DNA from: Planctomycetia bacterium
Lineage (GTDB): Bacteria; Planctomycetota; Planctomycetia; Pirellulales; Thermoguttaceae
Direction of reading: 5' to 3'
Assembly (NCBI GenBank): GCA_030527185.1
Contig: JAUNBF010000001.1
Span: 1-64,000 of the forward strand
DNA: 64,000 nt
The translations under genes and the position numbers were made by a program. The notes beneath the pieces were generated by a model. The model saw only the letters and a list, made by a program, of their open reading frames with translations, made no database searches and was not told where the DNA came from. Below, piece after piece: positions 1-64,000 of this stretch. The number at the start of each line of letters is the position of its first letter. Within the stretch, counting starts at the first letter, position 1.

Positions 1-264
1 AGTTGCCATTCGCGTCGCAGACGAGGTGTATTTTGGTTCCGCAACTCCCTCCCGCGATCACCTTACATAACGATTATAAACCGACTTCCACTTCCCGCAC
101 CATTCCACCAAATCCCGCCACGGCGATCCAATTCCAAAAATCCCCTCAACACCATTGACATAAGTCCTTAAATCTAGCCACCTTCTGTCACATCCACGAT
201 TTTATTCCGGCCAAAATAGCCTGCTTTTTTCCCATTGTTCATTCGTCAATCCGTGTCGTTCCAT
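1..264 (-). pseudogene. IS5-type transposase relic (left copy, runs off the window)
   Basis: The minus strand reads as a decayed DDE transposase of the IS5 type. It starts at an ATG at 264 with MERHGLTNEQWEK, then has an in-frame stop and frameshifts. Pieces such as SPWRDLVEW follow, and near the window start GGSCGTKIHLVCDANGN, the conserved segment around the first catalytic Asp of IS5 transposases. The rest lies outside the window. Homology to the right relic at 5203-5648 extends about 35 bases upstream of the ATG. Family assignment rests on these short motifs only. Confidence 0.75.
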
Positions 265-306
265 CTGACAACTCCTTCACCAAAGTTATCGACAAATTCT
301 TAAATT

Positions 307-476
307 TTACCGGTTTATTTGTTTTGAAAGATTCATTTCACTGAACAACTCTCTGGCAAAATCAGGGAATTGTTCAGCGATTCTTAAAAAATGTTTCAGG
401 GCGTGATTTTTAGCGACATTCCAGGAAAAAAATGGGAAGCTTGTATAAAAACATTGGTAAATTCCTAATTTTTTTA
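307..476 (-). other. Possible C-terminal gene remnant
   Basis: Downstream of the ABC gene, one minus-strand frame stays open for more than 50 codons and ends at a TAA at 307-309. Its residues look protein-like, including SWNVAKNHALKHF and FARELFSEMNLSKQ, but it has no start codon or ribosome site. It may be the tail of a gene truncated when the cassette was assembled, between the exporter and the transposase relic. I do not recognise the family, and chance is possible at this length. Confidence 0.3.
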
Positions 477-2282
477 AGCAAATTGACTGTTGTAGAGTTC
501 TGCATAAGAACTATGGGCCGCAAGTAGTTCTTTATGATTGCCTTGTTCGATAATATTGCCTTTCCGCATAACTAAAATCAAATCCGCGTCCACGATTGTG
601 GAAAGACGATGAGCAATTACAAAACTGGTGCGATTGGCCATAAGGGTGTTCATGGCTTTTCCAATTTCCATTTCTGTTCGGGTGTCCACAGAAGAGGTCG
701 CCTCATCCAAAATCAAAATTGCCGGATTGCACAACATGACCCTTGCAATCGTCAAAAGTTGGCGTTGCCCTGCGGAGATGTTTTCCGCGTCATTACTCAG
801 AACGGTATCGTAGCCTTGCGGCAAAGTGCGGATAAAAAAATCGGCTCTTGCGGCTTGGGCGGCGGTGACTATCTCATTCCGGGTGGCCTTGGGTTTTCCG
901 TAAGCAATATTTTCCGCAATCGTTCCTCCGAAAAGCCATGTGTCTTGCAATACCATGCCAAAACTGCTGCGCAAGTCCGCTCTTGTCAGGCTTTGGGTGT
1001 CCACTCCGTCCAGTAGGATTTTCCCACTGTTGATTTCATAAAAACGCATGAGCAGATTGACAAGTGTCGTTTTTCCCGCTCCTGTGCTGCCGACAATGGC
1101 AATTTTTTGCCCTGGTTTTGCGGAAAAGTTAATCCCCCGCATCAAAATCTTTTCAGGTGTATATCCAAATTGCACATCACGAAAACATACATGGCCTTGG
1201 GGTTGTTTTATCACTGCGGGAAGTGCTGGTTCTGGTGTGATTTCTTCTTCGTCTAAAATGGCATATACACGCTCTACCGACGCAAGAGCGGATTGCATGG
1301 AGTTGATCATGTACGACATTTCCGTAAGCGGTTCTCCAGCTTGGGTAACATATTGAAAAAAGGCTTGAAATTTACCAGGACTTATCCTTCCGTCAAAAAG
1401 CATCATCCCCCCTAAAACAGCAATCATTACTTGCCCGCAACGATTCACAATACGGATACCGGGGTTGATCGCGTAAATCATAAAGTCTGTTTTTTCCGTT
1501 GCGCGAGCCAGTTTTTCCGTTGCCCGTTTCACTCGCTCCAAACTCGGTTTTTCATAATGAAACGCTTTTACAATGGTTCTCCCTGTATAAACCTCCTCAA
1601 TCAGCCCCGTCAATTTACCGACACATTCTTGCCGCTTGGCTGCATATTGCAAGGTTTTCCTGGAAACCATCTTCGTCAAAAAAATGCTCAATCCCGTAAA
1701 CACCAAAAATACCATCGTTAAAACGAAGCTGAAATGAAACATAATCACCACAGAGCCGAGAATCGTGCCAATTGCAATAAACAAGTTCAGAAACCCCGTT
1801 TGCAAAGCCTCCGACATTTTTTCGAGGTCGTTGGTAACGTGGCTCATCATCTCACCCGTTTGGTGTCGGTCATAGTAGGCAAGGGGTAACCTTTGGAATT
1901 TTTTGCTGATTTCCTCACGAAAATGCAAGTTCAACTTTTCCGCAAAACTCGCCATTAAAAACTTTTGCAGTGCATAGAATAAGCCCGCAGCTCCATACAA
2001 AAGGAGCAATAGAAGTATCTGATAACCGACATTCTCCCAGGTGATGCGAAATATCGTACCGTTGTTTTGGGCTTCTTTTACCGTATTCCAAATCGTATCT
2101 ACCACATTCGCACTGTAAAGAGGAGCCATGATGGTAAAGATTGTATAGAAAACAACAGAAAACAAAACCATTACCAATCGGACTTTCTGGGTTCCTAACG
2201 AACGCAAAAAACGCTTAATCGTGCCTTTGGCGTTTTTCATTTCAAAAACATCCTCTTCAAAATAGGCCTGATTATTTTCCAT
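474..2282 (-). CDS. ABC multidrug exporter half-transporter, catalytic-Glu subunit
   Basis: A 602-residue type IV (ABCB-like) exporter half: an N-terminal six-helix membrane domain (about 30-340), then a nucleotide-binding domain. Walker A GSTGAGKTT lies near residue 398, and Walker B ILILDEATSSVD carries the catalytic Glu. The signature is non-canonical, ISAGQ instead of LSGGQ. This complements the partner at 2272-4008, whose Walker B lacks the Glu, so together they would form one degenerate and one consensus ATP site, as in known heterodimeric exporters (LmrCD, BmrCD, TM287/288). It overlaps the partner gene by 11 bases and is the last gene of the MarR-led operon. The likely role is drug or lipid export across the inner membrane; the substrate is unknown. 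The gene is AT-richer and more Firmicutes-like than the rest of the window, consistent with transfer. Confidence 0.93.
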   Translation of the reverse strand: MENNQAYFEEDVFEMKNAKGTIKRFLRSLGTQKVRLVMVLFSVVFYTIFTIMAPLYSANVVDTIWNTVKEAQNNGTIFRITWENVGYQILLLLLLYGAAGLFYALQKFLMASFAEKLNLHFREEISKKFQRLPLAYYDRHQTGEMMSHVTNDLEKMSEALQTGFLNLFIAIGTILGSVVIMFHFSFVLTMVFLVFTGLSIFLTKMVSRKTLQYAAKRQECVGKLTGLIEEVYTGRTIVKAFHYEKPSLERVKRATEKLARATEKTDFMIYAINPGIRIVNRCGQVMIAVLGGMMLFDGRISPGKFQAFFQYVTQAGEPLTEMSYMINSMQSALASVERVYAILDEEEITPEPALPAVIKQPQGHVCFRDVQFGYTPEKILMRGINFSAKPGQKIAIVGSTGAGKTTLVNLLMRFYEINSGKILLDGVDTQSLTRADLRSSFGMVLQDTWLFGGTIAENIAYGKPKATRNEIVTAAQAARADFFIRTLPQGYDTVLSNDAENISAGQRQLLTIARVMLCNPAILILDEATSSVDTRTEMEIGKAMNTLMANRTSFVIAHRLSTIVDADLILVMRKGNIIEQGNHKELLAAHSSYAELYNSQFA

Positions 2283-4008
2283 GGAAGTCCCCTCCTTTCA
2301 TTTGAGATTCCGCTATGTCACGGTACAACGGGCATTTTTCCAACAGATACGTGTGCGTTCCTATTCCTGCAACTTTGCCGTCATCCAATACGATTATCTG
2401 GTGCGCATGAACGATCGTGCTGATACGCTGCGCGATGATCAGAATGGCCGCGTCTTGGACTTCTTCCGCAAGCGCATGGCGCAAAGCCGCGTCTGTTTTG
2501 AAGTCCAGTGCGGAGAAACTGTCGTCGAACACATACAAGTCCGCCTTTTTGCAAAGCGCACGGGCAATCGAAAGCCGTTGTTTCTGTCCTCCTGAAAAGT
2601 TCGCCCCCCCTTGGGCAACATAGGTATCCAGGCCATGGGGGAGTGTACGCACAAAATCAGACTGCGCAACATGAAGCGCACGATACATCTCTGTTTCGGT
2701 GGCGTTTGGGTGTCCATATTTCAAATTGTCCGCAATCGTGCCGGAAAAGAGCCATGCTTTTTGTGGCACATAGGAAATATGTTCCCGAAGCGTTGTTTGC
2801 GTCAAATCCCGTATGTCTACGTTATGCAACATTATTTTGCCTGCGGAAACATCGTGGTATCTTAAAAGTAACTTGGCAATCGTGGACTTTCCGCTCCCTG
2901 TTCCACCGATAATGGCCGTTGTTTCTCCACGCCGAAGCGCAAAAGACAAGTGGCTCAAAGTGTCCTCATCCGCATTCATAAAACGAAAGGTAACATGTTC
3001 CAATCGAACGACTTCCGAACGATCCTTGGGCGACAACGCTCCTTTTTCCGTGCCATCCACGATTTCGGGAGTATGGGAAAGGACTTGGGAGATACGCTGT
3101 AAACAGACAAACGCTCTCGGCATTAAAACAAGAACCATTTGTGCCATAATGATATAGTACAAAATCCATATGGTATACTCTGTCACTGCCAATATATCGC
3201 CAATTGACATGGTTCCGCTCCCCACAAAGTTTCCTCCGAAGTAGAGAATCGCAACCATGCAGAAATTGACGACCACCACCGAAAAGCTATCCAATGTGGC
3301 AAAAAGGCGGTGAACCTTAATGGCCGCGTCGGCATACTCTGAAAATGTTTTCTTCATGCGTCCGACTTCATGTTCTTCTTTGTTAAAGGCTCGTACCACT
3401 CGAACGCCGGTAATGTTTTCACGCAATACGACATTCATTCGGTCCAGAAAACGTTGTATTTTTTTCATCATGGGCGCGGCATTTTTGACAATTATGGTAC
3501 TTACGATCAACAAAAAAAGTATCGCCACAAAGAGTACAAACCCCATGCCCGAATGGATACGGAACGCAAAGATGACTCCCAAAACACAGATAATAGGGAC
3601 AGGCAGCACCATTTGTATCAACATAACAAGTGCCTGTTGTACCATGTTCACATCATTCAGTGTGCGGGTAATCATGGAAGCGGTTCCAAAACGTTCAAAA
3701 TCGGATGACGAAAAAGTCAACGATTGGTGATAGATCGCGTTTCTCATATCACGTGACATTCTCGCGGAAAGTTTTGCACAAAACCAACTGCCAAGTAATG
3801 CGCTGAATCCCGTAAGAATGGAAATTCCCAGCAACAGAAGCCCTTTTTGCAGGATCTGCTCCACATTCCCGCTGGAAACTCCGATGTTGATCATATCTGC
3901 GGTAATTGTGGGGATAAGCAAAGCGCCAATGACATCCAATCCTACGGCAAAGATAGTGATGGCATACAACCACCGATACGGTTTTATAAAGCGTAAGATC
4001 AATTTCAT
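2272..4008 (-). CDS. ABC multidrug exporter half-transporter, degenerate-site subunit
   Basis: A 578-residue ABC half-transporter. The membrane domain covers roughly residues 1-310 and the ATPase domain follows. Walker A GGTGSGKST lies near residue 370, the signature FSGGQKQR is canonical, and Walker B is VFDDSFSALD, with Asp where the catalytic Glu is expected. In heterodimeric exporters that substitution marks the degenerate ATP site, which here would pair with the divergent ISAGQ signature of the partner. The start ATG at 4008 follows an AGGAG ribosome site. It is preceded by a strong hairpin (4032-4068) and overlaps the next gene, implying translational coupling. Heterodimer formation is inferred from the complementary motif changes and from gene overlap. 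Confidence 0.93.
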   Translation of the reverse strand: MKLILRFIKPYRWLYAITIFAVGLDVIGALLIPTITADMINIGVSSGNVEQILQKGLLLLGISILTGFSALLGSWFCAKLSARMSRDMRNAIYHQSLTFSSSDFERFGTASMITRTLNDVNMVQQALVMLIQMVLPVPIICVLGVIFAFRIHSGMGFVLFVAILFLLIVSTIIVKNAAPMMKKIQRFLDRMNVVLRENITGVRVVRAFNKEEHEVGRMKKTFSEYADAAIKVHRLFATLDSFSVVVVNFCMVAILYFGGNFVGSGTMSIGDILAVTEYTIWILYYIIMAQMVLVLMPRAFVCLQRISQVLSHTPEIVDGTEKGALSPKDRSEVVRLEHVTFRFMNADEDTLSHLSFALRRGETTAIIGGTGSGKSTIAKLLLRYHDVSAGKIMLHNVDIRDLTQTTLREHISYVPQKAWLFSGTIADNLKYGHPNATETEMYRALHVAQSDFVRTLPHGLDTYVAQGGANFSGGQKQRLSIARALCKKADLYVFDDSFSALDFKTDAALRHALAEEVQDAAILIIAQRISTIVHAHQIIVLDDGKVAGIGTHTYLLEKCPLYRDIAESQMKGGDFHGK

Positions 4009-4031
4009 TTGTCTTGTTCTCCTGTAAATAA

Positions 4032-4068
4032 AGCCGATAATCGCGTTTTTACTCGCGTCTTATCGGCT
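4032..4068 (-). promoter_or_regulatory. Intercistronic hairpin before the ABC genes (possible attenuator)
   Basis: Read on the minus strand, a 9-base stem (AGCCGATAA with TTATCGGCT) encloses a second CGCG/CGCG stem and is followed by TTATTT. It overlaps the last codons of the KTR gene and ends about 23 bases before the exporter start. It could be an attenuator, a partial terminator or an RNA-processing site that sets the ratio of regulator to transporter. The fold is visible in the sequence; the function is inference. Confidence 0.55.
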
Positions 4069-4249
4069 CTGCGTCTAAAGCGTCTGGCTCGTTGATAATA
4101 GTTATTTTCTGTTGGTTTACATGGATGAGTATTTCCTGCCTGCATTTCGGACAAAATAACGGGAAGTTTCTTAATTCTGTGTCTTCCCGTAATTTCAATC
4201 TTGTTTTGCTACCACACGCAGGACAATGCAACCAGGTTGATGGCTTCAT
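4049..4249 (-). CDS. Cysteine-rich KTR-type small protein
   Basis: A 66-residue protein with two Cys pairs, CPAC (residues 9-12) and CPKC (residues 33-36), spaced as a zinc ribbon, with an SKTRL segment between them. This is the layout of the cysteine-rich KTR family, short proteins common in Firmicutes accessory DNA and conjugative elements. It starts 2 bases after the MarR stop, so it is translationally coupled to the regulator, and it precedes the exporter genes. Its biochemical role is unknown. Its presence supports a Firmicutes origin for the cassette. Confidence 0.75.
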   Translation of the reverse strand: MKPSTWLHCPACGSKTRLKLREDTELRNFPLFCPKCRQEILIHVNQQKITIINEPDALDAEPIRRE

Positions 4250-4251
4250 GG

Positions 4252-4719
4252 TTATCCTCGTTTTGATGAATCCCCAAGCACTCGCAGCTTCTCCCTTTTC
4301 AGGTTTTTAAGATAACGTTTATAAAGAGCAACGTAGGCTTCTCGTTCTGCCTCGGTAAACTTTAAAATGGCACTTTTTTCAATTTCATCCACTTTACCGA
4401 TGGTATGAGCCGCAAGCTGTTTGCCCTCCTCCGTCAAAAGGATTTTTTTTCGATTTTTGGTGCCAGGAATCGTTTCAAGCTCGACATACCCCTTTTTTTG
4501 CATCGTGTTGACCGCGTAATGGATTGTCTGTGCCGGATAAAACCAATCTTTACACAAATCATTCTGCGTGCATGGTTTTTCCGAATGACAAAGTTCATAC
4601 AGTACCCACAACTCCGTTTCAGAAAGATCAAAGTGAGCGGATATTTCTTTATAAACCTTTTCAATCTCACTATCCAGGCGATTGATCGTACGCAGTATTC
4701 GCTGAATATTCTGTTTCAT
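4252..4719 (-). CDS. MarR-family transcriptional regulator
   Basis: A 155-residue winged-helix protein of usual MarR length. An N-terminal dimerisation helix precedes the DNA-binding core (about 30-100), with the recognition helix in the segment PAQTIHYAVNTMQKKG, the wing around TKNRKKILLTEEG, and long C-terminal helices. The start ATG has AAGGAG 9 bases upstream. It is the first gene of the operon MarR, KTR, ABC, ABC. Palindromic GTTTCC-type sites lie in its own promoter, so it very likely represses the operon until a drug or other ligand binds. Ligand and exact operator use are inferences from the family. Confidence 0.92.
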   Translation of the reverse strand: MKQNIQRILRTINRLDSEIEKVYKEISAHFDLSETELWVLYELCHSEKPCTQNDLCKDWFYPAQTIHYAVNTMQKKGYVELETIPGTKNRKKILLTEEGKQLAAHTIGKVDEIEKSAILKFTEAEREAYVALYKRYLKNLKREKLRVLGDSSKRG

Positions 4720-4737
4720 CGTCTATCACTCCTTCAT

Positions 4738-4790
4738 GTTTCCCAAATCGGAAACATGGTGATTATATTCCCAATTCGGAAACTTGTCAA
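4738..4790 (-). promoter_or_regulatory. MarR operon promoter with two palindromic operators
   Basis: On the minus strand there is a perfect -35 TTGACA (4790-4785), a 17-base spacer and a perfect -10 TATAAT (4767-4762). An imperfect palindrome GTTTCCGAATTGGGAAT fills the spacer (4783-4767). A better one, GTTTCCGATTTGGGAAAC, lies just after the expected start of transcription (4755-4738). Binding at either site would block polymerase, so autoregulation by the adjacent MarR protein is the simplest reading. Confidence 0.8.
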
Positions 4791-4961
4791 GAGGGTACCC
4801 AGAAATGTTATCAATAATCACATCGAATGAAAAAACGTCCTCCCTTTCCAAACCACCCCACTATTAGGTACTGTGCTTTCCATTTAAAATGACAAGAATA
4901 CCCAAAATAAATCAATTAATATACTTCATCCCCTTGAGTTTTTCGGATTCACTCCACAAAG

Positions 4962-5040
4962 CCCCTCCTGGAGGGGAGGGGTGGTAGCCGTTAGGCTACC
5001 GGGGTGGGTGAGCGAATGGCAACAGGATGTTCTATTACAA
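4962..5040 (+). repeat. Dispersed two-hairpin repeat, copy B
   Basis: Hairpin 1 pairs CCCCTCC (4962-4968) with GGAGGGG (4975-4981). Hairpin 2 is a perfect 7-base stem GGTAGCC/GGCTACC (4983-4989, 4994-5000) with loop GTTA. GGGGTGGGT and a TGTTCTATTACAATT tail follow. The order matches the copy at 41738-41860 in the same orientation, and copy A at 5061-5165 in reverse, but the second stem has different paired bases in each. Copies A and B face each other. Confidence 0.7.
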
Positions 5041-5060
5041 TTTACTTAATAAAACGTCAT

Positions 5061-5165
5061 TCTGCCATTTTACCAACCCACCCCCCCTGCTTTCGGCAGG
5101 TACCCCTCCCAAAGGGAGGGGCTTCCTTTCGTTTTCTGGAAATTCCAAGTGGAAGAAGTATATAT
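5061..5165 (-). repeat. Dispersed two-hairpin repeat, copy A
   Basis: This copy is inverted relative to copy B. Stems are CCCCTCC/GGAGGGG (5103-5109, 5115-5121) and CCTGC/GCAGG (5086-5090, 5096-5100). The conserved tail TTCCTTTCGTTTTC, followed by a segment ending AAGTGGAAGAAGTATA, recurs at 35809-35847 and, reversed, at 41738-41775. It lies directly before the right transposase relic. Confidence 0.7.
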
Positions 5166-5202
5166 AAAAATTTTTCGACAACTTTGGTGAAGAAGTTGTC
5201 AA

Positions 5203-5648
5203 ATGGAACGACATGGATTGACGAACGAACAATGGAAAAAGATCAGGCCATTTTTGCGGGTGCGGAATCGTGGACGTGGCAGAATGTGGCTGGATTTAAG
5301 GACTTCGGACAAAAGCATTTTGTGGATTTTCGTAACTGGGGTACCGTGGCGGGATTTGGTGGAACGATAGGGAAAGTGGAAATGATTGGCAATCGTTACG
5401 TAAAGTGGCTTCAGGAAAGGGGTTAGGATATTCATATAGTGGTTGCGGAACCCAAAACCCCTCCTCTACGACGCGAATGACAACTACCTAAAACGCCGTT
5501 TTACCGACATGTCAGGAGTACAAAACGCAACATTATCGAGCGTATCTTTGCCAAAATCAAAGAGTTCTGTCGAATCGCCAACCGCAACGAAAAATGATCC
5601 TTCCATTACCTCGCCATGATTAAAATTGCTTTCATTAAACTGTGCTAA
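5203..5648 (+). pseudogene. IS5-type transposase relic (right copy)
   Basis: The plus strand starts MERHGLTNEQWKKIRPF, keeps VPWRDLVER, and then degenerates through stops and frameshifts. The C-terminal third is still readable: NIIERIFAKIKEFCRIANR, a stop, then LAMIKIAFIKLC to a TAA at 5648. These are the N-terminal and C-terminal signatures of IS5-family transposases. It is homologous to the left relic but in the opposite direction, so the two bracket the MarR/ABC cassette. An internal deletion removes the centre, including most catalytic motifs. Confidence 0.75.
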
Positions 5649-5957
5649 AAAAACATAAAAATATTTGGAAGCACTGTGCCTGGAGTCGGTGCGGAGATTA
5701 TCCAAGTGACTCTGTAACATATCCGACGGGGCCAACATCAGGCTTTTACCGAGTGGTTCGTGGGGAATCGGACAGCTTTCTGCCGGCAGGTCGCTACAAC
5801 ACGTAGGTTTTCGCCCTGTTCTTGTCCCTTGCCTAATTAGTTTGAACATTGCGGAGGCGGTCGAGCGAAAGCGTAACGGAGAGTGAGAAACGCCGGAGCG
5901 TAAAATATCCCTCTTTCCGAGGAGCGGAATGGGGAAGGGGAGGGTACGGGAGACCTC
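5649..5957. other. Intergenic stretch without a recognisable gene
   Basis: No frame has a ribosome site, conserved motif or plausible start here. A plus-strand frame that is open from 5849 into the next gene reads Arg/Gly-rich sequence until the signal peptide at 6095, and a good promoter at 5958-5986 lies inside it, so it is treated as non-coding leader. Nothing else was seen. Confidence 0.6.
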
Positions 5958-5986
5958 TTGATTTTTTCTTTCCTGTGAGGTATGAT
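5958..5986 (+). promoter_or_regulatory. Sigma-70-type promoter for the HzsA-related gene
   Basis: -35 TTGATT (5958-5963), a 17-base spacer and -10 TATGAT (5981-5986). It lies about 110 bases upstream of the ATG at 6095 and downstream of the alternative start at 5849, which supports the later start. Two other genes here have TTGATT-17-TATAAT. Confidence 0.6.
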
Positions 5987-6094
5987 GTGGGGAATGGAGG
6001 AGAAAATGCCTTCATTGCGTTTTGTATTTCTGGGAGTTGGCTTTCAGAAAAGTGCCTGCCTTATAACCTGCCTTTGGATTCAGGAGTTCTGTCC

Positions 6095-9000
6095 ATGAAA
6101 CGTGTGCTGCGATCGTTCTGTTGGAGTGTCGTGGGTCTTTTTTTTCTCACCCCGCTACAGGCTGAGGAGATTCTCTTTCAAATCGGTTTTCCTGATGGAA
6201 GAGCGTCCGAATATGGCAGAGGAGTGAAATGGGAGGACTATTTCGGGAAGCCGGACGTGCCTGTGCGTCATTATGTGGTGGGCAAAAACCGTCCCCGGGA
6301 CTGGTTTGCCTGGTACAACAGTACGCGGGATTGGAAAAACGCGGGGCACAACTTCCTCACCCAAATTGAGTTTGAAGCGACGAAAGATTACGACATTCCG
6401 CTTTATTTTGTGATTGGAACCTGTTATGGACATTCGACGGAACCATCGCTGATTCATGTGAAAATCAATGAAACGACGCTGGAACCACAGCGTGCGCCCA
6501 AGGGGCCACCTAATTTCCCCAAGTTCAACTCCGGCACCGATTTTGGCTGGCCGAATCAGACGATCATCACGTTCCCCCCCAATACGGTCAAAGCGGGGAA
6601 GAATCTGATTCAAATGCGGCTGACGGACGGGAGTTGGACGATTTTCGACTACCTTGCGCTGCGGGAGAAAAACGAGCCGTTGCCGATTGTCAAAACGGAT
6701 GACATGCTGAAAAACTTCCGCGCTCCCGGCGGGCCGATGGAGGATGTGCGGGAAATCCTCTTTGCGGTCAAAAAGCCGAGTTACGACGGCCATTGGTACG
6801 CCAATTTCGGCTATTATGCCTGCGATACGGAGAAATTTCCCTTTCCGTTGGGCGAAGGTGGCTCGTTGCGCATCCTGAATCTCGACACGAACGAAGTCCG
6901 TACCGTTTTTGAGGACAAACAGGGAAATATCCGCGACCCGCAAATCCATTACGATGGCAAAAAAGCCATTTTTTCCTACCTCAAAGCGGGAACGCGGCAT
7001 TACAACCTCTACGAAATCCATCTGGACGGAACCGGTTTGCGGCAGATTACGTCGGGCGACTGGGACGATGTGGAGCCGACGTACCTCCCCAACGGCGACA
7101 TTGTTTTCGCTTCCACGCGGGCAAAACGGTGGGTGCAGTGCTGGCTGACGAAGGTGGCGACGCTCCACCGATGCGGTCCGAATGGCGAAAATATCCATCC
7201 CATTTCCAGCAACCCGGAACAGGAAAATACGCCGTGGGTTTTGCCCAATGGACAGATTATTTACATGCGGTGGGAGTACATCGACCGTTCGCAAGTCCAC
7301 TACCACCACCTCTGGGTCTCCAATCCCGATGGTACCAAACACGCGGCTTATTACGGCAACCAGAATCCCGGAATTTGTATGCTCGGAGCCAAACCGGTGC
7401 GTTATCGAGCCGATGTGCCGCCGGAAGAGCAGCGATACCCCGTCGTCTGCACGTTTTCGCCAGGCCATGGTCGTCGGGAACATTACGGTACGGTGACGCT
7501 GGTCGATCCGCGAAATGGACCGGATGATCTCGAAAGTGCCCGGAAAATTTCGGTTCACAGCGACCACGCCGACCCCTGGGCATTTTCTCAGGAGGCGTTT
7601 TTGTGTGTGCGTCACGCGAAAATTCAGGTGATGGATGGCGAAGGTCGGGAAGTGACGATTTACGAACTCCCCGAAGAGGAAAAGGAACAGAATTTCTGGT
7701 GTGCCGACGTCCAGCCGGTGATTCCACGCCAACGGGAGGAAATCATAGCCGACGTGACGGACGATGAACAGGCCTACGGTTACATGGCGATGGCGAATAT
7801 TTACGAAGGCCGCCAACTGAAAGGTATTCCCCCCGGAACGGTGAAGGAGTTGCTGGTGATGGAGCCACTGCCGATTCCCGTCCACTTCAACGGTGGGATG
7901 ATGTCGGTCTCCATGGGAGGAACGTTCGCCCTGACGCGGATCGTGGGAACGGTTCCCGTCCATGAAGATGGTTCGGCATTTATGGAATTGCCTGCCCTGC
8001 GGTCGCTCTTTTTCATTGCGATGGATCATCAGGGACGACCGGTCAAGCGAATGCACAGTTTCACCACCGTCATGCCCGGTGAAACGGCCATTTGCATCGG
8101 CTGCCATGAAAATCGGACGGAAACTCCGGGTGCCGCGTCGCGGGAACAGTTGATGAAAGCGATGGCACGTCCCCCCGTGCGGCCGCAGAAGGTGGAAGGG
8201 GTGCCGGAACTGTTCGACTTTTTCCGTGACATCCAGCCGATCCTCGATCGCCATTGTGTGGAGTGCCACAATGCCAGTACCGCCGATAAAGATGGAAAAG
8301 CGGATGGTGGGGTGGTTCTGACAGGAGACTTGTCCCCCGCCTCCTTTGTGACCTCTTACAGTACGTTGAGCCGTCATAACGGTGGTTTGTTGGGAGATAA
8401 CCGGAACCGTCCGATGAGTAATTTCGCACCCTATGAGATTGGTTCGTCTGCCAGCAAATTGGTTCAACTGATAGAGACCGGACATCCCGACGCGGAGGGA
8501 AAACGTCGGGTGAATGTGACGCCGGAAGAGCAGAAAATCATCCGCTACTGGATTGAAGCGGGGGCAAATTACGCCGGCACCTACGCAGCCAATGCGTGTG
8601 GCTTACTTTCCTGGGGTTACTCCCCTTATGGCCCGGAAGGAAAGGAGGATAACACGGCGGTTCGCGAAGATAGTACCTGGCCGGAAACCCATGCGATGGG
8701 AGAGGTGATTCAGCGACGTTGCGCGACGTGCCACTACAAAGATGGACACAAGGATGGCAAGAGTGGTCGGGTTCTGCCGTTGCAAATGGTTGCCAACAGT
8801 TCGTATTTCAATCTTTCGTACCCTGAAAAGTCTCGGATTTTCCGTGGGCCACTGCCGGTGGAAGCTGGTGGAATGGGACGTTGCCGACAAAAAGACGAAT
8901 CGGGAAAATGGGTGCCTGTGGAAGTTTTCAAGGATAAAAACGATCCCGACTGCCAGAAAATCCTCGCGTGTGTGGAGCGTGGGAAAAAATTCATCACGGA

Positions 9001-9187
9001 AGAGCGAACGCACTTCAGTTTGCGGGATGTGCCGTTTGTGCCGAATCCGTGGTACGCTCGGGAAATGGTGAAATATGGCGTTTTGCCACCGGATTATAAG
9101 GAGGGAACGCCAATCGAACCGTATGAAACCGATCGGAAATATTGGAAGTCGCTTTGGAGTGAGGCCGCGAAAAAAGGGACTCCCTGA
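6095..9187 (+). CDS. HzsA-related multihaem secreted protein
   Basis: 1030 residues. The start ATG at 6095 follows AGGAG with 8-base spacing and opens a signal peptide (MKRVLRSFCWSVVGLFF, cleavage near LQAEE). The N-terminal part (about 30-215) resembles the beta-sandwich of rhamnogalacturonan-lyase-like proteins. A WD40/TolB-like propeller follows (about 220-560), with repeats such as SYDGHWYANFG and DVEPTYLPNGDIVF. The C-terminal half has three c-type haem motifs: CIGCH (667-671), CVECH (721-725) and CATCH (876-880). This layout matches the Planctomycete proteins named after the middle domain of hydrazine synthase alpha. It need not make hydrazine; in this phylum these are periplasmic or extracellular putative redox or polysaccharide-associated proteins. 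A paralogue at 32234-35680 has two haem motifs. Confidence 0.85.
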   Translation: MKRVLRSFCWSVVGLFFLTPLQAEEILFQIGFPDGRASEYGRGVKWEDYFGKPDVPVRHYVVGKNRPRDWFAWYNSTRDWKNAGHNFLTQIEFEATKDYDIPLYFVIGTCYGHSTEPSLIHVKINETTLEPQRAPKGPPNFPKFNSGTDFGWPNQTIITFPPNTVKAGKNLIQMRLTDGSWTIFDYLALREKNEPLPIVKTDDMLKNFRAPGGPMEDVREILFAVKKPSYDGHWYANFGYYACDTEKFPFPLGEGGSLRILNLDTNEVRTVFEDKQGNIRDPQIHYDGKKAIFSYLKAGTRHYNLYEIHLDGTGLRQITSGDWDDVEPTYLPNGDIVFASTRAKRWVQCWLTKVATLHRCGPNGENIHPISSNPEQENTPWVLPNGQIIYMRWEYIDRSQVHYHHLWVSNPDGTKHAAYYGNQNPGICMLGAKPVRYRADVPPEEQRYPVVCTFSPGHGRREHYGTVTLVDPRNGPDDLESARKISVHSDHADPWAFSQEAFLCVRHAKIQVMDGEGREVTIYELPEEEKEQNFWCADVQPVIPRQREEIIADVTDDEQAYGYMAMANIYEGRQLKGIPPGTVKELLVMEPLPIPVHFNGGMMSVSMGGTFALTRIVGTVPVHEDGSAFMELPALRSLFFIAMDHQGRPVKRMHSFTTVMPGETAICIGCHENRTETPGAASREQLMKAMARPPVRPQKVEGVPELFDFFRDIQPILDRHCVECHNASTADKDGKADGGVVLTGDLSPASFVTSYSTLSRHNGGLLGDNRNRPMSNFAPYEIGSSASKLVQLIETGHPDAEGKRRVNVTPEEQKIIRYWIEAGANYAGTYAANACGLLSWGYSPYGPEGKEDNTAVREDSTWPETHAMGEVIQRRCATCHYKDGHKDGKSGRVLPLQMVANSSYFNLSYPEKSRIFRGPLPVEAGGMGRCRQKDESGKWVPVEVFKDKNDPDCQKILACVERGKKFITEERTHFSLRDVPFVPNPWYAREMVKYGVLPPDYKEGTPIEPYETDRKYWKSLWSEAAKKGTP

Positions 9188-9212
9188 CGCGAAGAAAGAT
9201 GGAGAAAACGAG

Positions 9213-10139
9213 ATGGAGTATCCCAAACTGAGTCCAACTTCGGATATGTTGATACATTACCTTTTCACCAGTTCGGGTAGTGAGCCGATCTTGAAATCCT
9301 TCGTAAATGCCGTACTGGAGGATTCGGGACGCCCGCTTGTCAAGGAACTGATGATCAATAATCCCTTCAATCCGAAAGATTTTATGGACGACAAACTGAC
9401 AATCATGGACATCCGTGCGGAGGATGTCAATGGAAGAAAGTTTGAAATTGAAATCCAGAAGATAAACCATCCCGCTTTTGTCGATCGTATATTATTATAC
9501 TGGGCAAAAGAATTTTGTGGGCAGTTGCAAGAAGGGGATTTGTATCAATCGCTGACACCGGTGGTTTCCATTGTTGTTACGGAGTTCCCCCTCTTTCCAA
9601 TGCTTACGGATATTCATAACGATTTTTATATTACAGCCCGAAAAACACCCGATTATGTTTTGACGGATGACCTGGAGATGCACTTTATCGAACTGTCGAC
9701 GGAAAAAACAGGACAGATTCCCTATTTGCATGAATTGTTGCGTGGATGGCTCGATTTTTTGTACTACGCAGATACGGAGGAGAATAAATCCATGAAAATC
9801 TTACTTCCGAAATATCCTGAATTAAAGCAGGCTTTTGAGAAATACCATCGTTTTTGTGGCAATGATGAATTGCGTACCGCCGCTTTCCGTCAGAGTGAAA
9901 GTGTGCGTCTGCAACGTTCCATTACCGAAGGTGCCCGCATGGAAGGTCGTGAAGAAGGCCGTGCGGAAAGTCTTCAGCAATATCTTCTCAAGAAGATTCG
10001 GGAAAATTTTCCTAAGCATTACACGGAGGAGTTGGCGTTACGGATTCAGAAGGTTCAGGACGTTTCTCTTTTGGAGGAATGGTTGGATATGGTATTGGAC
10101 GCGGGGACGTTTGAGGAATTGGAGAAAAAAATGGGGTGA
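9213..10139 (+). CDS. Rpn-family PD-(D/E)XK nuclease / transposase-like protein
   Basis: A 308-residue protein of the recombination-promoting nuclease group (PD-(D/E)XK family transposase). The N-terminal half carries the nuclease core: the opening SPTSDMLIHYLF, MDDKLTIMDIRAEDVNGRKFEIEIQ with the Asp and the Glu-Ile-Gln motif, then ILLYWAKEF. The C-terminal part is helical and charged, with GREEGRAESLQQ and DVSLLEEWLDMVL, as usual for the family. The ATG at 9213 lies 25 bases after the cytochrome stop. Family members in Escherichia coli (RpnA-E) promote RecA-independent recombination and can act in phage defence; the role here is not shown by context. Its 3' third has been duplicated in tandem. 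Confidence 0.85.
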   Translation: MEYPKLSPTSDMLIHYLFTSSGSEPILKSFVNAVLEDSGRPLVKELMINNPFNPKDFMDDKLTIMDIRAEDVNGRKFEIEIQKINHPAFVDRILLYWAKEFCGQLQEGDLYQSLTPVVSIVVTEFPLFPMLTDIHNDFYITARKTPDYVLTDDLEMHFIELSTEKTGQIPYLHELLRGWLDFLYYADTEENKSMKILLPKYPELKQAFEKYHRFCGNDELRTAAFRQSESVRLQRSITEGARMEGREEGRAESLQQYLLKKIRENFPKHYTEELALRIQKVQDVSLLEEWLDMVLDAGTFEELEKKMG

Positions 10140-10492
10140 GAGATATGAAAGTATTATTGCCCAAACATCCTGAATTAAAGCAGGCTTTTGAGAAATATCA
10201 TCGTTTTTGTGGCAATGACGAATTGCGTACCGCCGCTTTCCGTCAGAGTGAAAGTGTGCGTCTGCAACGTTCCATTACCGAAGGTGCCCGCATGGAAGGT
10301 CGTGAAGAAGGCCGTGCGGAAAGTCTTCAGCAATATCTTCTCAAGAAGATTCGGGAAAATTTTCCTAAGCATTACACGGAGGAGTTGGCGTTACGGATTC
10401 AGAAGGTTCAGGACGTTTCTCTTTTGGAGGAATGGTTGGATATGGTATTGGACGCAGAGACGTTTGAGGAATTGGAGAAAAAAATGGGGTGA
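9792..10492 (+). repeat. Tandem duplication of the Rpn 3' third (two 348-base copies)
   Basis: Bases 9792-10139 and 10145-10492 are near-identical direct repeats with a 353-base offset. About seven differences cluster in the first 24 bases. The following ~310 bases differ at only about four positions, two of them near the end. Each copy begins at an ATG (MKILLPKYPELK versus MKVLLPKHPELK) and ends at the same TGA. Confidence 0.9.
10145..10492 (+). CDS. Truncated duplicate of the Rpn nuclease C-terminus
   Basis: An intact frame of 115 residues from the ATG at 10145 (a GTG at 10136 is also in frame and overlaps the upstream stop). It repeats the helical C-terminal region of the preceding nuclease almost residue for residue, without the catalytic core. 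It could be translated by coupling and act as a competing C-terminal domain, as internal starts give small C-terminal products in some Rpn genes, or it could be a non-functional duplication. It ends just before a strong terminator. No independent ribosome site of good quality was seen. Confidence 0.5.
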   Translation: MKVLLPKHPELKQAFEKYHRFCGNDELRTAAFRQSESVRLQRSITEGARMEGREEGRAESLQQYLLKKIRENFPKHYTEELALRIQKVQDVSLLEEWLDMVLDAETFEELEKKMG

Positions 10493-10523
10493 GAGAAATC
10501 CCCCCGAATAGAGACGGAGTGCC

Positions 10524-10566
10524 ACCCTTCGATTTTGTTCAGTGAGCAAAATCGAAGGGTTTTTTA
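10524..10566 (+). terminator. Rho-independent terminator after the Rpn genes
   Basis: A 14-base stem, ACCCTTCGATTTTG paired with CAAAATCGAAGGGT, with a short loop (TTCAGTGAG), followed by TTTTTATTT. It closes the cytochrome/Rpn unit and directly precedes the next promoter. Confidence 0.9.
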
Positions 10567-10567
10567 T

Positions 10568-10596
10568 TTGATTTTTGTGGGGAAGTGGGTTATAAT
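10568..10596 (+). promoter_or_regulatory. Promoter for the DUF1559 / PEP-CTERM operon
   Basis: -35 TTGATT (10568-10573), 17-base spacer, -10 TATAAT (10591-10596). It begins in the T-tract of the preceding terminator, about 100 bases before the DUF1559 start. Confidence 0.75.
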
Positions 10597-10697
10597 GTGG
10601 CTGTGAAGTTTTATCGAGGAATACTTTTTTTCAAAAATTGGGGGGATGGTATCAGGAAATAGTGTCTGATAAAATCCTGTCGAGAAAGGGTGAAAAA

Positions 10698-11819
10698 ATG
10701 AAGTGCAAGTCCGTTAAGCTGGGGGGGGGGGTAAAAATACGCAACTTTTCCGAGAGGAATCGTGTGGGGTTTACTCTTGTGGAACTTCTGGTGGTGATTG
10801 CGATCATCGGGATGTTGGTAGGGCTGCTCCTTCCGGCGGTGCAGCAGGCACGGGAAGCGGCACGCAACATGCAGTGTCAGAACCACTTACGTCAAATGGC
10901 GTTGGCAGCGTTGAATCACGAGTCGTCCACGCAGAAGTACCCGACGGGGGGCTGGGGTTCATCTTGGATAGGGTACCCTGATTACGGTTTTGGGGAAAAG
11001 CAGCCGGGGGGATGGCATTACCAACTTCTTCCTTTTCTGGAACAAAACAACATCTTTCAGTACACCAGTCTCTCTTCCAACCATGCGGAAGGGGCAAAAC
11101 TTCTTTGTACGACGCCCGTGACGATTTACAACTGTCCATCTCGGCGGCCGCCGCAACTTTATGCCTGGGGATTCAGCCCGAACAGTGCGCCCAAGTACGG
11201 TGGTGCCAGTGGTTCGGAGCAGGTGCAATTGGGGAAGGAGACGGAAGGGACGCAGCGAAGCGATTATGCCATCAATGGCGGGAATGCGACGAGTACCTGG
11301 TTATCGGGTCCGACGACGTACGATTTTTCGCAAGTGCCGTCTCAATATGGTACGAGTACCGCCATGTCAGCGACGGAGAAGCAAAATTATTTTTCCAACA
11401 ATACAGGCGTCGCGTTGGCAGGAAAAGCGATTCGGATGATGGAGATTTATGATGGGACGACGAATACATTTCTGATTACGGAAAAATTTCTCTGTTCGGA
11501 CAATTACTATGATGGGAAGAGCGTCCATGACAACCAGACGTGCTACTCCGGGCTGGATACGGACACACTTCGTTTTCCGGGGTCTCCGTCACGGCTGGTG
11601 CCGGGGAAGACGTACACGGAATCGATCAGTGTCGATCTTCCCCGCCAGGATCGTCCTGGAGCCGACCTTTCGTTGGTGGGGAGCGCACATTCCGGCGGGT
11701 TCAACGCTTCGTTGTGCGATGGTTCGGTGCGACGGTTTTCGTATGCGATTTCCAAATTAACGTTTGCGGCACTGGGAAGTCGATGCGATCGGCAGACGAT
11801 TACGCTGGACGATCAGTAA
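10698..11819 (+). CDS. DUF1559 prepilin-like protein
   Basis: 373 residues from the ATG at 10698. A type IV prepilin signature GFTLVELLVVIAI begins about 23 residues in, followed by the family hallmark LLPAVQQAREAARNMQC. The body has the usual DUF1559 features: GGWHYQLLPFLEQ, a YNCPSRR motif and the C-terminal SAHSGGFNASLCDGSVRRFSY (H-x-G-G-x-N...DGS). Such proteins are very numerous in Planctomycetes and are thought to be processed by prepilin peptidase; their function is unknown. The N-terminus is longer than in the siblings at 31145 and 38580 and contains an 11-G tract. A GTG at 10764 with AGAGGA upstream is an alternative start that would place the tract in the leader. PEP-CTERM genes follow within 65 bases. 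Confidence 0.9.
   Translation: MKCKSVKLGGGVKIRNFSERNRVGFTLVELLVVIAIIGMLVGLLLPAVQQAREAARNMQCQNHLRQMALAALNHESSTQKYPTGGWGSSWIGYPDYGFGEKQPGGWHYQLLPFLEQNNIFQYTSLSSNHAEGAKLLCTTPVTIYNCPSRRPPQLYAWGFSPNSAPKYGGASGSEQVQLGKETEGTQRSDYAINGGNATSTWLSGPTTYDFSQVPSQYGTSTAMSATEKQNYFSNNTGVALAGKAIRMMEIYDGTTNTFLITEKFLCSDNYYDGKSVHDNQTCYSGLDTDTLRFPGSPSRLVPGKTYTESISVDLPRQDRPGADLSLVGSAHSGGFNASLCDGSVRRFSYAISKLTFAALGSRCDRQTITLDDQ
10721..10731 (+). repeat. G11 homopolymer near the DUF1559 start
   Basis: Eleven consecutive G after TTAAGCT, about eight codons into the gene and before the prepilin signal. With 11 G the prepilin segment is in frame with the ATG at 10698. A gain or loss of one base would break it unless the GTG at 10764 is used. 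Confidence 0.85.
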
Positions 11820-11884
11820 TGAGACAAATTTCAGAAAAAACGATGAACTCATAGCATGGAGAAAATTCCTGAAAGGACAAAACG

Positions 11885-14293
11885 ATGAATAAACGAATGG
11901 CGATTTTCCTGACGCTGGCGTTTTTGACAGGTTCGGTGTATGGCCAGACGTACTACTATCTGAATGATGGCGGTATCAGTTCTGGTGGTGCATGGGACAC
12001 GACCCCTGCGGCCACAGGAGGTCTTGACGGTAATACTCGCCTTTGGTTGCAGTATGAAGATGAAAATTCCTCGTCGGGAGCCGCGGTAACGTCCACGCAC
12101 ACGTTTAACGGTGGAACGTATTCTTCGAATACCCTTGGAGTAGGCCGTTATGCCCGGAATACCAGTACGGTAACGCTGACCAATGGTACGACATTAAACA
12201 TATCTGGTTATCCGAACAACATGCTCTGGGTTGGAAGTCAAGGGACAGGAACGCTTAATATTGAGGGTGGCTCCAAGGTGACCGTAGGGAACGGAGCGTT
12301 TGTCGGGTACTTTGGGTATGATGTGGATGGTGCTGGTGGAGTGGGTGTCATCACAATTACAGGAACCAATTCGCTGTTGGACATTAAGGGAAGCAATGCT
12401 TTGCGGCTGGGCGGTTATACCTATAACGGAGATTACTCTGGTAAATCCGGTACGGTGAATGTTGAAGATGGTGGAAAGCTCATTGTAGATCAAGGGATTT
12501 GGGTTGGATATAATTCCGGTGCGGGAAACCTCACGGTAGATGGTGGCACGGTTTCGACATCGGCACTTTATGTGGGGTATAATAATGCCAACACCGCAGG
12601 CAAGGGAACGTTCACACTCACATCGGGCACCGTCTCGCTCACCAACCTCTTGCGAATTGGGAATGCGGCGGTGGAATTTGATGGAGGGACGTTTACCACA
12701 ACCGATAATATCGCGACTTATGGAGGAGTGACGAATTTTGACGGAACGGCAGTGACGTTGAATGCGCTTCTTGTCGGGGGACACACCGCATCGGCGACGA
12801 GTCCTGCCGTTGTGAATTTTAATGGCGGTTCCATGAAGAGTTCGGCAACGACGCAGGTTCGTGCTTACGGAACGTTGAATATCAATGCCGCGAATTCCGG
12901 TAATGCGTTTAATTCGATCAGTCTGGCTGCCAACGGATGTTTGAATGTCAATGCTGGAATTTCGATTTCACTGACCGGACAGGGGGGGGAATTGAGTATC
13001 AATGATGCCAATGCGCAAGTGACAGGCCCCATAGGATCCTTAGTCACTGTCAATCTTGCCGGGAATATCGGGAAGTTGTATTTTGATGGGAGAACCACCG
13101 AGGGTACCCAGGGAGAATTTGCTTTCACCAACACGAATACCACATACACAGGTTACATCGACGGGTACTCCTGGCCTTTGGCAACCGCGAATATTGGGAC
13201 GGCGGCAGTTCCTTTGAAATTGGCTCCCAGTGGTGTAAGTACGACCCCCGACGCTGAATATCGATTGGCAAAACTCGACATCGGTACGGAGGGGAATACG
13301 GGGTACGTCGTTCTCTCCAGTGGTATCATCCGTACATCTCAGACGGAAAACTTAGGTATTTATCTCGGCGACACCCATCAGGACAGCGATGGCACACTCG
13401 TTCTGACGGGGACTGGAAAACTTGCTGGTCATTACAGTAGCGGAAATGCCGGAAACCTGTTTGTCGGCGCGGCAAGCGACGGAAAAGGAAGGCTGATTCT
13501 TGCGGGTGGGACACTTGCCAGTAAAAGTGGTAGTTCTGGCAAAATCAACGTTACGGTCAATGCTACAGGAACGGTCGAAATTGCCGCAGGAAGTTACACG
13601 TGGGCAGGTTTACAATTGAAGTCAGATACCACGTTTGCTGGAAATCTGGAAATCACGGGCGGAACGTTGGACATGCAGGGAAATAAAGTGACGCTCAATG
13701 CGTTGAATTCCGGCAGTCAATACAAGGCTTCAGACGCGGTTGGGACGCTGAATAATACCGGGGCGACGGCAACGGCGACGCTGAACAACACGGCGGCGGG
13801 TGTTTACGATGGTTATGCCATTACGGGGAATTGGAATGTTGTATTCGGCGCTGAAGGGCAGACTGGGACGGTACAGTCGGTTGACGGAACCATCACCTCC
13901 ACGGGAAAAATCACGATTCTCAGCGACACCACCTTTGAAAACATGACGATTTTTGGAAATGACTTGACGATAAATACCGACGCTGCGTTGTCCATCCTTT
14001 TCGATCCTTCCAGCTATGATCCCAATGCCTCTGTCCTGATGGATTTTGGGGATATTGACGGAACATTGCAGATATCCTTCACCGAACCATGGACGCAGGC
14101 GTATGGATGGGACTTTGATCTTTTTACTGCCAATAACCTGCCGGAAATGATTCTTCCCTATGGATTCCACGGGTCGATTATCGACGGCATGGTAACCATT
14201 ACAGGCGACCCGGCAGCACTCCCGGAACCTTCCACGTGGTGCCTGATGATTCTGGGATTCCTCGGCATGGTTTGGATGAGACGGAAAAAATAA
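11885..14293 (+). CDS. PEP-CTERM protein with autotransporter-type beta repeats (first of tandem pair)
   Basis: 802 residues: a signal peptide (MNKRMAIFLTLAFLTGSVYG, then QTYYYLNDGG), a long Gly/Thr/Asn-rich beta-helix region with autotransporter-associated repeats such as GTLNIEGGSKVTVGNG and GNLTVDGGTVS, and a C-terminal PEP-CTERM tail of PEPSTW, a hydrophobic helix and MRRKK. The family is exported by Sec and sorted by an exosortase, so a surface or matrix structural role is likely. No exosortase is in the window. It follows the DUF1559 gene by 65 bases. It is paralogous to the next gene and shares with it a 110-base block (12095-12204) with a single mismatch. Confidence 0.88.
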   Translation: MNKRMAIFLTLAFLTGSVYGQTYYYLNDGGISSGGAWDTTPAATGGLDGNTRLWLQYEDENSSSGAAVTSTHTFNGGTYSSNTLGVGRYARNTSTVTLTNGTTLNISGYPNNMLWVGSQGTGTLNIEGGSKVTVGNGAFVGYFGYDVDGAGGVGVITITGTNSLLDIKGSNALRLGGYTYNGDYSGKSGTVNVEDGGKLIVDQGIWVGYNSGAGNLTVDGGTVSTSALYVGYNNANTAGKGTFTLTSGTVSLTNLLRIGNAAVEFDGGTFTTTDNIATYGGVTNFDGTAVTLNALLVGGHTASATSPAVVNFNGGSMKSSATTQVRAYGTLNINAANSGNAFNSISLAANGCLNVNAGISISLTGQGGELSINDANAQVTGPIGSLVTVNLAGNIGKLYFDGRTTEGTQGEFAFTNTNTTYTGYIDGYSWPLATANIGTAAVPLKLAPSGVSTTPDAEYRLAKLDIGTEGNTGYVVLSSGIIRTSQTENLGIYLGDTHQDSDGTLVLTGTGKLAGHYSSGNAGNLFVGAASDGKGRLILAGGTLASKSGSSGKINVTVNATGTVEIAAGSYTWAGLQLKSDTTFAGNLEITGGTLDMQGNKVTLNALNSGSQYKASDAVGTLNNTGATATATLNNTAAGVYDGYAITGNWNVVFGAEGQTGTVQSVDGTITSTGKITILSDTTFENMTIFGNDLTINTDAALSILFDPSSYDPNASVLMDFGDIDGTLQISFTEPWTQAYGWDFDLFTANNLPEMILPYGFHGSIIDGMVTITGDPAALPEPSTWCLMILGFLGMVWMRRKK

Positions 14294-14332
14294 AATTTCA
14301 CTTTGAAAGAATTTGAAAGAAAAGGTAAAACG

Positions 14333-17300
14333 ATGAAGAAACGAATGGCAATTTTCCTGACACTGGCTTTTTTGGCGACTTCGGCAAATGGACAGACTTA
14401 TTATTACTTGAACGATGGTGGTACCAGTTCCGGTGGAGCATGGGACACGACTCCTGCTGTTACGGGTACTATTGGAGAAAATACCCAACTCTGGTTGGAA
14501 GGAGAAGATTCGGAGCCGACGGCAGCGATGACTTCTACGCACACGTTTAACGGTGGAACGTATTCTTCGAATACCCTTGGAGTAGGCCGTTATGCCCGGA
14601 ATACCAGTACGGTTACGCTGACCAATGGTACGACATTAAACATATCCGTACAAAATGGCAACAACATGCTCTGGGTTGGAAGAGAAGGGAAAGGGAGGCT
14701 CAACATTGAGGACAGTTCGGTAGTGAACGTTGGTAATGGGGTGTTTGTAGGGTATATTACCGGTGGGAATGGTACGATTACGATCAAGGGAACTGGGTCG
14801 CAATTGAATGTTACCGGAGGAAATTCCCTCTGGCTTGGTGGTTTTAATGCTAGTACTCAGGCAGACAAATCGGGTACGGTGAATGTGGAAACTGGGGGAA
14901 CGCTCTCGGTGACGAATGGGATTCATGTTGGAGATGGCGGAGCGGGAAACCTCAACGTCACGGGCGGCACGGTCAAAACATCGGAACTTTTGGTGGGATA
15001 TTACAATTCTGCCAATACTCCAGGCAAGGGAACGTTCACACTCACATCGGGATCGGCCACGCTCACAGGGGCAATGCATATCGGGAATGGCACGGCAACG
15101 ATCGATGGCGGAACCTTTTCTGCCACGGGCGGGACTTCTGTTTACCGAGGCGGAACGTTGAATGTAACGGGTGGAACGTTTGGTGGTGCCCTTACCCTCA
15201 ATCCCGGCGGAACGGTTCAGTGGGGTATTTCCGGGGAAAAGTATGTAACCGCCAGTGGGCTTACCAGTGCTGCGAATGCTGGTAACGTCGAAGTAATGAA
15301 CAATGCGGGGAGGATCGCTTTTAATGAAACCAAGTATCCTTATCATGTAAACATTACCAGACTAAATGGAGAGGTTTATTTCAATGCCTCTGGTGACGCC
15401 AATCGTGGGCACGCCTATCTGACCTCGGTAAATACGGGGCAGGGGTTGGCCACAGATGTGACGTATGGAGGTTATATTGATGGTGGTGCCTGGCCTGTAC
15501 TTCATGTGAATGTCGGAACGGCGGAGGCACCGGTAACGATTGATTGGGCGGTTGCGGGAAAAGCAGGGACTCGTTATGCTCGTTACCAGGCAAGTCAAGT
15601 GAAAATCGGAGAAGGTACCGCGACAGGATACGTGACGGTGGCGAATGGTCTCCTTGATACCAGATTGATAACACTGGGAGAAAATGCGGGCAGTTCCGGG
15701 ACTTTGGAAGTGAAAGCGGGTGGTGTGTTGGGACAACGGCCTTATAATAGCGATACCATTTATGGGTATTATACGATCAATGTCGGAACCTCCGAGGGAA
15801 AGGGAATGCTTTACCTCAATGGTGGGCGTGTTCAAGTCACATACGGAACAAATATAGATGGTGAGATGGTCTATGGAGCGATTAACATCGGTGACAACGG
15901 AACGTTGCGGTTGGGAACGAATGTTACGGATGCCATTCCAGAAGGGGCGGATGTGCAGGTTTCGGCGGGTGGTGTTGTGGAGGTGGTTGCCGGGAGTTGG
16001 GGAGCTTCCCTGTCACGTATCACCAACAACGGAACGCTTCATGTCAATGGCGGGACGGTTGCCAACAATTACACGGTCACTGTTGGTGGAACGAACGCAA
16101 ATTGCAACATCTTGCGTTATACTACCGGAACGATCTCCAACAATCCGGTTTTGGCGGGCGGATTGCTGGTTGTGGATTGGAGTGGAAATAGTTTTCAGGA
16201 TTTGAATCTGGCGGAGGAGTCTACAGGTGGTCGAGTTCAGATTCTGAATGCCAATTCCGGGGTGGGAATCCGAGGAACAAGCGTGGCTGCCAACATCATT
16301 TTAGAGGCGAATCGGGGAAAACTTCATTTTTATACTAACAATCGTGGGCACGTGGAGTTTGTGAGTACCCAAAGTGACGGTGTTGTCTATGGCGGGGCGA
16401 TAGATGGCAACGCATGGCCGACGGCAGGTGTGAATGTGGGAACGGCGACCGATCCGGTGGTTATGGAAACGTATCAGGTAGGTGCAAGCGACAATATCAG
16501 AAACGATTATCGCCTCAAGAAACTTTCCATCGGTCAAAATGGGGCGACAGGTTATCTGGAGTTCACCGATGGTATCTTGCGGGCAGGCATCGATAGCAAT
16601 GGGACGGGAGGAATCGTCCTGGGAGATAATAACGCGGAAAGTCATGGGACACTGGCTCTGACGGGCGGTTCCATTCTGGCTCATTTTAATAGTGGCGATG
16701 GTAATGGCTACAATCTCCACAATGACATTCTGGTCGGCACCTCGGCAGGAACGGGGCGACTGATTCTGGCGGGCGGAAAAATGGCCGACAACCGTGTACA
16801 CGTTGCGGTGGGAGCCAACGGAACGGTGGAAATTGCCAACGGAGCTTACACGTGGGGCGATTTGCGGCTGACGAATTACGACGGCTCGAAAAAGGAGATG
16901 AACGGTGCGATGGAAGTGACGGGCGGAAGTCTCGATTTGCAGGGAAATTCCGCGACTTTTTCCAAACTCAACGCCGAAAGTCAATACAATACCACGTCGG
17001 CACCAGGAACTCTGACAAATTCCTCCACTACCACTTCGACCGTGACGTTAAACAACACGACGGCGGGTGCTTACGAAAAGTATTCCATTTCCGGGAACAT
17101 CGGTGTGACGTTTGGTGCGGCAGGTCTTGCCGAAACGATCGTTTCCAAAAATGGCACGATCAACACGACGCAATCCCTGACGATTTTAAGCGATACGGAA
17201 CTGGAAAATGTTGCGGTGGACGTTTCCGAGGTAAATCTTTCCAACAGATTGAGCATTGCCTGGGATGATTTCAAGACCGATTCGCTGGTGATCCATCCTG

Positions 17301-17620
17301 GCGGGATTCTCGACACCACGTTCGATTTGGAAAATTCGCTCCCCCTGTCGCTTGACAGTGCCAGTATCGCGGGAACCATCGATGTGGCGTGGGAAGGTGA
17401 GTGGGACGGAACGTTGTTTTACACCCTTTTCACGTCGGAGGATGTGATCGATTGGTTGGAAGGAAGCGTCGTCAATGCCCCGACCGGATTCCGAGCGTTG
17501 ATGTTGGATAACGCCCTTGTTTTGGGTCACGCGTCCGCTGTGCCGGAACCTTCCACCTGGCTTTTGCTGGCGTTGGGCGGCCTGATGTTGTGGGTTTGGA
17601 GGAGAAAACGCTTGCCGTAA
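14333..17620 (+). CDS. PEP-CTERM protein with autotransporter-type beta repeats (second of tandem pair)
   Basis: 1095 residues from the ATG at 14333. The signal peptide (MKKRMAIFLTLAFLATSANG) is nearly the same as the upstream paralogue, as is the mature start QTYYYLNDGG. The beta-helix region is longer, with two copies of a YGGYIDGGAWP/YGGAIDGNAWP-type unit near residues 380 and 690 indicating internal duplication. The C-terminus ends in PEPSTW, a hydrophobic segment and RRKR. It lies 39 bases after the first paralogue in the same operon. Most likely a surface adhesin or matrix protein; no enzymatic motif was seen. Confidence 0.88.
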   Translation: MKKRMAIFLTLAFLATSANGQTYYYLNDGGTSSGGAWDTTPAVTGTIGENTQLWLEGEDSEPTAAMTSTHTFNGGTYSSNTLGVGRYARNTSTVTLTNGTTLNISVQNGNNMLWVGREGKGRLNIEDSSVVNVGNGVFVGYITGGNGTITIKGTGSQLNVTGGNSLWLGGFNASTQADKSGTVNVETGGTLSVTNGIHVGDGGAGNLNVTGGTVKTSELLVGYYNSANTPGKGTFTLTSGSATLTGAMHIGNGTATIDGGTFSATGGTSVYRGGTLNVTGGTFGGALTLNPGGTVQWGISGEKYVTASGLTSAANAGNVEVMNNAGRIAFNETKYPYHVNITRLNGEVYFNASGDANRGHAYLTSVNTGQGLATDVTYGGYIDGGAWPVLHVNVGTAEAPVTIDWAVAGKAGTRYARYQASQVKIGEGTATGYVTVANGLLDTRLITLGENAGSSGTLEVKAGGVLGQRPYNSDTIYGYYTINVGTSEGKGMLYLNGGRVQVTYGTNIDGEMVYGAINIGDNGTLRLGTNVTDAIPEGADVQVSAGGVVEVVAGSWGASLSRITNNGTLHVNGGTVANNYTVTVGGTNANCNILRYTTGTISNNPVLAGGLLVVDWSGNSFQDLNLAEESTGGRVQILNANSGVGIRGTSVAANIILEANRGKLHFYTNNRGHVEFVSTQSDGVVYGGAIDGNAWPTAGVNVGTATDPVVMETYQVGASDNIRNDYRLKKLSIGQNGATGYLEFTDGILRAGIDSNGTGGIVLGDNNAESHGTLALTGGSILAHFNSGDGNGYNLHNDILVGTSAGTGRLILAGGKMADNRVHVAVGANGTVEIANGAYTWGDLRLTNYDGSKKEMNGAMEVTGGSLDLQGNSATFSKLNAESQYNTTSAPGTLTNSSTTTSTVTLNNTTAGAYEKYSISGNIGVTFGAAGLAETIVSKNGTINTTQSLTILSDTELENVAVDVSEVNLSNRLSIAWDDFKTDSLVIHPGGILDTTFDLENSLPLSLDSASIAGTIDVAWEGEWDGTLFYTLFTSEDVIDWLEGSVVNAPTGFRALMLDNALVLGHASAVPEPSTWLLLALGGLMLWVWRRKRLP

Positions 17621-17930
17621 TGAATCAAAAAGTGTGCAAGCAGCGCCAATACCTGCGGCGCTGCCGCTACTAAAAGTCTTTGGAAGGAGAGGTCTGGAGA
17701 GGAGAACTCTTTCTTTAGAAAGGTTTCCTCTCCACGGCGGTTCCGTCTTAACGGGAAAGTGGCTATCGGCTTGCCGCAAGCCGCGCTGCGCCTGGCCGAA
17801 GAACCTGTCAGGTTGGAAGTGTTCATTCCCCACCCCCATACCTTTTTTGTTGACTGTATGTTATAGTGAGTTTGTCAGCCCGGTTTGGGTGGGCTGTATC
17901 CAACGATTGTCTAACAGGAAAGGACTCAAC
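17621..17930 (+). other. Intergenic region with hairpins upstream of the ceramidase-like gene
   Basis: No gene. A perfect 8-base stem GCAGCGCC/GGCGCTGC (17640-17647, 17657-17664) follows the PEP-CTERM stop but lacks a T-tract. A second stem CGGCTTG/CAAGCCG lies at 17767-17783. A TATAGT at 17862-17867 could be a -10 element but has no convincing -35. AGGAAAGGA at 17916-17924 is the ribosome site of the next gene. Confidence 0.5.
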
Positions 17931-19340
17931 ATGGGACGGTGGTTTTTCTATGGAATGATGGGTTGGCTGGTGAGTGCGGGGTTGGCCTGGGGCGGGGAAT
18001 TGCAATGCGGCGTGGCCGTCCGCGACATTACTCCTCCGCTCCCCTTTCCGATGGCAGGTTACTACCATCATCGGCTCTCCACGGGAACGTCCGACCCGCT
18101 GTTGGCCAAGGCGATGGTCTTTCAGCAGGAGGATGAACGTGTTGTTTTGCTGATTTGCGACACGATTACGATCAATGAGTCGGTTTCGGCGGAGATTCGT
18201 CGGCGAGTGCAGGAAAAATTGGGAATTTCGCCCGAAGCGGTGGTGATTACCGCGACGCACACCCACACTGGCCCCATCCGTGACACCTACCAACCGCACA
18301 TCACACCGGAAGAGAATGCCAAGGCGGTGGCGGAAGGGGATTACCGGAAGTTCAACTACTCCTGTTTCTGGGTCGAGCAGGGAATGCGGGCTATTGAGGA
18401 GGCAGCCCAAAATTTACGTCCGGTCGCGCTGCGTGTTGTCAGGACGAATATCGACAATCTTTCGTTCAACCGCCGCTTTCACATGAAGGATTCTTCCGAA
18501 GTGCGGTTCAATCCCGGCATCAAGAATCCGAACATTCTCCGCCCGGCGGGGCCGATTGACCCGGAGGCGTTTTTGATGGTTCTGGAGAATCCTGAAACTG
18601 CGAAACCATTTGCGTCCCTCTCCAATTTTGCACTCCATCTCGATACCACGGGGGGCAACCTTTTCAGTGCCGACTATCCGTTCTATCTTTCGGAGGAGTT
18701 GCGGAAAAAATTCGGGCAAGATTTTCTCTCCGTTTTTGGCACCGGTCCCTGCGGCGACATCAACCATATTGATGTGACGGGGGAATATCGCCGAAAAGCT
18801 CCGCAAATTGGAGCGGAACTGGGGCAACACCTCGTGAAAGCGTGGGAAACGCAGGCTGCGGCAACGGCACTGGAGAAACCGGCGTTGTCTGCCTGGTCGA
18901 AAACAATTTCCTGGAATCGACGGCAATATTCTGCGGAAGAGGTGCAAAAAGCGAAGGAGGTTCGGGAGGAAATTCACAATCCCGCGTCGAAATATACGTT
19001 TTTGGAACGTGTGAAGGCAGGGATGGTGCTGCGATTGGAAAAATGGCCGCCGCAGATGGCGTTGGAGGTGCAGGTTTTGCGACTTTCGCACGATACCGCC
19101 ATCGTGACGCTGCCGGGAGAGATTTTCGTGGAATTGGGCATGGCAATTAAAAAAGCGTCGCCATTCCGCAACACGCTGGTTCTGGAGCTTGCGCAGAAAG
19201 ACATTATTTACGTTCCGACCCAAAAAGCGTTCGGCGAAGGGAGCTACGAAACGGTCAACTCCATGATCGAGCCGGGCGGTGGCGAAAAATTGGTCGAAAC
19301 CGCACTGGAAGGGTTGAATGCGCTGAAAAAGTCGCTTTGA
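17931..19340 (+). CDS. Neutral/alkaline ceramidase-like secreted protein
   Basis: 469 residues. The ATG at 17931 follows AGGAAAGGA and opens a signal peptide (MGRWFFYGMMGWLVSAGLAWGG). The body matches the N-terminal domain of neutral ceramidases: GVAVRDITPPLPFPMAGYY at the start, TATHTHTGP near residues 107-115 (zinc-ligand His motif), and GPCGDINHID. The short C-terminal domain of true ceramidases seems to be missing, as in many Planctomycete relatives. These are usually annotated as hypothetical hydrolases, so amide hydrolysis of a lipid or sugar substrate is only a family-level guess. It probably forms an operon with the isomerase and PHP genes, given gaps of under 20 bases. Confidence 0.8.
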   Translation: MGRWFFYGMMGWLVSAGLAWGGELQCGVAVRDITPPLPFPMAGYYHHRLSTGTSDPLLAKAMVFQQEDERVVLLICDTITINESVSAEIRRRVQEKLGISPEAVVITATHTHTGPIRDTYQPHITPEENAKAVAEGDYRKFNYSCFWVEQGMRAIEEAAQNLRPVALRVVRTNIDNLSFNRRFHMKDSSEVRFNPGIKNPNILRPAGPIDPEAFLMVLENPETAKPFASLSNFALHLDTTGGNLFSADYPFYLSEELRKKFGQDFLSVFGTGPCGDINHIDVTGEYRRKAPQIGAELGQHLVKAWETQAAATALEKPALSAWSKTISWNRRQYSAEEVQKAKEVREEIHNPASKYTFLERVKAGMVLRLEKWPPQMALEVQVLRLSHDTAIVTLPGEIFVELGMAIKKASPFRNTLVLELAQKDIIYVPTQKAFGEGSYETVNSMIEPGGGEKLVETALEGLNALKKSL

Positions 19341-19358
19341 AAGAGAGTGAGGACAGGT

Positions 19359-20240
19359 ATGATGAAAAGAAACGCCCTTTCGCTCCAGAGTTCGGTGGTG
19401 GGGAGAGCCAATCTGCGCATGTATATCCAGGCGGCTCGCGAAGCTGGTTTTGACTGCGTGGAACCTTCCAAAGTCCAACTGGAATACTTTTTTCAGGCTG
19501 GATTCTCCCCGGAGGAGGTGAAGTTGCTATTGGGTAATCTGGAGATTGCTTCGGTTGGCTGGCTTTCCGATATTGAACGGCAGGGGGAGGATTTTGTTGC
19601 CCTGATGAAAGAGGCGGAAACGCTCTTTGCCATGGCCGCAGCGATCGGGAGCCATGCCGTCGAAATCATCAACGGGCCAGTGGATTGGCACGCCGTGGAC
19701 TGTTATCGACGTGGCGTTCCCTACGATGGTTACCGAGGACTGCTGGGACTTCCCATCGAAGAGCAACATCGGCTGACGGTCAAAAATATGCAGGCTTTGG
19801 CAGATTTGGCAAAATCGTTCGGTTTAACGTTGTTTTTTGAGCCGTTGTGCTGGACCCCCATCCCTTCTCTCCGGGAGGGAATCCCTCTTGTCGAAAGAGC
19901 GGAACGGGATAACCTGAAAATTGTTGTCGATTTTTATCATAACTATGTCGCTGGATTGGATGGTGATTTTCTCTCACGAATCCCGAAAGAGTGGATTCTT
20001 GGCGTTCATATTTGCAACTCCCGCAAACCGGATGGTCGGGTGCCGTGTGAAGAAATCTTTCGGGATGTGGCTTTTTACGAAGGGGAAATTCCCATCCATG
20101 ATTGGGTCGAGGCGGTGAAAGCAACCGGTTTTCAGGGCTGGTGGGCTTACGAGACGTTCTCCAAACGGGAAGCGGAGGAAGAGGTTCGTGAATTTGCCAA
20201 ATATGTGCATGGCGAACTGAAAAAACTGGTTGGAGTTTGA
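19359..20240 (+). CDS. Sugar phosphate isomerase/epimerase-like TIM-barrel protein
   Basis: 293 residues of the xylose-isomerase-like (AP endonuclease 2) fold. Visible elements are RMYIQAAREAGFDCVEPS, then FEPLCW with a metal-binding Glu, IVVDFYHNYVAG (Asp and His ligands), GVHICNSRKPDGRVP and WWAYETFSKREAEEE near the end. The start at 19359 follows GAGG; a GTG at 19347 is less likely. No signal peptide, so it is cytoplasmic. It lies 18 bases after the ceramidase-like gene and touches the PHP gene. The substrate is unknown; relatives isomerise or epimerise keto-sugars, often in inositol or glycan breakdown. Confidence 0.82.
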   Translation: MMKRNALSLQSSVVGRANLRMYIQAAREAGFDCVEPSKVQLEYFFQAGFSPEEVKLLLGNLEIASVGWLSDIERQGEDFVALMKEAETLFAMAAAIGSHAVEIINGPVDWHAVDCYRRGVPYDGYRGLLGLPIEEQHRLTVKNMQALADLAKSFGLTLFFEPLCWTPIPSLREGIPLVERAERDNLKIVVDFYHNYVAGLDGDFLSRIPKEWILGVHICNSRKPDGRVPCEEIFRDVAFYEGEIPIHDWVEAVKATGFQGWWAYETFSKREAEEEVREFAKYVHGELKKLVGV

Positions 20241-20257
20241 TTTGCGGAGAAGTTTTT

Positions 20258-21196
20258 ATGATCGACTTGCATCTCCACAGTTGTTACAGCAACGATGGGG
20301 AATGGACACCACGGGCTTTGGTGCAAAAGTGCGCGGATTTGGGAATCGGCGGGATGTCCATCACCGACCACAATTGCGTCCGGGCAAACCGGGAGGCAGA
20401 GGTGGCGGCCAAAGAATACGGTATTCGGTACATTCCCGGTATTGAAATCGACTGCGTTTATGACGGAAGTCCTTTTCATGTGCTGGGATATGGAATCGAC
20501 TTTTCAAGTCCCGATTTTGAAACGATCGAAAAAAACGTTCGATCACAAGGTCGGGAAGCGTCTTTGCAAATGCTTGCGAAAACGCAGGCTCTGGGATTTG
20601 CTATCACGGAAGCGGAAATGGAGTATGCCGCCCGGGAAAGCTACTGGCCGGAAACGTGGACGGGGGAAATGTTTGCGGAAGTGCTGTTGTCGAAGGCGGA
20701 ATACGCTTCTCACGAACGACTGCGCCCATATCGGGCAGGGGGAGCAAGAGATGACAATCCGCTTGTCAATTTTTATTGGGATTTTTATTCGCAGGGGAAA
20801 CCATGCCATGTGGAAATCCATTATCCACCGATGCGGGAAATCGTCGATCGGATTCACCAAAATGGTGGCTTGGCCGTGCTGGCTCATCCCGGTATGAATC
20901 TGAAAGGGAAAGAATGGCTGCTGGAGGGAATTGTCCAACTGGGTATCGACGGACTGGAAGCATTTAGCAGTTACCACTCCCCTCAGGAAGCCCAGAAGTA
21001 TTGGCAGGAGGCCAAAAAACATGCCCTGTTGACAACATGTGGCAGTGATTTTCACGGAAAAACAAAACCTGCCATTGTTTTAGGCAATCATGGTGGTTGG
21101 CTTGCTGAAGAAACCGTATGGGAAGTTCTGTTACGGCATTCAACAAATAAATGTTCAGAAAACCTCCATTCCACTTCTCTGGATGAGAGTGAATAG
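20258..21196 (+). CDS. PHP-domain phosphoesterase
   Basis: 312 residues. It starts at an ATG 12 bases after GGAGAAG. All metal-binding blocks of the PHP family are present: DLHLHS (HxH, residues 3-8), SITDHN, PGIEIDC, LAHPGMN and CGSDFHGKTKP. This group includes RNase AM-type 5'-3' exoribonucleases and nucleoside bisphosphate phosphatases (YciV/TrpH-like), which fits the length and motif order, so hydrolysis of a phosphate ester or RNA 5' ends is likely. It is the last gene of the operon and is closed by a bidirectional terminator shared with pnp. Confidence 0.85.
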   Translation: MIDLHLHSCYSNDGEWTPRALVQKCADLGIGGMSITDHNCVRANREAEVAAKEYGIRYIPGIEIDCVYDGSPFHVLGYGIDFSSPDFETIEKNVRSQGREASLQMLAKTQALGFAITEAEMEYAARESYWPETWTGEMFAEVLLSKAEYASHERLRPYRAGGARDDNPLVNFYWDFYSQGKPCHVEIHYPPMREIVDRIHQNGGLAVLAHPGMNLKGKEWLLEGIVQLGIDGLEAFSSYHSPQEAQKYWQEAKKHALLTTCGSDFHGKTKPAIVLGNHGGWLAEETVWEVLLRHSTNKCSENLHSTSLDESE

Positions 21197-21285
21197 ACCA
21201 GGCATTGGACCCCGAGGCTATGTGGCTAAAGTCCTGAACCTCGGTAGAATACACACAATCTGCCAACTTGCGTAGGAAAATAGAA

Positions 21286-21325
21286 AAACTCCCATTTTTC
21301 AGCAAAAACCAAAAAATAGGAGTCT
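21286..21325. terminator. Bidirectional terminator between the PHP gene and pnp
   Basis: A 12-base stem pairs ACTCCCATTTTT (21288-21299) with AAAAATAGGAGT (21312-21323), with one G-T pair. A-rich and T-rich flanks make it work in both directions, ending the convergent PHP (plus) and pnp (minus) transcripts. Confidence 0.75.
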
Positions 21326-21346
21326 ATTCTCTATTTTCCGTAAAGA

Positions 21347-23473
21347 TTATTCGCCTTTGTCCGTTTCGCCCAGTTCCAGCAGGGCTGCTTTACGGCTCAA
21401 TTTCACACGATCCTGTTCGTCAATGTCGATAACCTTCACTTTCAGAAGGTCTCCCATTGAGCAAATTTCGGAAACTTTAGAAACATAGCCGTCGGAAAGT
21501 TCGCTGATGTGGCATAAACCGTCACGTCCGGGAAGAATCTCCACGAAAGCCCCGAAATCTTTCACACTCGTCACACGGCCTTCATAAATCCGGCCAATCT
21601 CGACGGTAGCGGTAATCGCGTCGACTTGCTTCAAAGCATCCTGGGCAGATTCAAAGTTACTACTCGAAACGATAACGGTTCCGTTTTCTTCAATATCAAT
21701 GCTGGCTCCCGTAGCATCCTGAATGGCACGAATCGTTTTGCCGCCAGGGCCAATCAGCAGGCCAATCTTTTCAGGATTGATTTTGGTGCGAAGTAGCCGT
21801 GGTGCCCATTCCGAAATGTCCGGTCGCGGACGGGGAATGGTGCGAAGCATATTTCGCAAAATTTCAATTCTTGCTTCGCGAGATTGAGACAACGTTGCCC
21901 GGATAATATCGTTACTGATACCATTCACCTTCAAGTCGAGTTGGATTCCCGTAATACCATTTTGGGTTCCAGCCACTTTGAAATCCATATCGCCATAGTG
22001 GTCTTCGTCACCAATAATGTCGGTCAGCAAAGTCCATTTTTCGTTGCTTTCCTTGACCAGACCAACGGAGATGCCCGCCACGGGATTGGTGATGGGGACT
22101 CCCGCGTCCATCAAACCGAGAGTGGCTCCACAGACCGAAGCCATGGAACTGGAACCGTTCGACTCCAGAATGTCCGAAATGATACGGATGGTGTAAGGGA
22201 ATTCCTTGTTGTCTGGCAAAACGGTCTTGACACTTCTCTCCGCCAACGCGCCGTGACCAATCTCGCGACGGCCAGGACTACGCACCGGACGGCATTCCCC
22301 AACCGAAAAAGGTGGAAAATAATAGTCCAACATGAATTTCTTGGAGTATTCCTCGAATAATCCATCCACACGCTGCTCATCACGTGTTGTTCCCAGCGTC
22401 ACGGTAATCAAAGACTGCGTTTCGCCACGCTGAAAAACTGCCGAACCATGAACTCGCGGAAGGACACCCACACGACAGCTAATCGGACGAATTTCCTTCA
22501 AGCCACGACCATCAGGACGGCAACCACTCAAAATCTGGTCTCGGACGACCTTCTTTTCCAACTCTTCCAACACCGACGCCAGCCGTTTCGGACAAATCGC
22601 CCCTTCGGCCTGGGGGTCAGGAATGAGTTCCGACTCGATCTGCGCTTTCAACTCCTGGACTTTTTCCGCCCGTTCCAGTTTTCCAACCGTATGTTTGGCA
22701 GCATAATAGGCATCATAATAACGCTGTCGGACTTTCTCAAAAAGACCATCATCTTCCGGGACGGCATATTCCCGTTTGACAGGAGCCACCTTTTCCAGAA
22801 ATTCACGCTGAAGCTGATTGATTTCACGAATGCAGGTGTGTGCTTCCTCAATTGCCTGCATCATCAACTCTTCCGGCATTTCCCGTGAGAAACCTTCGAT
22901 CATCAAAATGGAGTCTTCATTCCCGGAAATGACCAAATCGAGATCACTTTCATCCAATTCATCCTGCGTCGGGAAGGGAATCAGGCATCCATCCACACAT
23001 GCCAGACGAACAGAACTGATGGGGCCTAAAAAGGGGAGTGGCGAAATAGCCAGCGAAGCACTCGCGCCATTCATGGCCAACATGTCGCCGTCGTGCTGGC
23101 GGTCACTGGCCAGAACCGTTGCCAAAACCTGCACCTCATCCCGGAACCATTCAGGGAAAAGAGGACGAATCGGACGGTCGATCAGACGTGACGTCAACGT
23201 TTCCTTCAACGTCGGACGACCTTCCCGTTTCAGAAAACCACCTGGAAATTTTCCTGCCGCGGCGACTCGTTCACGATAATCGCATGTCAGTGGGAAAAAG
23301 TCACTTTCAAAAGAAGTGGGGGCACTCGTCGAAGCAACCAGAACAATTGTATCCCCATAACCTACCAGACAACTCCCTGCTGCCTGTTTTGCCAATTCTC
23401 CTGTTTCAAACCAAAGAATTTCCTTGCCAATTTTTTTCTCAACACGCACTTTTTTTGTTTCTGCTACCTGCAT
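21347..23473 (-). CDS. pnp: Polyribonucleotide nucleotidyltransferase (PNPase)
   Basis: 708 residues, the normal length. Two RNase PH domains are separated by a helical linker: the first with YRERVAAAGKFPGGF and GRPTLKETLTSRLIDRPIRP, the second with GSAVFQRGETQSL and FPPFSVGECRPVRSPGRREIGHGALAERS. A KH domain (GLLIGPGGKTIRAIQ) and a C-terminal S1 domain (YEGRVTSVKDFGAFVEI) follow. It degrades RNA 3' to 5' by phosphorolysis as part of mRNA turnover, in the cytoplasm. The ATG at 23473 gives the usual MQ...KVRVEKKIG start; an upstream TTG adds 13 residues and is less likely. It lies downstream of rpsO in the conserved bacterial order. Confidence 0.97.
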   Translation of the reverse strand: MQVAETKKVRVEKKIGKEILWFETGELAKQAAGSCLVGYGDTIVLVASTSAPTSFESDFFPLTCDYRERVAAAGKFPGGFLKREGRPTLKETLTSRLIDRPIRPLFPEWFRDEVQVLATVLASDRQHDGDMLAMNGASASLAISPLPFLGPISSVRLACVDGCLIPFPTQDELDESDLDLVISGNEDSILMIEGFSREMPEELMMQAIEEAHTCIREINQLQREFLEKVAPVKREYAVPEDDGLFEKVRQRYYDAYYAAKHTVGKLERAEKVQELKAQIESELIPDPQAEGAICPKRLASVLEELEKKVVRDQILSGCRPDGRGLKEIRPISCRVGVLPRVHGSAVFQRGETQSLITVTLGTTRDEQRVDGLFEEYSKKFMLDYYFPPFSVGECRPVRSPGRREIGHGALAERSVKTVLPDNKEFPYTIRIISDILESNGSSSMASVCGATLGLMDAGVPITNPVAGISVGLVKESNEKWTLLTDIIGDEDHYGDMDFKVAGTQNGITGIQLDLKVNGISNDIIRATLSQSREARIEILRNMLRTIPRPRPDISEWAPRLLRTKINPEKIGLLIGPGGKTIRAIQDATGASIDIEENGTVIVSSSNFESAQDALKQVDAITATVEIGRIYEGRVTSVKDFGAFVEILPGRDGLCHISELSDGYVSKVSEICSMGDLLKVKVIDIDEQDRVKLSRKAALLELGETDKGE

Positions 23474-23524
23474 TCCTTGTCCATCTCTTTCTTCACCTAC
23501 GAAATGAAACAAAAAACAGCAAAA

Positions 23525-23577
23525 ACAAAACAGGATTCATTGCTAGCGTTGATCCTGCCTCATGAATCCTGTTTTTC
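23525..23577 (-). terminator. Hairpin terminator between rpsO and pnp
   Basis: On the minus strand a 14-base stem, AAAACAGGATTCAT with ATGAATCCTGTTTT, is followed by GTTTTT. It stands 52 bases upstream of the pnp start, in the place where E. coli carries the rpsO terminator and RNase III processing site, and probably lets only part of the transcript read into pnp. Confidence 0.8.
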
Positions 23578-23683
23578 ATTCCATTTTCATGACATCCTTT
23601 ACTTTTGTTTCTATTCGATGGATGCCTGACAGTCCTTTAACATGCCCCCTTGGGACATCGACATCGAAAAGAATCCTTATCTC

Positions 23684-23953
23684 TTACTTACGAATATTCA
23701 ATTTCTGAATAATGTCAAGATAACGCTGAGGGTCTACCCCCTTCAGATAATCCAACAAGCCACGACGCTGGCTAACCAGTCTCAGAAGCCCACGACGACA
23801 GGCGTAATCTTTGTTATTCGCCTGCATGTGTTCGGTCAATGCGTTGATTCGTCGGGTCAGCAAAGCAATCTGCACTTCTGAACTACCGGTATCATTGGCA
23901 CTTCGTCGAAATTCCTGAATCGTTTCCTGTTTACGTTCTTTTGTGATAGACAT
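23684..23953 (-). CDS. rpsO: 30S ribosomal protein S15
   Basis: 89 residues, the usual length. It starts MSITKERKQETI with the ATG at 23953 and an AGAGGA upstream. Conserved S15 elements are TGSSEVQIALLTRRINALTEHM and the C-terminal DYLKGVDPQRYLDIIQKLNIRK (described in parts of the protein: S15 binds 16S rRNA through these helices). It nucleates assembly of the small-subunit platform. It is first in the rpsO-pnp pair. A TATAAT at 24053-24048 on the minus strand is a candidate -10, although its -35 is weak. Confidence 0.97.
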   Translation of the reverse strand: MSITKERKQETIQEFRRSANDTGSSEVQIALLTRRINALTEHMQANNKDYACRRGLLRLVSQRRGLLDYLKGVDPQRYLDIIQKLNIRK

Positions 23954-24312
23954 CTGTTTCGTTTTTTCCTCTGTTGACAACGGACGCGTCGTGCATCCCG
24001 AAAATAAAAAACTCCAAACTTTTCCCAAGTACAAAAAGTTAAGCCGATTATAACGGCTGCTCCAATTTTGGAAAGGGGGGCAAAGCAACTTTCCTACCGT
24101 TTTTCTTCAATTTTTACAATTTTCACAAAATTTTTTACCCGAATCCTCTTGAGACTGCTGTTCTTTTTCCTCAAAAAAGGTAAAATAAAACTACCGAAAA
24201 AATATTCATGAATCTTTTTCCAATTTCTGGAAACTGGGACACGAATAGTTACGTATTTGTAAATATAACAACCTGATAATAATTCTCCCCTGTTTTATTC
24301 GGAGAAAATGCC

Positions 24313-25824
24313 ATGAAACGAAACCTCCTGACTTCGTATTTTGCCTGGAGTCTGCTCCTGAGCGCAATTTTCTGGGTTCCCGCGACAACTTATGGACAGA
24401 GAGGTGGTCCTCCTGGAAATTCTCGTGGAAGTTCCCCCAGTGCCCGCCCGGCACCCAGCAACCGCCCCAGTCCCAGTGCCCGCCCGACTTCCGGCAGTCG
24501 TCCTTCTCAAATATCCGGGAATCGTCCTTCTTCACCTTCGCGGTTGGAGGGAACGGGAAGACCGAGTTCTCGTCCTCAATCCGCAGTGAGCAGTCGCCCC
24601 GTATCCCGTCCTAATCCGGGAATGACTTCTCGTCCCGGTACGACGGTAAGTAATCGCCCCGTATCCCGTCCTACATTGGAAATGAACGATCGTCCTCCGC
24701 AACGTCCCGGTTCGGGTTCCACGGCAGATCGTCCGGGAAATCGTCCTTCACGTCCCGACTATGACCGCCCACCGCAACGTCCCGATTATGGGCGTCCTTC
24801 GTCACGCCCCGATTACAACCGTCCGCCGCAGTATTCCCGTCCAGAAGGGTATCGTCCACCATCCCGTCCGCCGTATCCCCATTATGCCGGACATCAGCCG
24901 CACTATCACCATCCTGCCCCCCCGCCACCGCCGCGACCGGCACCACGTTATTACTACCCGTATGATCCCTACCGTTATTATGGCTGGGGACCGGTGTACC
25001 GTCCGTACTATCCCTGGTGGATTGGAGCGGCCAATTTTGGGGCGGGATTTGCCATGGGCTATACGGTAGGATCACGTCCCCTCTACTATTATTATCCCGA
25101 TTATGTGGTAACGCCATCGACCACGACGGTGGTGATTGAAAACAATACGATCGTTCAGGAAGAACCGGTTGAGAATGAGGTGATTTGGAATCCGCCGGAC
25201 GATATTCTGGAAGATGTGGAAAACCCGATTTGGGAGGAAAATGTGGAGCCTGTTCAGGTTTCCAAACCGGTTTCCGTGTTGAATCGGGATTTGAACCTTT
25301 CCAACAACACCGATTTGAGCAAAATCACGAAGGAAATGATTGATGATTCCTGGAAAACGATTCAGGAAGCGGATACTCAATTTTCTGCCGGAGAAGTTCG
25401 TGAGGCGATTCAGGGGTACAACAAGGTGATCGACAACGTTCCCGTAATGCCTGACCCCTGGTTCCGTCTGGCTTTTGCGGAGGTGTCTCAGAAGGAGTAC
25501 AATGCCGCGATGGATCATTGCCTGAAAGGGATGGAACTGTCTCGGAATTGGCCTGCCAGTCCATTTTCGCTCGATTACATGTATCAGGAAAACCAGACGA
25601 AAAAAGCGGAAGATTTGAACTTTTTGGAAAAAACGCTCCGAACGGCTCCCGACAACAGTGATTTGAACATGCTGGCGGGAATGGCCTTTTACTCCGACGG
25701 ACAATCGGAAAAAGCGGTGGAATATTTGACAAAAGCGAAAAATCTGATGCCCGATTTGGTCGATTTTGTGGACCCCATGTTGAAAAATATTGAAGAAAGT
25801 GGTAAAAAGGAAGGAGAGAAGTAA
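24313..25824 (+). CDS. Secreted Arg/Pro-rich protein with C-terminal TPR domain
   Basis: 503 residues. CGGAG precedes the ATG. A signal peptide ends near ATTYGQ. Residues about 30-200 are low-complexity repeats of Ser-Arg-Pro and Asp-Arg-Pro-Pro units (SRPVSRP, DRPPQRP, DYGRPSSRP). A Tyr/Pro/Trp-rich segment follows (PYDPYRYYGWGPVYR) with a Gly-rich hydrophobic stretch (AANFGAGFAMGYTVG). The C-terminal third has TPR-like helices (DTQFSAGEVREAIQGYNKVI, PDNSDLNMLAGMAFY). The cationic, extended region suggests binding to an anionic polymer such as cell wall or exopolysaccharide. No enzyme motif. The next gene starts 64 bases later, so the two are probably co-transcribed. Function unknown. Confidence 0.75.
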   Translation: MKRNLLTSYFAWSLLLSAIFWVPATTYGQRGGPPGNSRGSSPSARPAPSNRPSPSARPTSGSRPSQISGNRPSSPSRLEGTGRPSSRPQSAVSSRPVSRPNPGMTSRPGTTVSNRPVSRPTLEMNDRPPQRPGSGSTADRPGNRPSRPDYDRPPQRPDYGRPSSRPDYNRPPQYSRPEGYRPPSRPPYPHYAGHQPHYHHPAPPPPPRPAPRYYYPYDPYRYYGWGPVYRPYYPWWIGAANFGAGFAMGYTVGSRPLYYYYPDYVVTPSTTTVVIENNTIVQEEPVENEVIWNPPDDILEDVENPIWEENVEPVQVSKPVSVLNRDLNLSNNTDLSKITKEMIDDSWKTIQEADTQFSAGEVREAIQGYNKVIDNVPVMPDPWFRLAFAEVSQKEYNAAMDHCLKGMELSRNWPASPFSLDYMYQENQTKKAEDLNFLEKTLRTAPDNSDLNMLAGMAFYSDGQSEKAVEYLTKAKNLMPDLVDFVDPMLKNIEESGKKEGEK

Positions 25825-25888
25825 CGATTGCGGTTTTCGGGAAGTTTTTTCCGGGAACGAACCCTCCTTGGTTATCAGGAATTTCAAA

Positions 25889-28504
25889 ATGTTTTTCAAA
25901 AGAATAGTGCTGGCGTTGTGCCTGACGGGTATTGGCGGATGGATGACACGGGAAGCGACCTGTGAGGAATCGGACATTTCCATTCCCGTGGCGGAAATTG
26001 AGCTTCCTCCCATGGATGAGGATGGTGAAATTGCGGAAATGGCGGAGGAACCTTCCCCTCCTGCCGATTCCACCGACACGGAAACCCCGGAAGAAGGTGG
26101 GGAACTGGATTTGATTGGCAATTCTCTCGATTCTTCCGAGAAACTCCCTGAAAATGAGGAACTCCCTGAAAATGAGGTGGAGACGGGAGAATCTGTGGCT
26201 CCTGGGGAATCGCGTCCTTTGGAGGAAATTGGCCCGGCAACCGAGACGAATGGATTGCCGGAGGAAGAGGACGCGGGTCTCTCTGTCGAAGGACTTTTCG
26301 ACACGCCACCTGCCACGGAAGTGGAGGGGACGGGATTGCCGACGGAAAATCCATCGACGCCGGGGCTGTCGCCCGATACGGATACCGTTCCTGGATTGCC
26401 AGAAGAAAATTTGCCGGAAGAACAATTGCCAAGTGAGAATCTGTCCGAGATACCGCGTACTCTTCCTCCCGCTACCCCTAATCGGGTAAAACCGGAGGAG
26501 AATCGTGCCAGCACTCGCCGTGAAAATGCGACACCGAGCGGTACCGTTTTGGATCGTGTACTCGACTCTCCCGGCACGGAAGATTTGCCGTTGGGAACGA
26601 GGAAAACCTCTCTCGACGAGGCACTTCCGAAAAAATCTGCCGCGAAAGAGTTGCTGGAGACGTTGGTGAGTTTGCCGAAATCGCCGTTGGGAGAGGTGGA
26701 GTCGCTGCCGTTGGAAGATTTTCTGGCACGCTGGTCGGGAGATGAGGCAGGACTGCTGCGTGGGATGGCTGTTTACTGGGAAGCGGCGGAGAAAAACAGT
26801 GCGTTGGCATACTGGCTGAAACGGCAAAAACTGCTGCGGCAGTGGAAGGCTTCGGCTGCGGAAACGGCGTTGCACCAGGCGGCGTTGGCTCACGCGGAAA
26901 CGGCCATTGCCGACGCGACGGTTTCGATTCGGACAACGGCCATGATTCTGGGGCATTGGATGGACAAACCACATGAAGTGCAGGCTCAAACACTTCCCCA
27001 TGCCGGTTCGTACCAGACGCGGTATGAAGAGGTGGAGCGGGAAGGGAACGCCACGCCGGAAGGCTCTTTTCTGAACCGCCTGATTGGGCTGCGTCACGAA
27101 CAGTTGATGGCGGCGGCCGGTGCGTATCGCTCTTCGGAATATGTTTTGCAGGAGTTGCTGAAACAGACCGCGCCGTTGTCGGCCATTTTACAGGGGATGG
27201 ATCAGGTCAATGAACGGCGGGAACTTTTTTTCGATGTTTTGCTGGAATATAACGAAACGATCCTGAAATACGTCCTTCAGGTGAGCTATCGCCGAGGAGC
27301 GGAAATGTTGCCATTGCTGGTGGTCGTGCCGCCGAAAGTGCCGACGGAAAATTATGTCACGCCACCTGCCCGTTTGCCGCTTTCCAACCCTCCCGCCGGG
27401 GAATCGTCGTCGGTTTTAACGCCTGCGGAAGAACCCGCTTCCACGTTTGAAACGACCCCCGTTCCGGCGCTGCCTCCTGCGGAAAGTGGCGTTCCGATGG
27501 AGGTGGATCCGATTCCCGAAGTGGATTTTTCGGAATCGATGGAGGTGGTGCCGGATGTTCCAGGTGGTTGGGGAGCCGCTCCGGTGGAAACACCGCCGCC
27601 CAGTAGTGAATTTCAGTCGATTGGAGGCGAAACGGGAAGCATTTCCACACTTCCATCCATTGCCCCTTTGCCACCGCCGACACCGAAATCGAACGATTCG
27701 GGAAGCCGTTCCCGCTCTTCTGCGAAACCTCCTTTTCGGCTCGTTTCCGAGTCGGTGTTGATGTCCACGTCGGAAAATCTGACAGACCGCTCTTCCGAGG
27801 TGGAAGTTCTTTCGCTGGAGAACCTCTATCCGCGAGTTCCGTTGGAATCCCGGGAGTCGGCCACGAAAATCTACTGGCGTTACGCGGTGGTGCAGGCTCA
27901 GCGTCTGATGTTGGAACACCAGCGCAAAGTCATGGATCGTCTGGGAGAAAAAATCCTCCAGCAGAGTGATACGTGGAATCCTCTGGCGGGTTTGCGGTTG
28001 GAAGAGGCCATTTTAGGGCTGCGGGCAGAACAGGTGGCTCTGGAAATTGCGGCTTATGAGGAGTTGAGAGATTTGTATGCCCTTTTTTCGATACGGGAAA
28101 ATTTTCCATCGGTCTTGCCGATCGCTTCCACCCGTCCCAAGTCGTCCGATTTTCAGCTCCATCTCGATCAATTGCAGGCCGGTTCGCAGAGCCATCAGCA
28201 GGCGGTGAATCGTGCCCGGCAGTTGGATTATTGCGTTTCGCAGCTTTCGGCCATTCATCCGGCCATGGAGCGGTTGGTGCTTTTGCTCACACCGGGGGAG
28301 GAGGCGGAAATGGAACGGTTGGTGGGATCGTTGCAGGAAGCGGATTGCGAACCATTTCTCCAAACGCTCCAGCAGGCACGCCGGGCGAGTGCCCACTATT
28401 TACGGCTGGTTTACGCGGCTGATTTTGCGTTGACTTCGGCTGTTTTTGCCGGAATGCCTTCCACGGTTTCGACGGAAGAACTGATTCGACGATTGACACT
28501 TTAA
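25889..28504 (+). CDS. Secreted acidic Pro/Glu-rich protein of unknown function
   Basis: 871 residues. The ATG at 25889 follows AGGA and opens a signal peptide (MFFKRIVLALCLTGIGGW). Residues ~30-210 are acidic and Pro-rich with repeated ENEELPENE-like units. A helical block (about 220-460) is followed by a Pro/Ser linker (about 490-610) and a second helical block (about 620-860) with heptad-like Leu/Ala spacing. The paired helical blocks loosely recall outer-membrane efflux (TolC-like) proteins, but no diagnostic motif was seen. It lies between the cationic Arg/Pro-rich protein and the ArfB gene. The opposite charge of the two neighbours hints that they may bind each other. Function unknown. 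Confidence 0.7.
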   Translation: MFFKRIVLALCLTGIGGWMTREATCEESDISIPVAEIELPPMDEDGEIAEMAEEPSPPADSTDTETPEEGGELDLIGNSLDSSEKLPENEELPENEVETGESVAPGESRPLEEIGPATETNGLPEEEDAGLSVEGLFDTPPATEVEGTGLPTENPSTPGLSPDTDTVPGLPEENLPEEQLPSENLSEIPRTLPPATPNRVKPEENRASTRRENATPSGTVLDRVLDSPGTEDLPLGTRKTSLDEALPKKSAAKELLETLVSLPKSPLGEVESLPLEDFLARWSGDEAGLLRGMAVYWEAAEKNSALAYWLKRQKLLRQWKASAAETALHQAALAHAETAIADATVSIRTTAMILGHWMDKPHEVQAQTLPHAGSYQTRYEEVEREGNATPEGSFLNRLIGLRHEQLMAAAGAYRSSEYVLQELLKQTAPLSAILQGMDQVNERRELFFDVLLEYNETILKYVLQVSYRRGAEMLPLLVVVPPKVPTENYVTPPARLPLSNPPAGESSSVLTPAEEPASTFETTPVPALPPAESGVPMEVDPIPEVDFSESMEVVPDVPGGWGAAPVETPPPSSEFQSIGGETGSISTLPSIAPLPPPTPKSNDSGSRSRSSAKPPFRLVSESVLMSTSENLTDRSSEVEVLSLENLYPRVPLESRESATKIYWRYAVVQAQRLMLEHQRKVMDRLGEKILQQSDTWNPLAGLRLEEAILGLRAEQVALEIAAYEELRDLYALFSIRENFPSVLPIASTRPKSSDFQLHLDQLQAGSQSHQQAVNRARQLDYCVSQLSAIHPAMERLVLLLTPGEEAEMERLVGSLQEADCEPFLQTLQQARRASAHYLRLVYAADFALTSAVFAGMPSTVSTEELIRRLTL

Positions 28505-28524
28505 GAGAAAATTTCCGTAAAATC

Positions 28525-28953
28525 ATGCCCGAACCTGAATTTTATCATCTGGAAATTCCAGAATCAGAAATCTCTTTCACCTTCGTGCGCAGCAGCGGGC
28601 CGGGAGGACAGAATGTCAATAAAGTGGCGAGCAAGGCGGTACTCTCCTGGAACCCCGCCACGTCGGTACTTTTGGCAGGAAGGCCGGAGGTGGTGGAGCG
28701 TTTGCAGACCCTTTATCCGTCGGCATTTAACAAAAAAGGGGAGATACTTCTGAAGAGTCAACTGACACGTGACGCGATTCGGAATCGGGAAGATTGTCTG
28801 GAAAAATTGCGTGCCATGCTCCTGCGAGCTTTTCGGAAGCCGAAACGGCGGATCCGGACGAAGCCGACACGAGGTTCCAACGAACGTCGCTTGCGAAAAA
28901 AATCTCAAAATGCGGAGAAAAAAGCGTCCCGGAATTTTCGGCAGGAATTTTGA
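28525..28953 (+). CDS. arfB: ArfB-type ribosome rescue peptidyl-tRNA hydrolase
   Basis: 142 residues with the release-factor class I catalytic domain: SSGPGGQNVNKVASK contains the GGQ loop that hydrolyses peptidyl-tRNA, followed by a basic tail rich in Arg/Lys (FRKPKRRIRTKPT, RRLRKKSQ) that in E. coli YaeJ/ArfB enters the empty mRNA channel of stalled ribosomes. The codon-recognition domains of RF1/RF2 are absent, which separates it from true release factors. The ATG at 28525 lies 20 bases after the upstream stop. Its action would be rescue of non-stop ribosomes in the cytoplasm. Confidence 0.9.
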   Translation: MPEPEFYHLEIPESEISFTFVRSSGPGGQNVNKVASKAVLSWNPATSVLLAGRPEVVERLQTLYPSAFNKKGEILLKSQLTRDAIRNREDCLEKLRAMLLRAFRKPKRRIRTKPTRGSNERRLRKKSQNAEKKASRNFRQEF

Positions 28954-28992
28954 AATTTTTTGGAAATTTTTCGGAAATTGAAAAATAAGGGG

Positions 28993-29021
28993 TTGATTTC
29001 TCCTCCGCGGGAATGTATAAT
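28993..29021 (+). promoter_or_regulatory. Promoter for the PEP-CTERM / DUF1559 / HzsA-related unit
   Basis: -35 TTGATT (28993-28998), 17-base spacer, -10 TATAAT (29016-29021): the same elements and spacing as at 10568-10596. It lies about 105 bases before the signal-peptide ATG at 29126. Confidence 0.75.
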
Positions 29022-29037
29022 GAATATCGGTGTAGGA

Positions 29038-29078
29038 TCTGTTCCGGCTTTGGATGGCTCATCCCCTGAGTGAACAGA
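29038..29078 (+). promoter_or_regulatory. Structured 5' leader
   Basis: Just after the expected transcription start, TCTGTTC (29038-29044) can pair with GAACAGA (29072-29078), enclosing a small hairpin GGATG/CATCC (29052-29056, 29060-29064). It could affect stability or translation of the PEP-CTERM message. No known riboswitch class was recognised. Confidence 0.35.
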
Positions 29079-29125
29079 ATCGTGCGTTGAGGAGTTTTGG
29101 TCTGTTTTTTCAAGTGAGGTATCCC

Positions 29126-31143
29126 ATGAAAAGAAGTTTCCTGAAGATGTTGTTCTGGGGAATAACAATTGTTAATTTAGCCGGGGGGGGGGGGATAGAG
29201 AAACTGTAGCGTTGGAGATAAAGGATTCTGTTACGTATCCAGGCACCTCTCTTACGGATACAACGATCGACGTTCTGGCGAGTGGAACTCTGACGCTGAA
29301 TAGTAGCTGGGCGATTGGAGATGGGCAACGATTGAATCTTTACGGAACGCTTGTAGCTGGGGTGGAAAAGTCGGCGATTCGGAATGATGGGGGCAGTTCG
29401 AGTATCTTTATTGATGGTGGCAAGGTACTGGTCAATCAGACGACGAACATTGTTGGTGGTACGGATTATACCTTTCTTTATTACAGCGGCGGACGGATTG
29501 GTTATACGCTCGGAAGTGGTGGTGTAACGTTTGAGGTCAATAATCCGGCTACCATTACCCGCGTTTCGGGAACACTCCAAAATGCCAGTGGTGTTGTGGG
29601 AACCGTGACGAAAACGGGAAGCGGGACACTGCAACTGTTGCCTGCCAACAACTATACCGGTGTGACCACCATTCAGGGAGGCGTGGTGGAAATTTTGAGC
29701 GGTAACGCAACGAGTGGTTATACCGGCGGATTTGCGATGGAAGGAGGGACGCTGAAAAACAACGCGGCGTACACGATGGCTGTCAACGGGGCGTCGGCGG
29801 GAACGAACGTTTTGCTTGGAAATGTCAAGGACCGTACCAACGCCACGGCGAATACTGCCATGACCATTACTGGCAATTCCACCGTATTAAGCCTTGGCAA
29901 CGCGACGACTGCCGGGAACCTGACGACGACGGGATATGTGCTTGTCGAGAATGGGGGCACGCTGAATATCGTCAACGGTACAAACACGATCCATGGTGTC
30001 CGTCCCGCAGTTCAAAAGGACGGGATCCATGTTCTCAACTCCACACTCAACGTTTCCGGTGGGACGACAACGATGGGTTATAATTTCCGGCTTGAGAATG
30101 GTACGATGACCATGACGGGAGGAACCGTAACGGTCGGGACGAGCAGTAGTACCAGCGAGGCTTACAATGTCTTTATCGGAGGAAATGGAACAGGAACGGC
30201 AACGATTACGGGAGGGACGCTGGATAGCAAACAGAATATCTATGTTGGTTGGTCGGGAGCCGATGATAGCTCTCTGACGCTGGACGGCGGAACGTTAAAA
30301 GCGGGCAACTCCGACGGTGGGCTTGTTTTTGGAAACAGTGGCGGGTGCAGCATGGACTTCATCCGTGGCACGGTTGCGGTCAACCGAATGGGAAACCGTA
30401 TGAATGATACAACGCCAGGAACCATCCAAATTTATGGCAACAACATCACCTGGTCCAACTACGACGGAACGGGGAATATTGCGGCCGTGTCTCTGAACAG
30501 CAATTTGACCACTAATCTGGTGGTGGCCTCCGACGGTTTTTCCACGCTTACGGCAGAGAGTATTTATTTTGCGGGTAAAGCCAATGTCTCTTATGCTGGT
30601 GGCGCGGGGGTATTTTCGGAATACGACCTGATAAAAGGGACGACGTTTACAGGGTCGGGCACGGTGACAAGTACCGGACTTTTTACCGCGGGAAAAGGGG
30701 TGAACGGTATCTCTCTTACTGGCCTGAATTCCCAGCTGGAAGTGGAAAGTACCTTTTCCCGTGACGGTGTTCGATTCTCTTCCACGGAATCTGGCTGGTT
30801 CACCACGCCGTACGATATTTCCGATTTGATTTTGAACCTTGATTTGGGAAATTCCAATGCCGATGAATTTCTCGCCTGGCTCAATGGAGAGACCTATTAC
30901 GACCATGAAGCGACCCTTACAGACGGACAACTTTCCCTCGGCAACCTGACCAGCCTGGTGGCAGGCGAAGCGTTTTTCTGGGATTTCTCCGGGTTCGACG
31001 GAATCGTGCGGCTTACCGGACTTTCGGGAACGGTGGATATGCCGGGCGTGCCGGAACCTTCGACGTGGGGACTTCTTTTGGGTGGATGGGTCTTTTTACT
31101 GTGGGGTTTCGGAAGGCGATTTCGGAAAAATGGGGGGGAGTAA
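29126..31143 (+). CDS. PEP-CTERM beta-repeat protein, out of frame at a G12 tract
   Basis: The gene has a promoter, a GAGG ribosome site and an ATG at 29126 that opens a signal peptide (MKRSFLKMLFWGITIVNLAG). After 12 G (29183-29194) that frame meets a TAG within five codons. One more G would join it to the long downstream frame, giving AGGGGDRETVALEIKD and then about 640 residues of Gly/Thr-rich beta repeats (for example GGTLNIVNGTNTIHG) and a PEPSTWGLLLGG tail ending RRFRK. As read, only the signal peptide would be made from this start; a TTG at 29212 without signal peptide is the only other start. Either this is a phase-variable gene in the OFF state, or one G was lost in sequencing. The DUF1559 gene follows 1 base after the stop. 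Confidence 0.75.
29183..29194 (+). repeat. G12 homopolymer at the signal-peptide boundary
   Basis: Twelve G after TTTAGCC, at codon 20 of the PEP-CTERM gene. The frame with the mature protein needs 10 or 13 G. Confidence 0.9.
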
Positions 31144-31144
31144 A

Positions 31145-32152
31145 ATGAAAAAAAGGGGCTTTACATTGGTGGAGTTGCTGGTGGTGATCGCGATTATCGG
31201 GATGTTGGTGGGGTTGTTGCTCCCGGCTGTCCAACAGGCACGGGAAGCCGCCCGAACGATGTCGTGTAATAACCAGATGCGGCAGTTGGCTCTGGCCTGT
31301 CTGAATTATGAGAGCCAGAGTCGCTCCTATCCGCCCAATGGCTGGAACTGGTACTGGGTGGGAGACCCCGATCGCGGTGGGGCAGGCCAGCCGGGGGGAT
31401 GGAGCTATACGATCCTCCCTTTCCTCGAGCAGACCGCACTTTTTCAGTTGGGCGCGGATGGTGAGCCGGATCAAGTGACCGATATTCAAAAAAACGGAGC
31501 CAGAGAGCGTGGGGAAGTTCCCCTGGCGATTTTTTTATGCCCCAGCCGTCGTGCCACCGCCGCGTACCCGATGGGAAAACATCAGGCAGTGAATTGCGCG
31601 ACGCTTCAGATCGGTGGCGATTCCGCGGATCTGGTAGTGAAAGGGGATTACGCGGCCAATTCGGGAAGTAAAGGATTTCTGGATACCGGAAGTCCCAGTT
31701 CCCTGGCCGATTTTCCCAACGGTGCCCGCCGAGCCGGTGATACCGATACCGCCTATAACGGCCTGATATTTGCACGCAGTACGGTGACGGTGGGAATGGT
31801 TCGGGATGGAACGACCAACACGTATTTGTTGGGCGAAAAGTTCCTCTCCCCCGATTTTTATACCACCGGTACCAACGGCGGTGACAACCAGTCGTTCTAC
31901 ATCGGCCAGGATTGTGACAATGACCGATGGACGTACAACGAAAATGGCTATGGCAATATCGCTTATTACCAACCGCGTCAGGATCGACCGGGAGTCGATT
32001 ACTGCTATAGTTTCGGAAGTTGCCATGCGGGAAGTTTCGGTATGGCCATGGCGGACGGCTCCGTTCAGCGAATCACTTACGACATTGATCAGGAAATACA
32101 CCGTTATCTGGGCGATCGAGCCGACGCGCAGGCGGTGCGATTGCCGGATTAG
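31145..32152 (+). CDS. DUF1559 prepilin-like protein
   Basis: 335 residues. The leader MKKRGFTLVELLVVIAI is a minimal type IV prepilin start, and LLPAVQQAREAARTMSC follows. Then GGWSYTILPFLEQ, a LCPSRR motif and the C-terminal SCHAGSFGMAMADGSVQRITY. The ATG lies 1 base after the stop of the PEP-CTERM gene, whose last codons supply the ribosome site, so the two are translationally coupled. This is the same partnership as at 10698/11885 and 38580/39586. Likely a pseudopilin-like surface protein; function unknown. Confidence 0.92.
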   Translation: MKKRGFTLVELLVVIAIIGMLVGLLLPAVQQAREAARTMSCNNQMRQLALACLNYESQSRSYPPNGWNWYWVGDPDRGGAGQPGGWSYTILPFLEQTALFQLGADGEPDQVTDIQKNGARERGEVPLAIFLCPSRRATAAYPMGKHQAVNCATLQIGGDSADLVVKGDYAANSGSKGFLDTGSPSSLADFPNGARRAGDTDTAYNGLIFARSTVTVGMVRDGTTNTYLLGEKFLSPDFYTTGTNGGDNQSFYIGQDCDNDRWTYNENGYGNIAYYQPRQDRPGVDYCYSFGSCHAGSFGMAMADGSVQRITYDIDQEIHRYLGDRADAQAVRLPD

Positions 32153-32233
32153 TGGTGAATGACGCGAAATTTCAAGCCCTGCCTTGAGGTAGGGTGGAAT
32201 TCCCCCCTTTTTCAACAAGGAGATTAAAGAAAG

Positions 32234-35200
32234 ATGAAGAAAATCCTGCCGTTTTTATTGTGTTGCTGGATTGGAGTAGGGGTCTACGGACAGACGTATA
32301 CCGAGGAGGATATTGCCCAACGACATACCCGCCCCTATCCTCTGGCACGTCTGCACCAGGACTGGATGTATCAGGATTACGGCAGTCTGAAGATTGCGGC
32401 CTGTTTCACTTCCGAGGAATCGTCGGCGGTGGAAGAAAAAATGGTTCGCAAAGTGCTGGCCGAGCTGAAAGAAGGGGGCGTGGCGACGGAATTGTGGGAA
32501 AAACGGCTCGATTCGCTGATTTCGGAGAAAAAACCGGGAAATGAGCCGTCCTGGAAAGAGCTTTACCTGGAAGTCTGCCAGAAACGTCGGGAATTGCGAC
32601 TGCGGTATTTCCAGAACCAGCCGCGAGATTATATCTATGCCAAACATTTTGTCTTCGGCGACGCTCAGGCGATGTTTGCCATGACCGATCACCTGACCGA
32701 CGCGATTTTTCGGGAATGTGGCCGGGATTATCGGATGAACTCCCAGTTGTGCCGAATGCGAATCCAGGAAGACGGCACGATTTCCACCGAGGTGATTTAC
32801 GATTGTCCGACCGGCGTGGTGCGTGACCCCAGTGTTTCGTACGATGGCAAAAAACTGGCCTTTTCCATGCGAAAAACCGACCATAACGGTGGCGACGACT
32901 TCCATTTGTACGTCATGGACCTGGCTACGCGGGAAGTCCAACAAATTACTTTCGGAGCGGGAACGGCCGACATGGAACCGGAGTGGCTTCCCGACGGCAA
33001 TCTGATTTTCACCTCCACACGGTGTGTTGTTTCCGCGCCTTGCTGGTGGTCGAGTGTGTGTAACCTGTACACTTGCGATGGCGAGGGGCGTTACATCCGT
33101 CGATTGGGTGTGGATCACGGCCATACCGTTTTTCCGCATGTCACCAACGATGGCCGAATTACCTACACCCGATGGGAATATTCGGATCGTAACGCCGGGT
33201 ATCTTCATACGCTTTTTGTCATGAACGCGGACGGAACGAATCAGACCGAATTTTACGGCAACAATTCCCAATATCCTGCCGCCGTTCTCCATGCCCGCAG
33301 TATTCCCAATTCGACGAAAATGGTCGCCATTGCCGGCGCTCACCACATCGACCAGCGTGGCAAGTTGATTCTGATCGACCGCCGGGAAGGAACGCAGGCA
33401 GGGGATGGCGTTTATTTCCTGGCTCCCAAACGACCCATGCCAAATCTGGAAAATACGGGTCATGAGACGACGGGCGGGAATGTGGTGCATGGAACCGAGG
33501 GAGAACAGTTCCAGTATCCCTACCCTCTGGATGAAGAAAACTATCTCGTCTGCTACTCGCCGGAAGGGGGAGCGATACGTGGATTGAAAGGGATCCACAA
33601 TGGAAAACAGGGGGCACCTCCTTTTGGAATTTACTGGATGAAAAGTGACGGAAAACGGGAATTGCTGATTTATGATCCGGTCATTTCCGCCGGACAGCAG
33701 GTTGCGTTGATGGCGAGGGAACAGCCTTTCCAAAAAGTCTCCACGGTGGATGAGAAACAGAAAACCGGACTTTTCTACGTGCAAAACGTCTACTTTGGCC
33801 CCGGTTTGCAGGGAATCGAGCCGGGAACGGTGAAAAAAATGCGTATCGTGGCTCTCGATTACCGTGTGAAAGGGACGGTGGCGCTGGGACTCCACCCCAA
33901 TGGCGGGCACCAAACGTCGCCGTGCGCCATCAATAACGGTTGCTACGATATTCGTCACGTCCTGGGAACGGTCGATGTTGAAGAGGACGGAAGCTGCTAT
34001 TTTGAATGTCCTTCCCGTGTGCCGGTCTTTTTCCAGATGTTGGATGAAAAGGGACGAATGGTGCAGAATATGCGTAGTTGGACGATGGTTTTGCCGGGAG
34101 AATCGTTTTCCTGTATCGGTTGTCACGAAGATAAAAACAGCACCTTCATCGACAAAAATCCGATTACGCTGGCACTGAAAAAACCACCCCAGAAAATCCA
34201 GCCCTTTTTCGCGCCGGGAGAAGAGCCGGTTCAGGAAATGGAGCGTTTTCTCTCCGATTCGGAAAAAGAGGCCATGGCCTGGCTGGGAACCAGCGCGCCG
34301 CAGGGAATGGACGTTCCCAAAGGCTTCAGTTATACCCGTGAAATCCAGCCGATTTGGGACAAACATTGTATCCAGTGCCACGCGGGAGAGAAAAACCCTG
34401 AAAAGAAGGACGTTCCCCTGAATCTTCTGGGAGACACCCGATCGTTTACCATGAAGGAGCTTTACGGACGTGCCAAATGGCGCACCTGTATGCGTCCTTA
34501 CGGAAAAGTCACGCAGGGAAATCCTGGTCGAAATTTCAGTGAGTCGTATCTCGCTCTGACCGATTTTGGTTACAATGCCAAAATTCCCGTCATGCACAGT
34601 TCCGCTTCCCAAGACCCGTCGTATCTTTCCTTTTTTGGCGGAAAACCGGAAAACATCCCCGATCCCACCGGCCCGGGCGGCTACGACCGATCGGAATACG
34701 ATGGAAATGGCATTCTCAACTGGGCACACGCCTGTGGCTCCTGTGGAATGCTCCCTCCCAAAACGTATGGCTCCACCAGCAGCCGCCTGATGGAATACCT
34801 GGAACCGTCGCACTACAACGTGCAATTGACGCGGGAGGAAAAGGAACGCATAGCGTGCTGGATTGATCTCAACGTCCCGTATTGTGGCTCCTGGATGGAG
34901 GAGAATATCTGGGATCAACTGGAACATGCCCGCGATTCGGGTTTAACTCCGTGGTACGTCTATCGCGACAAAATGCGGCAGATTTACCTCTATTTTGAGG
35001 CCAAACGGTTGAAAAATGCCGAAATCGAACTGGAACATCGAAAACGCTACCTCCAACATCGGGAGGAGGGCACCTCGTTTGAACTTTCCGATTTTCCGGT
35101 CTATACGTTTGGTGGTCAGGAGGTGCAGAAACAGTTTGTCGCGTGGTACGACCAGTTGCCTCAAACCGTGCCGATTTATGGAATGGCGGCAGGGAAAGAT

Positions 35201-35680
35201 GCTCGTGGCGGAACCAACGTGGCGAATGAGTTCCGAAATCTGGCGAAAAATCCCGATGCTTACGCCTATCATCTCCGTTCGTATCCACGGGTGACATCCA
35301 ATTCTCACGCAGGCTACCGACCGGAATTTTCACCAATCCATGCCATCGACGGAAATTCTGCCCCGGAAAAATATTGGCGACCGGCACGTCGAACCGACCT
35401 TTGGCTGAAAGTGGAACTGGGGCGAAATGTCGAGGTGGAAAAAGTGGTGATTCGACTTCACCTGGCCGAAAATCAGGCAAAAACCTGGCATCGGGCGGTA
35501 CTTCTCTTTTCCGATGGAAAGAAAATCCCGATCGAACTGAAGAAAACCACCGAGCCACAGGAATTTGCCTTCCCGAAGACGATCTGTTCGTGGGTTCAAT
35601 TGACCGAACTGGAAGAGACCTTTCCTTTGGGGGACAACGGGATTGTGGAGTGGGAAATCTGGGGGAAAGATTTGCCATAA
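32234..35680 (+). CDS. HzsA-related dihaem secreted protein with C-terminal discoidin-like domain
   Basis: 1148 residues. Signal peptide MKKILPFLLCCWIGVGVYG, then a helical N-terminal region (about 20-180) unlike the sugar-lyase-like domain of the paralogue at 6095. A TolB/WD40-like propeller follows (about 185-560; DPSVSYDGKKLAFSM, DMEPEWLPDGNLIFTS). Two c-type haem motifs are present: CIGCH (627-631) and CIQCH (712-716). The third haem motif of the paralogue is missing; ACGSCG lacks the His. The last ~130 residues (NSHAGYRPEFSPIHAIDGN...YWRPA) look like an F5/8 type C carbohydrate-binding domain. A redox or substrate-sensing role on extracellular glycans is inferred. AAGGAG precedes the start. 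Confidence 0.82.
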   Translation: MKKILPFLLCCWIGVGVYGQTYTEEDIAQRHTRPYPLARLHQDWMYQDYGSLKIAACFTSEESSAVEEKMVRKVLAELKEGGVATELWEKRLDSLISEKKPGNEPSWKELYLEVCQKRRELRLRYFQNQPRDYIYAKHFVFGDAQAMFAMTDHLTDAIFRECGRDYRMNSQLCRMRIQEDGTISTEVIYDCPTGVVRDPSVSYDGKKLAFSMRKTDHNGGDDFHLYVMDLATREVQQITFGAGTADMEPEWLPDGNLIFTSTRCVVSAPCWWSSVCNLYTCDGEGRYIRRLGVDHGHTVFPHVTNDGRITYTRWEYSDRNAGYLHTLFVMNADGTNQTEFYGNNSQYPAAVLHARSIPNSTKMVAIAGAHHIDQRGKLILIDRREGTQAGDGVYFLAPKRPMPNLENTGHETTGGNVVHGTEGEQFQYPYPLDEENYLVCYSPEGGAIRGLKGIHNGKQGAPPFGIYWMKSDGKRELLIYDPVISAGQQVALMAREQPFQKVSTVDEKQKTGLFYVQNVYFGPGLQGIEPGTVKKMRIVALDYRVKGTVALGLHPNGGHQTSPCAINNGCYDIRHVLGTVDVEEDGSCYFECPSRVPVFFQMLDEKGRMVQNMRSWTMVLPGESFSCIGCHEDKNSTFIDKNPITLALKKPPQKIQPFFAPGEEPVQEMERFLSDSEKEAMAWLGTSAPQGMDVPKGFSYTREIQPIWDKHCIQCHAGEKNPEKKDVPLNLLGDTRSFTMKELYGRAKWRTCMRPYGKVTQGNPGRNFSESYLALTDFGYNAKIPVMHSSASQDPSYLSFFGGKPENIPDPTGPGGYDRSEYDGNGILNWAHACGSCGMLPPKTYGSTSSRLMEYLEPSHYNVQLTREEKERIACWIDLNVPYCGSWMEENIWDQLEHARDSGLTPWYVYRDKMRQIYLYFEAKRLKNAEIELEHRKRYLQHREEGTSFELSDFPVYTFGGQEVQKQFVAWYDQLPQTVPIYGMAAGKDARGGTNVANEFRNLAKNPDAYAYHLRSYPRVTSNSHAGYRPEFSPIHAIDGNSAPEKYWRPARRTDLWLKVELGRNVEVEKVVIRLHLAENQAKTWHRAVLLFSDGKKIPIELKKTTEPQEFAFPKTICSWVQLTELEETFPLGDNGIVEWEIWGKDLP

Positions 35681-35769
35681 TGAAGGTGTTGCGTGGGGCA
35701 TAACCAGCAGAATGCCCCACTTCCAACAGAAACCATTACCCATCCCAGAAAAGAGGATACTCAGAAAAG

Positions 35770-35850
35770 TCCTTTCCCCTGGAACGCAACACTCCGCAGG
35801 GGAAGGCTTTCCTTTCGTTTTCTGAAAACTCAAGTGGATGAAATTATAGA
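35770..35850 (+). repeat. Dispersed hairpin repeat, partial copy D
   Basis: A perfect 8-base stem TTCCCCTG/CAGGGGAA (35774-35781, 35797-35804) followed by the family tail (TTTCCTTTCGTTTTC, then CAAGTGGATGAA). It has only one hairpin; its stem bases differ from copies A-C while pairing is kept. It lies 90 bases after the cytochrome stop. Confidence 0.6.
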
Positions 35851-36044
35851 TAAAACACTCATCGTCAACCTCCAACATTGACCAAAAGGATAAAAACTCC
35901 TGAACGACCCTTCCTATCCTCAAAAATCTCTCCTGTTTTTTAGATTATTTTGAAAATTTTTTACATTTGAGGACATCTCCAACAGAAATATATCTCCCAG
36001 AAGAAAAAATTTTTACTTTTTTTGGAAAATTTTCCAGTTTTTCC

Positions 36045-36101
36045 TTGACAGATAGAAAAAGGGATGTTATTATATAATCAGCCAACTGGCCGGACAGTTG
36101 G
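36045..36101 (+). promoter_or_regulatory. GntR gene promoter with palindromic operator
   Basis: -35 TTGACA (36045-36050), 17-base spacer, -10 TATTAT (36068-36073; an overlapping TATAAT at 36073-36078 is spaced 22). A perfect inverted repeat CCAACTG/CAGTTGG with a 6-base centre lies at 36082-36101, across the expected transcription start. This is where an autorepressor would bind, and the GntR gene lies about 150 bases downstream. Confidence 0.6.
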
Positions 36102-36245
36102 ATTTCTAGTTGTCCGTATGGAACCTGGGAAAAACGCCACTTTTGCGCAAAATTCAATGCCTGTTACCCGTTCATTCCTCTGTGGGAGGGGTAGGTTGGG
36201 AGTGGTTGGAAAATGAGTATCAACAGTAAAATTTGAGGTATCGTG

Positions 36246-36971
36246 ATGCAAAAAATGTCTCTGGTCGCCTACCACCGTCTTTTGGAACTGATGGGGAATC
36301 GGTCTTTGCAAGTGGGAGATTTTATCAGTCACCGCCAACTTGCCACCCGTTTGAATCTGGGGAAACAGTCGATTTCGCAGGCACTGGATGTACTGGAGCA
36401 GAAAGGGTTGGTCGAGTCGATTCCGAAAGTGGGAACGCGGATTCGGCCTGTGACGCCGGATGATATTTGGGGCGTGCTGCAATGGCGGGTGGCGGTGGAA
36501 TGTCGGACGGCGTTTTTGGCCGCGCAGTGGATTTCGCCGGAACAGCGAAAAAAGATGTTGCCTTTGGGACGGGAGTTGGACGAATTGGTCAGGAATCCGC
36601 CCGACGAGATGGAAATTACGTATCGTCACGAGAAAGAGAAGGAATTTCACCTTTTTGTGGCGGAATGTGCCCATTGTGAACGGTTGGTGGCCGATTTGCA
36701 GAATTTGGATATTTATTTTCTTATGTTGATTTCCAACGATCTGGTACGCGCGTTGCGGAGAAATACCCGACTGGTGCCGCATGAGCAGATTGCGGAGGCG
36801 ATTTTGGCAGGCGACGCTTCCCGCGCGGCGGAACGAATGCAGCGACATTTGGAGGAGTCGCCGGAAATGGCTGGTTTTACGGAGTGGTATGTTCAGGAAC
36901 GAAAAAAACTTTCCGGCAGAAGCGATTTCGCAGGAAAAAAAGGAGAGAAAGATGATTTGGGAAGTGAATAA
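36246..36971 (+). CDS. GntR-family (FadR subfamily) transcriptional regulator
   Basis: 241 residues. An N-terminal winged helix (FISHRQLATRLNLGKQSISQALDVLEQKGLVESIPKVGTRI, described as residues ~25-70) is followed by an all-helical FCD ligand domain with the EFHLFVAECAHCERL helix. The family binds small carboxylates, often with a metal held by Asp/His residues. The likely start is the ATG at 36246. The 3' end overlaps the GHL10-like hydrolase gene by 20 bases, so it probably controls the hydrolase, DUF1559 and PEP-CTERM operon and its own promoter. It could therefore be a sugar-acid-responsive switch for glycan breakdown; the ligand is unknown. Confidence 0.88.
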   Translation: MQKMSLVAYHRLLELMGNRSLQVGDFISHRQLATRLNLGKQSISQALDVLEQKGLVESIPKVGTRIRPVTPDDIWGVLQWRVAVECRTAFLAAQWISPEQRKKMLPLGRELDELVRNPPDEMEITYRHEKEKEFHLFVAECAHCERLVADLQNLDIYFLMLISNDLVRALRRNTRLVPHEQIAEAILAGDASRAAERMQRHLEESPEMAGFTEWYVQERKKLSGRSDFAGKKGEKDDLGSE

Positions 36972-38583
36972 CGTCGTTACATTTTTGCCCCCCCCCCCAG
37001 CTTACCAGGGTGGGGGTCTAGAATATAACATCAAAAATCTTACGGCAAATTCTTGGACCGGATGGAAGAGGGTCTTTGGTCTCTTGGGGAAATTTCTTTC
37101 TTTTGTGATGTTGGGGGTGCTACTCTTTTTTTTCTTTGGAAAAGGGAGTCTTGAGGCTGGGGAAATTTTCGTCGTCAACGAGGACGACAGCCATTTTTAC
37201 GGTTCTCGCAAGCCGGAAGAGATGAATCGGGAAGGGTTGCTGGCGTGGGTGGATCAGTATGCCGGCACGAAAGTGACCCATCTGTTTCTCTGTCCGAACT
37301 GCAAAAACGCGGATTTCGATTCTCAAACGCGGGAAGCGGTCTGGAAACATCTGGATCGGAATCCCAACAGTTTGTGGCCTGCCAACGCCAAGCGTCTGCA
37401 CGATGCGGGGCTGGATGCGTACGAGGTTTGGATTGCGAGGTGTCGTGAGAAGGGAATTTCACCGTGGATTACAATGCGGATGAACGATGTTCACGCGGTG
37501 AATGATGTGGAACATTGGATTCACTCCTCCTTTTGGCGGAACCATCCCGAATACTGGCTTCCGAACCGGGGATTGAACTATGCCCGCAAAGAGGTTTACG
37601 AACACAACATATCGTTTGTCCGGGAACTTTTTGAGCGGTACGACATGGATGGAATCGAGTTGGACTGGATGCGGTTTTGTCGTCTTCTGACACCCGGCAA
37701 AGAGCAGGAAGAAGCGTTTCTTTTGACGCAATTTGTTGCGGAAACGCGGAAATTGGCGGACGCGTGGGGAAAGAAACGGGGTCATGAAATAAGCGTTTCG
37801 GTACGTGTTCCGACACACCCGGATACGGCGGATGCTTTGGGAATCCGGGCCGTGGAATGGGCCAGGAAAGGACTGGTGGACTGGATTGTCCCGGCCCCGG
37901 AATGGAGTACGACGGATTTCGATATTCCGGTAGGGTTGTGGAAAGAACGACTGGCGGGAACGGAGGTGAAACTGGTGCCTTGTATTGAGCATAGCATGAA
38001 GGCACATCCCCAACGTCCCCGGACGGCCAACGATTTGGCGTCGCTCTACGGCTGGGCGGAAACGATGCGTTTTCGTGGTGCGGATGGCGTGTATCTGTTC
38101 AATTGGATGGATTGCTGGACGTTGCCTGTTTCGGTGGCGGATTATGCGCATTTGCTAAAAACGGGTCTGGGAGCGGAGTTTCTGGCGACGCAGGGCAAAC
38201 GTTATCCGATCACCTACCGGGATACCGTTGCGGGAGGAGTTTCGCGAGGAATCCAGTTGGGCAAACATCAGAACGAGGGAGGGACGTTTACCGTTCCACA
38301 TGGTGCGGCAACAGGATATGTGGCCGTGATTCTGGGAATAGACGGTGCCAATGGCCGGGCGGCGGAAGTGAGACTTAACGGCGTGTCACCGATTTCGTCT
38401 GGCTGGGACAAGCAACCTGCCGAGGGGATTCCGTGCGACGCGACGTGGCGGGCGATTTTCCCTGAAACGGCCTTGAAACCAGGGGACGCAATCGTTACGG
38501 TGGTTCCATGTCCTGAAGCGAGCGGAACCATTGACTGGCTGGAAATACGGGTGGAACCATCCGAGGAAGGAGGAGGTGCATGA
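36952..38583 (+). CDS. Putative GHL10-like glycoside hydrolase, exported
   Basis: 543 residues from an ATG at 36952 with AGGAG 6 bases upstream. The first ~40 residues are unusual (an 11-C tract encoding PPPP, then PAYQGGG). A signal peptide or anchor follows at about 42-66 (FVMLGVLLFFFF, cleavage near SLEAGE). The catalytic domain is a TIM barrel of the GHL10/DUF187 type: YDMDGIELDWMRF carries the probable acid Asp/Glu, followed by SVSVRVPTHPD and DWIVPAPEW. The C-terminal ~100 residues form a beta domain. A start at the ATG at 37108 would bypass the C-tract but has no ribosome site. It overlaps both the GntR regulator and the DUF1559 gene. The substrate is unknown. Confidence 0.75.
   Translation: MIWEVNNVVTFLPPPPAYQGGGLEYNIKNLTANSWTGWKRVFGLLGKFLSFVMLGVLLFFFFGKGSLEAGEIFVVNEDDSHFYGSRKPEEMNREGLLAWVDQYAGTKVTHLFLCPNCKNADFDSQTREAVWKHLDRNPNSLWPANAKRLHDAGLDAYEVWIARCREKGISPWITMRMNDVHAVNDVEHWIHSSFWRNHPEYWLPNRGLNYARKEVYEHNISFVRELFERYDMDGIELDWMRFCRLLTPGKEQEEAFLLTQFVAETRKLADAWGKKRGHEISVSVRVPTHPDTADALGIRAVEWARKGLVDWIVPAPEWSTTDFDIPVGLWKERLAGTEVKLVPCIEHSMKAHPQRPRTANDLASLYGWAETMRFRGADGVYLFNWMDCWTLPVSVADYAHLLKTGLGAEFLATQGKRYPITYRDTVAGGVSRGIQLGKHQNEGGTFTVPHGAATGYVAVILGIDGANGRAAEVRLNGVSPISSGWDKQPAEGIPCDATWRAIFPETALKPGDAIVTVVPCPEASGTIDWLEIRVEPSEEGGGA
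36988..36998 (+). repeat. C11 homopolymer near the hydrolase start
   Basis: Eleven C, 12 codons after the ATG and before the signal peptide. On the other strand it reads TAAGCT followed by G11, the same flank as the G11 tract at 10721. A nearby GGTGGGGG (37009-37016) can pair with it. Confidence 0.85.
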
Positions 38584-39551
38584 AGCGAACCGGATTTACT
38601 TTGGTGGAGCTTTTGGTCGTGATTGCGATTATCGGGATGCTGGTGGGGCTTCTTTTGCCTGCGGTACAACAGGCACGGGAGGCGGCACGGGTCATGCAGT
38701 GCAACAACCATCTGCGGCAACAGGCATTGGCATGTCTGAATTTTGAAAGTGCGAATCGGCGATTTCCGGCAGGAGGTTGGAATTGGGCATGGCTTCCCGA
38801 TCCCGATCGTGGCTACGGCGTGAATCAGCCGGGCGGATGGCAATGGTTCCTTTTGCCCTATTTGGAACAGGCGGCACTGGCACAACTGGGTTCGGACGGA
38901 GACCCGGAAACGGTGACTAAGGAACAACGTGAGGCAATCAAAATTTTGGTAAAAACGCCGATTTCCCTTTTCAATTGTCCTTCCCGGCGGGTACCTTTGG
39001 CATATCCGGGGAATCGAAACGTATTCAACGAGGGTTATTCGGATATTACCGAGAAAATCAAGACCGATTACGCGGCCTGTTGGGGAGACCATGGCCGGGG
39101 GAACGACTCGGATTTGAGCAACCCGACGACGTACAGTGCCGCCAAAAGTTTGACGGAAAGTCAATGGCGGACGGCGGTCGATTTTACCGGGGTGATTTTT
39201 CGCTACAGTACCATTTCCACGGGCGAAATTTTCGATGGATTGTCCAACACGTATCTTGTCGGAGAGAAATATCTCAATGCCAACAATTATACGAATGGTG
39301 AGGACGGTTGTGAAAACGCGACGCTCTATCGGGGTTTTGACCAGGAACAGCAGAAAAAAACGGACGTTTTGCCGATGCAGGATCGTGTTGGTTGGGCGGG
39401 CAACATCAATTTTGGGAGTTGTCACGCGGGAGCGTGGGGCATGGCGATGTGTGACGGGTCGGTTCATCGAATCACCTACAGTGTGGACCTGGCTGTCCAT
39501 AAAAATCTGGGTAATCGAAAAGATGGAAATATCGCTTCTGTGCCGCAGTAA
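38580..39551 (+). CDS. DUF1559 prepilin-like protein
   Basis: 323 residues. The leader is MKRTGFTLVELLVVIAI, then LLPAVQQAREAARVMQC. Other family marks are GGWQWFLLPYLEQ, FNCPSRR, a GLSNTYLVGEKYL segment and the C-terminal SCHAGAWGMAMCDGSVHRITY. The ATG overlaps the stop of the hydrolase gene (ATGA), so it is translationally coupled. A PEP-CTERM gene follows within 35 bases. The third such pair in the window. Confidence 0.92.
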   Translation: MKRTGFTLVELLVVIAIIGMLVGLLLPAVQQAREAARVMQCNNHLRQQALACLNFESANRRFPAGGWNWAWLPDPDRGYGVNQPGGWQWFLLPYLEQAALAQLGSDGDPETVTKEQREAIKILVKTPISLFNCPSRRVPLAYPGNRNVFNEGYSDITEKIKTDYAACWGDHGRGNDSDLSNPTTYSAAKSLTESQWRTAVDFTGVIFRYSTISTGEIFDGLSNTYLVGEKYLNANNYTNGEDGCENATLYRGFDQEQQKKTDVLPMQDRVGWAGNINFGSCHAGAWGMAMCDGSVHRITYSVDLAVHKNLGNRKDGNIASVPQ

Positions 39552-39585
39552 GGATATTTTGGAGAATGTTTAACAGAGGAGAAAA

Positions 39586-41736
39586 ATGATGAAACGATGG
39601 ATTTTGGGATGGATGGTTTGTCTCCTGACAAATTCATTCTTGACAGCAGCGGAATATTCCTGGACTGGAAACACAACGCTGACAGGTTCGGAAGGATACA
39701 CGGCGGATGACACCATCACACAGACGACGAATGGCATCTATCTCTACTATAATGGGAATACCTCTTATACGATTCCTTCGACGATTTCAGCGCAATACAT
39801 TCGACCGTCGGTATCGCAGAGTGAACTGATTTTTTCGGGAAAATTTTCGGCCACAACGATGAATATTCAGGCCGCCGATGGGAAAGTCGTCCTTACCGGA
39901 ACGGCTTCTTTCTCCGGCAGTGAAGCGTTCTGCAACTATGGATGGCTTGTTTTAGGGACAACGCCGACCATGCTGACAGACGCAACGATGAATATCCATG
40001 GCGGAGTGATTTCCTCCATGGCAGGCAAGAATATGTCGTTGAATAACGGAAACATGGATATTGGACTTTGGGCCGGGGTCAATAACGCGGCTTTGATTGC
40101 GGAAACAGGCTCTACACTCACCATTGGATCTCAAATACACGCCACTCGAGGCGGAACTCCCGAAGGAAAACTTTACATTGGGCAGGCGGAAAATGCGGGA
40201 ACGGTGATTTTGAGTAATTCCACCAACAGTTATTTTGGTGGAACGTATATTGGTTATCCTGTGGTGGGACGTGGGTTGAAGGTGGATGAAAATCAAGCCG
40301 TGGCGACTTCCACCGCACGCCTGCAAATGGGGGCGAGCAATGTTCTGGGAACGGGTGTGGTGGACTTCTATTCGGGAACCAACGCTCCGACCTCTTCGAC
40401 AGCATTTACGCTGGACATGAACGGTTACTCGGATACCGTCGCCGGTTTGCGGGGTTTTGGGCAGGTACAAAACAGTTCCGGCACGACACCAAGTGCTTTG
40501 ACGCTGGACGTTCCGACGGGTGGTGCGTACGACTTTTCCGGGACGATTTCGGGTGGGACGATGGGAATTACGTTGACGAAAACAGGGGCGGGGACGCAGA
40601 CGTTTTCGGGAGCCGGAAATACGAAACTTGACTTGATTGCGGATGGCGGAACAACGATTCTGGCCTCCACCACACGTGATGGGATTGTCAATAATTTGAC
40701 GATCAACTCCGGCGCGGTGGTGCAATATGCGAAAACAGCCTCCACCAATCAGATTTTGGAAACGGTTACGTTGAATGGCGGTACGCTGGACTTGAATGGA
40801 GGGTCGGAAATTGTTACATCCCTCAACCCAAACAGTGGAACGACTCACACTCAGGGAACGGTCCATAACGGCACCTTGACGGTTCGTGGCAAGAATGGTT
40901 ATGTTTCCATCGGCGGATCAGGAAAAATCGTTTACGAAAGCAGTGACCGAATGGATTTTCGGGTGGCTAATACCTACACGGGTGGAAGTGTATTTAATAT
41001 AGATAACGAGGCCATTTGGTTGACGGATAATTTGAGTGGTGAGACAGCGACGTTTGATCCCCTCGGAACCGGGCAGGTTCAAATTTCGGCCAATGTACAG
41101 TTCAATAATTTAGGGTACGGCGGTCTCATTACGTTGAACAATGATTTTCTGATCGATTCGGGAAAAACGCTGACGTTGAATCAGACGGTGAATAGTGCCT
41201 CGAACGGATTCCTCTTCACGAACACGATTTCCGGGAATGGAACGCTGGCAAAAATCGGCTCAACCAACGCGACAACCCAACTTCTCGGTGCGATTTCCCC
41301 TGGAACCACCACGAATCCGATTGGAACATTGACGCTGGATGGAGATTTCACGCTGGGTGACGATTGGTCGATGGTGGTGCAACTGGGATTGGATGACGAC
41401 GGAAACCTGATTCACGACCAGTTGATTTGGGCTGGTGGAGAGGTGGAGGCCATACCGGATGGAGCGATTTTTTTCGATTTTCTGGATGGGTTGCAGCCTG
41501 ACGACAACATGAAGTGGAACGTCGATTTCCTGACCGGACTGACCGGATGGAGTGAGGGGCTGTACGATTCTCTCCTGAATCCTTCGCAACAGGGACTTTT
41601 CCACCTGGCTTACATGGAGGATGGGCTTTATCTGTTGGGAAATGCTCAGGTGCCGGAACCGGCGAGTTGGATTCTGTTGCTGGGAATGCTGGCGGGATGG
41701 GGCTGGCTGCGAAAAGGGAGGAAAAGAATGGCTTAA
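39586..41736 (+). CDS. PEP-CTERM protein with autotransporter-type beta repeats
   Basis: 716 residues. Signal peptide MMKRWILGWMVCLLTNSFLTAA, mature start EYSWTGNTTLTGS. The body is Gly/Thr/Asn-rich with autotransporter-associated strand repeats (GIYLYYNGNTSYT, KTGAGTQTFSGAGNTKL). The tail is PEPASWILLLGMLAGWGW and RKGRK, a PEP-CTERM sorting signal. AGAGGAG precedes the start. It closes the GntR, hydrolase, DUF1559 operon. The likely place is the outer surface or matrix after exosortase processing; no enzyme motif was seen. Confidence 0.88.
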   Translation: MMKRWILGWMVCLLTNSFLTAAEYSWTGNTTLTGSEGYTADDTITQTTNGIYLYYNGNTSYTIPSTISAQYIRPSVSQSELIFSGKFSATTMNIQAADGKVVLTGTASFSGSEAFCNYGWLVLGTTPTMLTDATMNIHGGVISSMAGKNMSLNNGNMDIGLWAGVNNAALIAETGSTLTIGSQIHATRGGTPEGKLYIGQAENAGTVILSNSTNSYFGGTYIGYPVVGRGLKVDENQAVATSTARLQMGASNVLGTGVVDFYSGTNAPTSSTAFTLDMNGYSDTVAGLRGFGQVQNSSGTTPSALTLDVPTGGAYDFSGTISGGTMGITLTKTGAGTQTFSGAGNTKLDLIADGGTTILASTTRDGIVNNLTINSGAVVQYAKTASTNQILETVTLNGGTLDLNGGSEIVTSLNPNSGTTHTQGTVHNGTLTVRGKNGYVSIGGSGKIVYESSDRMDFRVANTYTGGSVFNIDNEAIWLTDNLSGETATFDPLGTGQVQISANVQFNNLGYGGLITLNNDFLIDSGKTLTLNQTVNSASNGFLFTNTISGNGTLAKIGSTNATTQLLGAISPGTTTNPIGTLTLDGDFTLGDDWSMVVQLGLDDDGNLIHDQLIWAGGEVEAIPDGAIFFDFLDGLQPDDNMKWNVDFLTGLTGWSEGLYDSLLNPSQQGLFHLAYMEDGLYLLGNAQVPEPASWILLLGMLAGWGWLRKGRKRMA

Positions 41737-41737
41737 C

Positions 41738-41860
41738 TATACTCCTTCCACTTTGAATTTCAGGAAAACGAAAAGAAAGCCCCTACCTTTGGGAGGGGTA
41801 CGCCCGATAGGGCGGGGGGTGGGTTGGTAGAATTGCTGCAAGACGTTCTATTGCAATCAA
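41738..41860 (+). repeat. Dispersed two-hairpin repeat, copy C
   Basis: Directly after the PEP-CTERM stop. Hairpin 1 pairs CCCCT (41780-41784) with AGGGG (41794-41798). Hairpin 2 is CGCCC/GGGCG (41801-41805, 41810-41814) with loop GATA. GGGGGTGGGTTGGTAGAAT and TTCTATTGCAAT follow. Same orientation as copy B; the tail (reverse complement of the CCTTTCGTTTTC motif) lies at 41738-41778. Confidence 0.7.
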
Positions 41861-41939
41861 TTACAATGGAACGCCCCCATTCCCATTCTATCCCCGCCCT
41901 GGCAACTGTCCCCTTTTCGTGGTTAGGGCTTATCGTCTC

Positions 41940-42860
41940 TCAGGAAAACTCCACTGTTTGTGTCCCATCTTTGCCGATGTAGTGGGTTTCAACGCCGAGT
42001 TCTTGCATCCAACGCTGTTCCTTGCGAATCGTCCATGGCCCGGAGTCCGGCCCTTTTCCACGGTCGTTGTTCCAAAGCCACGTCGGCGTGGGCCAGAAAC
42101 AGATTTTCGGGGCGATGGTTGCGTAAAGTTCACGCGTCGCACCGGATTGACCATGGTGTGCCATCTGCACCGCGTCGGCTCGAAGCATTGCCGTGGGTTG
42201 AATTTCCAGCAACTTCTGGCTCCCCTCCTGTCCCAGGTCGCCTAGAAAAAGAAGCGAAAATTGGGGCGTTTCAAACCGGAAGCAGACGTTGGAATTGTTG
42301 ATGGGATTCCGCTTCGGGTCGAGATGAGGATCGTTCAGGACGGTGACGGTCAAATTTCCATACTGGAATTTCTGGCCTTGAACCGTTTGGACCACCCGCT
42401 CCTGGACGGACGAAATTTGTTCGTGAAAAATGTTGATGGTGCGTGTACTTCCCGGTTCGCTGGCAAGAAGCCATTCGGCGGTGGGAAAATGGTAGTAAAT
42501 TTTCTCGACTTTCGGCAAACGACCACTTTGAATCAACTCACAAAGAGCCAAAACGTGGTCGCCATGGCAGTGCGAAAGGAACCAGCCAGCAATTTTGGGA
42601 TTCGACTGACCGTGGAGCTTTTCCAGCATCTCCAGAAGATGGTTCGCATCGCCAGCGCAGCCTCCGTCCACGACAAGAAGCTCTCCCGAGGCTGTTTTGA
42701 CGATGTAAGACATCATCTGGGAATGGGTTTGGTTGGTAAGTTGGCAGACAGTCATCCCGGCAGAAGACTCCTCGGCAAGGAGGATGGCTTGGGGAAAGAG
42801 GGACGTTCCCACGACTGCGGAACCGGCTGCGGCAAGAAATTGACGGCGGGTTGATTGCAT
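41940..42860 (-). CDS. Tat-exported MBL-fold metallo-hydrolase
   Basis: 306 residues from the ATG at 42860 (GGGAG upstream). The N-terminus STRRQFLAAAGSAVVG is a twin-arginine signal. The metallo-beta-lactamase core has SHCHGDH with ligands His97, His99, Asp101 and His102, followed by LFLGDLGQEG and AHHGQSG. The arrangement resembles the ComEC-type MBL domain. A zinc hydrolase in the periplasm or outside the cell; the substrate is unknown. It lies 88 bases downstream of the DUF4091 gene on the same strand. Confidence 0.85.
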   Translation of the reverse strand: MQSTRRQFLAAAGSAVVGTSLFPQAILLAEESSAGMTVCQLTNQTHSQMMSYIVKTASGELLVVDGGCAGDANHLLEMLEKLHGQSNPKIAGWFLSHCHGDHVLALCELIQSGRLPKVEKIYYHFPTAEWLLASEPGSTRTINIFHEQISSVQERVVQTVQGQKFQYGNLTVTVLNDPHLDPKRNPINNSNVCFRFETPQFSLLFLGDLGQEGSQKLLEIQPTAMLRADAVQMAHHGQSGATRELYATIAPKICFWPTPTWLWNNDRGKGPDSGPWTIRKEQRWMQELGVETHYIGKDGTQTVEFS

Positions 42861-42888
42861 AAATACTCCCAAATTTTCAAGAAATGGA

Positions 42889-42919
42889 GGAGGATGCGGA
42901 TAATGGATCAGTATCCTCC
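42889..42919 (-). promoter_or_regulatory. Intercistronic hairpin between the DUF4091 and MBL genes
   Basis: A 7-base stem GGAGGAT/ATCCTCC with a 17-base loop, between the stop of the upstream gene and the ribosome site of the MBL gene. There is no T-tract, so it is more likely an RNA-stability element than a terminator. Confidence 0.35.
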
Positions 42920-42948
42920 CCGAAATGTTACCCACTCTTCCAATCGTT

Positions 42949-45870
42949 CTATCGGGAGAGTGCCTCCAACGCCTCCGCCACCTTCGCACGATGCTCATAA
43001 ATGGGCTGGGGCGAAGTGGAGAATTCGGTCATACTCTGCGTGATTCCTGCGGGCACTTCCAGAAGCGGCGCGTATCGAGCTTTTTCTTCCGGTGTGGCCT
43101 TTTTCAGCTTTTCCTGCAAGAGATAGAGCATTTCGTAATCCTCAATCCCTTCCCGCAACAAGGCCAGGCGGATGGAGGGGACGGGAAGGTCGAAATTGGG
43201 CGTTTTACTCGGTGTGGCACAGGAGAGCGGCGGGTAATAAAGCCGTCCGTCGCCATTTCCCCAAAAACGTTTGGTGCCTTTGGGAACGGAGTAGCCACTG
43301 ACATACGACATCGGGTCTTCGTAAGGATTCTGCGGTTGGTTCAGGTCGGGAAACGCGGTGTTGGAAGTCCAGTAGTTGGAAGTCCAGATCAGAATCCCTT
43401 TCACGTCGTATTTCCACGTCTGCCAGAGCCAGGTTCGCATTTCGACGGCACTGTGGTCGATGAACTCGGTACAATACGGTGCGTGCGGCCAGCAGCAGAC
43501 GTACCACCAGAATCGTTCCCCTTTCGCCTTGCAGAGTTTGGCCTCTTCCTCGGAGAAATTGGGCGTCACGGGGCACCAAATATCGACTTTCCCCAAGGCA
43601 TTTTCCGCAATCGTTTTCACCGACGGCTCTTCCGTGAGCATCGTGGGAAGGTCGGGGGCGTACTTCTTGATCAGATTCATGCCGTCGCGGACAAACTCGT
43701 AATCTTTGGCGTCCGGTTCGTCGAACCAGTAAATGTAAGCCAGATCGAGCCACCCTTTTTCACGCAGGTGGGACTCGATTTGCCGTACCATGCTGGAAAA
43801 CATCGCCTGAAATTCGGGCGTATCTTCGCCATATCCCTGAATGGATGGGCCACTGCGTTCATGGAACGTTCCCCAACCCATACCGGGAAGGCGAAGTTGT
43901 ATGCCGGTGAAGTGGAATTTTTCCAAAACCCGTTCCATCTCCCGGTCGAATCGCTCAAAGTCGATTTTCGCGTGGGAATTTTCCGGCTTTTCCTTATCCA
44001 CGACAAACGAGATGGAATACTCATCCATCGGCGTCGGTTTGTAGGGACTGATACGGTAATCACTCATCAGTTGGAAGTAAAGTTCGTTGATTTTTCGCTT
44101 GTCCTCTTCCGAAGTGACACCATGATACCACCAGGAGGTTCCTGGACTGAAACCAAACGCGGTTTCAACGTGGTTTCTTTTCGGGAGGTCGAAATTCCAA
44201 ACTCGCAACTGAATCGGCACCTCTTCCGTTTGCGTTCCTTCCGACGATTGGAATGTCAGACGCATCACCGTCGAATAATCACCGGCAGGCGTTCCCGATG
44301 GGATGGAAAACGTAATCCAAAGCGGGAAATTCTGCCCAGCTTCCAACCTGGCAGGAAGCGACAGAGGTGGAAGGGCATCGGGATAAAAATCGTTGACGCC
44401 TGTGGAATCGGTGGGATTTTCCACAAAGTGGTAGTAAACCTGGCGCAAATCGATATTTTCCGCAGAAATTTGGTCTCCGGCAGCATTTTTCAAAGGGGTG
44501 AATGTGACGGACTGGAGCGTTTCCTGAACATTCGGTCGTCGCACGATCTGAATCGATTCGCGATCGTTACGGGCGGCAAAAAGCTGGCAGAAAGTTCCTT
44601 TTTGGGTTGGCGTTCGGCGACGTGGTGTCACTTTCCAAGTCGCTTCGCACCACCAGAGAGAACCGTTGGAATCGTCTCCCGACAGAGCATAACCGAAGTC
44701 TTCCCGGTAGTAGTCGGAAACGTAGTAACGGCAGCGAACGGTGGATTGGCACGCTTTTCCTGCCGGATTTTTCCAGTCGATCGTCTTCTCAAAGAACTGT
44801 TCGCCAGGAATCGTTTTCGGCAAATCCGCCACTGCCGGGACGGGGAAACCTGGTTCGCCGCGGAGGAGTTCCCAGAAATAGGTATTTCCTTTCTCGGTCA
44901 GCGTCTGTGTTCCAGGAGGCACATTTTCGGCATTCTCAGTCTCTTGAGGAGCCAGAAAACCGGTCCATCGCAGGGAGTACAACTGCAAACTCCCTTCATC
45001 CGGCTGCGAAAAACGGATCCAGAGCGTCGGAATTCCCTTTTCCCACGCCGGGAGAGCGGTTTCGAGCGAACCGACTCCTTCCAGTTTCCCCAGAAGCGTC
45101 CAGTTTTCTCCATCGGGAGAGGTCTCCACCAGCAACGTTCCGCCCGTATGGTACCCGACCGAACATTGGAACGTTCCCCCGAAGAAACGCCCGGAATCAC
45201 GTTGCGGCGCGTCGAAACGGTACGTCAGCGAACTGTTTTTTCCAAAACACCAACGATGGGTGTTGTACCAGACTCGCACATCGGCCAACGATCGGCTGTA
45301 ATTTCCCGTCTCGTGACCCCAGCGTGAAACGAACGAATACGTCTTTTCTCCAGGAGCGTAAAATTCGTCCGCGCTCAATCCATTGTCGGCAAAGCCAGGC
45401 GTTGCTTCCAATAACTCGACTTCCGCAAACTGGAGCGTTCCGGCAATTCTCCACTGTCCCAAGCGAATGGTCCCTTCGGTACGGTTGTTCGGGATTTGGA
45501 AAGTGAGGGAGAAGGTTTTCCATTCATTGGTAATCGGAATGTCGAAATTGGCAAAGTCCATTCCGGTCATTCCCCCTCCCGAACCTGCTGTGCGACGGGC
45601 TTTGAAACGCAAAATTCCCACATTTTTATTTTCCCTTATTTTTTCCACCGATACACCAGGCAACATCCAGGCATTGCTGTACGTGCCATCTCCGGTAATT
45701 TCCAGCACGGTTCCGGTAACGCCTTCCACAGAGGAAATTTTTCGACCCGCGTGGTTGTTGAGCTTCCAGTCCGAGGCTCCTAAATCAAAACGCTGCACCT
45801 CGGCCAGGAGGGAGGTGGGGAGGATGAGCAGAAGGAACGCGGCCATCTGCCAAAGTTGGGGGTGTTTCAT
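42949..45870 (-). CDS. DUF4091 glycoside-hydrolase-like secreted protein
   Basis: 973 residues. The ATG at 45870 has AGGAG 8 bases upstream and opens a signal peptide (MKHPQLWQMAAFLLLILPTSLLAE). Residues 25-190 form a beta-sandwich (carbohydrate-binding-like). A discoidin-like domain follows (about 190-320; SFVSRWGHETGNYS). The C-terminal half is a TIM barrel ending in the DUF4091 domain: IYWFDEPDAKDYEFVRDG with the probable catalytic Glu, WWYVCCWPHAPYCT, GILIWTSNYW, and LREGIEDYEMLYLLQ near the end. The family is assigned to glycan breakdown and occurs widely in gut Bacteroidota, Lentisphaerota and Planctomycetota. Substrate unknown. Confidence 0.85.
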   Translation of the reverse strand: MKHPQLWQMAAFLLLILPTSLLAEVQRFDLGASDWKLNNHAGRKISSVEGVTGTVLEITGDGTYSNAWMLPGVSVEKIRENKNVGILRFKARRTAGSGGGMTGMDFANFDIPITNEWKTFSLTFQIPNNRTEGTIRLGQWRIAGTLQFAEVELLEATPGFADNGLSADEFYAPGEKTYSFVSRWGHETGNYSRSLADVRVWYNTHRWCFGKNSSLTYRFDAPQRDSGRFFGGTFQCSVGYHTGGTLLVETSPDGENWTLLGKLEGVGSLETALPAWEKGIPTLWIRFSQPDEGSLQLYSLRWTGFLAPQETENAENVPPGTQTLTEKGNTYFWELLRGEPGFPVPAVADLPKTIPGEQFFEKTIDWKNPAGKACQSTVRCRYYVSDYYREDFGYALSGDDSNGSLWWCEATWKVTPRRRTPTQKGTFCQLFAARNDRESIQIVRRPNVQETLQSVTFTPLKNAAGDQISAENIDLRQVYYHFVENPTDSTGVNDFYPDALPPLSLPARLEAGQNFPLWITFSIPSGTPAGDYSTVMRLTFQSSEGTQTEEVPIQLRVWNFDLPKRNHVETAFGFSPGTSWWYHGVTSEEDKRKINELYFQLMSDYRISPYKPTPMDEYSISFVVDKEKPENSHAKIDFERFDREMERVLEKFHFTGIQLRLPGMGWGTFHERSGPSIQGYGEDTPEFQAMFSSMVRQIESHLREKGWLDLAYIYWFDEPDAKDYEFVRDGMNLIKKYAPDLPTMLTEEPSVKTIAENALGKVDIWCPVTPNFSEEEAKLCKAKGERFWWYVCCWPHAPYCTEFIDHSAVEMRTWLWQTWKYDVKGILIWTSNYWTSNTAFPDLNQPQNPYEDPMSYVSGYSVPKGTKRFWGNGDGRLYYPPLSCATPSKTPNFDLPVPSIRLALLREGIEDYEMLYLLQEKLKKATPEEKARYAPLLEVPAGITQSMTEFSTSPQPIYEHRAKVAEALEALSR

Positions 45871-46274
45871 GGGAGAACTCCTTGATTTTCCTGAAATTAA
45901 CAAAAACAACGTTGTGGGGGAGAGATTTCTTTCGTGAATTCCATTCAGGAACATTTTATCATGATTCCGTTTTTCCATTTTTCAGAAAAAAAGAAATCAC
46001 GGGGAACCTTTCGGGAATCGGAAATCGTGTCTCCGATTATTTTAACGGATGGCGGGGAAAATCACAACCCCCCAAGGTGAAAGAAAGGAAACAATTTTAG
46101 AAAATCCCCGTAAGACGCTCGAGAAATGGAAATCAGGACACCTTTCCAGAAATGGCAATATGTGAAATTTTGTTACGGTTATTCCCAACTTTCTATTTTT
46201 TGGTATGATAGGAGAAATTGGCGGGCTGATGGATGCGGTTAAAATGGGGTGGAAAAACTCAAGAAGGAGAGAAT
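45871..46274. other. Divergent intergenic region upstream of the synthase cluster
   Basis: No gene. The minus-strand start region of the DUF4091 gene lies at its left. On the plus strand an extended -10 element, TGGTATGAT (46202-46209), lacks a clear -35 and may drive the synthase operon. AGAAGGAGAG before 46275 is its ribosome site. No regulator-type palindrome was recognised. Confidence 0.4.
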
Positions 46275-49200
46275 ATGAAGCATATTGATGAAGCTCTGGC
46301 GGTGATTGGTTCGGCGTGTTATCTTCCTGGAGCAGATTCTGTGGAGTCGTTCTGGAAAAATCTTGAAACGGAGGTTCATGTTCTGGAGACCATTCCCGAA
46401 GAGCGGTTTCGGTCGTCGATTTATCTGGCACCGAAAGCGGGAACGTTGGGGAAAAGCCATGCCCGAATTGCCGGACTGATTGATTTTGAGGCCTTCATGC
46501 GGCAAAAAGTCCCTTCTCTTCTGGAGGAATTGCAAAAAAAAGGTGTCCCCGCGGAATCGGTTTCCCAAGATAAAGGAATGCTTCTATGCCTTTACACAGC
46601 CATGGAAGCTCTGCGGTCGGCAGGCTGGAATCCATGTGATTTGCCCTCGCGAGAAATTTCGACTTATCTGGGGATTGTCAATTGTACCGACGTTTCGCTA
46701 TACGATTTACTTTACGACGCTTTTCCCGCCTGTATCGAACGGTTGGGACAGATTCCCGAACTGCGGGACTCGATTCATCGGGGGGAAAAGGCGGGGATTT
46801 TTCAAGATTATCGGGAGTCTTTGGAATCGAAACGAAGTCGTCATACCGTAGGAAGGGGGGAAGACTACGATTCCAGCCCTCACCGTGTGGCACGCCACAT
46901 CCATCAGGTGTTGGGGTTGCGGGGGATGGTGATGGGATTTGACAATGCCTGTTCATCCTCCTTGGTTTCCCTGTCGCTGGCGCAGCACTATTTTCGGGAA
47001 CACCCGCAAGGATATGCTCTGGTAGGGGGAATCAGCTACTACGTCTATACCGGTTCCATCCATTTTTCCGCCGCACACGCGAATTCTGCCCGTGGTTCCT
47101 TTCCCATGGATGACCGTGCGGAAGGATTGGTGCAGGGGGAAGGTTGTGCCTTTTCCCTGGTGCGTCCTTTGCGGCAGGCGTTGGAGGCGGGAGATACGAT
47201 TTTGGGAATTGTTCGTGGGGTGGGAGTTTCCTCCGATGGAAAAGGAAAAACACTTTGGGCACCCTTGGTGGAAGGGCAGAAACTGGCGATTGAACGTGCT
47301 CTGGAAGCCGCGGAAGTGGAGGACGCGGAGGAAATTGACCTGATTGAGGCGCACGCCACCAGTACGCGGTTGGGAGACGCGACCGAATTGAAATCGTTGT
47401 GTGAAGTCTTGCGGGAGAAGCGGAAAAGTTCGGCTCCGATTCCGATTACCAGCGTCAAAGCGAACATCGGCCATATTCTGGAAGCGGCGGGAATGGCAAG
47501 TTTGATCAAGACTTTGGAAGGACTTCGGCGGGAAGTCCGTCTGCCGCAAACGCATTTTGAACAGCCAAATTCGCAATTTGACTGGGAACATTCGCCTTTT
47601 GTGGTACCTCAGGAAAAAATGCCGTGGAAGATTTCTCCGACGCGGGGACGCCAGGCGATTGTGGAAGCGTTCGGTATTGGAGGTTTGAACGCTTCGGTTT
47701 TGGTGGAAGGGGCGGAATCCGCGTGTAAATTAGGAGAGAAGATTGCCCGGAAAGGAAAAAAACATGCTCCTATTCCTGTGGCGGTGGTGGGAAAGGGATG
47801 CGTTCTTCCGCAGGCATTCGATTGGGAGACGCTGGAAACACTTTGGCGGGAAAATCGTTCGGCACTTTCCGATGTGGCGGCATCACGGGAGGATTGGATG
47901 ATTTCGGCGGAAACGCAAGCCAAAATGCGTCAGGCCGGGTTGAAAAAAATGGGACTGGTGGAAGGGTATACCTACGATTGGAAACGGCACCATATCCCAC
48001 CGAAACAGATTGCTCTGGCCAATCCTCTGCAATTCATGATTCTCGGAGCGGTGGATCAGGCCGCTGCGGAAGTCGGATTTTCCGAATCGTTGCGTGAAAT
48101 GGAAATGTCGAAAAAGAGTGGGAATCGAGAACGGACGGCGGTTGTGGTGGGATGTCGGACAGATTCGGATTTCAACAATGTTTTGGGTGTGGTATTGGCA
48201 CTGCCGGAGATTCTGGAAGGGATTCGCCAGGAGGGACGAAAAAAAGGCTGGACGGAAGAAGAGGTGGAAACCTTGGTGAAAGAACTGGAAAAGGGATTTT
48301 ACCAGACGTACACGGCACTGAAGGATGAGACGGGAGGATTCACGATCAGTACGCTGGCGTCGCGGATTTCCAAAACGTATGATTTGAGAGGAGGGGTTTA
48401 TGCGCTGGATTGTGGGGATGTCTCGTCGCTGGCGGCGTTGTATCAGGGGTATGCGTTGATTCAGTCGGGAGAAGTGGACACCGTTTTTGTGGCGGCGGGA
48501 TACCGTTCTTTGCGGAAGCATGGATTGGACTGGCTACAGAAACAAAACCTTCAGGCACCGGTTCCGGCGGAAGGGGCGATGGCGGTGGTTCTGAAACGTT
48601 ACGACTTGGCGAAAGAGGAGGGAAATCGGATTTGGGGGATACTGGATGGAGTGGAGGGACGGATGGTTCCTGAGGTGGCGGAAGGGACGATAAGTCCGGG
48701 AGAGGTTTTCCAAACCATACGGCGGGAAATGGAGAAACGAAGTGCCTTGCGTTGGAAAGACCCCCGGTTATCTTCCTGGGAACGAACGCTGGAGCCGGAC
48801 GCGGAGGAAGGTTATCAAATGGAACGGCTGTTTGGCAATTTGCGGCCACTGCGGGGAATGGTTCACTGGATGGAACAATTATGTGGCGGAAATTCCGAGA
48901 AGCCGGAGGTGGGTTGGCTCCAGCAGTGGGATGCGGAAGGGATGTTTTACCGGGTGAGTTGGATGAATGAGGCGGCCTGGCAGGTTTGTCGCAAAGAAGA
49001 AAAGGTTGGTTTTCAGAAGGAGGAAAAAAAGTTGCCGCGAACGATGGTTTCAGGAATGTCCCGACAACGGGGAAAAGTGGTTTTTCTGTTTCCAGGGCAG
49101 GGGTCTCAGTATCCGGGAATGTTGGGGGATTGGTTGGACTGGCCTTCGCTGCGGGAATTGGTTCAGGAACTGAACGAAGATTTGGTTTTAGGCGGTTTTC

Positions 49201-52200
49201 CCGACTGCCGAACACTCCTGCAAACGGAAGGCGACCGATTGGGGAAAGACCTGTTCCGAACGCAACTTTCCCTGCTGGTTGCGGATACCTTGCTGGCACG
49301 GTACTTACGGGAAAAGGAAATCGTGCCGGAGATGGTTTTGGGGCATTCCTACGGCGAATATCCTGCCCTGGTGGCGGCGGAAATGGGGACATTTGCCCAG
49401 GCCGCTTACGTGACACAAAGACGCTGTGAGGTTTTGGAGAGTTATTTGCGGAATTTCTCCCCAAATATCCGTACCGGGATGCTTTCCACGGATGCTTCGG
49501 AAGAGAAAATCGCTCGCGTGATTCGGGAAGTGGATTCGCGGGGAGAGGAGGTTTTTATTTCCAATCGAAACAGTTTTCGACAGACGATTCTTTCGGGAGT
49601 TTATCCAAAATTATTGGAAGTGGAGAAAATCCTTCGCGCGGAAAAACAGATGACACAGATACTTCCTGTTCCCGCGGCGTTTCATTCTCCGTTATTGCGG
49701 GGAATGTGCGAGTCCTTTGAAAAAGCGTTGGAAGGAATCCGATTCCAGTGCCCCAGGTATCCTTTTTTGAGTTCGGTGACAGGTCATTTGGAAGCGGACC
49801 CGGAATTGGTTCGTCAGAATCTGATTCTTCAGATGACTCGGCCCGTCGATTTTGTGGCGATGATTCAAAAAGCCTACCGACTGGGTGGACGGCATTTTGT
49901 AGAGGTAGGGCCGAAAAAGGTTTTGACAAACTTGGCTCGTCAGATTTTGGCGGAGTATGCCGATGTGACATTCCACGTCCTGGATTCGGGAAAGGCGGAG
50001 GAAGAAACGATGGAAAAAGTCTGCCGGGAAATTCGCGACGCGGGTAACGCAAGAAAGGAAAAAGAGGAGAAAACGATGAAGCCTCGGGACGAAATCGTTT
50101 TGTCGGGAACCTCTTCGCTGATCATTGGCAAGGTGGGGGGAAGTCCGTATGAAATGGGGTATCAGTATGGTTTGACCAATGCGGAAGAAATTCGGCGAGT
50201 CTTACGACGTTATGCGGATATGGCCTTGTCGTATGCGGAAAAATGGTTGCCTTCCATTCCATCGATGGAACCGGAAATGCTGAAAGTTCGTTTTACGGAA
50301 GAGGGTTGGGAAGAATTGCGGGGAATGGCTCATGGGGCGAAAGTTTCGTTGGAAATGTTGGTGCGTCATCATGGAAATTTGTTGATGGTGGAAGAAAATC
50401 GTCTTCCGGTGATCACACCCTTGACGACAGAAACGACGTTTCCATCCGATGTCCGCCATTCCCCTTCCAGCCAGATGATCAGTGGTTGTGTTCAATTTGC
50501 CGGAAGAACGCCGGAGGGAATTTTTCTGCACGGAGGCAACATTGATGTCCCTTTTAAACGTCTTACCCCGGAAACGTTGTCCTGCCATTTGCTCATACGC
50601 CGACCGACAGGCAAAATTCCCTACGCTTGCCTCGTGCTGTCAGGAATGTTGGGAAGTTTGGGGGGAATCAACGCGTGTGGATTATGTGTTTCCAGCTGTA
50701 CGTTACTCGATTATTCCCGAATGGATGGCGGAAAAGTTCGACCGTTCCATGAGATGATTGTGGTGAGAATATTGAGTGAATGTTCCTGTATCACGGAGGC
50801 TCTGGAACTTTTGAAAGAGATCGGGGGCGTTCATGGTGGTTGGTCAATGCTTCTCTCAGAAACGACCACGGGAAAATTGACGTTGGTGGAGTATTGCCAG
50901 GAAATGATGGAAGTTCGCGAAAATCTCCCCTGGTTGGTGCAGAGTAATCATAGTCAGCTGTTGGTGCGGAAATATCCTCACGGTGGGTTGCCGGTACCGG
51001 AACACTCGCGAACGCGAGGGAATCGATTGCGGGATTTGCTAACACATCAGGGTGAAGCCCAGGGATTGGCCTGGGAACCTCGTCAGATTTTTGCTGCTTT
51101 GCGTGATACCTGTTCTCCCCAGCGAGAAAAGGAAATTCCAGGAATTTGCCGGACGATTGACATGGTTTTGCGGGCGGATAATGTCTGTTCCTGGATGTAC
51201 AATGCTCAGTCGCAAACGTTGATGATGGCGTGTACCGAGGATAATCGTCTTGCGGAGGATGATCAGGCTTTGTGGGAGGAAATCTCGCTACGGAAATTGT
51301 TTCCTGAATTTTTGTCGCTGAAGAAGGAGTGCGTTTCTGAAAAGCAAATTTCGTATCCAGGTTTCTCAAAATCGTGTTCCATCCCGGAAATTGCCAAACT
51401 GGATTACGAAGAGTATGCTCAAAAACGAGAAGCGTATTCGGCAAAGGAAGAAGAGACCGTGCGTTGGGTCGATTGCCTGGTGAGAGGGCCGCAACTGGAG
51501 GAATTGCCATCTCCGCGTGAGGGTGGGGTTTTCGTGATTGGCGACGCGATGAATCCGGTGGCCAAAGAGTTGGAAATGTTGTTGGTTGAGCGAGGAAAGA
51601 AAGTCTTGCGTTTTTCTCCTACATTTTCGGATGGACGTTGCAAGCAATCCCAGGAAGTGGAAGAGGAAATACGGACGTTGTGGGAAAAAGAACCTTTTTA
51701 TCAGGTTTTTCTCCTTCCATCCTGGGATACACTGCCTGTCCAGTCCCAGAGACGCCGGGAATATCTGGTGAATGATCTCCTCCCCACCCTTTACCACGCG
51801 TTACAGGAAATTTATCGGATTTTACTCCAACAGGATGCGTTGAAAAAATTGGTGCTGGTTCTGGGAACCCGAATGGGAGGGGACTTAGGTTGGAGCGGTC
51901 GTACGGAGTTTACCGAAGGAGGGGCACTTCTAGGCTGGATGCGGGGATTGTATGTGGAGAATTGTTCCACGTATGGTATCTATCCTATCACCAAACTGGT
52001 CGACTTTGAGGAAAATACTTCGGCGGCGGAAGTGGCGGAGAAATTGTGGCGGGAATCGGGGTATTGGGAAGCGTGGAATATGGTGGGATATACCGAAGGA
52101 GAACGATTTTATCAGGCCATTTTGCCGCACGAGGTACCTGCGGAAGAAGCCTGCCCGGAGATGTTGGAATCGGGGGCGGTCTGGCTGGTTCCGGGGGGCG

Positions 52201-55200
52201 CTCGCGGAATTACCGCCGAGTTGGCGTTGGCATGGGGACGAAAAACCGGGGCAAAACTCCATCTGATCGGTTCCTCTCCTTTCCCGGAAGTGCCGGAAGC
52301 GTGGCGGGGATTGGATCAGGCAGGTATTTCCCTGTTGCGACAAAAGGTTTTTCGTCAGTCCCTTCAGGACGGGAAAAAATCTGTCGAAGTCTGGAGCCAA
52401 ATCGAAAAAATGCTCGAAATAGACCAGAATTTGCGGCAAATGAGTCAGGAAAAGATCGACTGGGAATACCATTGCTGCGACCTTTGTCAACGGGATGAGG
52501 TTTTGCGGATGCTGGAAACGATTCTGAAAAAGGAGAAACGTATCGACGGGATTCTCTACGGGGCAGGGTATGAGAAATCGAGCCGTTTTATTCGGAAAAA
52601 AAGGGAAGACTGGCACAAAACGGTGATGACCAAAGTGGGTGGTTTGGGGACGTTGCTCGACGCGCTGGAAACACGGCCTCCACGGTGGGTGATCGGCATG
52701 GGATCAATTGCGGGACGTTTAGGTTCAAATGGGCAGAGTGATTATGCCATGGCCAATGTTTGGATGGCAAAAATTCTCAATCGTTTTCAGCGAAAAACAG
52801 GTTGTCGCGTCTGTACGTTCCATTGGAATCCGTGGGATGAGGTGGGAATGGCTCTTCGTCCCGAATCCAAAATCATGTTCCAGCGAATGGGAGTTTCGTT
52901 GATGCCTGTTCAGGAAGGGGTGGAGCATTTTCTTCGGGAGATGGCTCAAGGGCTTCCCTGGCCGGAAGTGATTCCGACGACCTTGCGTTTGGGGAAACTC
53001 TATTATCCTCTGGGATTTTTTCCCTTTGAAAAAAAGGAAGAAACGGAAGTTTTGCCGGAAAATTTTTCGACTTCGGCACGCTATGCCCAGTACAATACTT
53101 CGCAGGAGGAATTGCCACCTCATGGAAAAAGAGAGCAGAAAGCATTTCGCTGTCGAATTTGCTGGTATCCTCAGCCTTCGTTACCCTCTGCGGACTGTCA
53201 CTTGTGGAAAGAGTGGCTTTCGGGAAGTGTGTTGATTGTGGGGGAAAATCCGGTCGCCAGGAGATTGGAAGAACGATTGTGCCAGGCGGGAATTCGGGTG
53301 AACCGTTTTTCGCTCCAGCCACAGACTGAAGAGGAAATAGAGGAGCGTTTGCGGGAAATCTGGGAACAGGAACCAGTCGCTCATCTGTTTTGGGTGGCGG
53401 ATGGAGATGTGGAAAAAGAAGGTTGGTGGAAAGGTCGGGAAAAGGGGGAGGAAAATGTGGCATCGCCCAGGTATTCCCCGGAAATGGTGGGGTTTATTCT
53501 GATTCGGAATTTGGCTCGGCGGTTGGGAGAAACGTCGCGGCAGAAGCATTTTTCGATAACGGCGGGAACTTTTCTGGGAGGTGTGAGGGAACATCTCTGC
53601 CCGGAAGACTGGCGGGGAGGATGGATTTCCGGAATGATGAAAGGGCTTCGAGATGAGTGGCATGTCAAGTCACAACTCTATTTACCTTTTTGTATTGTGG
53701 ATCACTCTCTCCAAACACCGACAGAAACCGTGGTGGAACATCTGTTGGGAGAAGCGCAACCCAATATCCTGGCGGTCAGGAAAGGGTGGCATTTACAAAA
53801 ACATCTTCTGGAAGGGAGTACGGAAGGTTGGCAGGGATGGGAATCGTGGAATCCTTTCGATGAGGAGGTGGGATATTCCGAAACGGAGCGTTTTGTACGA
53901 CGAACAGAACCTCAACCTGTAGAAGAAGTGGCGGAAAAACCTCTGGCGGATACGGAAGGAGTCTGGGTATTGGTTGGTGGAACCGGAGGTGTGGTGGGAA
54001 CGATGGGTGTCGCATTGGCAAAAATGCTGAAACCACGAAAAATTTATCTGGTGGGGTTCACGCCTTGGGAATCGGTGGAAGCCCGTTTTTTGGAAATGTC
54101 GGAAAAGGAGTTGGCGCAATTCCGATTGCAGAAAACGCGAGAGTGCCTGCGTTATCAAAAGAGTCCCATGGCATTTTGGAAGAAATTTTGCAAGGCTCTT
54201 TACAAGAATAAACAGATCGAGGCTTTTCGTAAAACGGGTATCGAAGTGGAGTATGCCGTTTGCGATATGCGAAGTCCGCGGGCTGTTCGCGATTGGACGC
54301 GAGAATTGGAAGAAAAAGGAGAGCGTGTTACCGGACTTTTTTACGGTGCCGGATGGAACGGTGTGGATGGAGAATTGCGGACAAAGCCCTTGGCGACGGT
54401 GGAAAACGTGATGACGACGAAGGTGACAGGATTGGCAACCCTGATGGAGACGTTGGAAAACCATCCCTTGAAATTTGTGATTGCTCTGGGATCGGTCAGT
54501 GGACGTTTTGGAGGGAATGGTCAGGTCGATTATACCGCGGCCAATGATACGTTGTCGAAAATCATCCGTTATTGGCGGGGAAAACGACCGGATTGCGCGA
54601 TGAGTTGCCTGGAGTGGGGACCGTGGGATGAAGTGGGAATGGCGGCCAGTATCGATGTCAAAGGGGCGCTCCTGGCAGCCAAAATGGTCTTCCTGTCGCC
54701 TGAAGAGGGAATGGAGCATTTTCTGGAAGAATTTCGACGTGGTTTGCCGGAAGTGGAGGTTTTGTTTTGTCCCTGGAAATATTACAAACGTTTTCAGCCC
54801 GACATTCTCTCCATTCCACGGGAAAAAGAGGCCATTCCATCTTGTAAGGAAACCCCGATTTCCGAAATGCGGATTTTGGGTGAAAATGCCGACGCGCGAG
54901 CATTGCGACAAAAAATGGAAGGAAAATCGGGAAAGGGATTTTTACCTGTGGTGATGTTGGGACGGGATGAGGATTGGACACGTCCCATGCGAGAAAGCCA
55001 ACGTCGGTTTCGGCGTGAGAAAATCCACCGATGGACGTTGGATCAGCTTCGATTTTGGAAAAAGGAGGGGATTCGGAAACTCTTTTTGCCTGCGGGAGAA
55101 ACGCCGGAAAAGGATTTTTGGCAAGATTGGGTTCAGGAGGCGAAAAAAATCATTCCTGAAATAAAAACGGAGGTTTTTTCCTGGAAAGATTCCCCGGAAA

Positions 55201-56174
55201 AAGTTGCGGAGGCGATTCTGCGTTCCGCTCAGGAGGATAACGACGACGAAATCTCCCGTCCGAATAGCGCGGAGTCCCATACCCCTGTTTTGTTGGAACC
55301 GGGTTGGAAATGGGAGGGGGAAAAGCTGGTGACTCAATGTTGTTTGAACCCTCAAAAAGAGGTCTTTTTACAGGATCATCAGTTGCATCAGCGTCCGTTT
55401 CTGCCAGTGGTTATGGGGATGGAAATTTTTGCGGAAACCGCTCGTATCGCATCCCGACAGTGGAATTTGGGAATGTATCGGGGATGTCAGCGCTGGAAGA
55501 TTTTTTCCGGGATGACATTTTACGCTCACCAACCGCACACCCTCACTTGTACGCTGGAAAAAAGGGGGGAAACGGTGCATGGAATGTTGGCTGGGGAGGT
55601 GTATCAGCCCAATGGGACATTGCGGAATGCGAGTCGGCCTTTTTATCGGTGTGAATTGTTGTGGGATTCCGCGCCGGAGCTTCCCCATGTGCGGATTCAG
55701 GAACCTTGGAAACAGTCCTGGACGTTGGAGTACCCCGCCATGGGAGAACGGGCGATTTATCATGGTCCCTCTTTGCAATGGCTCAAACGGTGCCATTTTT
55801 CCGACGCAACGCAACTTGTCGGGGAAATTCGGGTGGGAGAACCTTCTCAAATCGTGGCGAATCGGTTGGGAAGTTCGACCGAAAAGGGACTGGAATGGTG
55901 GCCATCGTTGATCGATGCGACGTTGTATGCCTGCGGTGTTTTGAATGCGATCGCTTTTCCAGGAACGATTCTTTTGCCGGATCAGATGGAGCAGGTACGT
56001 TGGTATCCTGTTTCGATCGTGCCGGGAGAGATCTGCCAGGTTCATATCCGACGGCAGGGTGTGAAAGAGTGGCCGGGAGGATACCGGCAAGGCATTTTCA
56101 ATTTGACACTTTACAACACGACAGGAGAAGCGATCTTCCAGATTCAGGAATATCGAGCGACAATTCTGGCATGA
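46275..56174 (+). CDS. PfaA/HglE-like iterative lipid-polyketide synthase: KS-CLF-AT-C45-KR-KR-DH
   Basis: 3299 residues from the ATG at 46275 (AAGGAGAG upstream). Order: KS (5-480) with Cys226, His360, His400 intact. A second KS-like domain (500-880) reads DCGDVSSL where the active Cys should be (Asp715), so it is a chain-length factor. AT (930-1230) has GHSYG, Ser1025 and His1137. A C45-family Ntn-hydrolase/acyltransferase (1270-1680) has GGSPYEMGYQYG, nucleophile Cys1405 in SGCVQFAG and GGNIDV. Two KRs (1965-2210, GGARGIT, Tyr2157; 2562-2842, GGTGGVVG, Tyr2753) keep Ser/Tyr/Asn. A C-terminal hot-dog DH (2990-3299) has His3035 and Asp3214. No ACP is present, so the ACPs at 61308 must act in trans. 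It builds and reduces a long acyl chain. The C45 insertion between AT and KR is exceptional. Confidence 0.88.
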   Translation: MKHIDEALAVIGSACYLPGADSVESFWKNLETEVHVLETIPEERFRSSIYLAPKAGTLGKSHARIAGLIDFEAFMRQKVPSLLEELQKKGVPAESVSQDKGMLLCLYTAMEALRSAGWNPCDLPSREISTYLGIVNCTDVSLYDLLYDAFPACIERLGQIPELRDSIHRGEKAGIFQDYRESLESKRSRHTVGRGEDYDSSPHRVARHIHQVLGLRGMVMGFDNACSSSLVSLSLAQHYFREHPQGYALVGGISYYVYTGSIHFSAAHANSARGSFPMDDRAEGLVQGEGCAFSLVRPLRQALEAGDTILGIVRGVGVSSDGKGKTLWAPLVEGQKLAIERALEAAEVEDAEEIDLIEAHATSTRLGDATELKSLCEVLREKRKSSAPIPITSVKANIGHILEAAGMASLIKTLEGLRREVRLPQTHFEQPNSQFDWEHSPFVVPQEKMPWKISPTRGRQAIVEAFGIGGLNASVLVEGAESACKLGEKIARKGKKHAPIPVAVVGKGCVLPQAFDWETLETLWRENRSALSDVAASREDWMISAETQAKMRQAGLKKMGLVEGYTYDWKRHHIPPKQIALANPLQFMILGAVDQAAAEVGFSESLREMEMSKKSGNRERTAVVVGCRTDSDFNNVLGVVLALPEILEGIRQEGRKKGWTEEEVETLVKELEKGFYQTYTALKDETGGFTISTLASRISKTYDLRGGVYALDCGDVSSLAALYQGYALIQSGEVDTVFVAAGYRSLRKHGLDWLQKQNLQAPVPAEGAMAVVLKRYDLAKEEGNRIWGILDGVEGRMVPEVAEGTISPGEVFQTIRREMEKRSALRWKDPRLSSWERTLEPDAEEGYQMERLFGNLRPLRGMVHWMEQLCGGNSEKPEVGWLQQWDAEGMFYRVSWMNEAAWQVCRKEEKVGFQKEEKKLPRTMVSGMSRQRGKVVFLFPGQGSQYPGMLGDWLDWPSLRELVQELNEDLVLGGFPDCRTLLQTEGDRLGKDLFRTQLSLLVADTLLARYLREKEIVPEMVLGHSYGEYPALVAAEMGTFAQAAYVTQRRCEVLESYLRNFSPNIRTGMLSTDASEEKIARVIREVDSRGEEVFISNRNSFRQTILSGVYPKLLEVEKILRAEKQMTQILPVPAAFHSPLLRGMCESFEKALEGIRFQCPRYPFLSSVTGHLEADPELVRQNLILQMTRPVDFVAMIQKAYRLGGRHFVEVGPKKVLTNLARQILAEYADVTFHVLDSGKAEEETMEKVCREIRDAGNARKEKEEKTMKPRDEIVLSGTSSLIIGKVGGSPYEMGYQYGLTNAEEIRRVLRRYADMALSYAEKWLPSIPSMEPEMLKVRFTEEGWEELRGMAHGAKVSLEMLVRHHGNLLMVEENRLPVITPLTTETTFPSDVRHSPSSQMISGCVQFAGRTPEGIFLHGGNIDVPFKRLTPETLSCHLLIRRPTGKIPYACLVLSGMLGSLGGINACGLCVSSCTLLDYSRMDGGKVRPFHEMIVVRILSECSCITEALELLKEIGGVHGGWSMLLSETTTGKLTLVEYCQEMMEVRENLPWLVQSNHSQLLVRKYPHGGLPVPEHSRTRGNRLRDLLTHQGEAQGLAWEPRQIFAALRDTCSPQREKEIPGICRTIDMVLRADNVCSWMYNAQSQTLMMACTEDNRLAEDDQALWEEISLRKLFPEFLSLKKECVSEKQISYPGFSKSCSIPEIAKLDYEEYAQKREAYSAKEEETVRWVDCLVRGPQLEELPSPREGGVFVIGDAMNPVAKELEMLLVERGKKVLRFSPTFSDGRCKQSQEVEEEIRTLWEKEPFYQVFLLPSWDTLPVQSQRRREYLVNDLLPTLYHALQEIYRILLQQDALKKLVLVLGTRMGGDLGWSGRTEFTEGGALLGWMRGLYVENCSTYGIYPITKLVDFEENTSAAEVAEKLWRESGYWEAWNMVGYTEGERFYQAILPHEVPAEEACPEMLESGAVWLVPGGARGITAELALAWGRKTGAKLHLIGSSPFPEVPEAWRGLDQAGISLLRQKVFRQSLQDGKKSVEVWSQIEKMLEIDQNLRQMSQEKIDWEYHCCDLCQRDEVLRMLETILKKEKRIDGILYGAGYEKSSRFIRKKREDWHKTVMTKVGGLGTLLDALETRPPRWVIGMGSIAGRLGSNGQSDYAMANVWMAKILNRFQRKTGCRVCTFHWNPWDEVGMALRPESKIMFQRMGVSLMPVQEGVEHFLREMAQGLPWPEVIPTTLRLGKLYYPLGFFPFEKKEETEVLPENFSTSARYAQYNTSQEELPPHGKREQKAFRCRICWYPQPSLPSADCHLWKEWLSGSVLIVGENPVARRLEERLCQAGIRVNRFSLQPQTEEEIEERLREIWEQEPVAHLFWVADGDVEKEGWWKGREKGEENVASPRYSPEMVGFILIRNLARRLGETSRQKHFSITAGTFLGGVREHLCPEDWRGGWISGMMKGLRDEWHVKSQLYLPFCIVDHSLQTPTETVVEHLLGEAQPNILAVRKGWHLQKHLLEGSTEGWQGWESWNPFDEEVGYSETERFVRRTEPQPVEEVAEKPLADTEGVWVLVGGTGGVVGTMGVALAKMLKPRKIYLVGFTPWESVEARFLEMSEKELAQFRLQKTRECLRYQKSPMAFWKKFCKALYKNKQIEAFRKTGIEVEYAVCDMRSPRAVRDWTRELEEKGERVTGLFYGAGWNGVDGELRTKPLATVENVMTTKVTGLATLMETLENHPLKFVIALGSVSGRFGGNGQVDYTAANDTLSKIIRYWRGKRPDCAMSCLEWGPWDEVGMAASIDVKGALLAAKMVFLSPEEGMEHFLEEFRRGLPEVEVLFCPWKYYKRFQPDILSIPREKEAIPSCKETPISEMRILGENADARALRQKMEGKSGKGFLPVVMLGRDEDWTRPMRESQRRFRREKIHRWTLDQLRFWKKEGIRKLFLPAGETPEKDFWQDWVQEAKKIIPEIKTEVFSWKDSPEKVAEAILRSAQEDNDDEISRPNSAESHTPVLLEPGWKWEGEKLVTQCCLNPQKEVFLQDHQLHQRPFLPVVMGMEIFAETARIASRQWNLGMYRGCQRWKIFSGMTFYAHQPHTLTCTLEKRGETVHGMLAGEVYQPNGTLRNASRPFYRCELLWDSAPELPHVRIQEPWKQSWTLEYPAMGERAIYHGPSLQWLKRCHFSDATQLVGEIRVGEPSQIVANRLGSSTEKGLEWWPSLIDATLYACGVLNAIAFPGTILLPDQMEQVRWYPVSIVPGEICQVHIRRQGVKEWPGGYRQGIFNLTLYNTTGEAIFQIQEYRATILA

Positions 56175-56218
56175 AAAAGAATACCAACCATGGAAATATT
56201 TGAAAAGGAGTGTAACAG

Positions 56219-56977
56219 ATGTGCTTAAAAGGTCGAGTGGCTTTGGTGACAGGGGGGTCGCGTGGGATTGGACGGGCAACGGCGTTGCGGCTGGCTCAGG
56301 AAGGGGCGGATGTGGTGGTCAACTACGTGACATCCCGACAACAGGCCGATTCCATTGCGAAAGAAATTGCCGCTCTGGGACGTCAGGTCTGGGTGGTCAA
56401 AGGGGATGTTCGGCAGACGGAAGATATGGAGTCGATGATCGACTACATTACCCATGAAATTGGGCAGTTGGATATTCTCATTTCCAACGCGGCCACAGGA
56501 GGATTTCGATCCATGTTGAAGGTTTCCCTCCAACATTTTCGAGCGGCCCTGGAAACGAATGTCTATCCGATGATTCTGTTGGTGCAAAAAGCACTGCCAC
56601 TTTTGCAACGTTCCGCATGGCGGGGCAAAGTGGTGGGAATTTCCAGCCAGGGCGCCCATCGAGCACTTCCGTGGTATGGGCTGGTGGGAGCTTCCAAGGC
56701 GGCCCTGGAAGCGACGGTAAGGCATCTGGCTCTGGAATTTGGAGAGAAGGTTAATTTTAATATCGTTCGAGCCGGATTGGTGGATACCGATTCGGGGCGG
56801 ATGTTGCCCCACGCGGACATCCTGTTTCAGGAAGCACCGCACCATGCCTGTGTGGGGAATCGATTATTGACGCCCGCGGATGTGGCCAATGCGATTGTAT
56901 TTCTGGTGGGACCGGAAAGTGACATGATTCAGGGAAGTGTTCTGACGGTGGATGGAGGAGCCGATATTCATCCGTAA
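56219..56977 (+). CDS. FabL-like enoyl-ACP reductase (SDR family)
   Basis: 252 residues of the short-chain dehydrogenase fold. Cofactor loop TGGSRGIG at residues 11-18 and ISNAATGG. The active site reads WYGLVGASKAALE: Tyr153 and Lys160 are seven apart (Y-x6-K), as in enoyl-ACP reductases FabI/FabL, rather than the Y-x3-K of FabG. Together with a VDTDSG segment and the DGGADI end, the closest fit is FabL (enoyl reductase III). It lies 44 bases after the synthase gene and would supply the enoyl reduction that the synthase lacks. A 3-oxoacyl reductase role is the alternative. Confidence 0.72.
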   Translation: MCLKGRVALVTGGSRGIGRATALRLAQEGADVVVNYVTSRQQADSIAKEIAALGRQVWVVKGDVRQTEDMESMIDYITHEIGQLDILISNAATGGFRSMLKVSLQHFRAALETNVYPMILLVQKALPLLQRSAWRGKVVGISSQGAHRALPWYGLVGASKAALEATVRHLALEFGEKVNFNIVRAGLVDTDSGRMLPHADILFQEAPHHACVGNRLLTPADVANAIVFLVGPESDMIQGSVLTVDGGADIHP

Positions 56978-57014
56978 CATTTCTGAATGGTGGTACCGGG
57001 AAGGAAGGCGTTTT

Positions 57015-58481
57015 ATGAAATATCTCGCGTTGACGGGAGCGACAGGATTGTTGGGTTCCTATTTGTTAAAAGAACTGCTGCAACGGGATATTCCTGTTCT
57101 GGCACTGGTGCGTGCCAGTCGCAGAGAATCTCCCCGCCAGCGTATGGAAGGGATTTTACGTCGTTTTGAAAATCGGTTGGGACGCCCTTTGCCACGACCG
57201 GTGGTGATGGAAATGGATTTGCACAAACCCTTTTCGGGACTGGAAGAATCCCAACGTCAATGGATTCGGCAACATGTCGATACGGTTTTGCACAATGCCG
57301 CCAGTCTCGTCTTTCGCAGGGATGAGCAAAACGAGCCATACCGCTCCAATGTGGAGGGAACGAGGCATGTACTCGACTGGTGTCGGGAGGCGGGAATTCG
57401 ACGTTTTTTTTATGTTTCCACCGCTTACGTTTGTGGACTGCGAGAGGGAAAAATTGCGGAAACGGAACTGGATGAGGGGCAGACGTGGGGAAATGACTAC
57501 GAAAAGAGTAAAGTGGAGGCGGAAAAACTGGTTCGACAGGCATCGTTTGAGGAGGGTTTGACCGTTTTTCGTCCGGCGATTATTGTGGGAGACCGTTGGG
57601 ATGGTTATACACCGACGTTTCATGGTTTTTACACTCCCCTGAAAATTTTGCTCCCCTTTCTCGAACCGGGAAAAATCGATTTGCTGCAAGGGCGGATGTT
57701 AGCCTCTCTGTTGGGATTCAACCCGGAGGATGGAAAGAACTTTGTTCCGGTGGATTGGGTGGCGAAAGTGATGGTGCAGGTACTCCAGAATCGTGCCTGG
57801 CACGGTAAAACCTATCATTTGACCGCGGCGGAACGAGTTTCGATTGCGGAAATGTGCCAGGTTTTTTATGAAGGAATCCAGCGATTTTCACGGCCCTCAA
57901 CCCAAACCGGGAAAACGCTGCGTACCGATTGGGAGACGCTCTGGCGAATCTTTGTGCAACAGATGGACGTGTACCGTACCTATTGGCGAAACGATCCGGA
58001 ATTTGACATGACGCATACCCTTTCGATTGCGCGAACCTTTCCGCCTCCCCGGATGACGCGCGAAATTCTCCTGCGGCTGGTGCGGTACGCGATTCGCTCC
58101 GGGTGTGGATGGCCACTTCCGCCACCTGTTTCCATGGAGCGGGAAATGGAGACTTTTTGGAAGAAAAACGCGGAAGTGGAGTGGAAAGGTTGGGAACGAG
58201 GCGAAGAAGAATCTCCCGAACCATTTTCGTTTGGTCTGCGGATTTCCGGCAAAGGGGGGGGAGATTGGACTTTTTCCACCCGTCGCTGTGGCAAGATTTT
58301 CGTCCGGTGGGGATTGCCCGTGGAAGATTCGCCTCTGCTGACGATGAATTCTGCCCTTTTTCACCGTCTGAAAACGTTGCCGCGGGACTATCTTTTTTGG
58401 AATACCAGTTGGGAAAGGGATTGTGAGCATCGTAAAAATCAGGCTTTGGCTGTTTTGAGAAACATCGTTGAGGAAAAATGA
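57015..58481 (+). CDS. Thioester-reductase-like / fatty acyl reductase protein
   Basis: 488 residues from the ATG at 57015 (AAGGAAGG upstream). It belongs to the extended SDR group of thioester reductases and fatty-acyl reductases (NAD_binding_4): TGATGLLGSYLLKELL at the start (Gly8-Gly14), HNAASLVFRRDE, FFYVSTAYVCG, and catalytic NDYEKSK with Tyr162 and Lys166, then FRPAIIVGD. The C-terminal ~200 residues are less conserved and may bind the acyl-ACP. It has no ACP of its own, unlike HglB/HetM of heterocyst glycolipid clusters, where such a domain releases the fatty chain as aldehyde or alcohol. The next KS gene overlaps its stop, so it is part of the operon. Confidence 0.8.
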   Translation: MKYLALTGATGLLGSYLLKELLQRDIPVLALVRASRRESPRQRMEGILRRFENRLGRPLPRPVVMEMDLHKPFSGLEESQRQWIRQHVDTVLHNAASLVFRRDEQNEPYRSNVEGTRHVLDWCREAGIRRFFYVSTAYVCGLREGKIAETELDEGQTWGNDYEKSKVEAEKLVRQASFEEGLTVFRPAIIVGDRWDGYTPTFHGFYTPLKILLPFLEPGKIDLLQGRMLASLLGFNPEDGKNFVPVDWVAKVMVQVLQNRAWHGKTYHLTAAERVSIAEMCQVFYEGIQRFSRPSTQTGKTLRTDWETLWRIFVQQMDVYRTYWRNDPEFDMTHTLSIARTFPPPRMTREILLRLVRYAIRSGCGWPLPPPVSMEREMETFWKKNAEVEWKGWERGEEESPEPFSFGLRISGKGGGDWTFSTRRCGKIFVRWGLPVEDSPLLTMNSALFHRLKTLPRDYLFWNTSWERDCEHRKNQALAVLRNIVEEK

Positions 58482-61258
58482 AAGAACCGATTGCAATTGT
58501 AGGAATGGCCTGCCGGCTGCCGGGAGCGGAAAATGTGGAGGCGTTCTGGGAAATGCTGCTGCGTGGAAAGTCCGCCTTGGGAAAAGTGCCACCGGAACGT
58601 CTGGACCGGGAACTGTTTTACGATCCCCAGGTGGGAGTACGGAATAAAACCTATACCGATTTGGCAGGATGTATGGAGTATCCTTCCGTGGAGGAAATTC
58701 GGGAATGGCTCCCTCCGAACGCGGAAAAGGAGTACGATAAAGTCCCTCTTTGCGTGGCGGGAACCGTACTCCAGGCATGTTGGGATGCCGGTTGGAATCC
58801 CAGAGCTTTTCCCATTCGGAATACCGGAGTCTATATGGGAACCACCCGTAGCGGCGAAAAGTCTCAGGAGTTGGGAATCCAACTGGCGATGCCGCAGTTG
58901 ATGAAGGAATTCCACGCGATGCCGGAGGTTGAACGACTTCTGGATGAGCCACAGAGGAAAGAGATAACCAGAGCGGTCTCCGAAAGAATGAAAAATGGGA
59001 GAACGCAACGGGAGGAGGGGTTTTATCCATTCTATTTAAGCTCCGATTTAACGCGGTTGATTGTTCAGATGTTGGGATTGGATGGCCCGCAGATGGTGTT
59101 TAATTCCGCGTGTGCGTCGTCGCTCCATTCCGTGGCACAGGCCATGATGGCGCTGCAAACAGGGAGTATCGATGCCGCGATTGCGGGTGGTGCGAGTTAT
59201 TTCCATTCCGATACCCTCGTTTTGTTTGCCTCTTCCCGTTCCATGTCGTCACGGCGTTCGTGTCCCTTTGATGAGGAGGCGGACGGCTTGATTGTGGGGG
59301 AGGGAAATGTCATTTTTCTGCTTCGACGTTTGGAAGATGCACTGCGGAACGGAGAGGATGTCAAGGCCGTTTTAACGGGTGTGGGAATGGCTTCCGATGG
59401 CAAAGGGAAAAGTCTGTGGGCACCTCGAAAAGAAGGGCAGGCTGAAGCGATTTGTCGAGCCTGGGAAGGGTTGAATCGTGCGGAAGTCGATGCGATAGAG
59501 GGACATGCGACGTCGACCGCATTGGGAGATGCAACGGAATTGGAAACGGTACAGGAGGTCTTTGGCGAGGCTTTGCGGGGACGTAAAATTCCCATTGGAT
59601 CGACGAAAGGGAACATTGGTCATACGCTGGAATGTGCTGGCGCGGCGGGGATTCTCAAGGCTGTTCTGACATTGCGTCATGAAATCATTCCACCGGTGGC
59701 GGGTCTAAAAAAGAAGAATTCCCGCGTGGCGTGGGATACTCACCCCTGTGAAGTCCTGACCGAAGCCAGAGCGTGGCCACGATTCCCGGATCGTCCCCGG
59801 CGAATTGGCGTGAATTCCTTTGGCATCGGCGGTCTGAATGCGCACCTGGTGGTTGAGGAATTTCGACCGGAGTTTTGGCGGAAAAAAAGAACCGTCCAAG
59901 AGAAACCTTCGACTTTGGAAAAAACGATTGCGGTCGTTGGATGTGGCTGTATCTATCCTCATGCCCATTCTCTGGCTGCTTTTCGGGAATGGCTGAAACA
60001 GGAAGGGAGTGGTTTTATGCCCATTCCCGAAAGATATTTCGATTTGGCCGCCATTCTCTCGGAAACGGCACAAAAAACCGGGTATCCTCCGACTCAACCG
60101 TGGGGGGCGATCATGGATGGTTATGTTTATGACTGGCGGAAAAACAAGGTTCCTCCGAAACAGGTGGAAAATGCCAGTCCGATTCAGTTCATGATGTTGG
60201 ATGCCGTAAATGAGGCGTTGGAACAGTCGCGATACACCTTCACCCCCGAACAACGCCGTCGGACAGGAGTCGTGGTGGGGACGGGATTTGGGGGACTGTT
60301 TGCCGACCAGATGAATCTGATTCTATGGATTCCCGTATTGGAAAAGTATCTTCGGGAAGAGTTGCGGAAAAAAGGTGTTTCTACGGAGATGGCTGAGAAA
60401 ATCCTGCGTCGTTATGCCGATACACTCCACCGAAAAATGCCAGCGTTACTGGATGAAACAGGCTCTTTCACTCCCAGTGCCCTGGCGTCGCGGATTACCA
60501 AAACGTTGGATTTGCATGGTGGGGCGGTTGCGGTGGATGCGGGAAGTGCCTCTTTCGGAGCCGCGTTGGAATGTGCCATGGATCAGCTTCTCACCGGGAT
60601 GAACGACACGATGATTTGCGTTTGTGGACAGCAGGATTTCAGCCCTCTGGGAATCGAGTATCAGATGATTTGCGGAGAATGGTCGCAAAACCCCGAAATC
60701 TCTCCCTTTGATAATCAATCCAATGGCTTTCTTCCGGGAGAAGGATGTGGCGTGGTCGTTTTGCGGCGCTACGATGTGGCTCGGGAACAGGAAAATCCAA
60801 TTCAGGCCGTTTTAACCGGTTGGGGGATGGGGAGTGGAGGTTCTCCCCTGGAAAATCTGCAAAGTGCCATGGCTCGTTCTTTGGGAAAAGAGCCGGATTT
60901 TCCGAAATTTGTGCAGGCTCCTTTCCATGGTGTGGCTTCGCGGGACGCGATTTTGGCAGAAGGGGTGGCACGTGTGGGAAAAAAGTATCGCAACGAAAAA
61001 ATAACGCTGGGAACGGTTTCTCACCGAATCGGGTATCAACGTTTTACCTCCGGGATGCCGGAAATGTTGGCGGCTATTCTTCAATTGCAGGAAGAAACGT
61101 GGAATCGGTCGTCATTCCTGCAAAATCCGGCAGTTTATTTTCAACGTTGGGAAAACCTTTCCCTGCCGTTGGAGGAACTTTCGATGAAAAAAACGGATCG
61201 TGTGATGGTTTGCGGAGGAGAAACGTCCTGCTATGCCGTCCAACTAAAAAGAAAGTAA
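58478..61258 (+). CDS. Ketosynthase / chain-length factor protein (PfaC-like KS-CLF)
   Basis: 926 residues; the ATG overlaps the previous stop. The first half is a complete KS: NSACASSL with Cys212, EGHATSTALGD with His343, and KGNIGH with His382. The second half is a KS-like domain with VDAGSASFGAAL, Ser690 replacing the active Cys, so it is a chain-length factor. This KS-CLF pair is typical of PfaC and HglD/HglC-type proteins. It is paralogous to residues 1-880 of the big synthase; both share a VPPKQ...QFM segment in the CLF. It has no DH or ACP. The likely role is a second condensing unit, for example for a different chain-length range. Confidence 0.88.
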   Translation: MKEPIAIVGMACRLPGAENVEAFWEMLLRGKSALGKVPPERLDRELFYDPQVGVRNKTYTDLAGCMEYPSVEEIREWLPPNAEKEYDKVPLCVAGTVLQACWDAGWNPRAFPIRNTGVYMGTTRSGEKSQELGIQLAMPQLMKEFHAMPEVERLLDEPQRKEITRAVSERMKNGRTQREEGFYPFYLSSDLTRLIVQMLGLDGPQMVFNSACASSLHSVAQAMMALQTGSIDAAIAGGASYFHSDTLVLFASSRSMSSRRSCPFDEEADGLIVGEGNVIFLLRRLEDALRNGEDVKAVLTGVGMASDGKGKSLWAPRKEGQAEAICRAWEGLNRAEVDAIEGHATSTALGDATELETVQEVFGEALRGRKIPIGSTKGNIGHTLECAGAAGILKAVLTLRHEIIPPVAGLKKKNSRVAWDTHPCEVLTEARAWPRFPDRPRRIGVNSFGIGGLNAHLVVEEFRPEFWRKKRTVQEKPSTLEKTIAVVGCGCIYPHAHSLAAFREWLKQEGSGFMPIPERYFDLAAILSETAQKTGYPPTQPWGAIMDGYVYDWRKNKVPPKQVENASPIQFMMLDAVNEALEQSRYTFTPEQRRRTGVVVGTGFGGLFADQMNLILWIPVLEKYLREELRKKGVSTEMAEKILRRYADTLHRKMPALLDETGSFTPSALASRITKTLDLHGGAVAVDAGSASFGAALECAMDQLLTGMNDTMICVCGQQDFSPLGIEYQMICGEWSQNPEISPFDNQSNGFLPGEGCGVVVLRRYDVAREQENPIQAVLTGWGMGSGGSPLENLQSAMARSLGKEPDFPKFVQAPFHGVASRDAILAEGVARVGKKYRNEKITLGTVSHRIGYQRFTSGMPEMLAAILQLQEETWNRSSFLQNPAVYFQRWENLSLPLEELSMKKTDRVMVCGGETSCYAVQLKRK

Positions 61259-61307
61259 CGAAAAAATGGCAAATGTACTTTTAACCAATCAATATAAGGA
61301 GCATTTC

Positions 61308-62480
61308 ATGAAAGCCGATAGAGGTTCCATTTTTCATTTTGACGCAACGGAAGTCCGACGAGGGATGATGAAAAGACGTGCCACTTCCCAGCAACCCTGG
61401 GAAGGAGCTTTTTCTCCAAAGAAAACGCGGGGAAAAGAAAAACTGCCATCGACGGAACGAGTGATACCAAACGCTCCCGTTACCGAGTCGCTCTCGAAGG
61501 AAAATTTTCCCACACGTGAAGAAATGAAGGTGTATATTACCCATTTCGTGATGGAACAAACGGGGTATCCCGAAGAGATGATTACGCTCGATGCCGATTT
61601 GGAAGGGGATTTGGGAATCGACAGTATCAAAAAAGCACAATTGATGGGAGAATTGAACGAAATGTTCTGTTTTGCCGATTGGACTTCCGGCGAGGATGCG
61701 GATTTGACGTTGGAGGATTTTCCCACGTTGGGACATATCCTAGACTACATGGAGAAGAAAAAAGGAAAAACGGAAACGAACCTTTCCGTAGCTTCCCAAA
61801 CCCCTCTCTTCTCCGAGAAGAATGAGGAATCGGGAATTTCAGAACCGTTGGAGAAAACAGGAGATAGAGACTTCTCCACGCCCGAGGAATGGAAAGCCTA
61901 CATCGTCCATTTTGTGATGGAGCAAACCGGGTATCCCGAAGAGATGATTACGCTCGATGCTGATTTGGAAGGGGATTTGGGAATCGACAGTATCAAAAAA
62001 GCACAATTGATGGGGGAATTGAACGAAATGTTCTGTTTTGTCGACTTGGCTTCGGATGAGGATACGGATTTGACGTTGGAGGATTTCCCTACGCTGGGGC
62101 ATATCCTCAACTACATGGCGAAAAAAAGGGTGCCCAAAACCATTTCCGAGACCGAGATGGCGATTTCTGCCGGGGGCGATTCCTGTAAGGCATCTCCAGA
62201 CATGGCCTCTCCAACCCTCCCAACTCGTGAGGAATTGCGGGCGTACATTGTCAACTTTGTGATGGAGCAAACCGGGTATCCTGAAGAAATGGTGACGCTC
62301 GATGCCGATTTGGAAGGGGATTTGGGAATCGACAGTATCAAAAAAGCACAATTGATGGGAGAATTGAACGAAATGTTCTGTTTTGTCGACTTGGCTTCGG
62401 GCGAGGATGCCGATTTGACGTTGGAGGATTTTCCCACGTTGGGGCATATCCTGGATTATATGCTGCGGAAAAAAAAGTGA
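61308..62480 (+). CDS. Triple acyl carrier protein
   Basis: 390 residues from the ATG at 61308, which has AAGGAG 6 bases upstream (an ATG at 61266 lacks one). Three ACP domains carry the 4'-phosphopantetheine site GDLGIDSIKKAQLMG with Ser106, Ser228 and Ser343, the motif of Pfa-type ACPs. They are joined by Ser/Glu-rich linkers. The three domains are almost identical over about 120 bases at DNA level (around 61550-61670, 61912-62035, 62257-62380), which suggests recent duplication or gene conversion. It is the only carrier in the operon, so it must serve both KS-CLF proteins, the KRs, DH and the reductase in trans. Multiple ACPs raise product yield in PUFA synthases. Confidence 0.92.
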   Translation: MKADRGSIFHFDATEVRRGMMKRRATSQQPWEGAFSPKKTRGKEKLPSTERVIPNAPVTESLSKENFPTREEMKVYITHFVMEQTGYPEEMITLDADLEGDLGIDSIKKAQLMGELNEMFCFADWTSGEDADLTLEDFPTLGHILDYMEKKKGKTETNLSVASQTPLFSEKNEESGISEPLEKTGDRDFSTPEEWKAYIVHFVMEQTGYPEEMITLDADLEGDLGIDSIKKAQLMGELNEMFCFVDLASDEDTDLTLEDFPTLGHILNYMAKKRVPKTISETEMAISAGGDSCKASPDMASPTLPTREELRAYIVNFVMEQTGYPEEMVTLDADLEGDLGIDSIKKAQLMGELNEMFCFVDLASGEDADLTLEDFPTLGHILDYMLRKKK

Positions 62481-62518
62481 ATTTTTGCCAACAGGGAGAG
62501 GGGGGAAGAAGGAGACTT

Positions 62519-63211
62519 TCAGCCCTCTCTGGCAAGAATCAGAAAAAACGAGGATTTTTGCCGAATTTCCAAAGAAAATGCTCGACCGGAATGATGGATT
62601 GCGCTCCATTGGCAAGCGGAAAGACGAATCTGCCAGTGAAGTGGGTGAAAGGCTTCGGAATGCCGGAGCGAATAAGCTTTGTAGGCCGCTTCTTTACCTC
62701 CCCAAAAAATTTCCGCAGGAATTTTCGAGGTGTGGAGAGAGAGAAGTTTTCTTTCCTCCGAATGTAGGAAGAGACGTTGCATGGTTTGGGAGAAACTTTC
62801 TGGGGAACAAAGATCGCAACCTACGGGAAAATCTTCCTGAAAAGAGACGGCAGCCAGATGTCCGGCGGTGTGGGAGAGGGAAAAGTGGGTAGGATGAGGC
62901 TGGTTTTCCACAAAAATACGAGGCGGAATTCCCTGGTTGCGGGAATTGCGAGTACGGACTGTCCATGCGGAAAATCTTTTCCTGACAGTCGGCAAAATCT
63001 TTTGACCAAAATCTTCCCACGAACAAGGAGCAGGGGAGTCTTCCTCAATCATTCGTTTGAGGAGGATTCTTCCGCAAATCCACTCCAACCGTCGCGCAGG
63101 ATGCCGGAGGGTCGATAAAAAGGCCTTTTCTTCTGTCGATAAGAGTCCGTATCCCTCCTTTTCCGCGTTTTTCCAAAGGGGGACGAGCCAAACTCGATCA
63201 TGGGGTGTCAT
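62519..63211 (-). CDS. 4'-phosphopantetheinyl transferase (Sfp-type)
   Basis: 230 residues from the ATG at 63211; an ATG at 63259 adds 16 residues. The Sfp-type motifs are present: the RLEWICGRILLKRM segment, FSLSHTAGHLAAV, VGCDLCSPE (metal-binding Asp; the usual second acidic residue is here Cys) and FWGGKEAAYKA with the Lys/Glu pair. It would load phosphopantetheine onto the three ACPs. It overlaps the next minus-strand gene by 14 bases and converges with the ACP gene, 38 bases apart. Confidence 0.85.
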   Translation of the reverse strand: MTPHDRVWLVPLWKNAEKEGYGLLSTEEKAFLSTLRHPARRLEWICGRILLKRMIEEDSPAPCSWEDFGQKILPTVRKRFSAWTVRTRNSRNQGIPPRIFVENQPHPTHFSLSHTAGHLAAVSFQEDFPVGCDLCSPESFSQTMQRLFLHSEERKLLSLHTSKIPAEIFWGGKEAAYKAYSLRHSEAFHPLHWQIRLSACQWSAIHHSGRAFSLEIRQKSSFFLILAREG

Positions 63212-64000
63212 TTTTTGCTTTCCGGGAAAATTGGATCGTTTTTTGGATTTCCTTTTCATAGCATTCTCGAAAAAGAGAGATTTCCAACGGCGAAAATTTC
63301 TGACGATCGACGCAGAGTGAAAAAATCAACTCTTTTTCCACGGTCAAAATTCCTACCGTGACAGGTGTCTGGGGACGCACGGGAGGAGCCCCCACAAAAG
63401 TCACCAATTCCAGCCCTCCTCCGAAAAGGTTTCCTTTTTTCTGAAAATGTTCTTCCCTTGCCAGTCGAACACACCGGCCCAGATTCGACAAAACCGTACT
63501 GCAATGGCAAAAACGTGGCGAACATAAATATCGCGTCAACTGTGGAAGTCGGCCAAAAAAACGTAAACCTTCCAGAAACATCGCGCCACTGGACCACTCC
63601 ATGGCAAATTGAATGTGCGACTGGATTTTTTTCAGCAAAAATGGCTCGCGGGAAATTTTGCCACGTGGCAAGTCGAGAAAAATATAGCCCAGAACGTTCG
63701 CCATCGGAAGATTTTGATGATGTTCGTTGCGTAAATTGCACGGAATGAGAACCCGATGCCATTTCCCCCGTGGTCGGTAGTCGGGATAGGCGGAACAGCG
63801 ATTTTCCCATTGTTGCAGTGCCAGAAATAAATCACGTAAAAAGAGGGTGTTCACACTGATATGTTGTTCTTTGGCTGCCTGAGCATAGGCTGGAAACCAT
63901 TCCCCGGAACTTTTCCACCAGATTTGAGCGGGCGGAAGTTTTTCCGATAACGAATTTTCTCGCGGAAAAAGAGAACCGATAGGAATAGGACGTCGGAAGA
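63198..64000 (-). CDS. Condensation-type acyltransferase, 5' end outside the window
   Basis: At least 267 codons are open on the minus strand from beyond the window end to the TGA at 63198-63200. Residues such as LPPAQIWWKSSGEWF, KEQHISVNTLFLRDLFLAL, VLIPCNLRNEHH, ANVLGYIFLDLP and CSTVLSNLGR match the second half of condensation-domain (PapA/WS-DGAT-like) acyltransferases: a Rossmann-like lobe with the P-NLR segment and the later SNLG. The catalytic HHxxxDG motif would lie upstream and is not seen. Next to a PPTase and a thioester reductase, it may esterify the released chain. The exact donor and acceptor are unknown. Confidence 0.65.
   Translation of the reverse strand, partial: FRRPIPIGSLFPRENSLSEKLPPAQIWWKSSGEWFPAYAQAAKEQHISVNTLFLRDLFLALQQWENRCSAYPDYRPRGKWHRVLIPCNLRNEHHQNLPMANVLGYIFLDLPRGKISREPFLLKKIQSHIQFAMEWSSGAMFLEGLRFFGRLPQLTRYLCSPRFCHCSTVLSNLGRCVRLAREEHFQKKGNLFGGGLELVTFVGAPPVRPQTPVTVGILTVEKELIFSLCVDRQKFSPLEISLFRECYEKEIQKTIQFSRKAKNDTP

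What the first reader, a model, noticed from the sequence alone, without database searches (positions are those of the whole stretch)
46275..56174. C45 Ntn-acyltransferase domain built into a PfaA-like synthase between AT and KR
The synthase has the order KS-CLF-AT-C45-KR-KR-DH. The block at about 50091-51310 has clear C45 (isopenicillin N acyltransferase-like) features: GGSPYEMGYQYG, RGMAHGAKVSLEML, and the nucleophile Cys1405 followed by GGNIDV. In PfaA the same place holds the tandem ACPs. An autoprocessing amidase/acyltransferase in line with a chain-building enzyme could transfer the acyl chain to an amine (an N-acyl lipid or lipoamino acid), or cut the polypeptide at Cys1405 during maturation, splitting it into two halves. 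I know of no described synthase with this order.
Basis: partly seen in the sequence, partly recalled or inferred. Interest (0 to 1): 0.88.

Follow-up and report, generated by a model that had tools for sequence, protein, structure and literature searches.

The report
Self-cleaving acyltransferase inside planctomycete lipid synthase
Many planctomycete bacteria, including the laboratory strain Planctopirus limnophila, carry a giant lipid-building enzyme with a penicillin-acyltransferase-type domain built into its middle; that domain probably cuts the protein in two and acts on the growing chain, and I found no description of this arrangement.

Summary
The 3,299-aa protein (46275-56174, +) is KS-CLF-AT-C45-KR-KR-DH. 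The C45 block passes NCBIfam NF040521 (107 bits, cut-off 85) and Pfam PF03417. A confident AlphaFold model (pLDDT 86) best matches isopenicillin N acyltransferase, then acid ceramidase and NAAA. Nucleophile Cys1405, Asp1424 and Asn1558 are all present.

It is not an isolated fusion. One search found C45 inside long ORFs in about 50 of 397 Pirellulales genomes; Planctomycetales have it too, including P. limnophila DSM 3776. I compared 47 synthases. C45 does not replace the ACPs: in P. limnophila and many others the order is KS-CLF-AT-ACPn-C45-KR-DH, whereas here the three ACPs sit in the operon's last gene.

25 of 47 copies keep the Cys, and all 25 keep Asp and Asn; 22 lost it, in about four events. 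Stand-alone C45s branch inside the synthase clade three times, and in two of those lineages the synthase's own copy has lost its Cys. This favours a catalytic role on the acyl chain over mere self-cutting.

Self-cleavage before Cys1405, giving chains of about 157 and 217 kDa, is predicted but not shown. Substrate and product are unknown.

The parts
46275..56174 (+). Synthase KS-CLF-AT-C45-KR-KR-DH, 3,299 aa (alternative ATG at 46233)
   Evidence: Shine-Dalgarno before 46275
46284..47747 (+). KS domain with active-site Cys (NACSSS)
   Evidence: PF00109/PF02801; motif
47769..48812 (+). CLF: second KS-like domain without the KS cysteine
   Evidence: Second PF00109 stretch, matched in relatives
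49068..49997 (+). AT domain (GHSYGEY ... AFHS)
   Evidence: PF00698, motifs
50130..51260 (+). In-line C45 Ntn domain; disordered loop just before Cys1405
   Evidence: NF040521 107.3 bits; PF03417; AF2 pLDDT 86.4, pTM 0.89; Foldseek best hit 2x1c/2x1d
50487..50489 (+). Predicted nucleophile Cys1405 (TGT); predicted autocleavage Gly1404|Cys1405
   Evidence: conserved Gly-Cys in the C45 alignments
50532..50549 (+). GGNIDV motif with catalytic Asp1424
50943..50954 (+). SNHS motif, oxyanion Asn1558
51453..53012 (+). First KR region (SDYAMAN intact)
   Evidence: PF08659, motif
53193..54842 (+). Second KR region (VDYTAAN intact)
   Evidence: PF08659 second stretch, motif
55293..56168 (+). DH, double hot-dog
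   Evidence: PF14765/PF21089 weak; DHQLHQRPFLP and LIDAT motifs
56219..56977 (+). SDR; nearest NCBIfam model is enoyl-ACP reductase FabL (below cut-off), so KR or ER in trans
56952..58481 (+). Thioester reductase (male-sterility type)
   Evidence: PF07993 151 bits; TIGR01746 126 bits, below cut-off 213
58478..61258 (+). Second KS-CLF protein
   Evidence: PF00109 272.8 bits
61266..62480 (+). Three-ACP protein (LGIDSIKKAQ x3); matches the PfaA ACP region (TIGR02813 positions 1311-1590)
62519..63259 (-). Probable phosphopantetheinyl transferase (weak)
   Evidence: PF01648 E 9e-4, below cut-off
63198..64000 (-). Condensation-type O/N-acyltransferase (runs past the window end, to 64613)
   Evidence: PF00668 38.2 bits; recurs beside these synthases

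Best explanation
The synthase is an iterative PUFA-synthase-like enzyme of class Planctomycetia with an in-line, catalytically competent cysteine Ntn (C45) domain. Proposed mechanism: (1) the precursor folds and the peptide bond Gly1404-Cys1405 breaks by the N-to-S acyl shift normal for this family, leaving chains of about 157 kDa (KS-CLF-AT-C45alpha) and 217 kDa (C45beta-KR-KR-DH) held together by the shared Ntn fold. (2) The freed N-terminal Cys1405 attacks an acyl group carried by the ACPs, which are in cis in relatives and on 61266-62480 here. (3) The acyl-enzyme is resolved by an amine (N-acyl product) or by water (amide or thioester hydrolysis). The parallel thioester reductase and condensation-type transferase suggest that the final product is a long-chain lipid with a reduced or esterified end. 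Shown: architecture, predicted fold, intact catalytic residues, conservation, evolution. Inferred: self-cleavage, chemistry, substrate, product.
For: C45 profiles above their curated cut-offs. AF2 model pLDDT 86.4, best PDB matches IAT (E 1e-17, TM up to 0.75), acid ceramidase and NAAA, with a disordered loop ending at the Cys. In 47 synthases, all 25 with Cys also keep the Asn-x-Asp and Asn-His motifs; of 22 without Cys only 3 keep the Asp. Synthase-linked C45s form one clade, 100/99 support, apart from ordinary stand-alone C45s. Stand-alone copies arose three times inside that clade. In G548 and in genus g9 (G353, G345) the stand-alone copy keeps Cys/Asp/Asn while the synthase-borne copy lost the Cys; the G548 copy still carries a decayed ACP-like stretch. 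Precedent: AzsT, a C45 enzyme of azaserine biosynthesis, hydrolyses an amide on a carrier-protein-bound substrate (PMC10445470).
Against: No biochemical data. 22 of 47 synthases lost the Cys yet keep the chain-building domains, so C45 catalysis is dispensable for elongation. Several intact-Cys clusters also hold a thioester reductase, so C45 need not be the release step. Nothing identifies the amine or the chain. The stand-alone/in-line swap rests on two lineages, and the link between ACP placement and Cys state disappears once phylogeny is allowed for.
Confidence: 0.6

Rival explanations
1. The domain serves only maturation: it cuts the synthase into two subunits and has no substrate of its own.
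For: The Gly-Cys site and disordered pre-Cys loop fit autocleavage.
Against: Stand-alone intact copies derived from the in-line clade keep every catalytic residue with no synthase to cut. 22 copies lost the Cys without the gene being split there.
Confidence: 0.12
2. The domain is a structural linker, like the Cys-less copies, and its chemistry is vestigial.
For: 22 of 47 copies lack the Cys (9 or more have Ser there). One that was modelled keeps a confident Ntn fold (pLDDT 89.8; best match 2x1c), and Cys-less copies evolve under purifying selection (dN/dS 0.16-0.22).
Against: In the window and 24 others all catalytic residues are kept together. The Cys-less copies evolve about 4-5 times faster than the AT of the same protein, as expected after loss of function.
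Confidence: 0.15
3. It is an editing thioesterase that clears stalled acyl-ACP by hydrolysis.
For: Position directly after the ACPs in relatives; dispensable in some lineages; Cys-Ntn enzymes form thioester acyl-enzymes (general knowledge).
Against: Characterised C45/C89 relatives act on amides or move acyl groups to amines; no thioesterase precedent was found here.
Confidence: 0.13

Closest known systems
Isopenicillin N acyltransferase (IAT, MEROPS C45; PDB 2x1c/2x1d)
   Same: Ntn fold, Gly-Cys cleavage context, Cys/Asp/Asn, N-terminal PYEMG-type motif
   Different: Stand-alone fungal enzyme of about 357 aa; here the domain is embedded in a 3,299-aa synthase with 1,404 residues in front of the nucleophile
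PfaA of PUFA synthases (TIGR02813)
   Same: KS-AT-(ACPs)-KR-DH plan; PfaA-type ACPs, which lie in trans here
   Different: 412 bits against a cut-off of 1,010; adds CLF and C45, often a second KR; no ACPs in this protein
Type J cluster of Planctomyces limnophilus (Shulse & Allen 2011, PMC3098273)
   Same: Pfa-like synthase reported from the same species
   Different: Described as ER + KS-MAT-ACP3-KR; the C45 synthase found here is KS-CLF-AT-ACP4-C45-KR-DH with PPTase, SDR and GH3 next to it. No C45 is mentioned in the passages read.
AzsT, C45 enzyme of azaserine biosynthesis (PMC10445470)
   Same: C45 enzyme working on a carrier-protein-bound substrate
   Different: Separate protein in an NRPS-type pathway; removes a succinyl group by hydrolysis
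Heterocyst glycolipid (Hgl) synthases
   Same: Iterative KS-AT-ACP-KR synthase with thioester reductase and SDR partners (from general knowledge)
   Different: No C45 domain known to me; not compared by profile here

Membership tests
C45 / acyl-CoA:6-APA acyltransferase family | Curated profile score (NF040521, PF03417) | tested here: met
   107.3 vs 85; 29.3 vs 23.2
C45 / acyl-CoA:6-APA acyltransferase family | Ntn alpha-beta-beta-alpha fold | tested here: met
   Predicted model; Foldseek 2x1c E 1e-17, TM up to 0.75
C45 / acyl-CoA:6-APA acyltransferase family | Nucleophile Cys plus Asp and Asn | tested here: met
   Cys1405, Asp1424, Asn1558
C45 / acyl-CoA:6-APA acyltransferase family | Autoproteolysis before the Cys | not testable with these tools
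   Needs protein
PfaA (TIGR02813) | Curated profile score | tested here: not met
   412.2 vs 1010.1
PfaA (TIGR02813) | Tandem ACPs in the same chain after AT | tested here: not met
   None in the window protein; three on 61266-62480; present in relatives
PfaA (TIGR02813) | KS, AT, KR and DH domains in that order | tested here: met
HglE-type heterocyst glycolipid synthase | HglE KS profile or phylogeny | not tested
   No HglE model was run on it

The most novel reading that the evidence does not exclude
A self-splitting megasynthase: an iterative lipid synthase that is cleaved inside an embedded Ntn acyltransferase, keeps both halves together through that fold, and uses the new N-terminal cysteine to join its own ACP-bound product to an amine, making a new class of planctomycete N-acyl lipids.
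Probability: 0.25. Interest if true: 0.92.

Novelty: new variant of a known kind. Interest (0 to 1): 0.74.

Why it matters
No PUFA-synthase-like or polyketide megasynthase with an in-line Ntn domain turned up in the literature searchable here. If active, it would be the first known to me to be cut within its own chain by a built-in nucleophile and to carry N-acyl chemistry as a domain. It occurs in several families of Planctomycetia, a class whose lipids and natural products are poorly charted, and in P. limnophila, for which genetic tools exist, so the question can be tested directly. The mix of intact and Cys-less copies also gives natural controls.

Tried and rejected
Assembly artefact or frame error: rejected, since the same fusion is open in dozens of genomes. 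'C45 replaced the ACPs': rejected, since ACPs precede C45 in P. limnophila, G048, G049, G051 and many others. 'ACPs in trans go with intact Cys': raw counts suggest it (Fisher p 3e-5) but independent pairs on the tree give no support, so dropped. 'Aminotransferase clusters go with Cys loss' (0/25 vs 11/22) is likewise mostly one clade. A seventh row of alignment A2 (L118:1-2) was a bad reference and that alignment was not used. Papers: no description of the architecture in searches; subscription papers and preprints are not held, so absence is not proof.

Full report
WHAT IS THERE. The ORF 46275-56174 encodes 3,299 aa (ATG with AAGGAG upstream). Pfam gives KS, a second KS-like domain, AT, AAT (PF03417), two KR stretches and a partial DH. 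The C45 block scores 107.3 bits against NF040521 (cut-off 85). Motifs are complete: KS NACSSS 224, AT GHSYGE 1023, C45 GGSPYEMG 1288, Gly1404-Cys1405, GGNIDV 1420-1425, SNHS 1557-1560, KR Tyr motifs at 2155 and 2751, DH motifs at 3034 and 3212. The operon continues with an SDR, a thioester reductase, a KS-CLF protein and a three-ACP protein; a weak PPTase and a condensation-type transferase lie convergent to it. The ACP protein matches the ACP part of the PfaA model.

FOLD. An AlphaFold2 model of window:50100-51302 on 50 sequences has pLDDT 86.4 and pTM 0.89. A stretch of about 25 residues of low confidence ends just before Cys (model residue 130), where the first strand starts. Foldseek's best PDB matches are IAT precursor and mature (E 1e-17), then acid ceramidase and NAAA.

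HOST AND DISTRIBUTION. The named relatives are Planctomycetota; G027 corresponds to Thermoguttaceae bacterium RGIG7588, from water-buffalo omasum. With an alignment of six domains, 102 of 397 Pirellulales genomes match at E <= 1e-10, and by my count about 50 of them carry the match in an ORF of 1,000 aa or more. In the wider phylum sample, the fusions to synthases that I identified occur only in class Planctomycetia, including five genomes of another order. One of these has contigs of 5,423,075 and 37,010 bases, the sizes I know for P. limnophila DSM 3776; its synthase is KS-CLF-AT-ACP4-C45-KR-DH with an intact Cys, followed by PPTase, SDR and a GH3 enzyme.

EVOLUTION. I compared 47 synthases. 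Twenty-five keep the Cys and all of these keep Asn-x-Asp and Asn-His. Twenty-two lost it, and of those 3 keep the Asp. Nine or more have Ser at that place; since the Asp is mostly gone I read them as inactive, but a Ser nucleophile is not excluded. On an AT tree the Cys state changes about four times, with one Cys-less clade of 17 (support 99/95). A Cys-less domain still models as an Ntn fold (best match 2x1c), and such domains evolve with dN/dS 0.16-0.22, against 0.03-0.06 for AT in the same proteins. The synthase-associated C45s form a single clade (100/99). Inside it, stand-alone C45 genes appear three times: G220, G548 and genus g9. In G548 the in-line copy has Gly for Cys while the stand-alone protein has PGCSQF...VNEDS...TNHS and a decayed ACP-like N-terminus. 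In g9 a KS-CLF protein ends in a Cys-less C45, and a separate intact C45 gene exists. This looks like catalysis moving from cis to trans, and is the best available argument that the reaction, not the cut, is selected.

MECHANISM. Cysteine Ntn enzymes use the free alpha-amino group of the nucleophile, so an active domain implies cleavage at Gly1404-Cys1405 (established for IAT, NAAA and acid ceramidase; inferred here). The predicted chains are 157 and 217 kDa. Position after the ACPs in relatives, and the precedent of AzsT acting on carrier-bound substrate (PMC10445470), point to an ACP-bound substrate. Whether the acyl group goes to an amine or to water is open. Because thioester reductases occur in many intact-Cys clusters, C45 may not be the release step.

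LITERATURE. Shulse and Allen 2011 list a different Pfa-like cluster from P. limnophilus (Type J). A recent planctomycete paper mentions hglE-KS-like clusters by antiSMASH only. The 2026 survey of PUFA-synthase hybrids does not mention C45 or planctomycetes. I found no description of this architecture.

LIMITS. Most genomes are metagenome bins without names. Domain limits are from local BLAST against the window's own domains. The Fisher p-values ignore shared ancestry. Catalytic roles of Asp and Asn are by homology from general knowledge of the family.

Noticed in passing
L159:243-20000, L178:957-20000, L033+L034 (G051) and similar: The Cys-less synthases of several genera sit in a conserved cluster: MBL - synthase - PPTase - Rieske oxygenase - SDR - thioester reductase - class III aminotransferase - AMP ligase - condensation-type transferase, which looks like a pathway to a long-chain amine derivative.
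   Followed up: partly
L205:1753-4287 (-): Another C45 fusion elsewhere in the phylum: PlsC-type acyltransferase (PF01553) + C45 (PF03417, 77 bits) + TPR in one 845-aa ORF; several genomes of that family have C45 in ORFs of about 850-970 aa.
   Followed up: partly
L196:13834-15513: A GH3-type acyl-amino-acid ligase (PF03321) lies directly after the C45 synthase, PPTase and SDR in P. limnophila; it could supply the amide chemistry.
   Followed up: no
L200:8327-9820 (-): 497-aa protein with a degenerate ACP-like N-terminus (IDG in place of IDS) and an intact C45, apparently a cut-out piece of a synthase.
   Followed up: partly
L206:3303-6443: 1,046-aa ORF with a C45-like stretch (PF03417 28 bits) and no other Pfam domain.
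   Followed up: no
window 39586-41736 and 38580-39551: PEP-CTERM protein and DUF1559 pseudopilin-like protein upstream, typical of planctomycetes.
   Followed up: no
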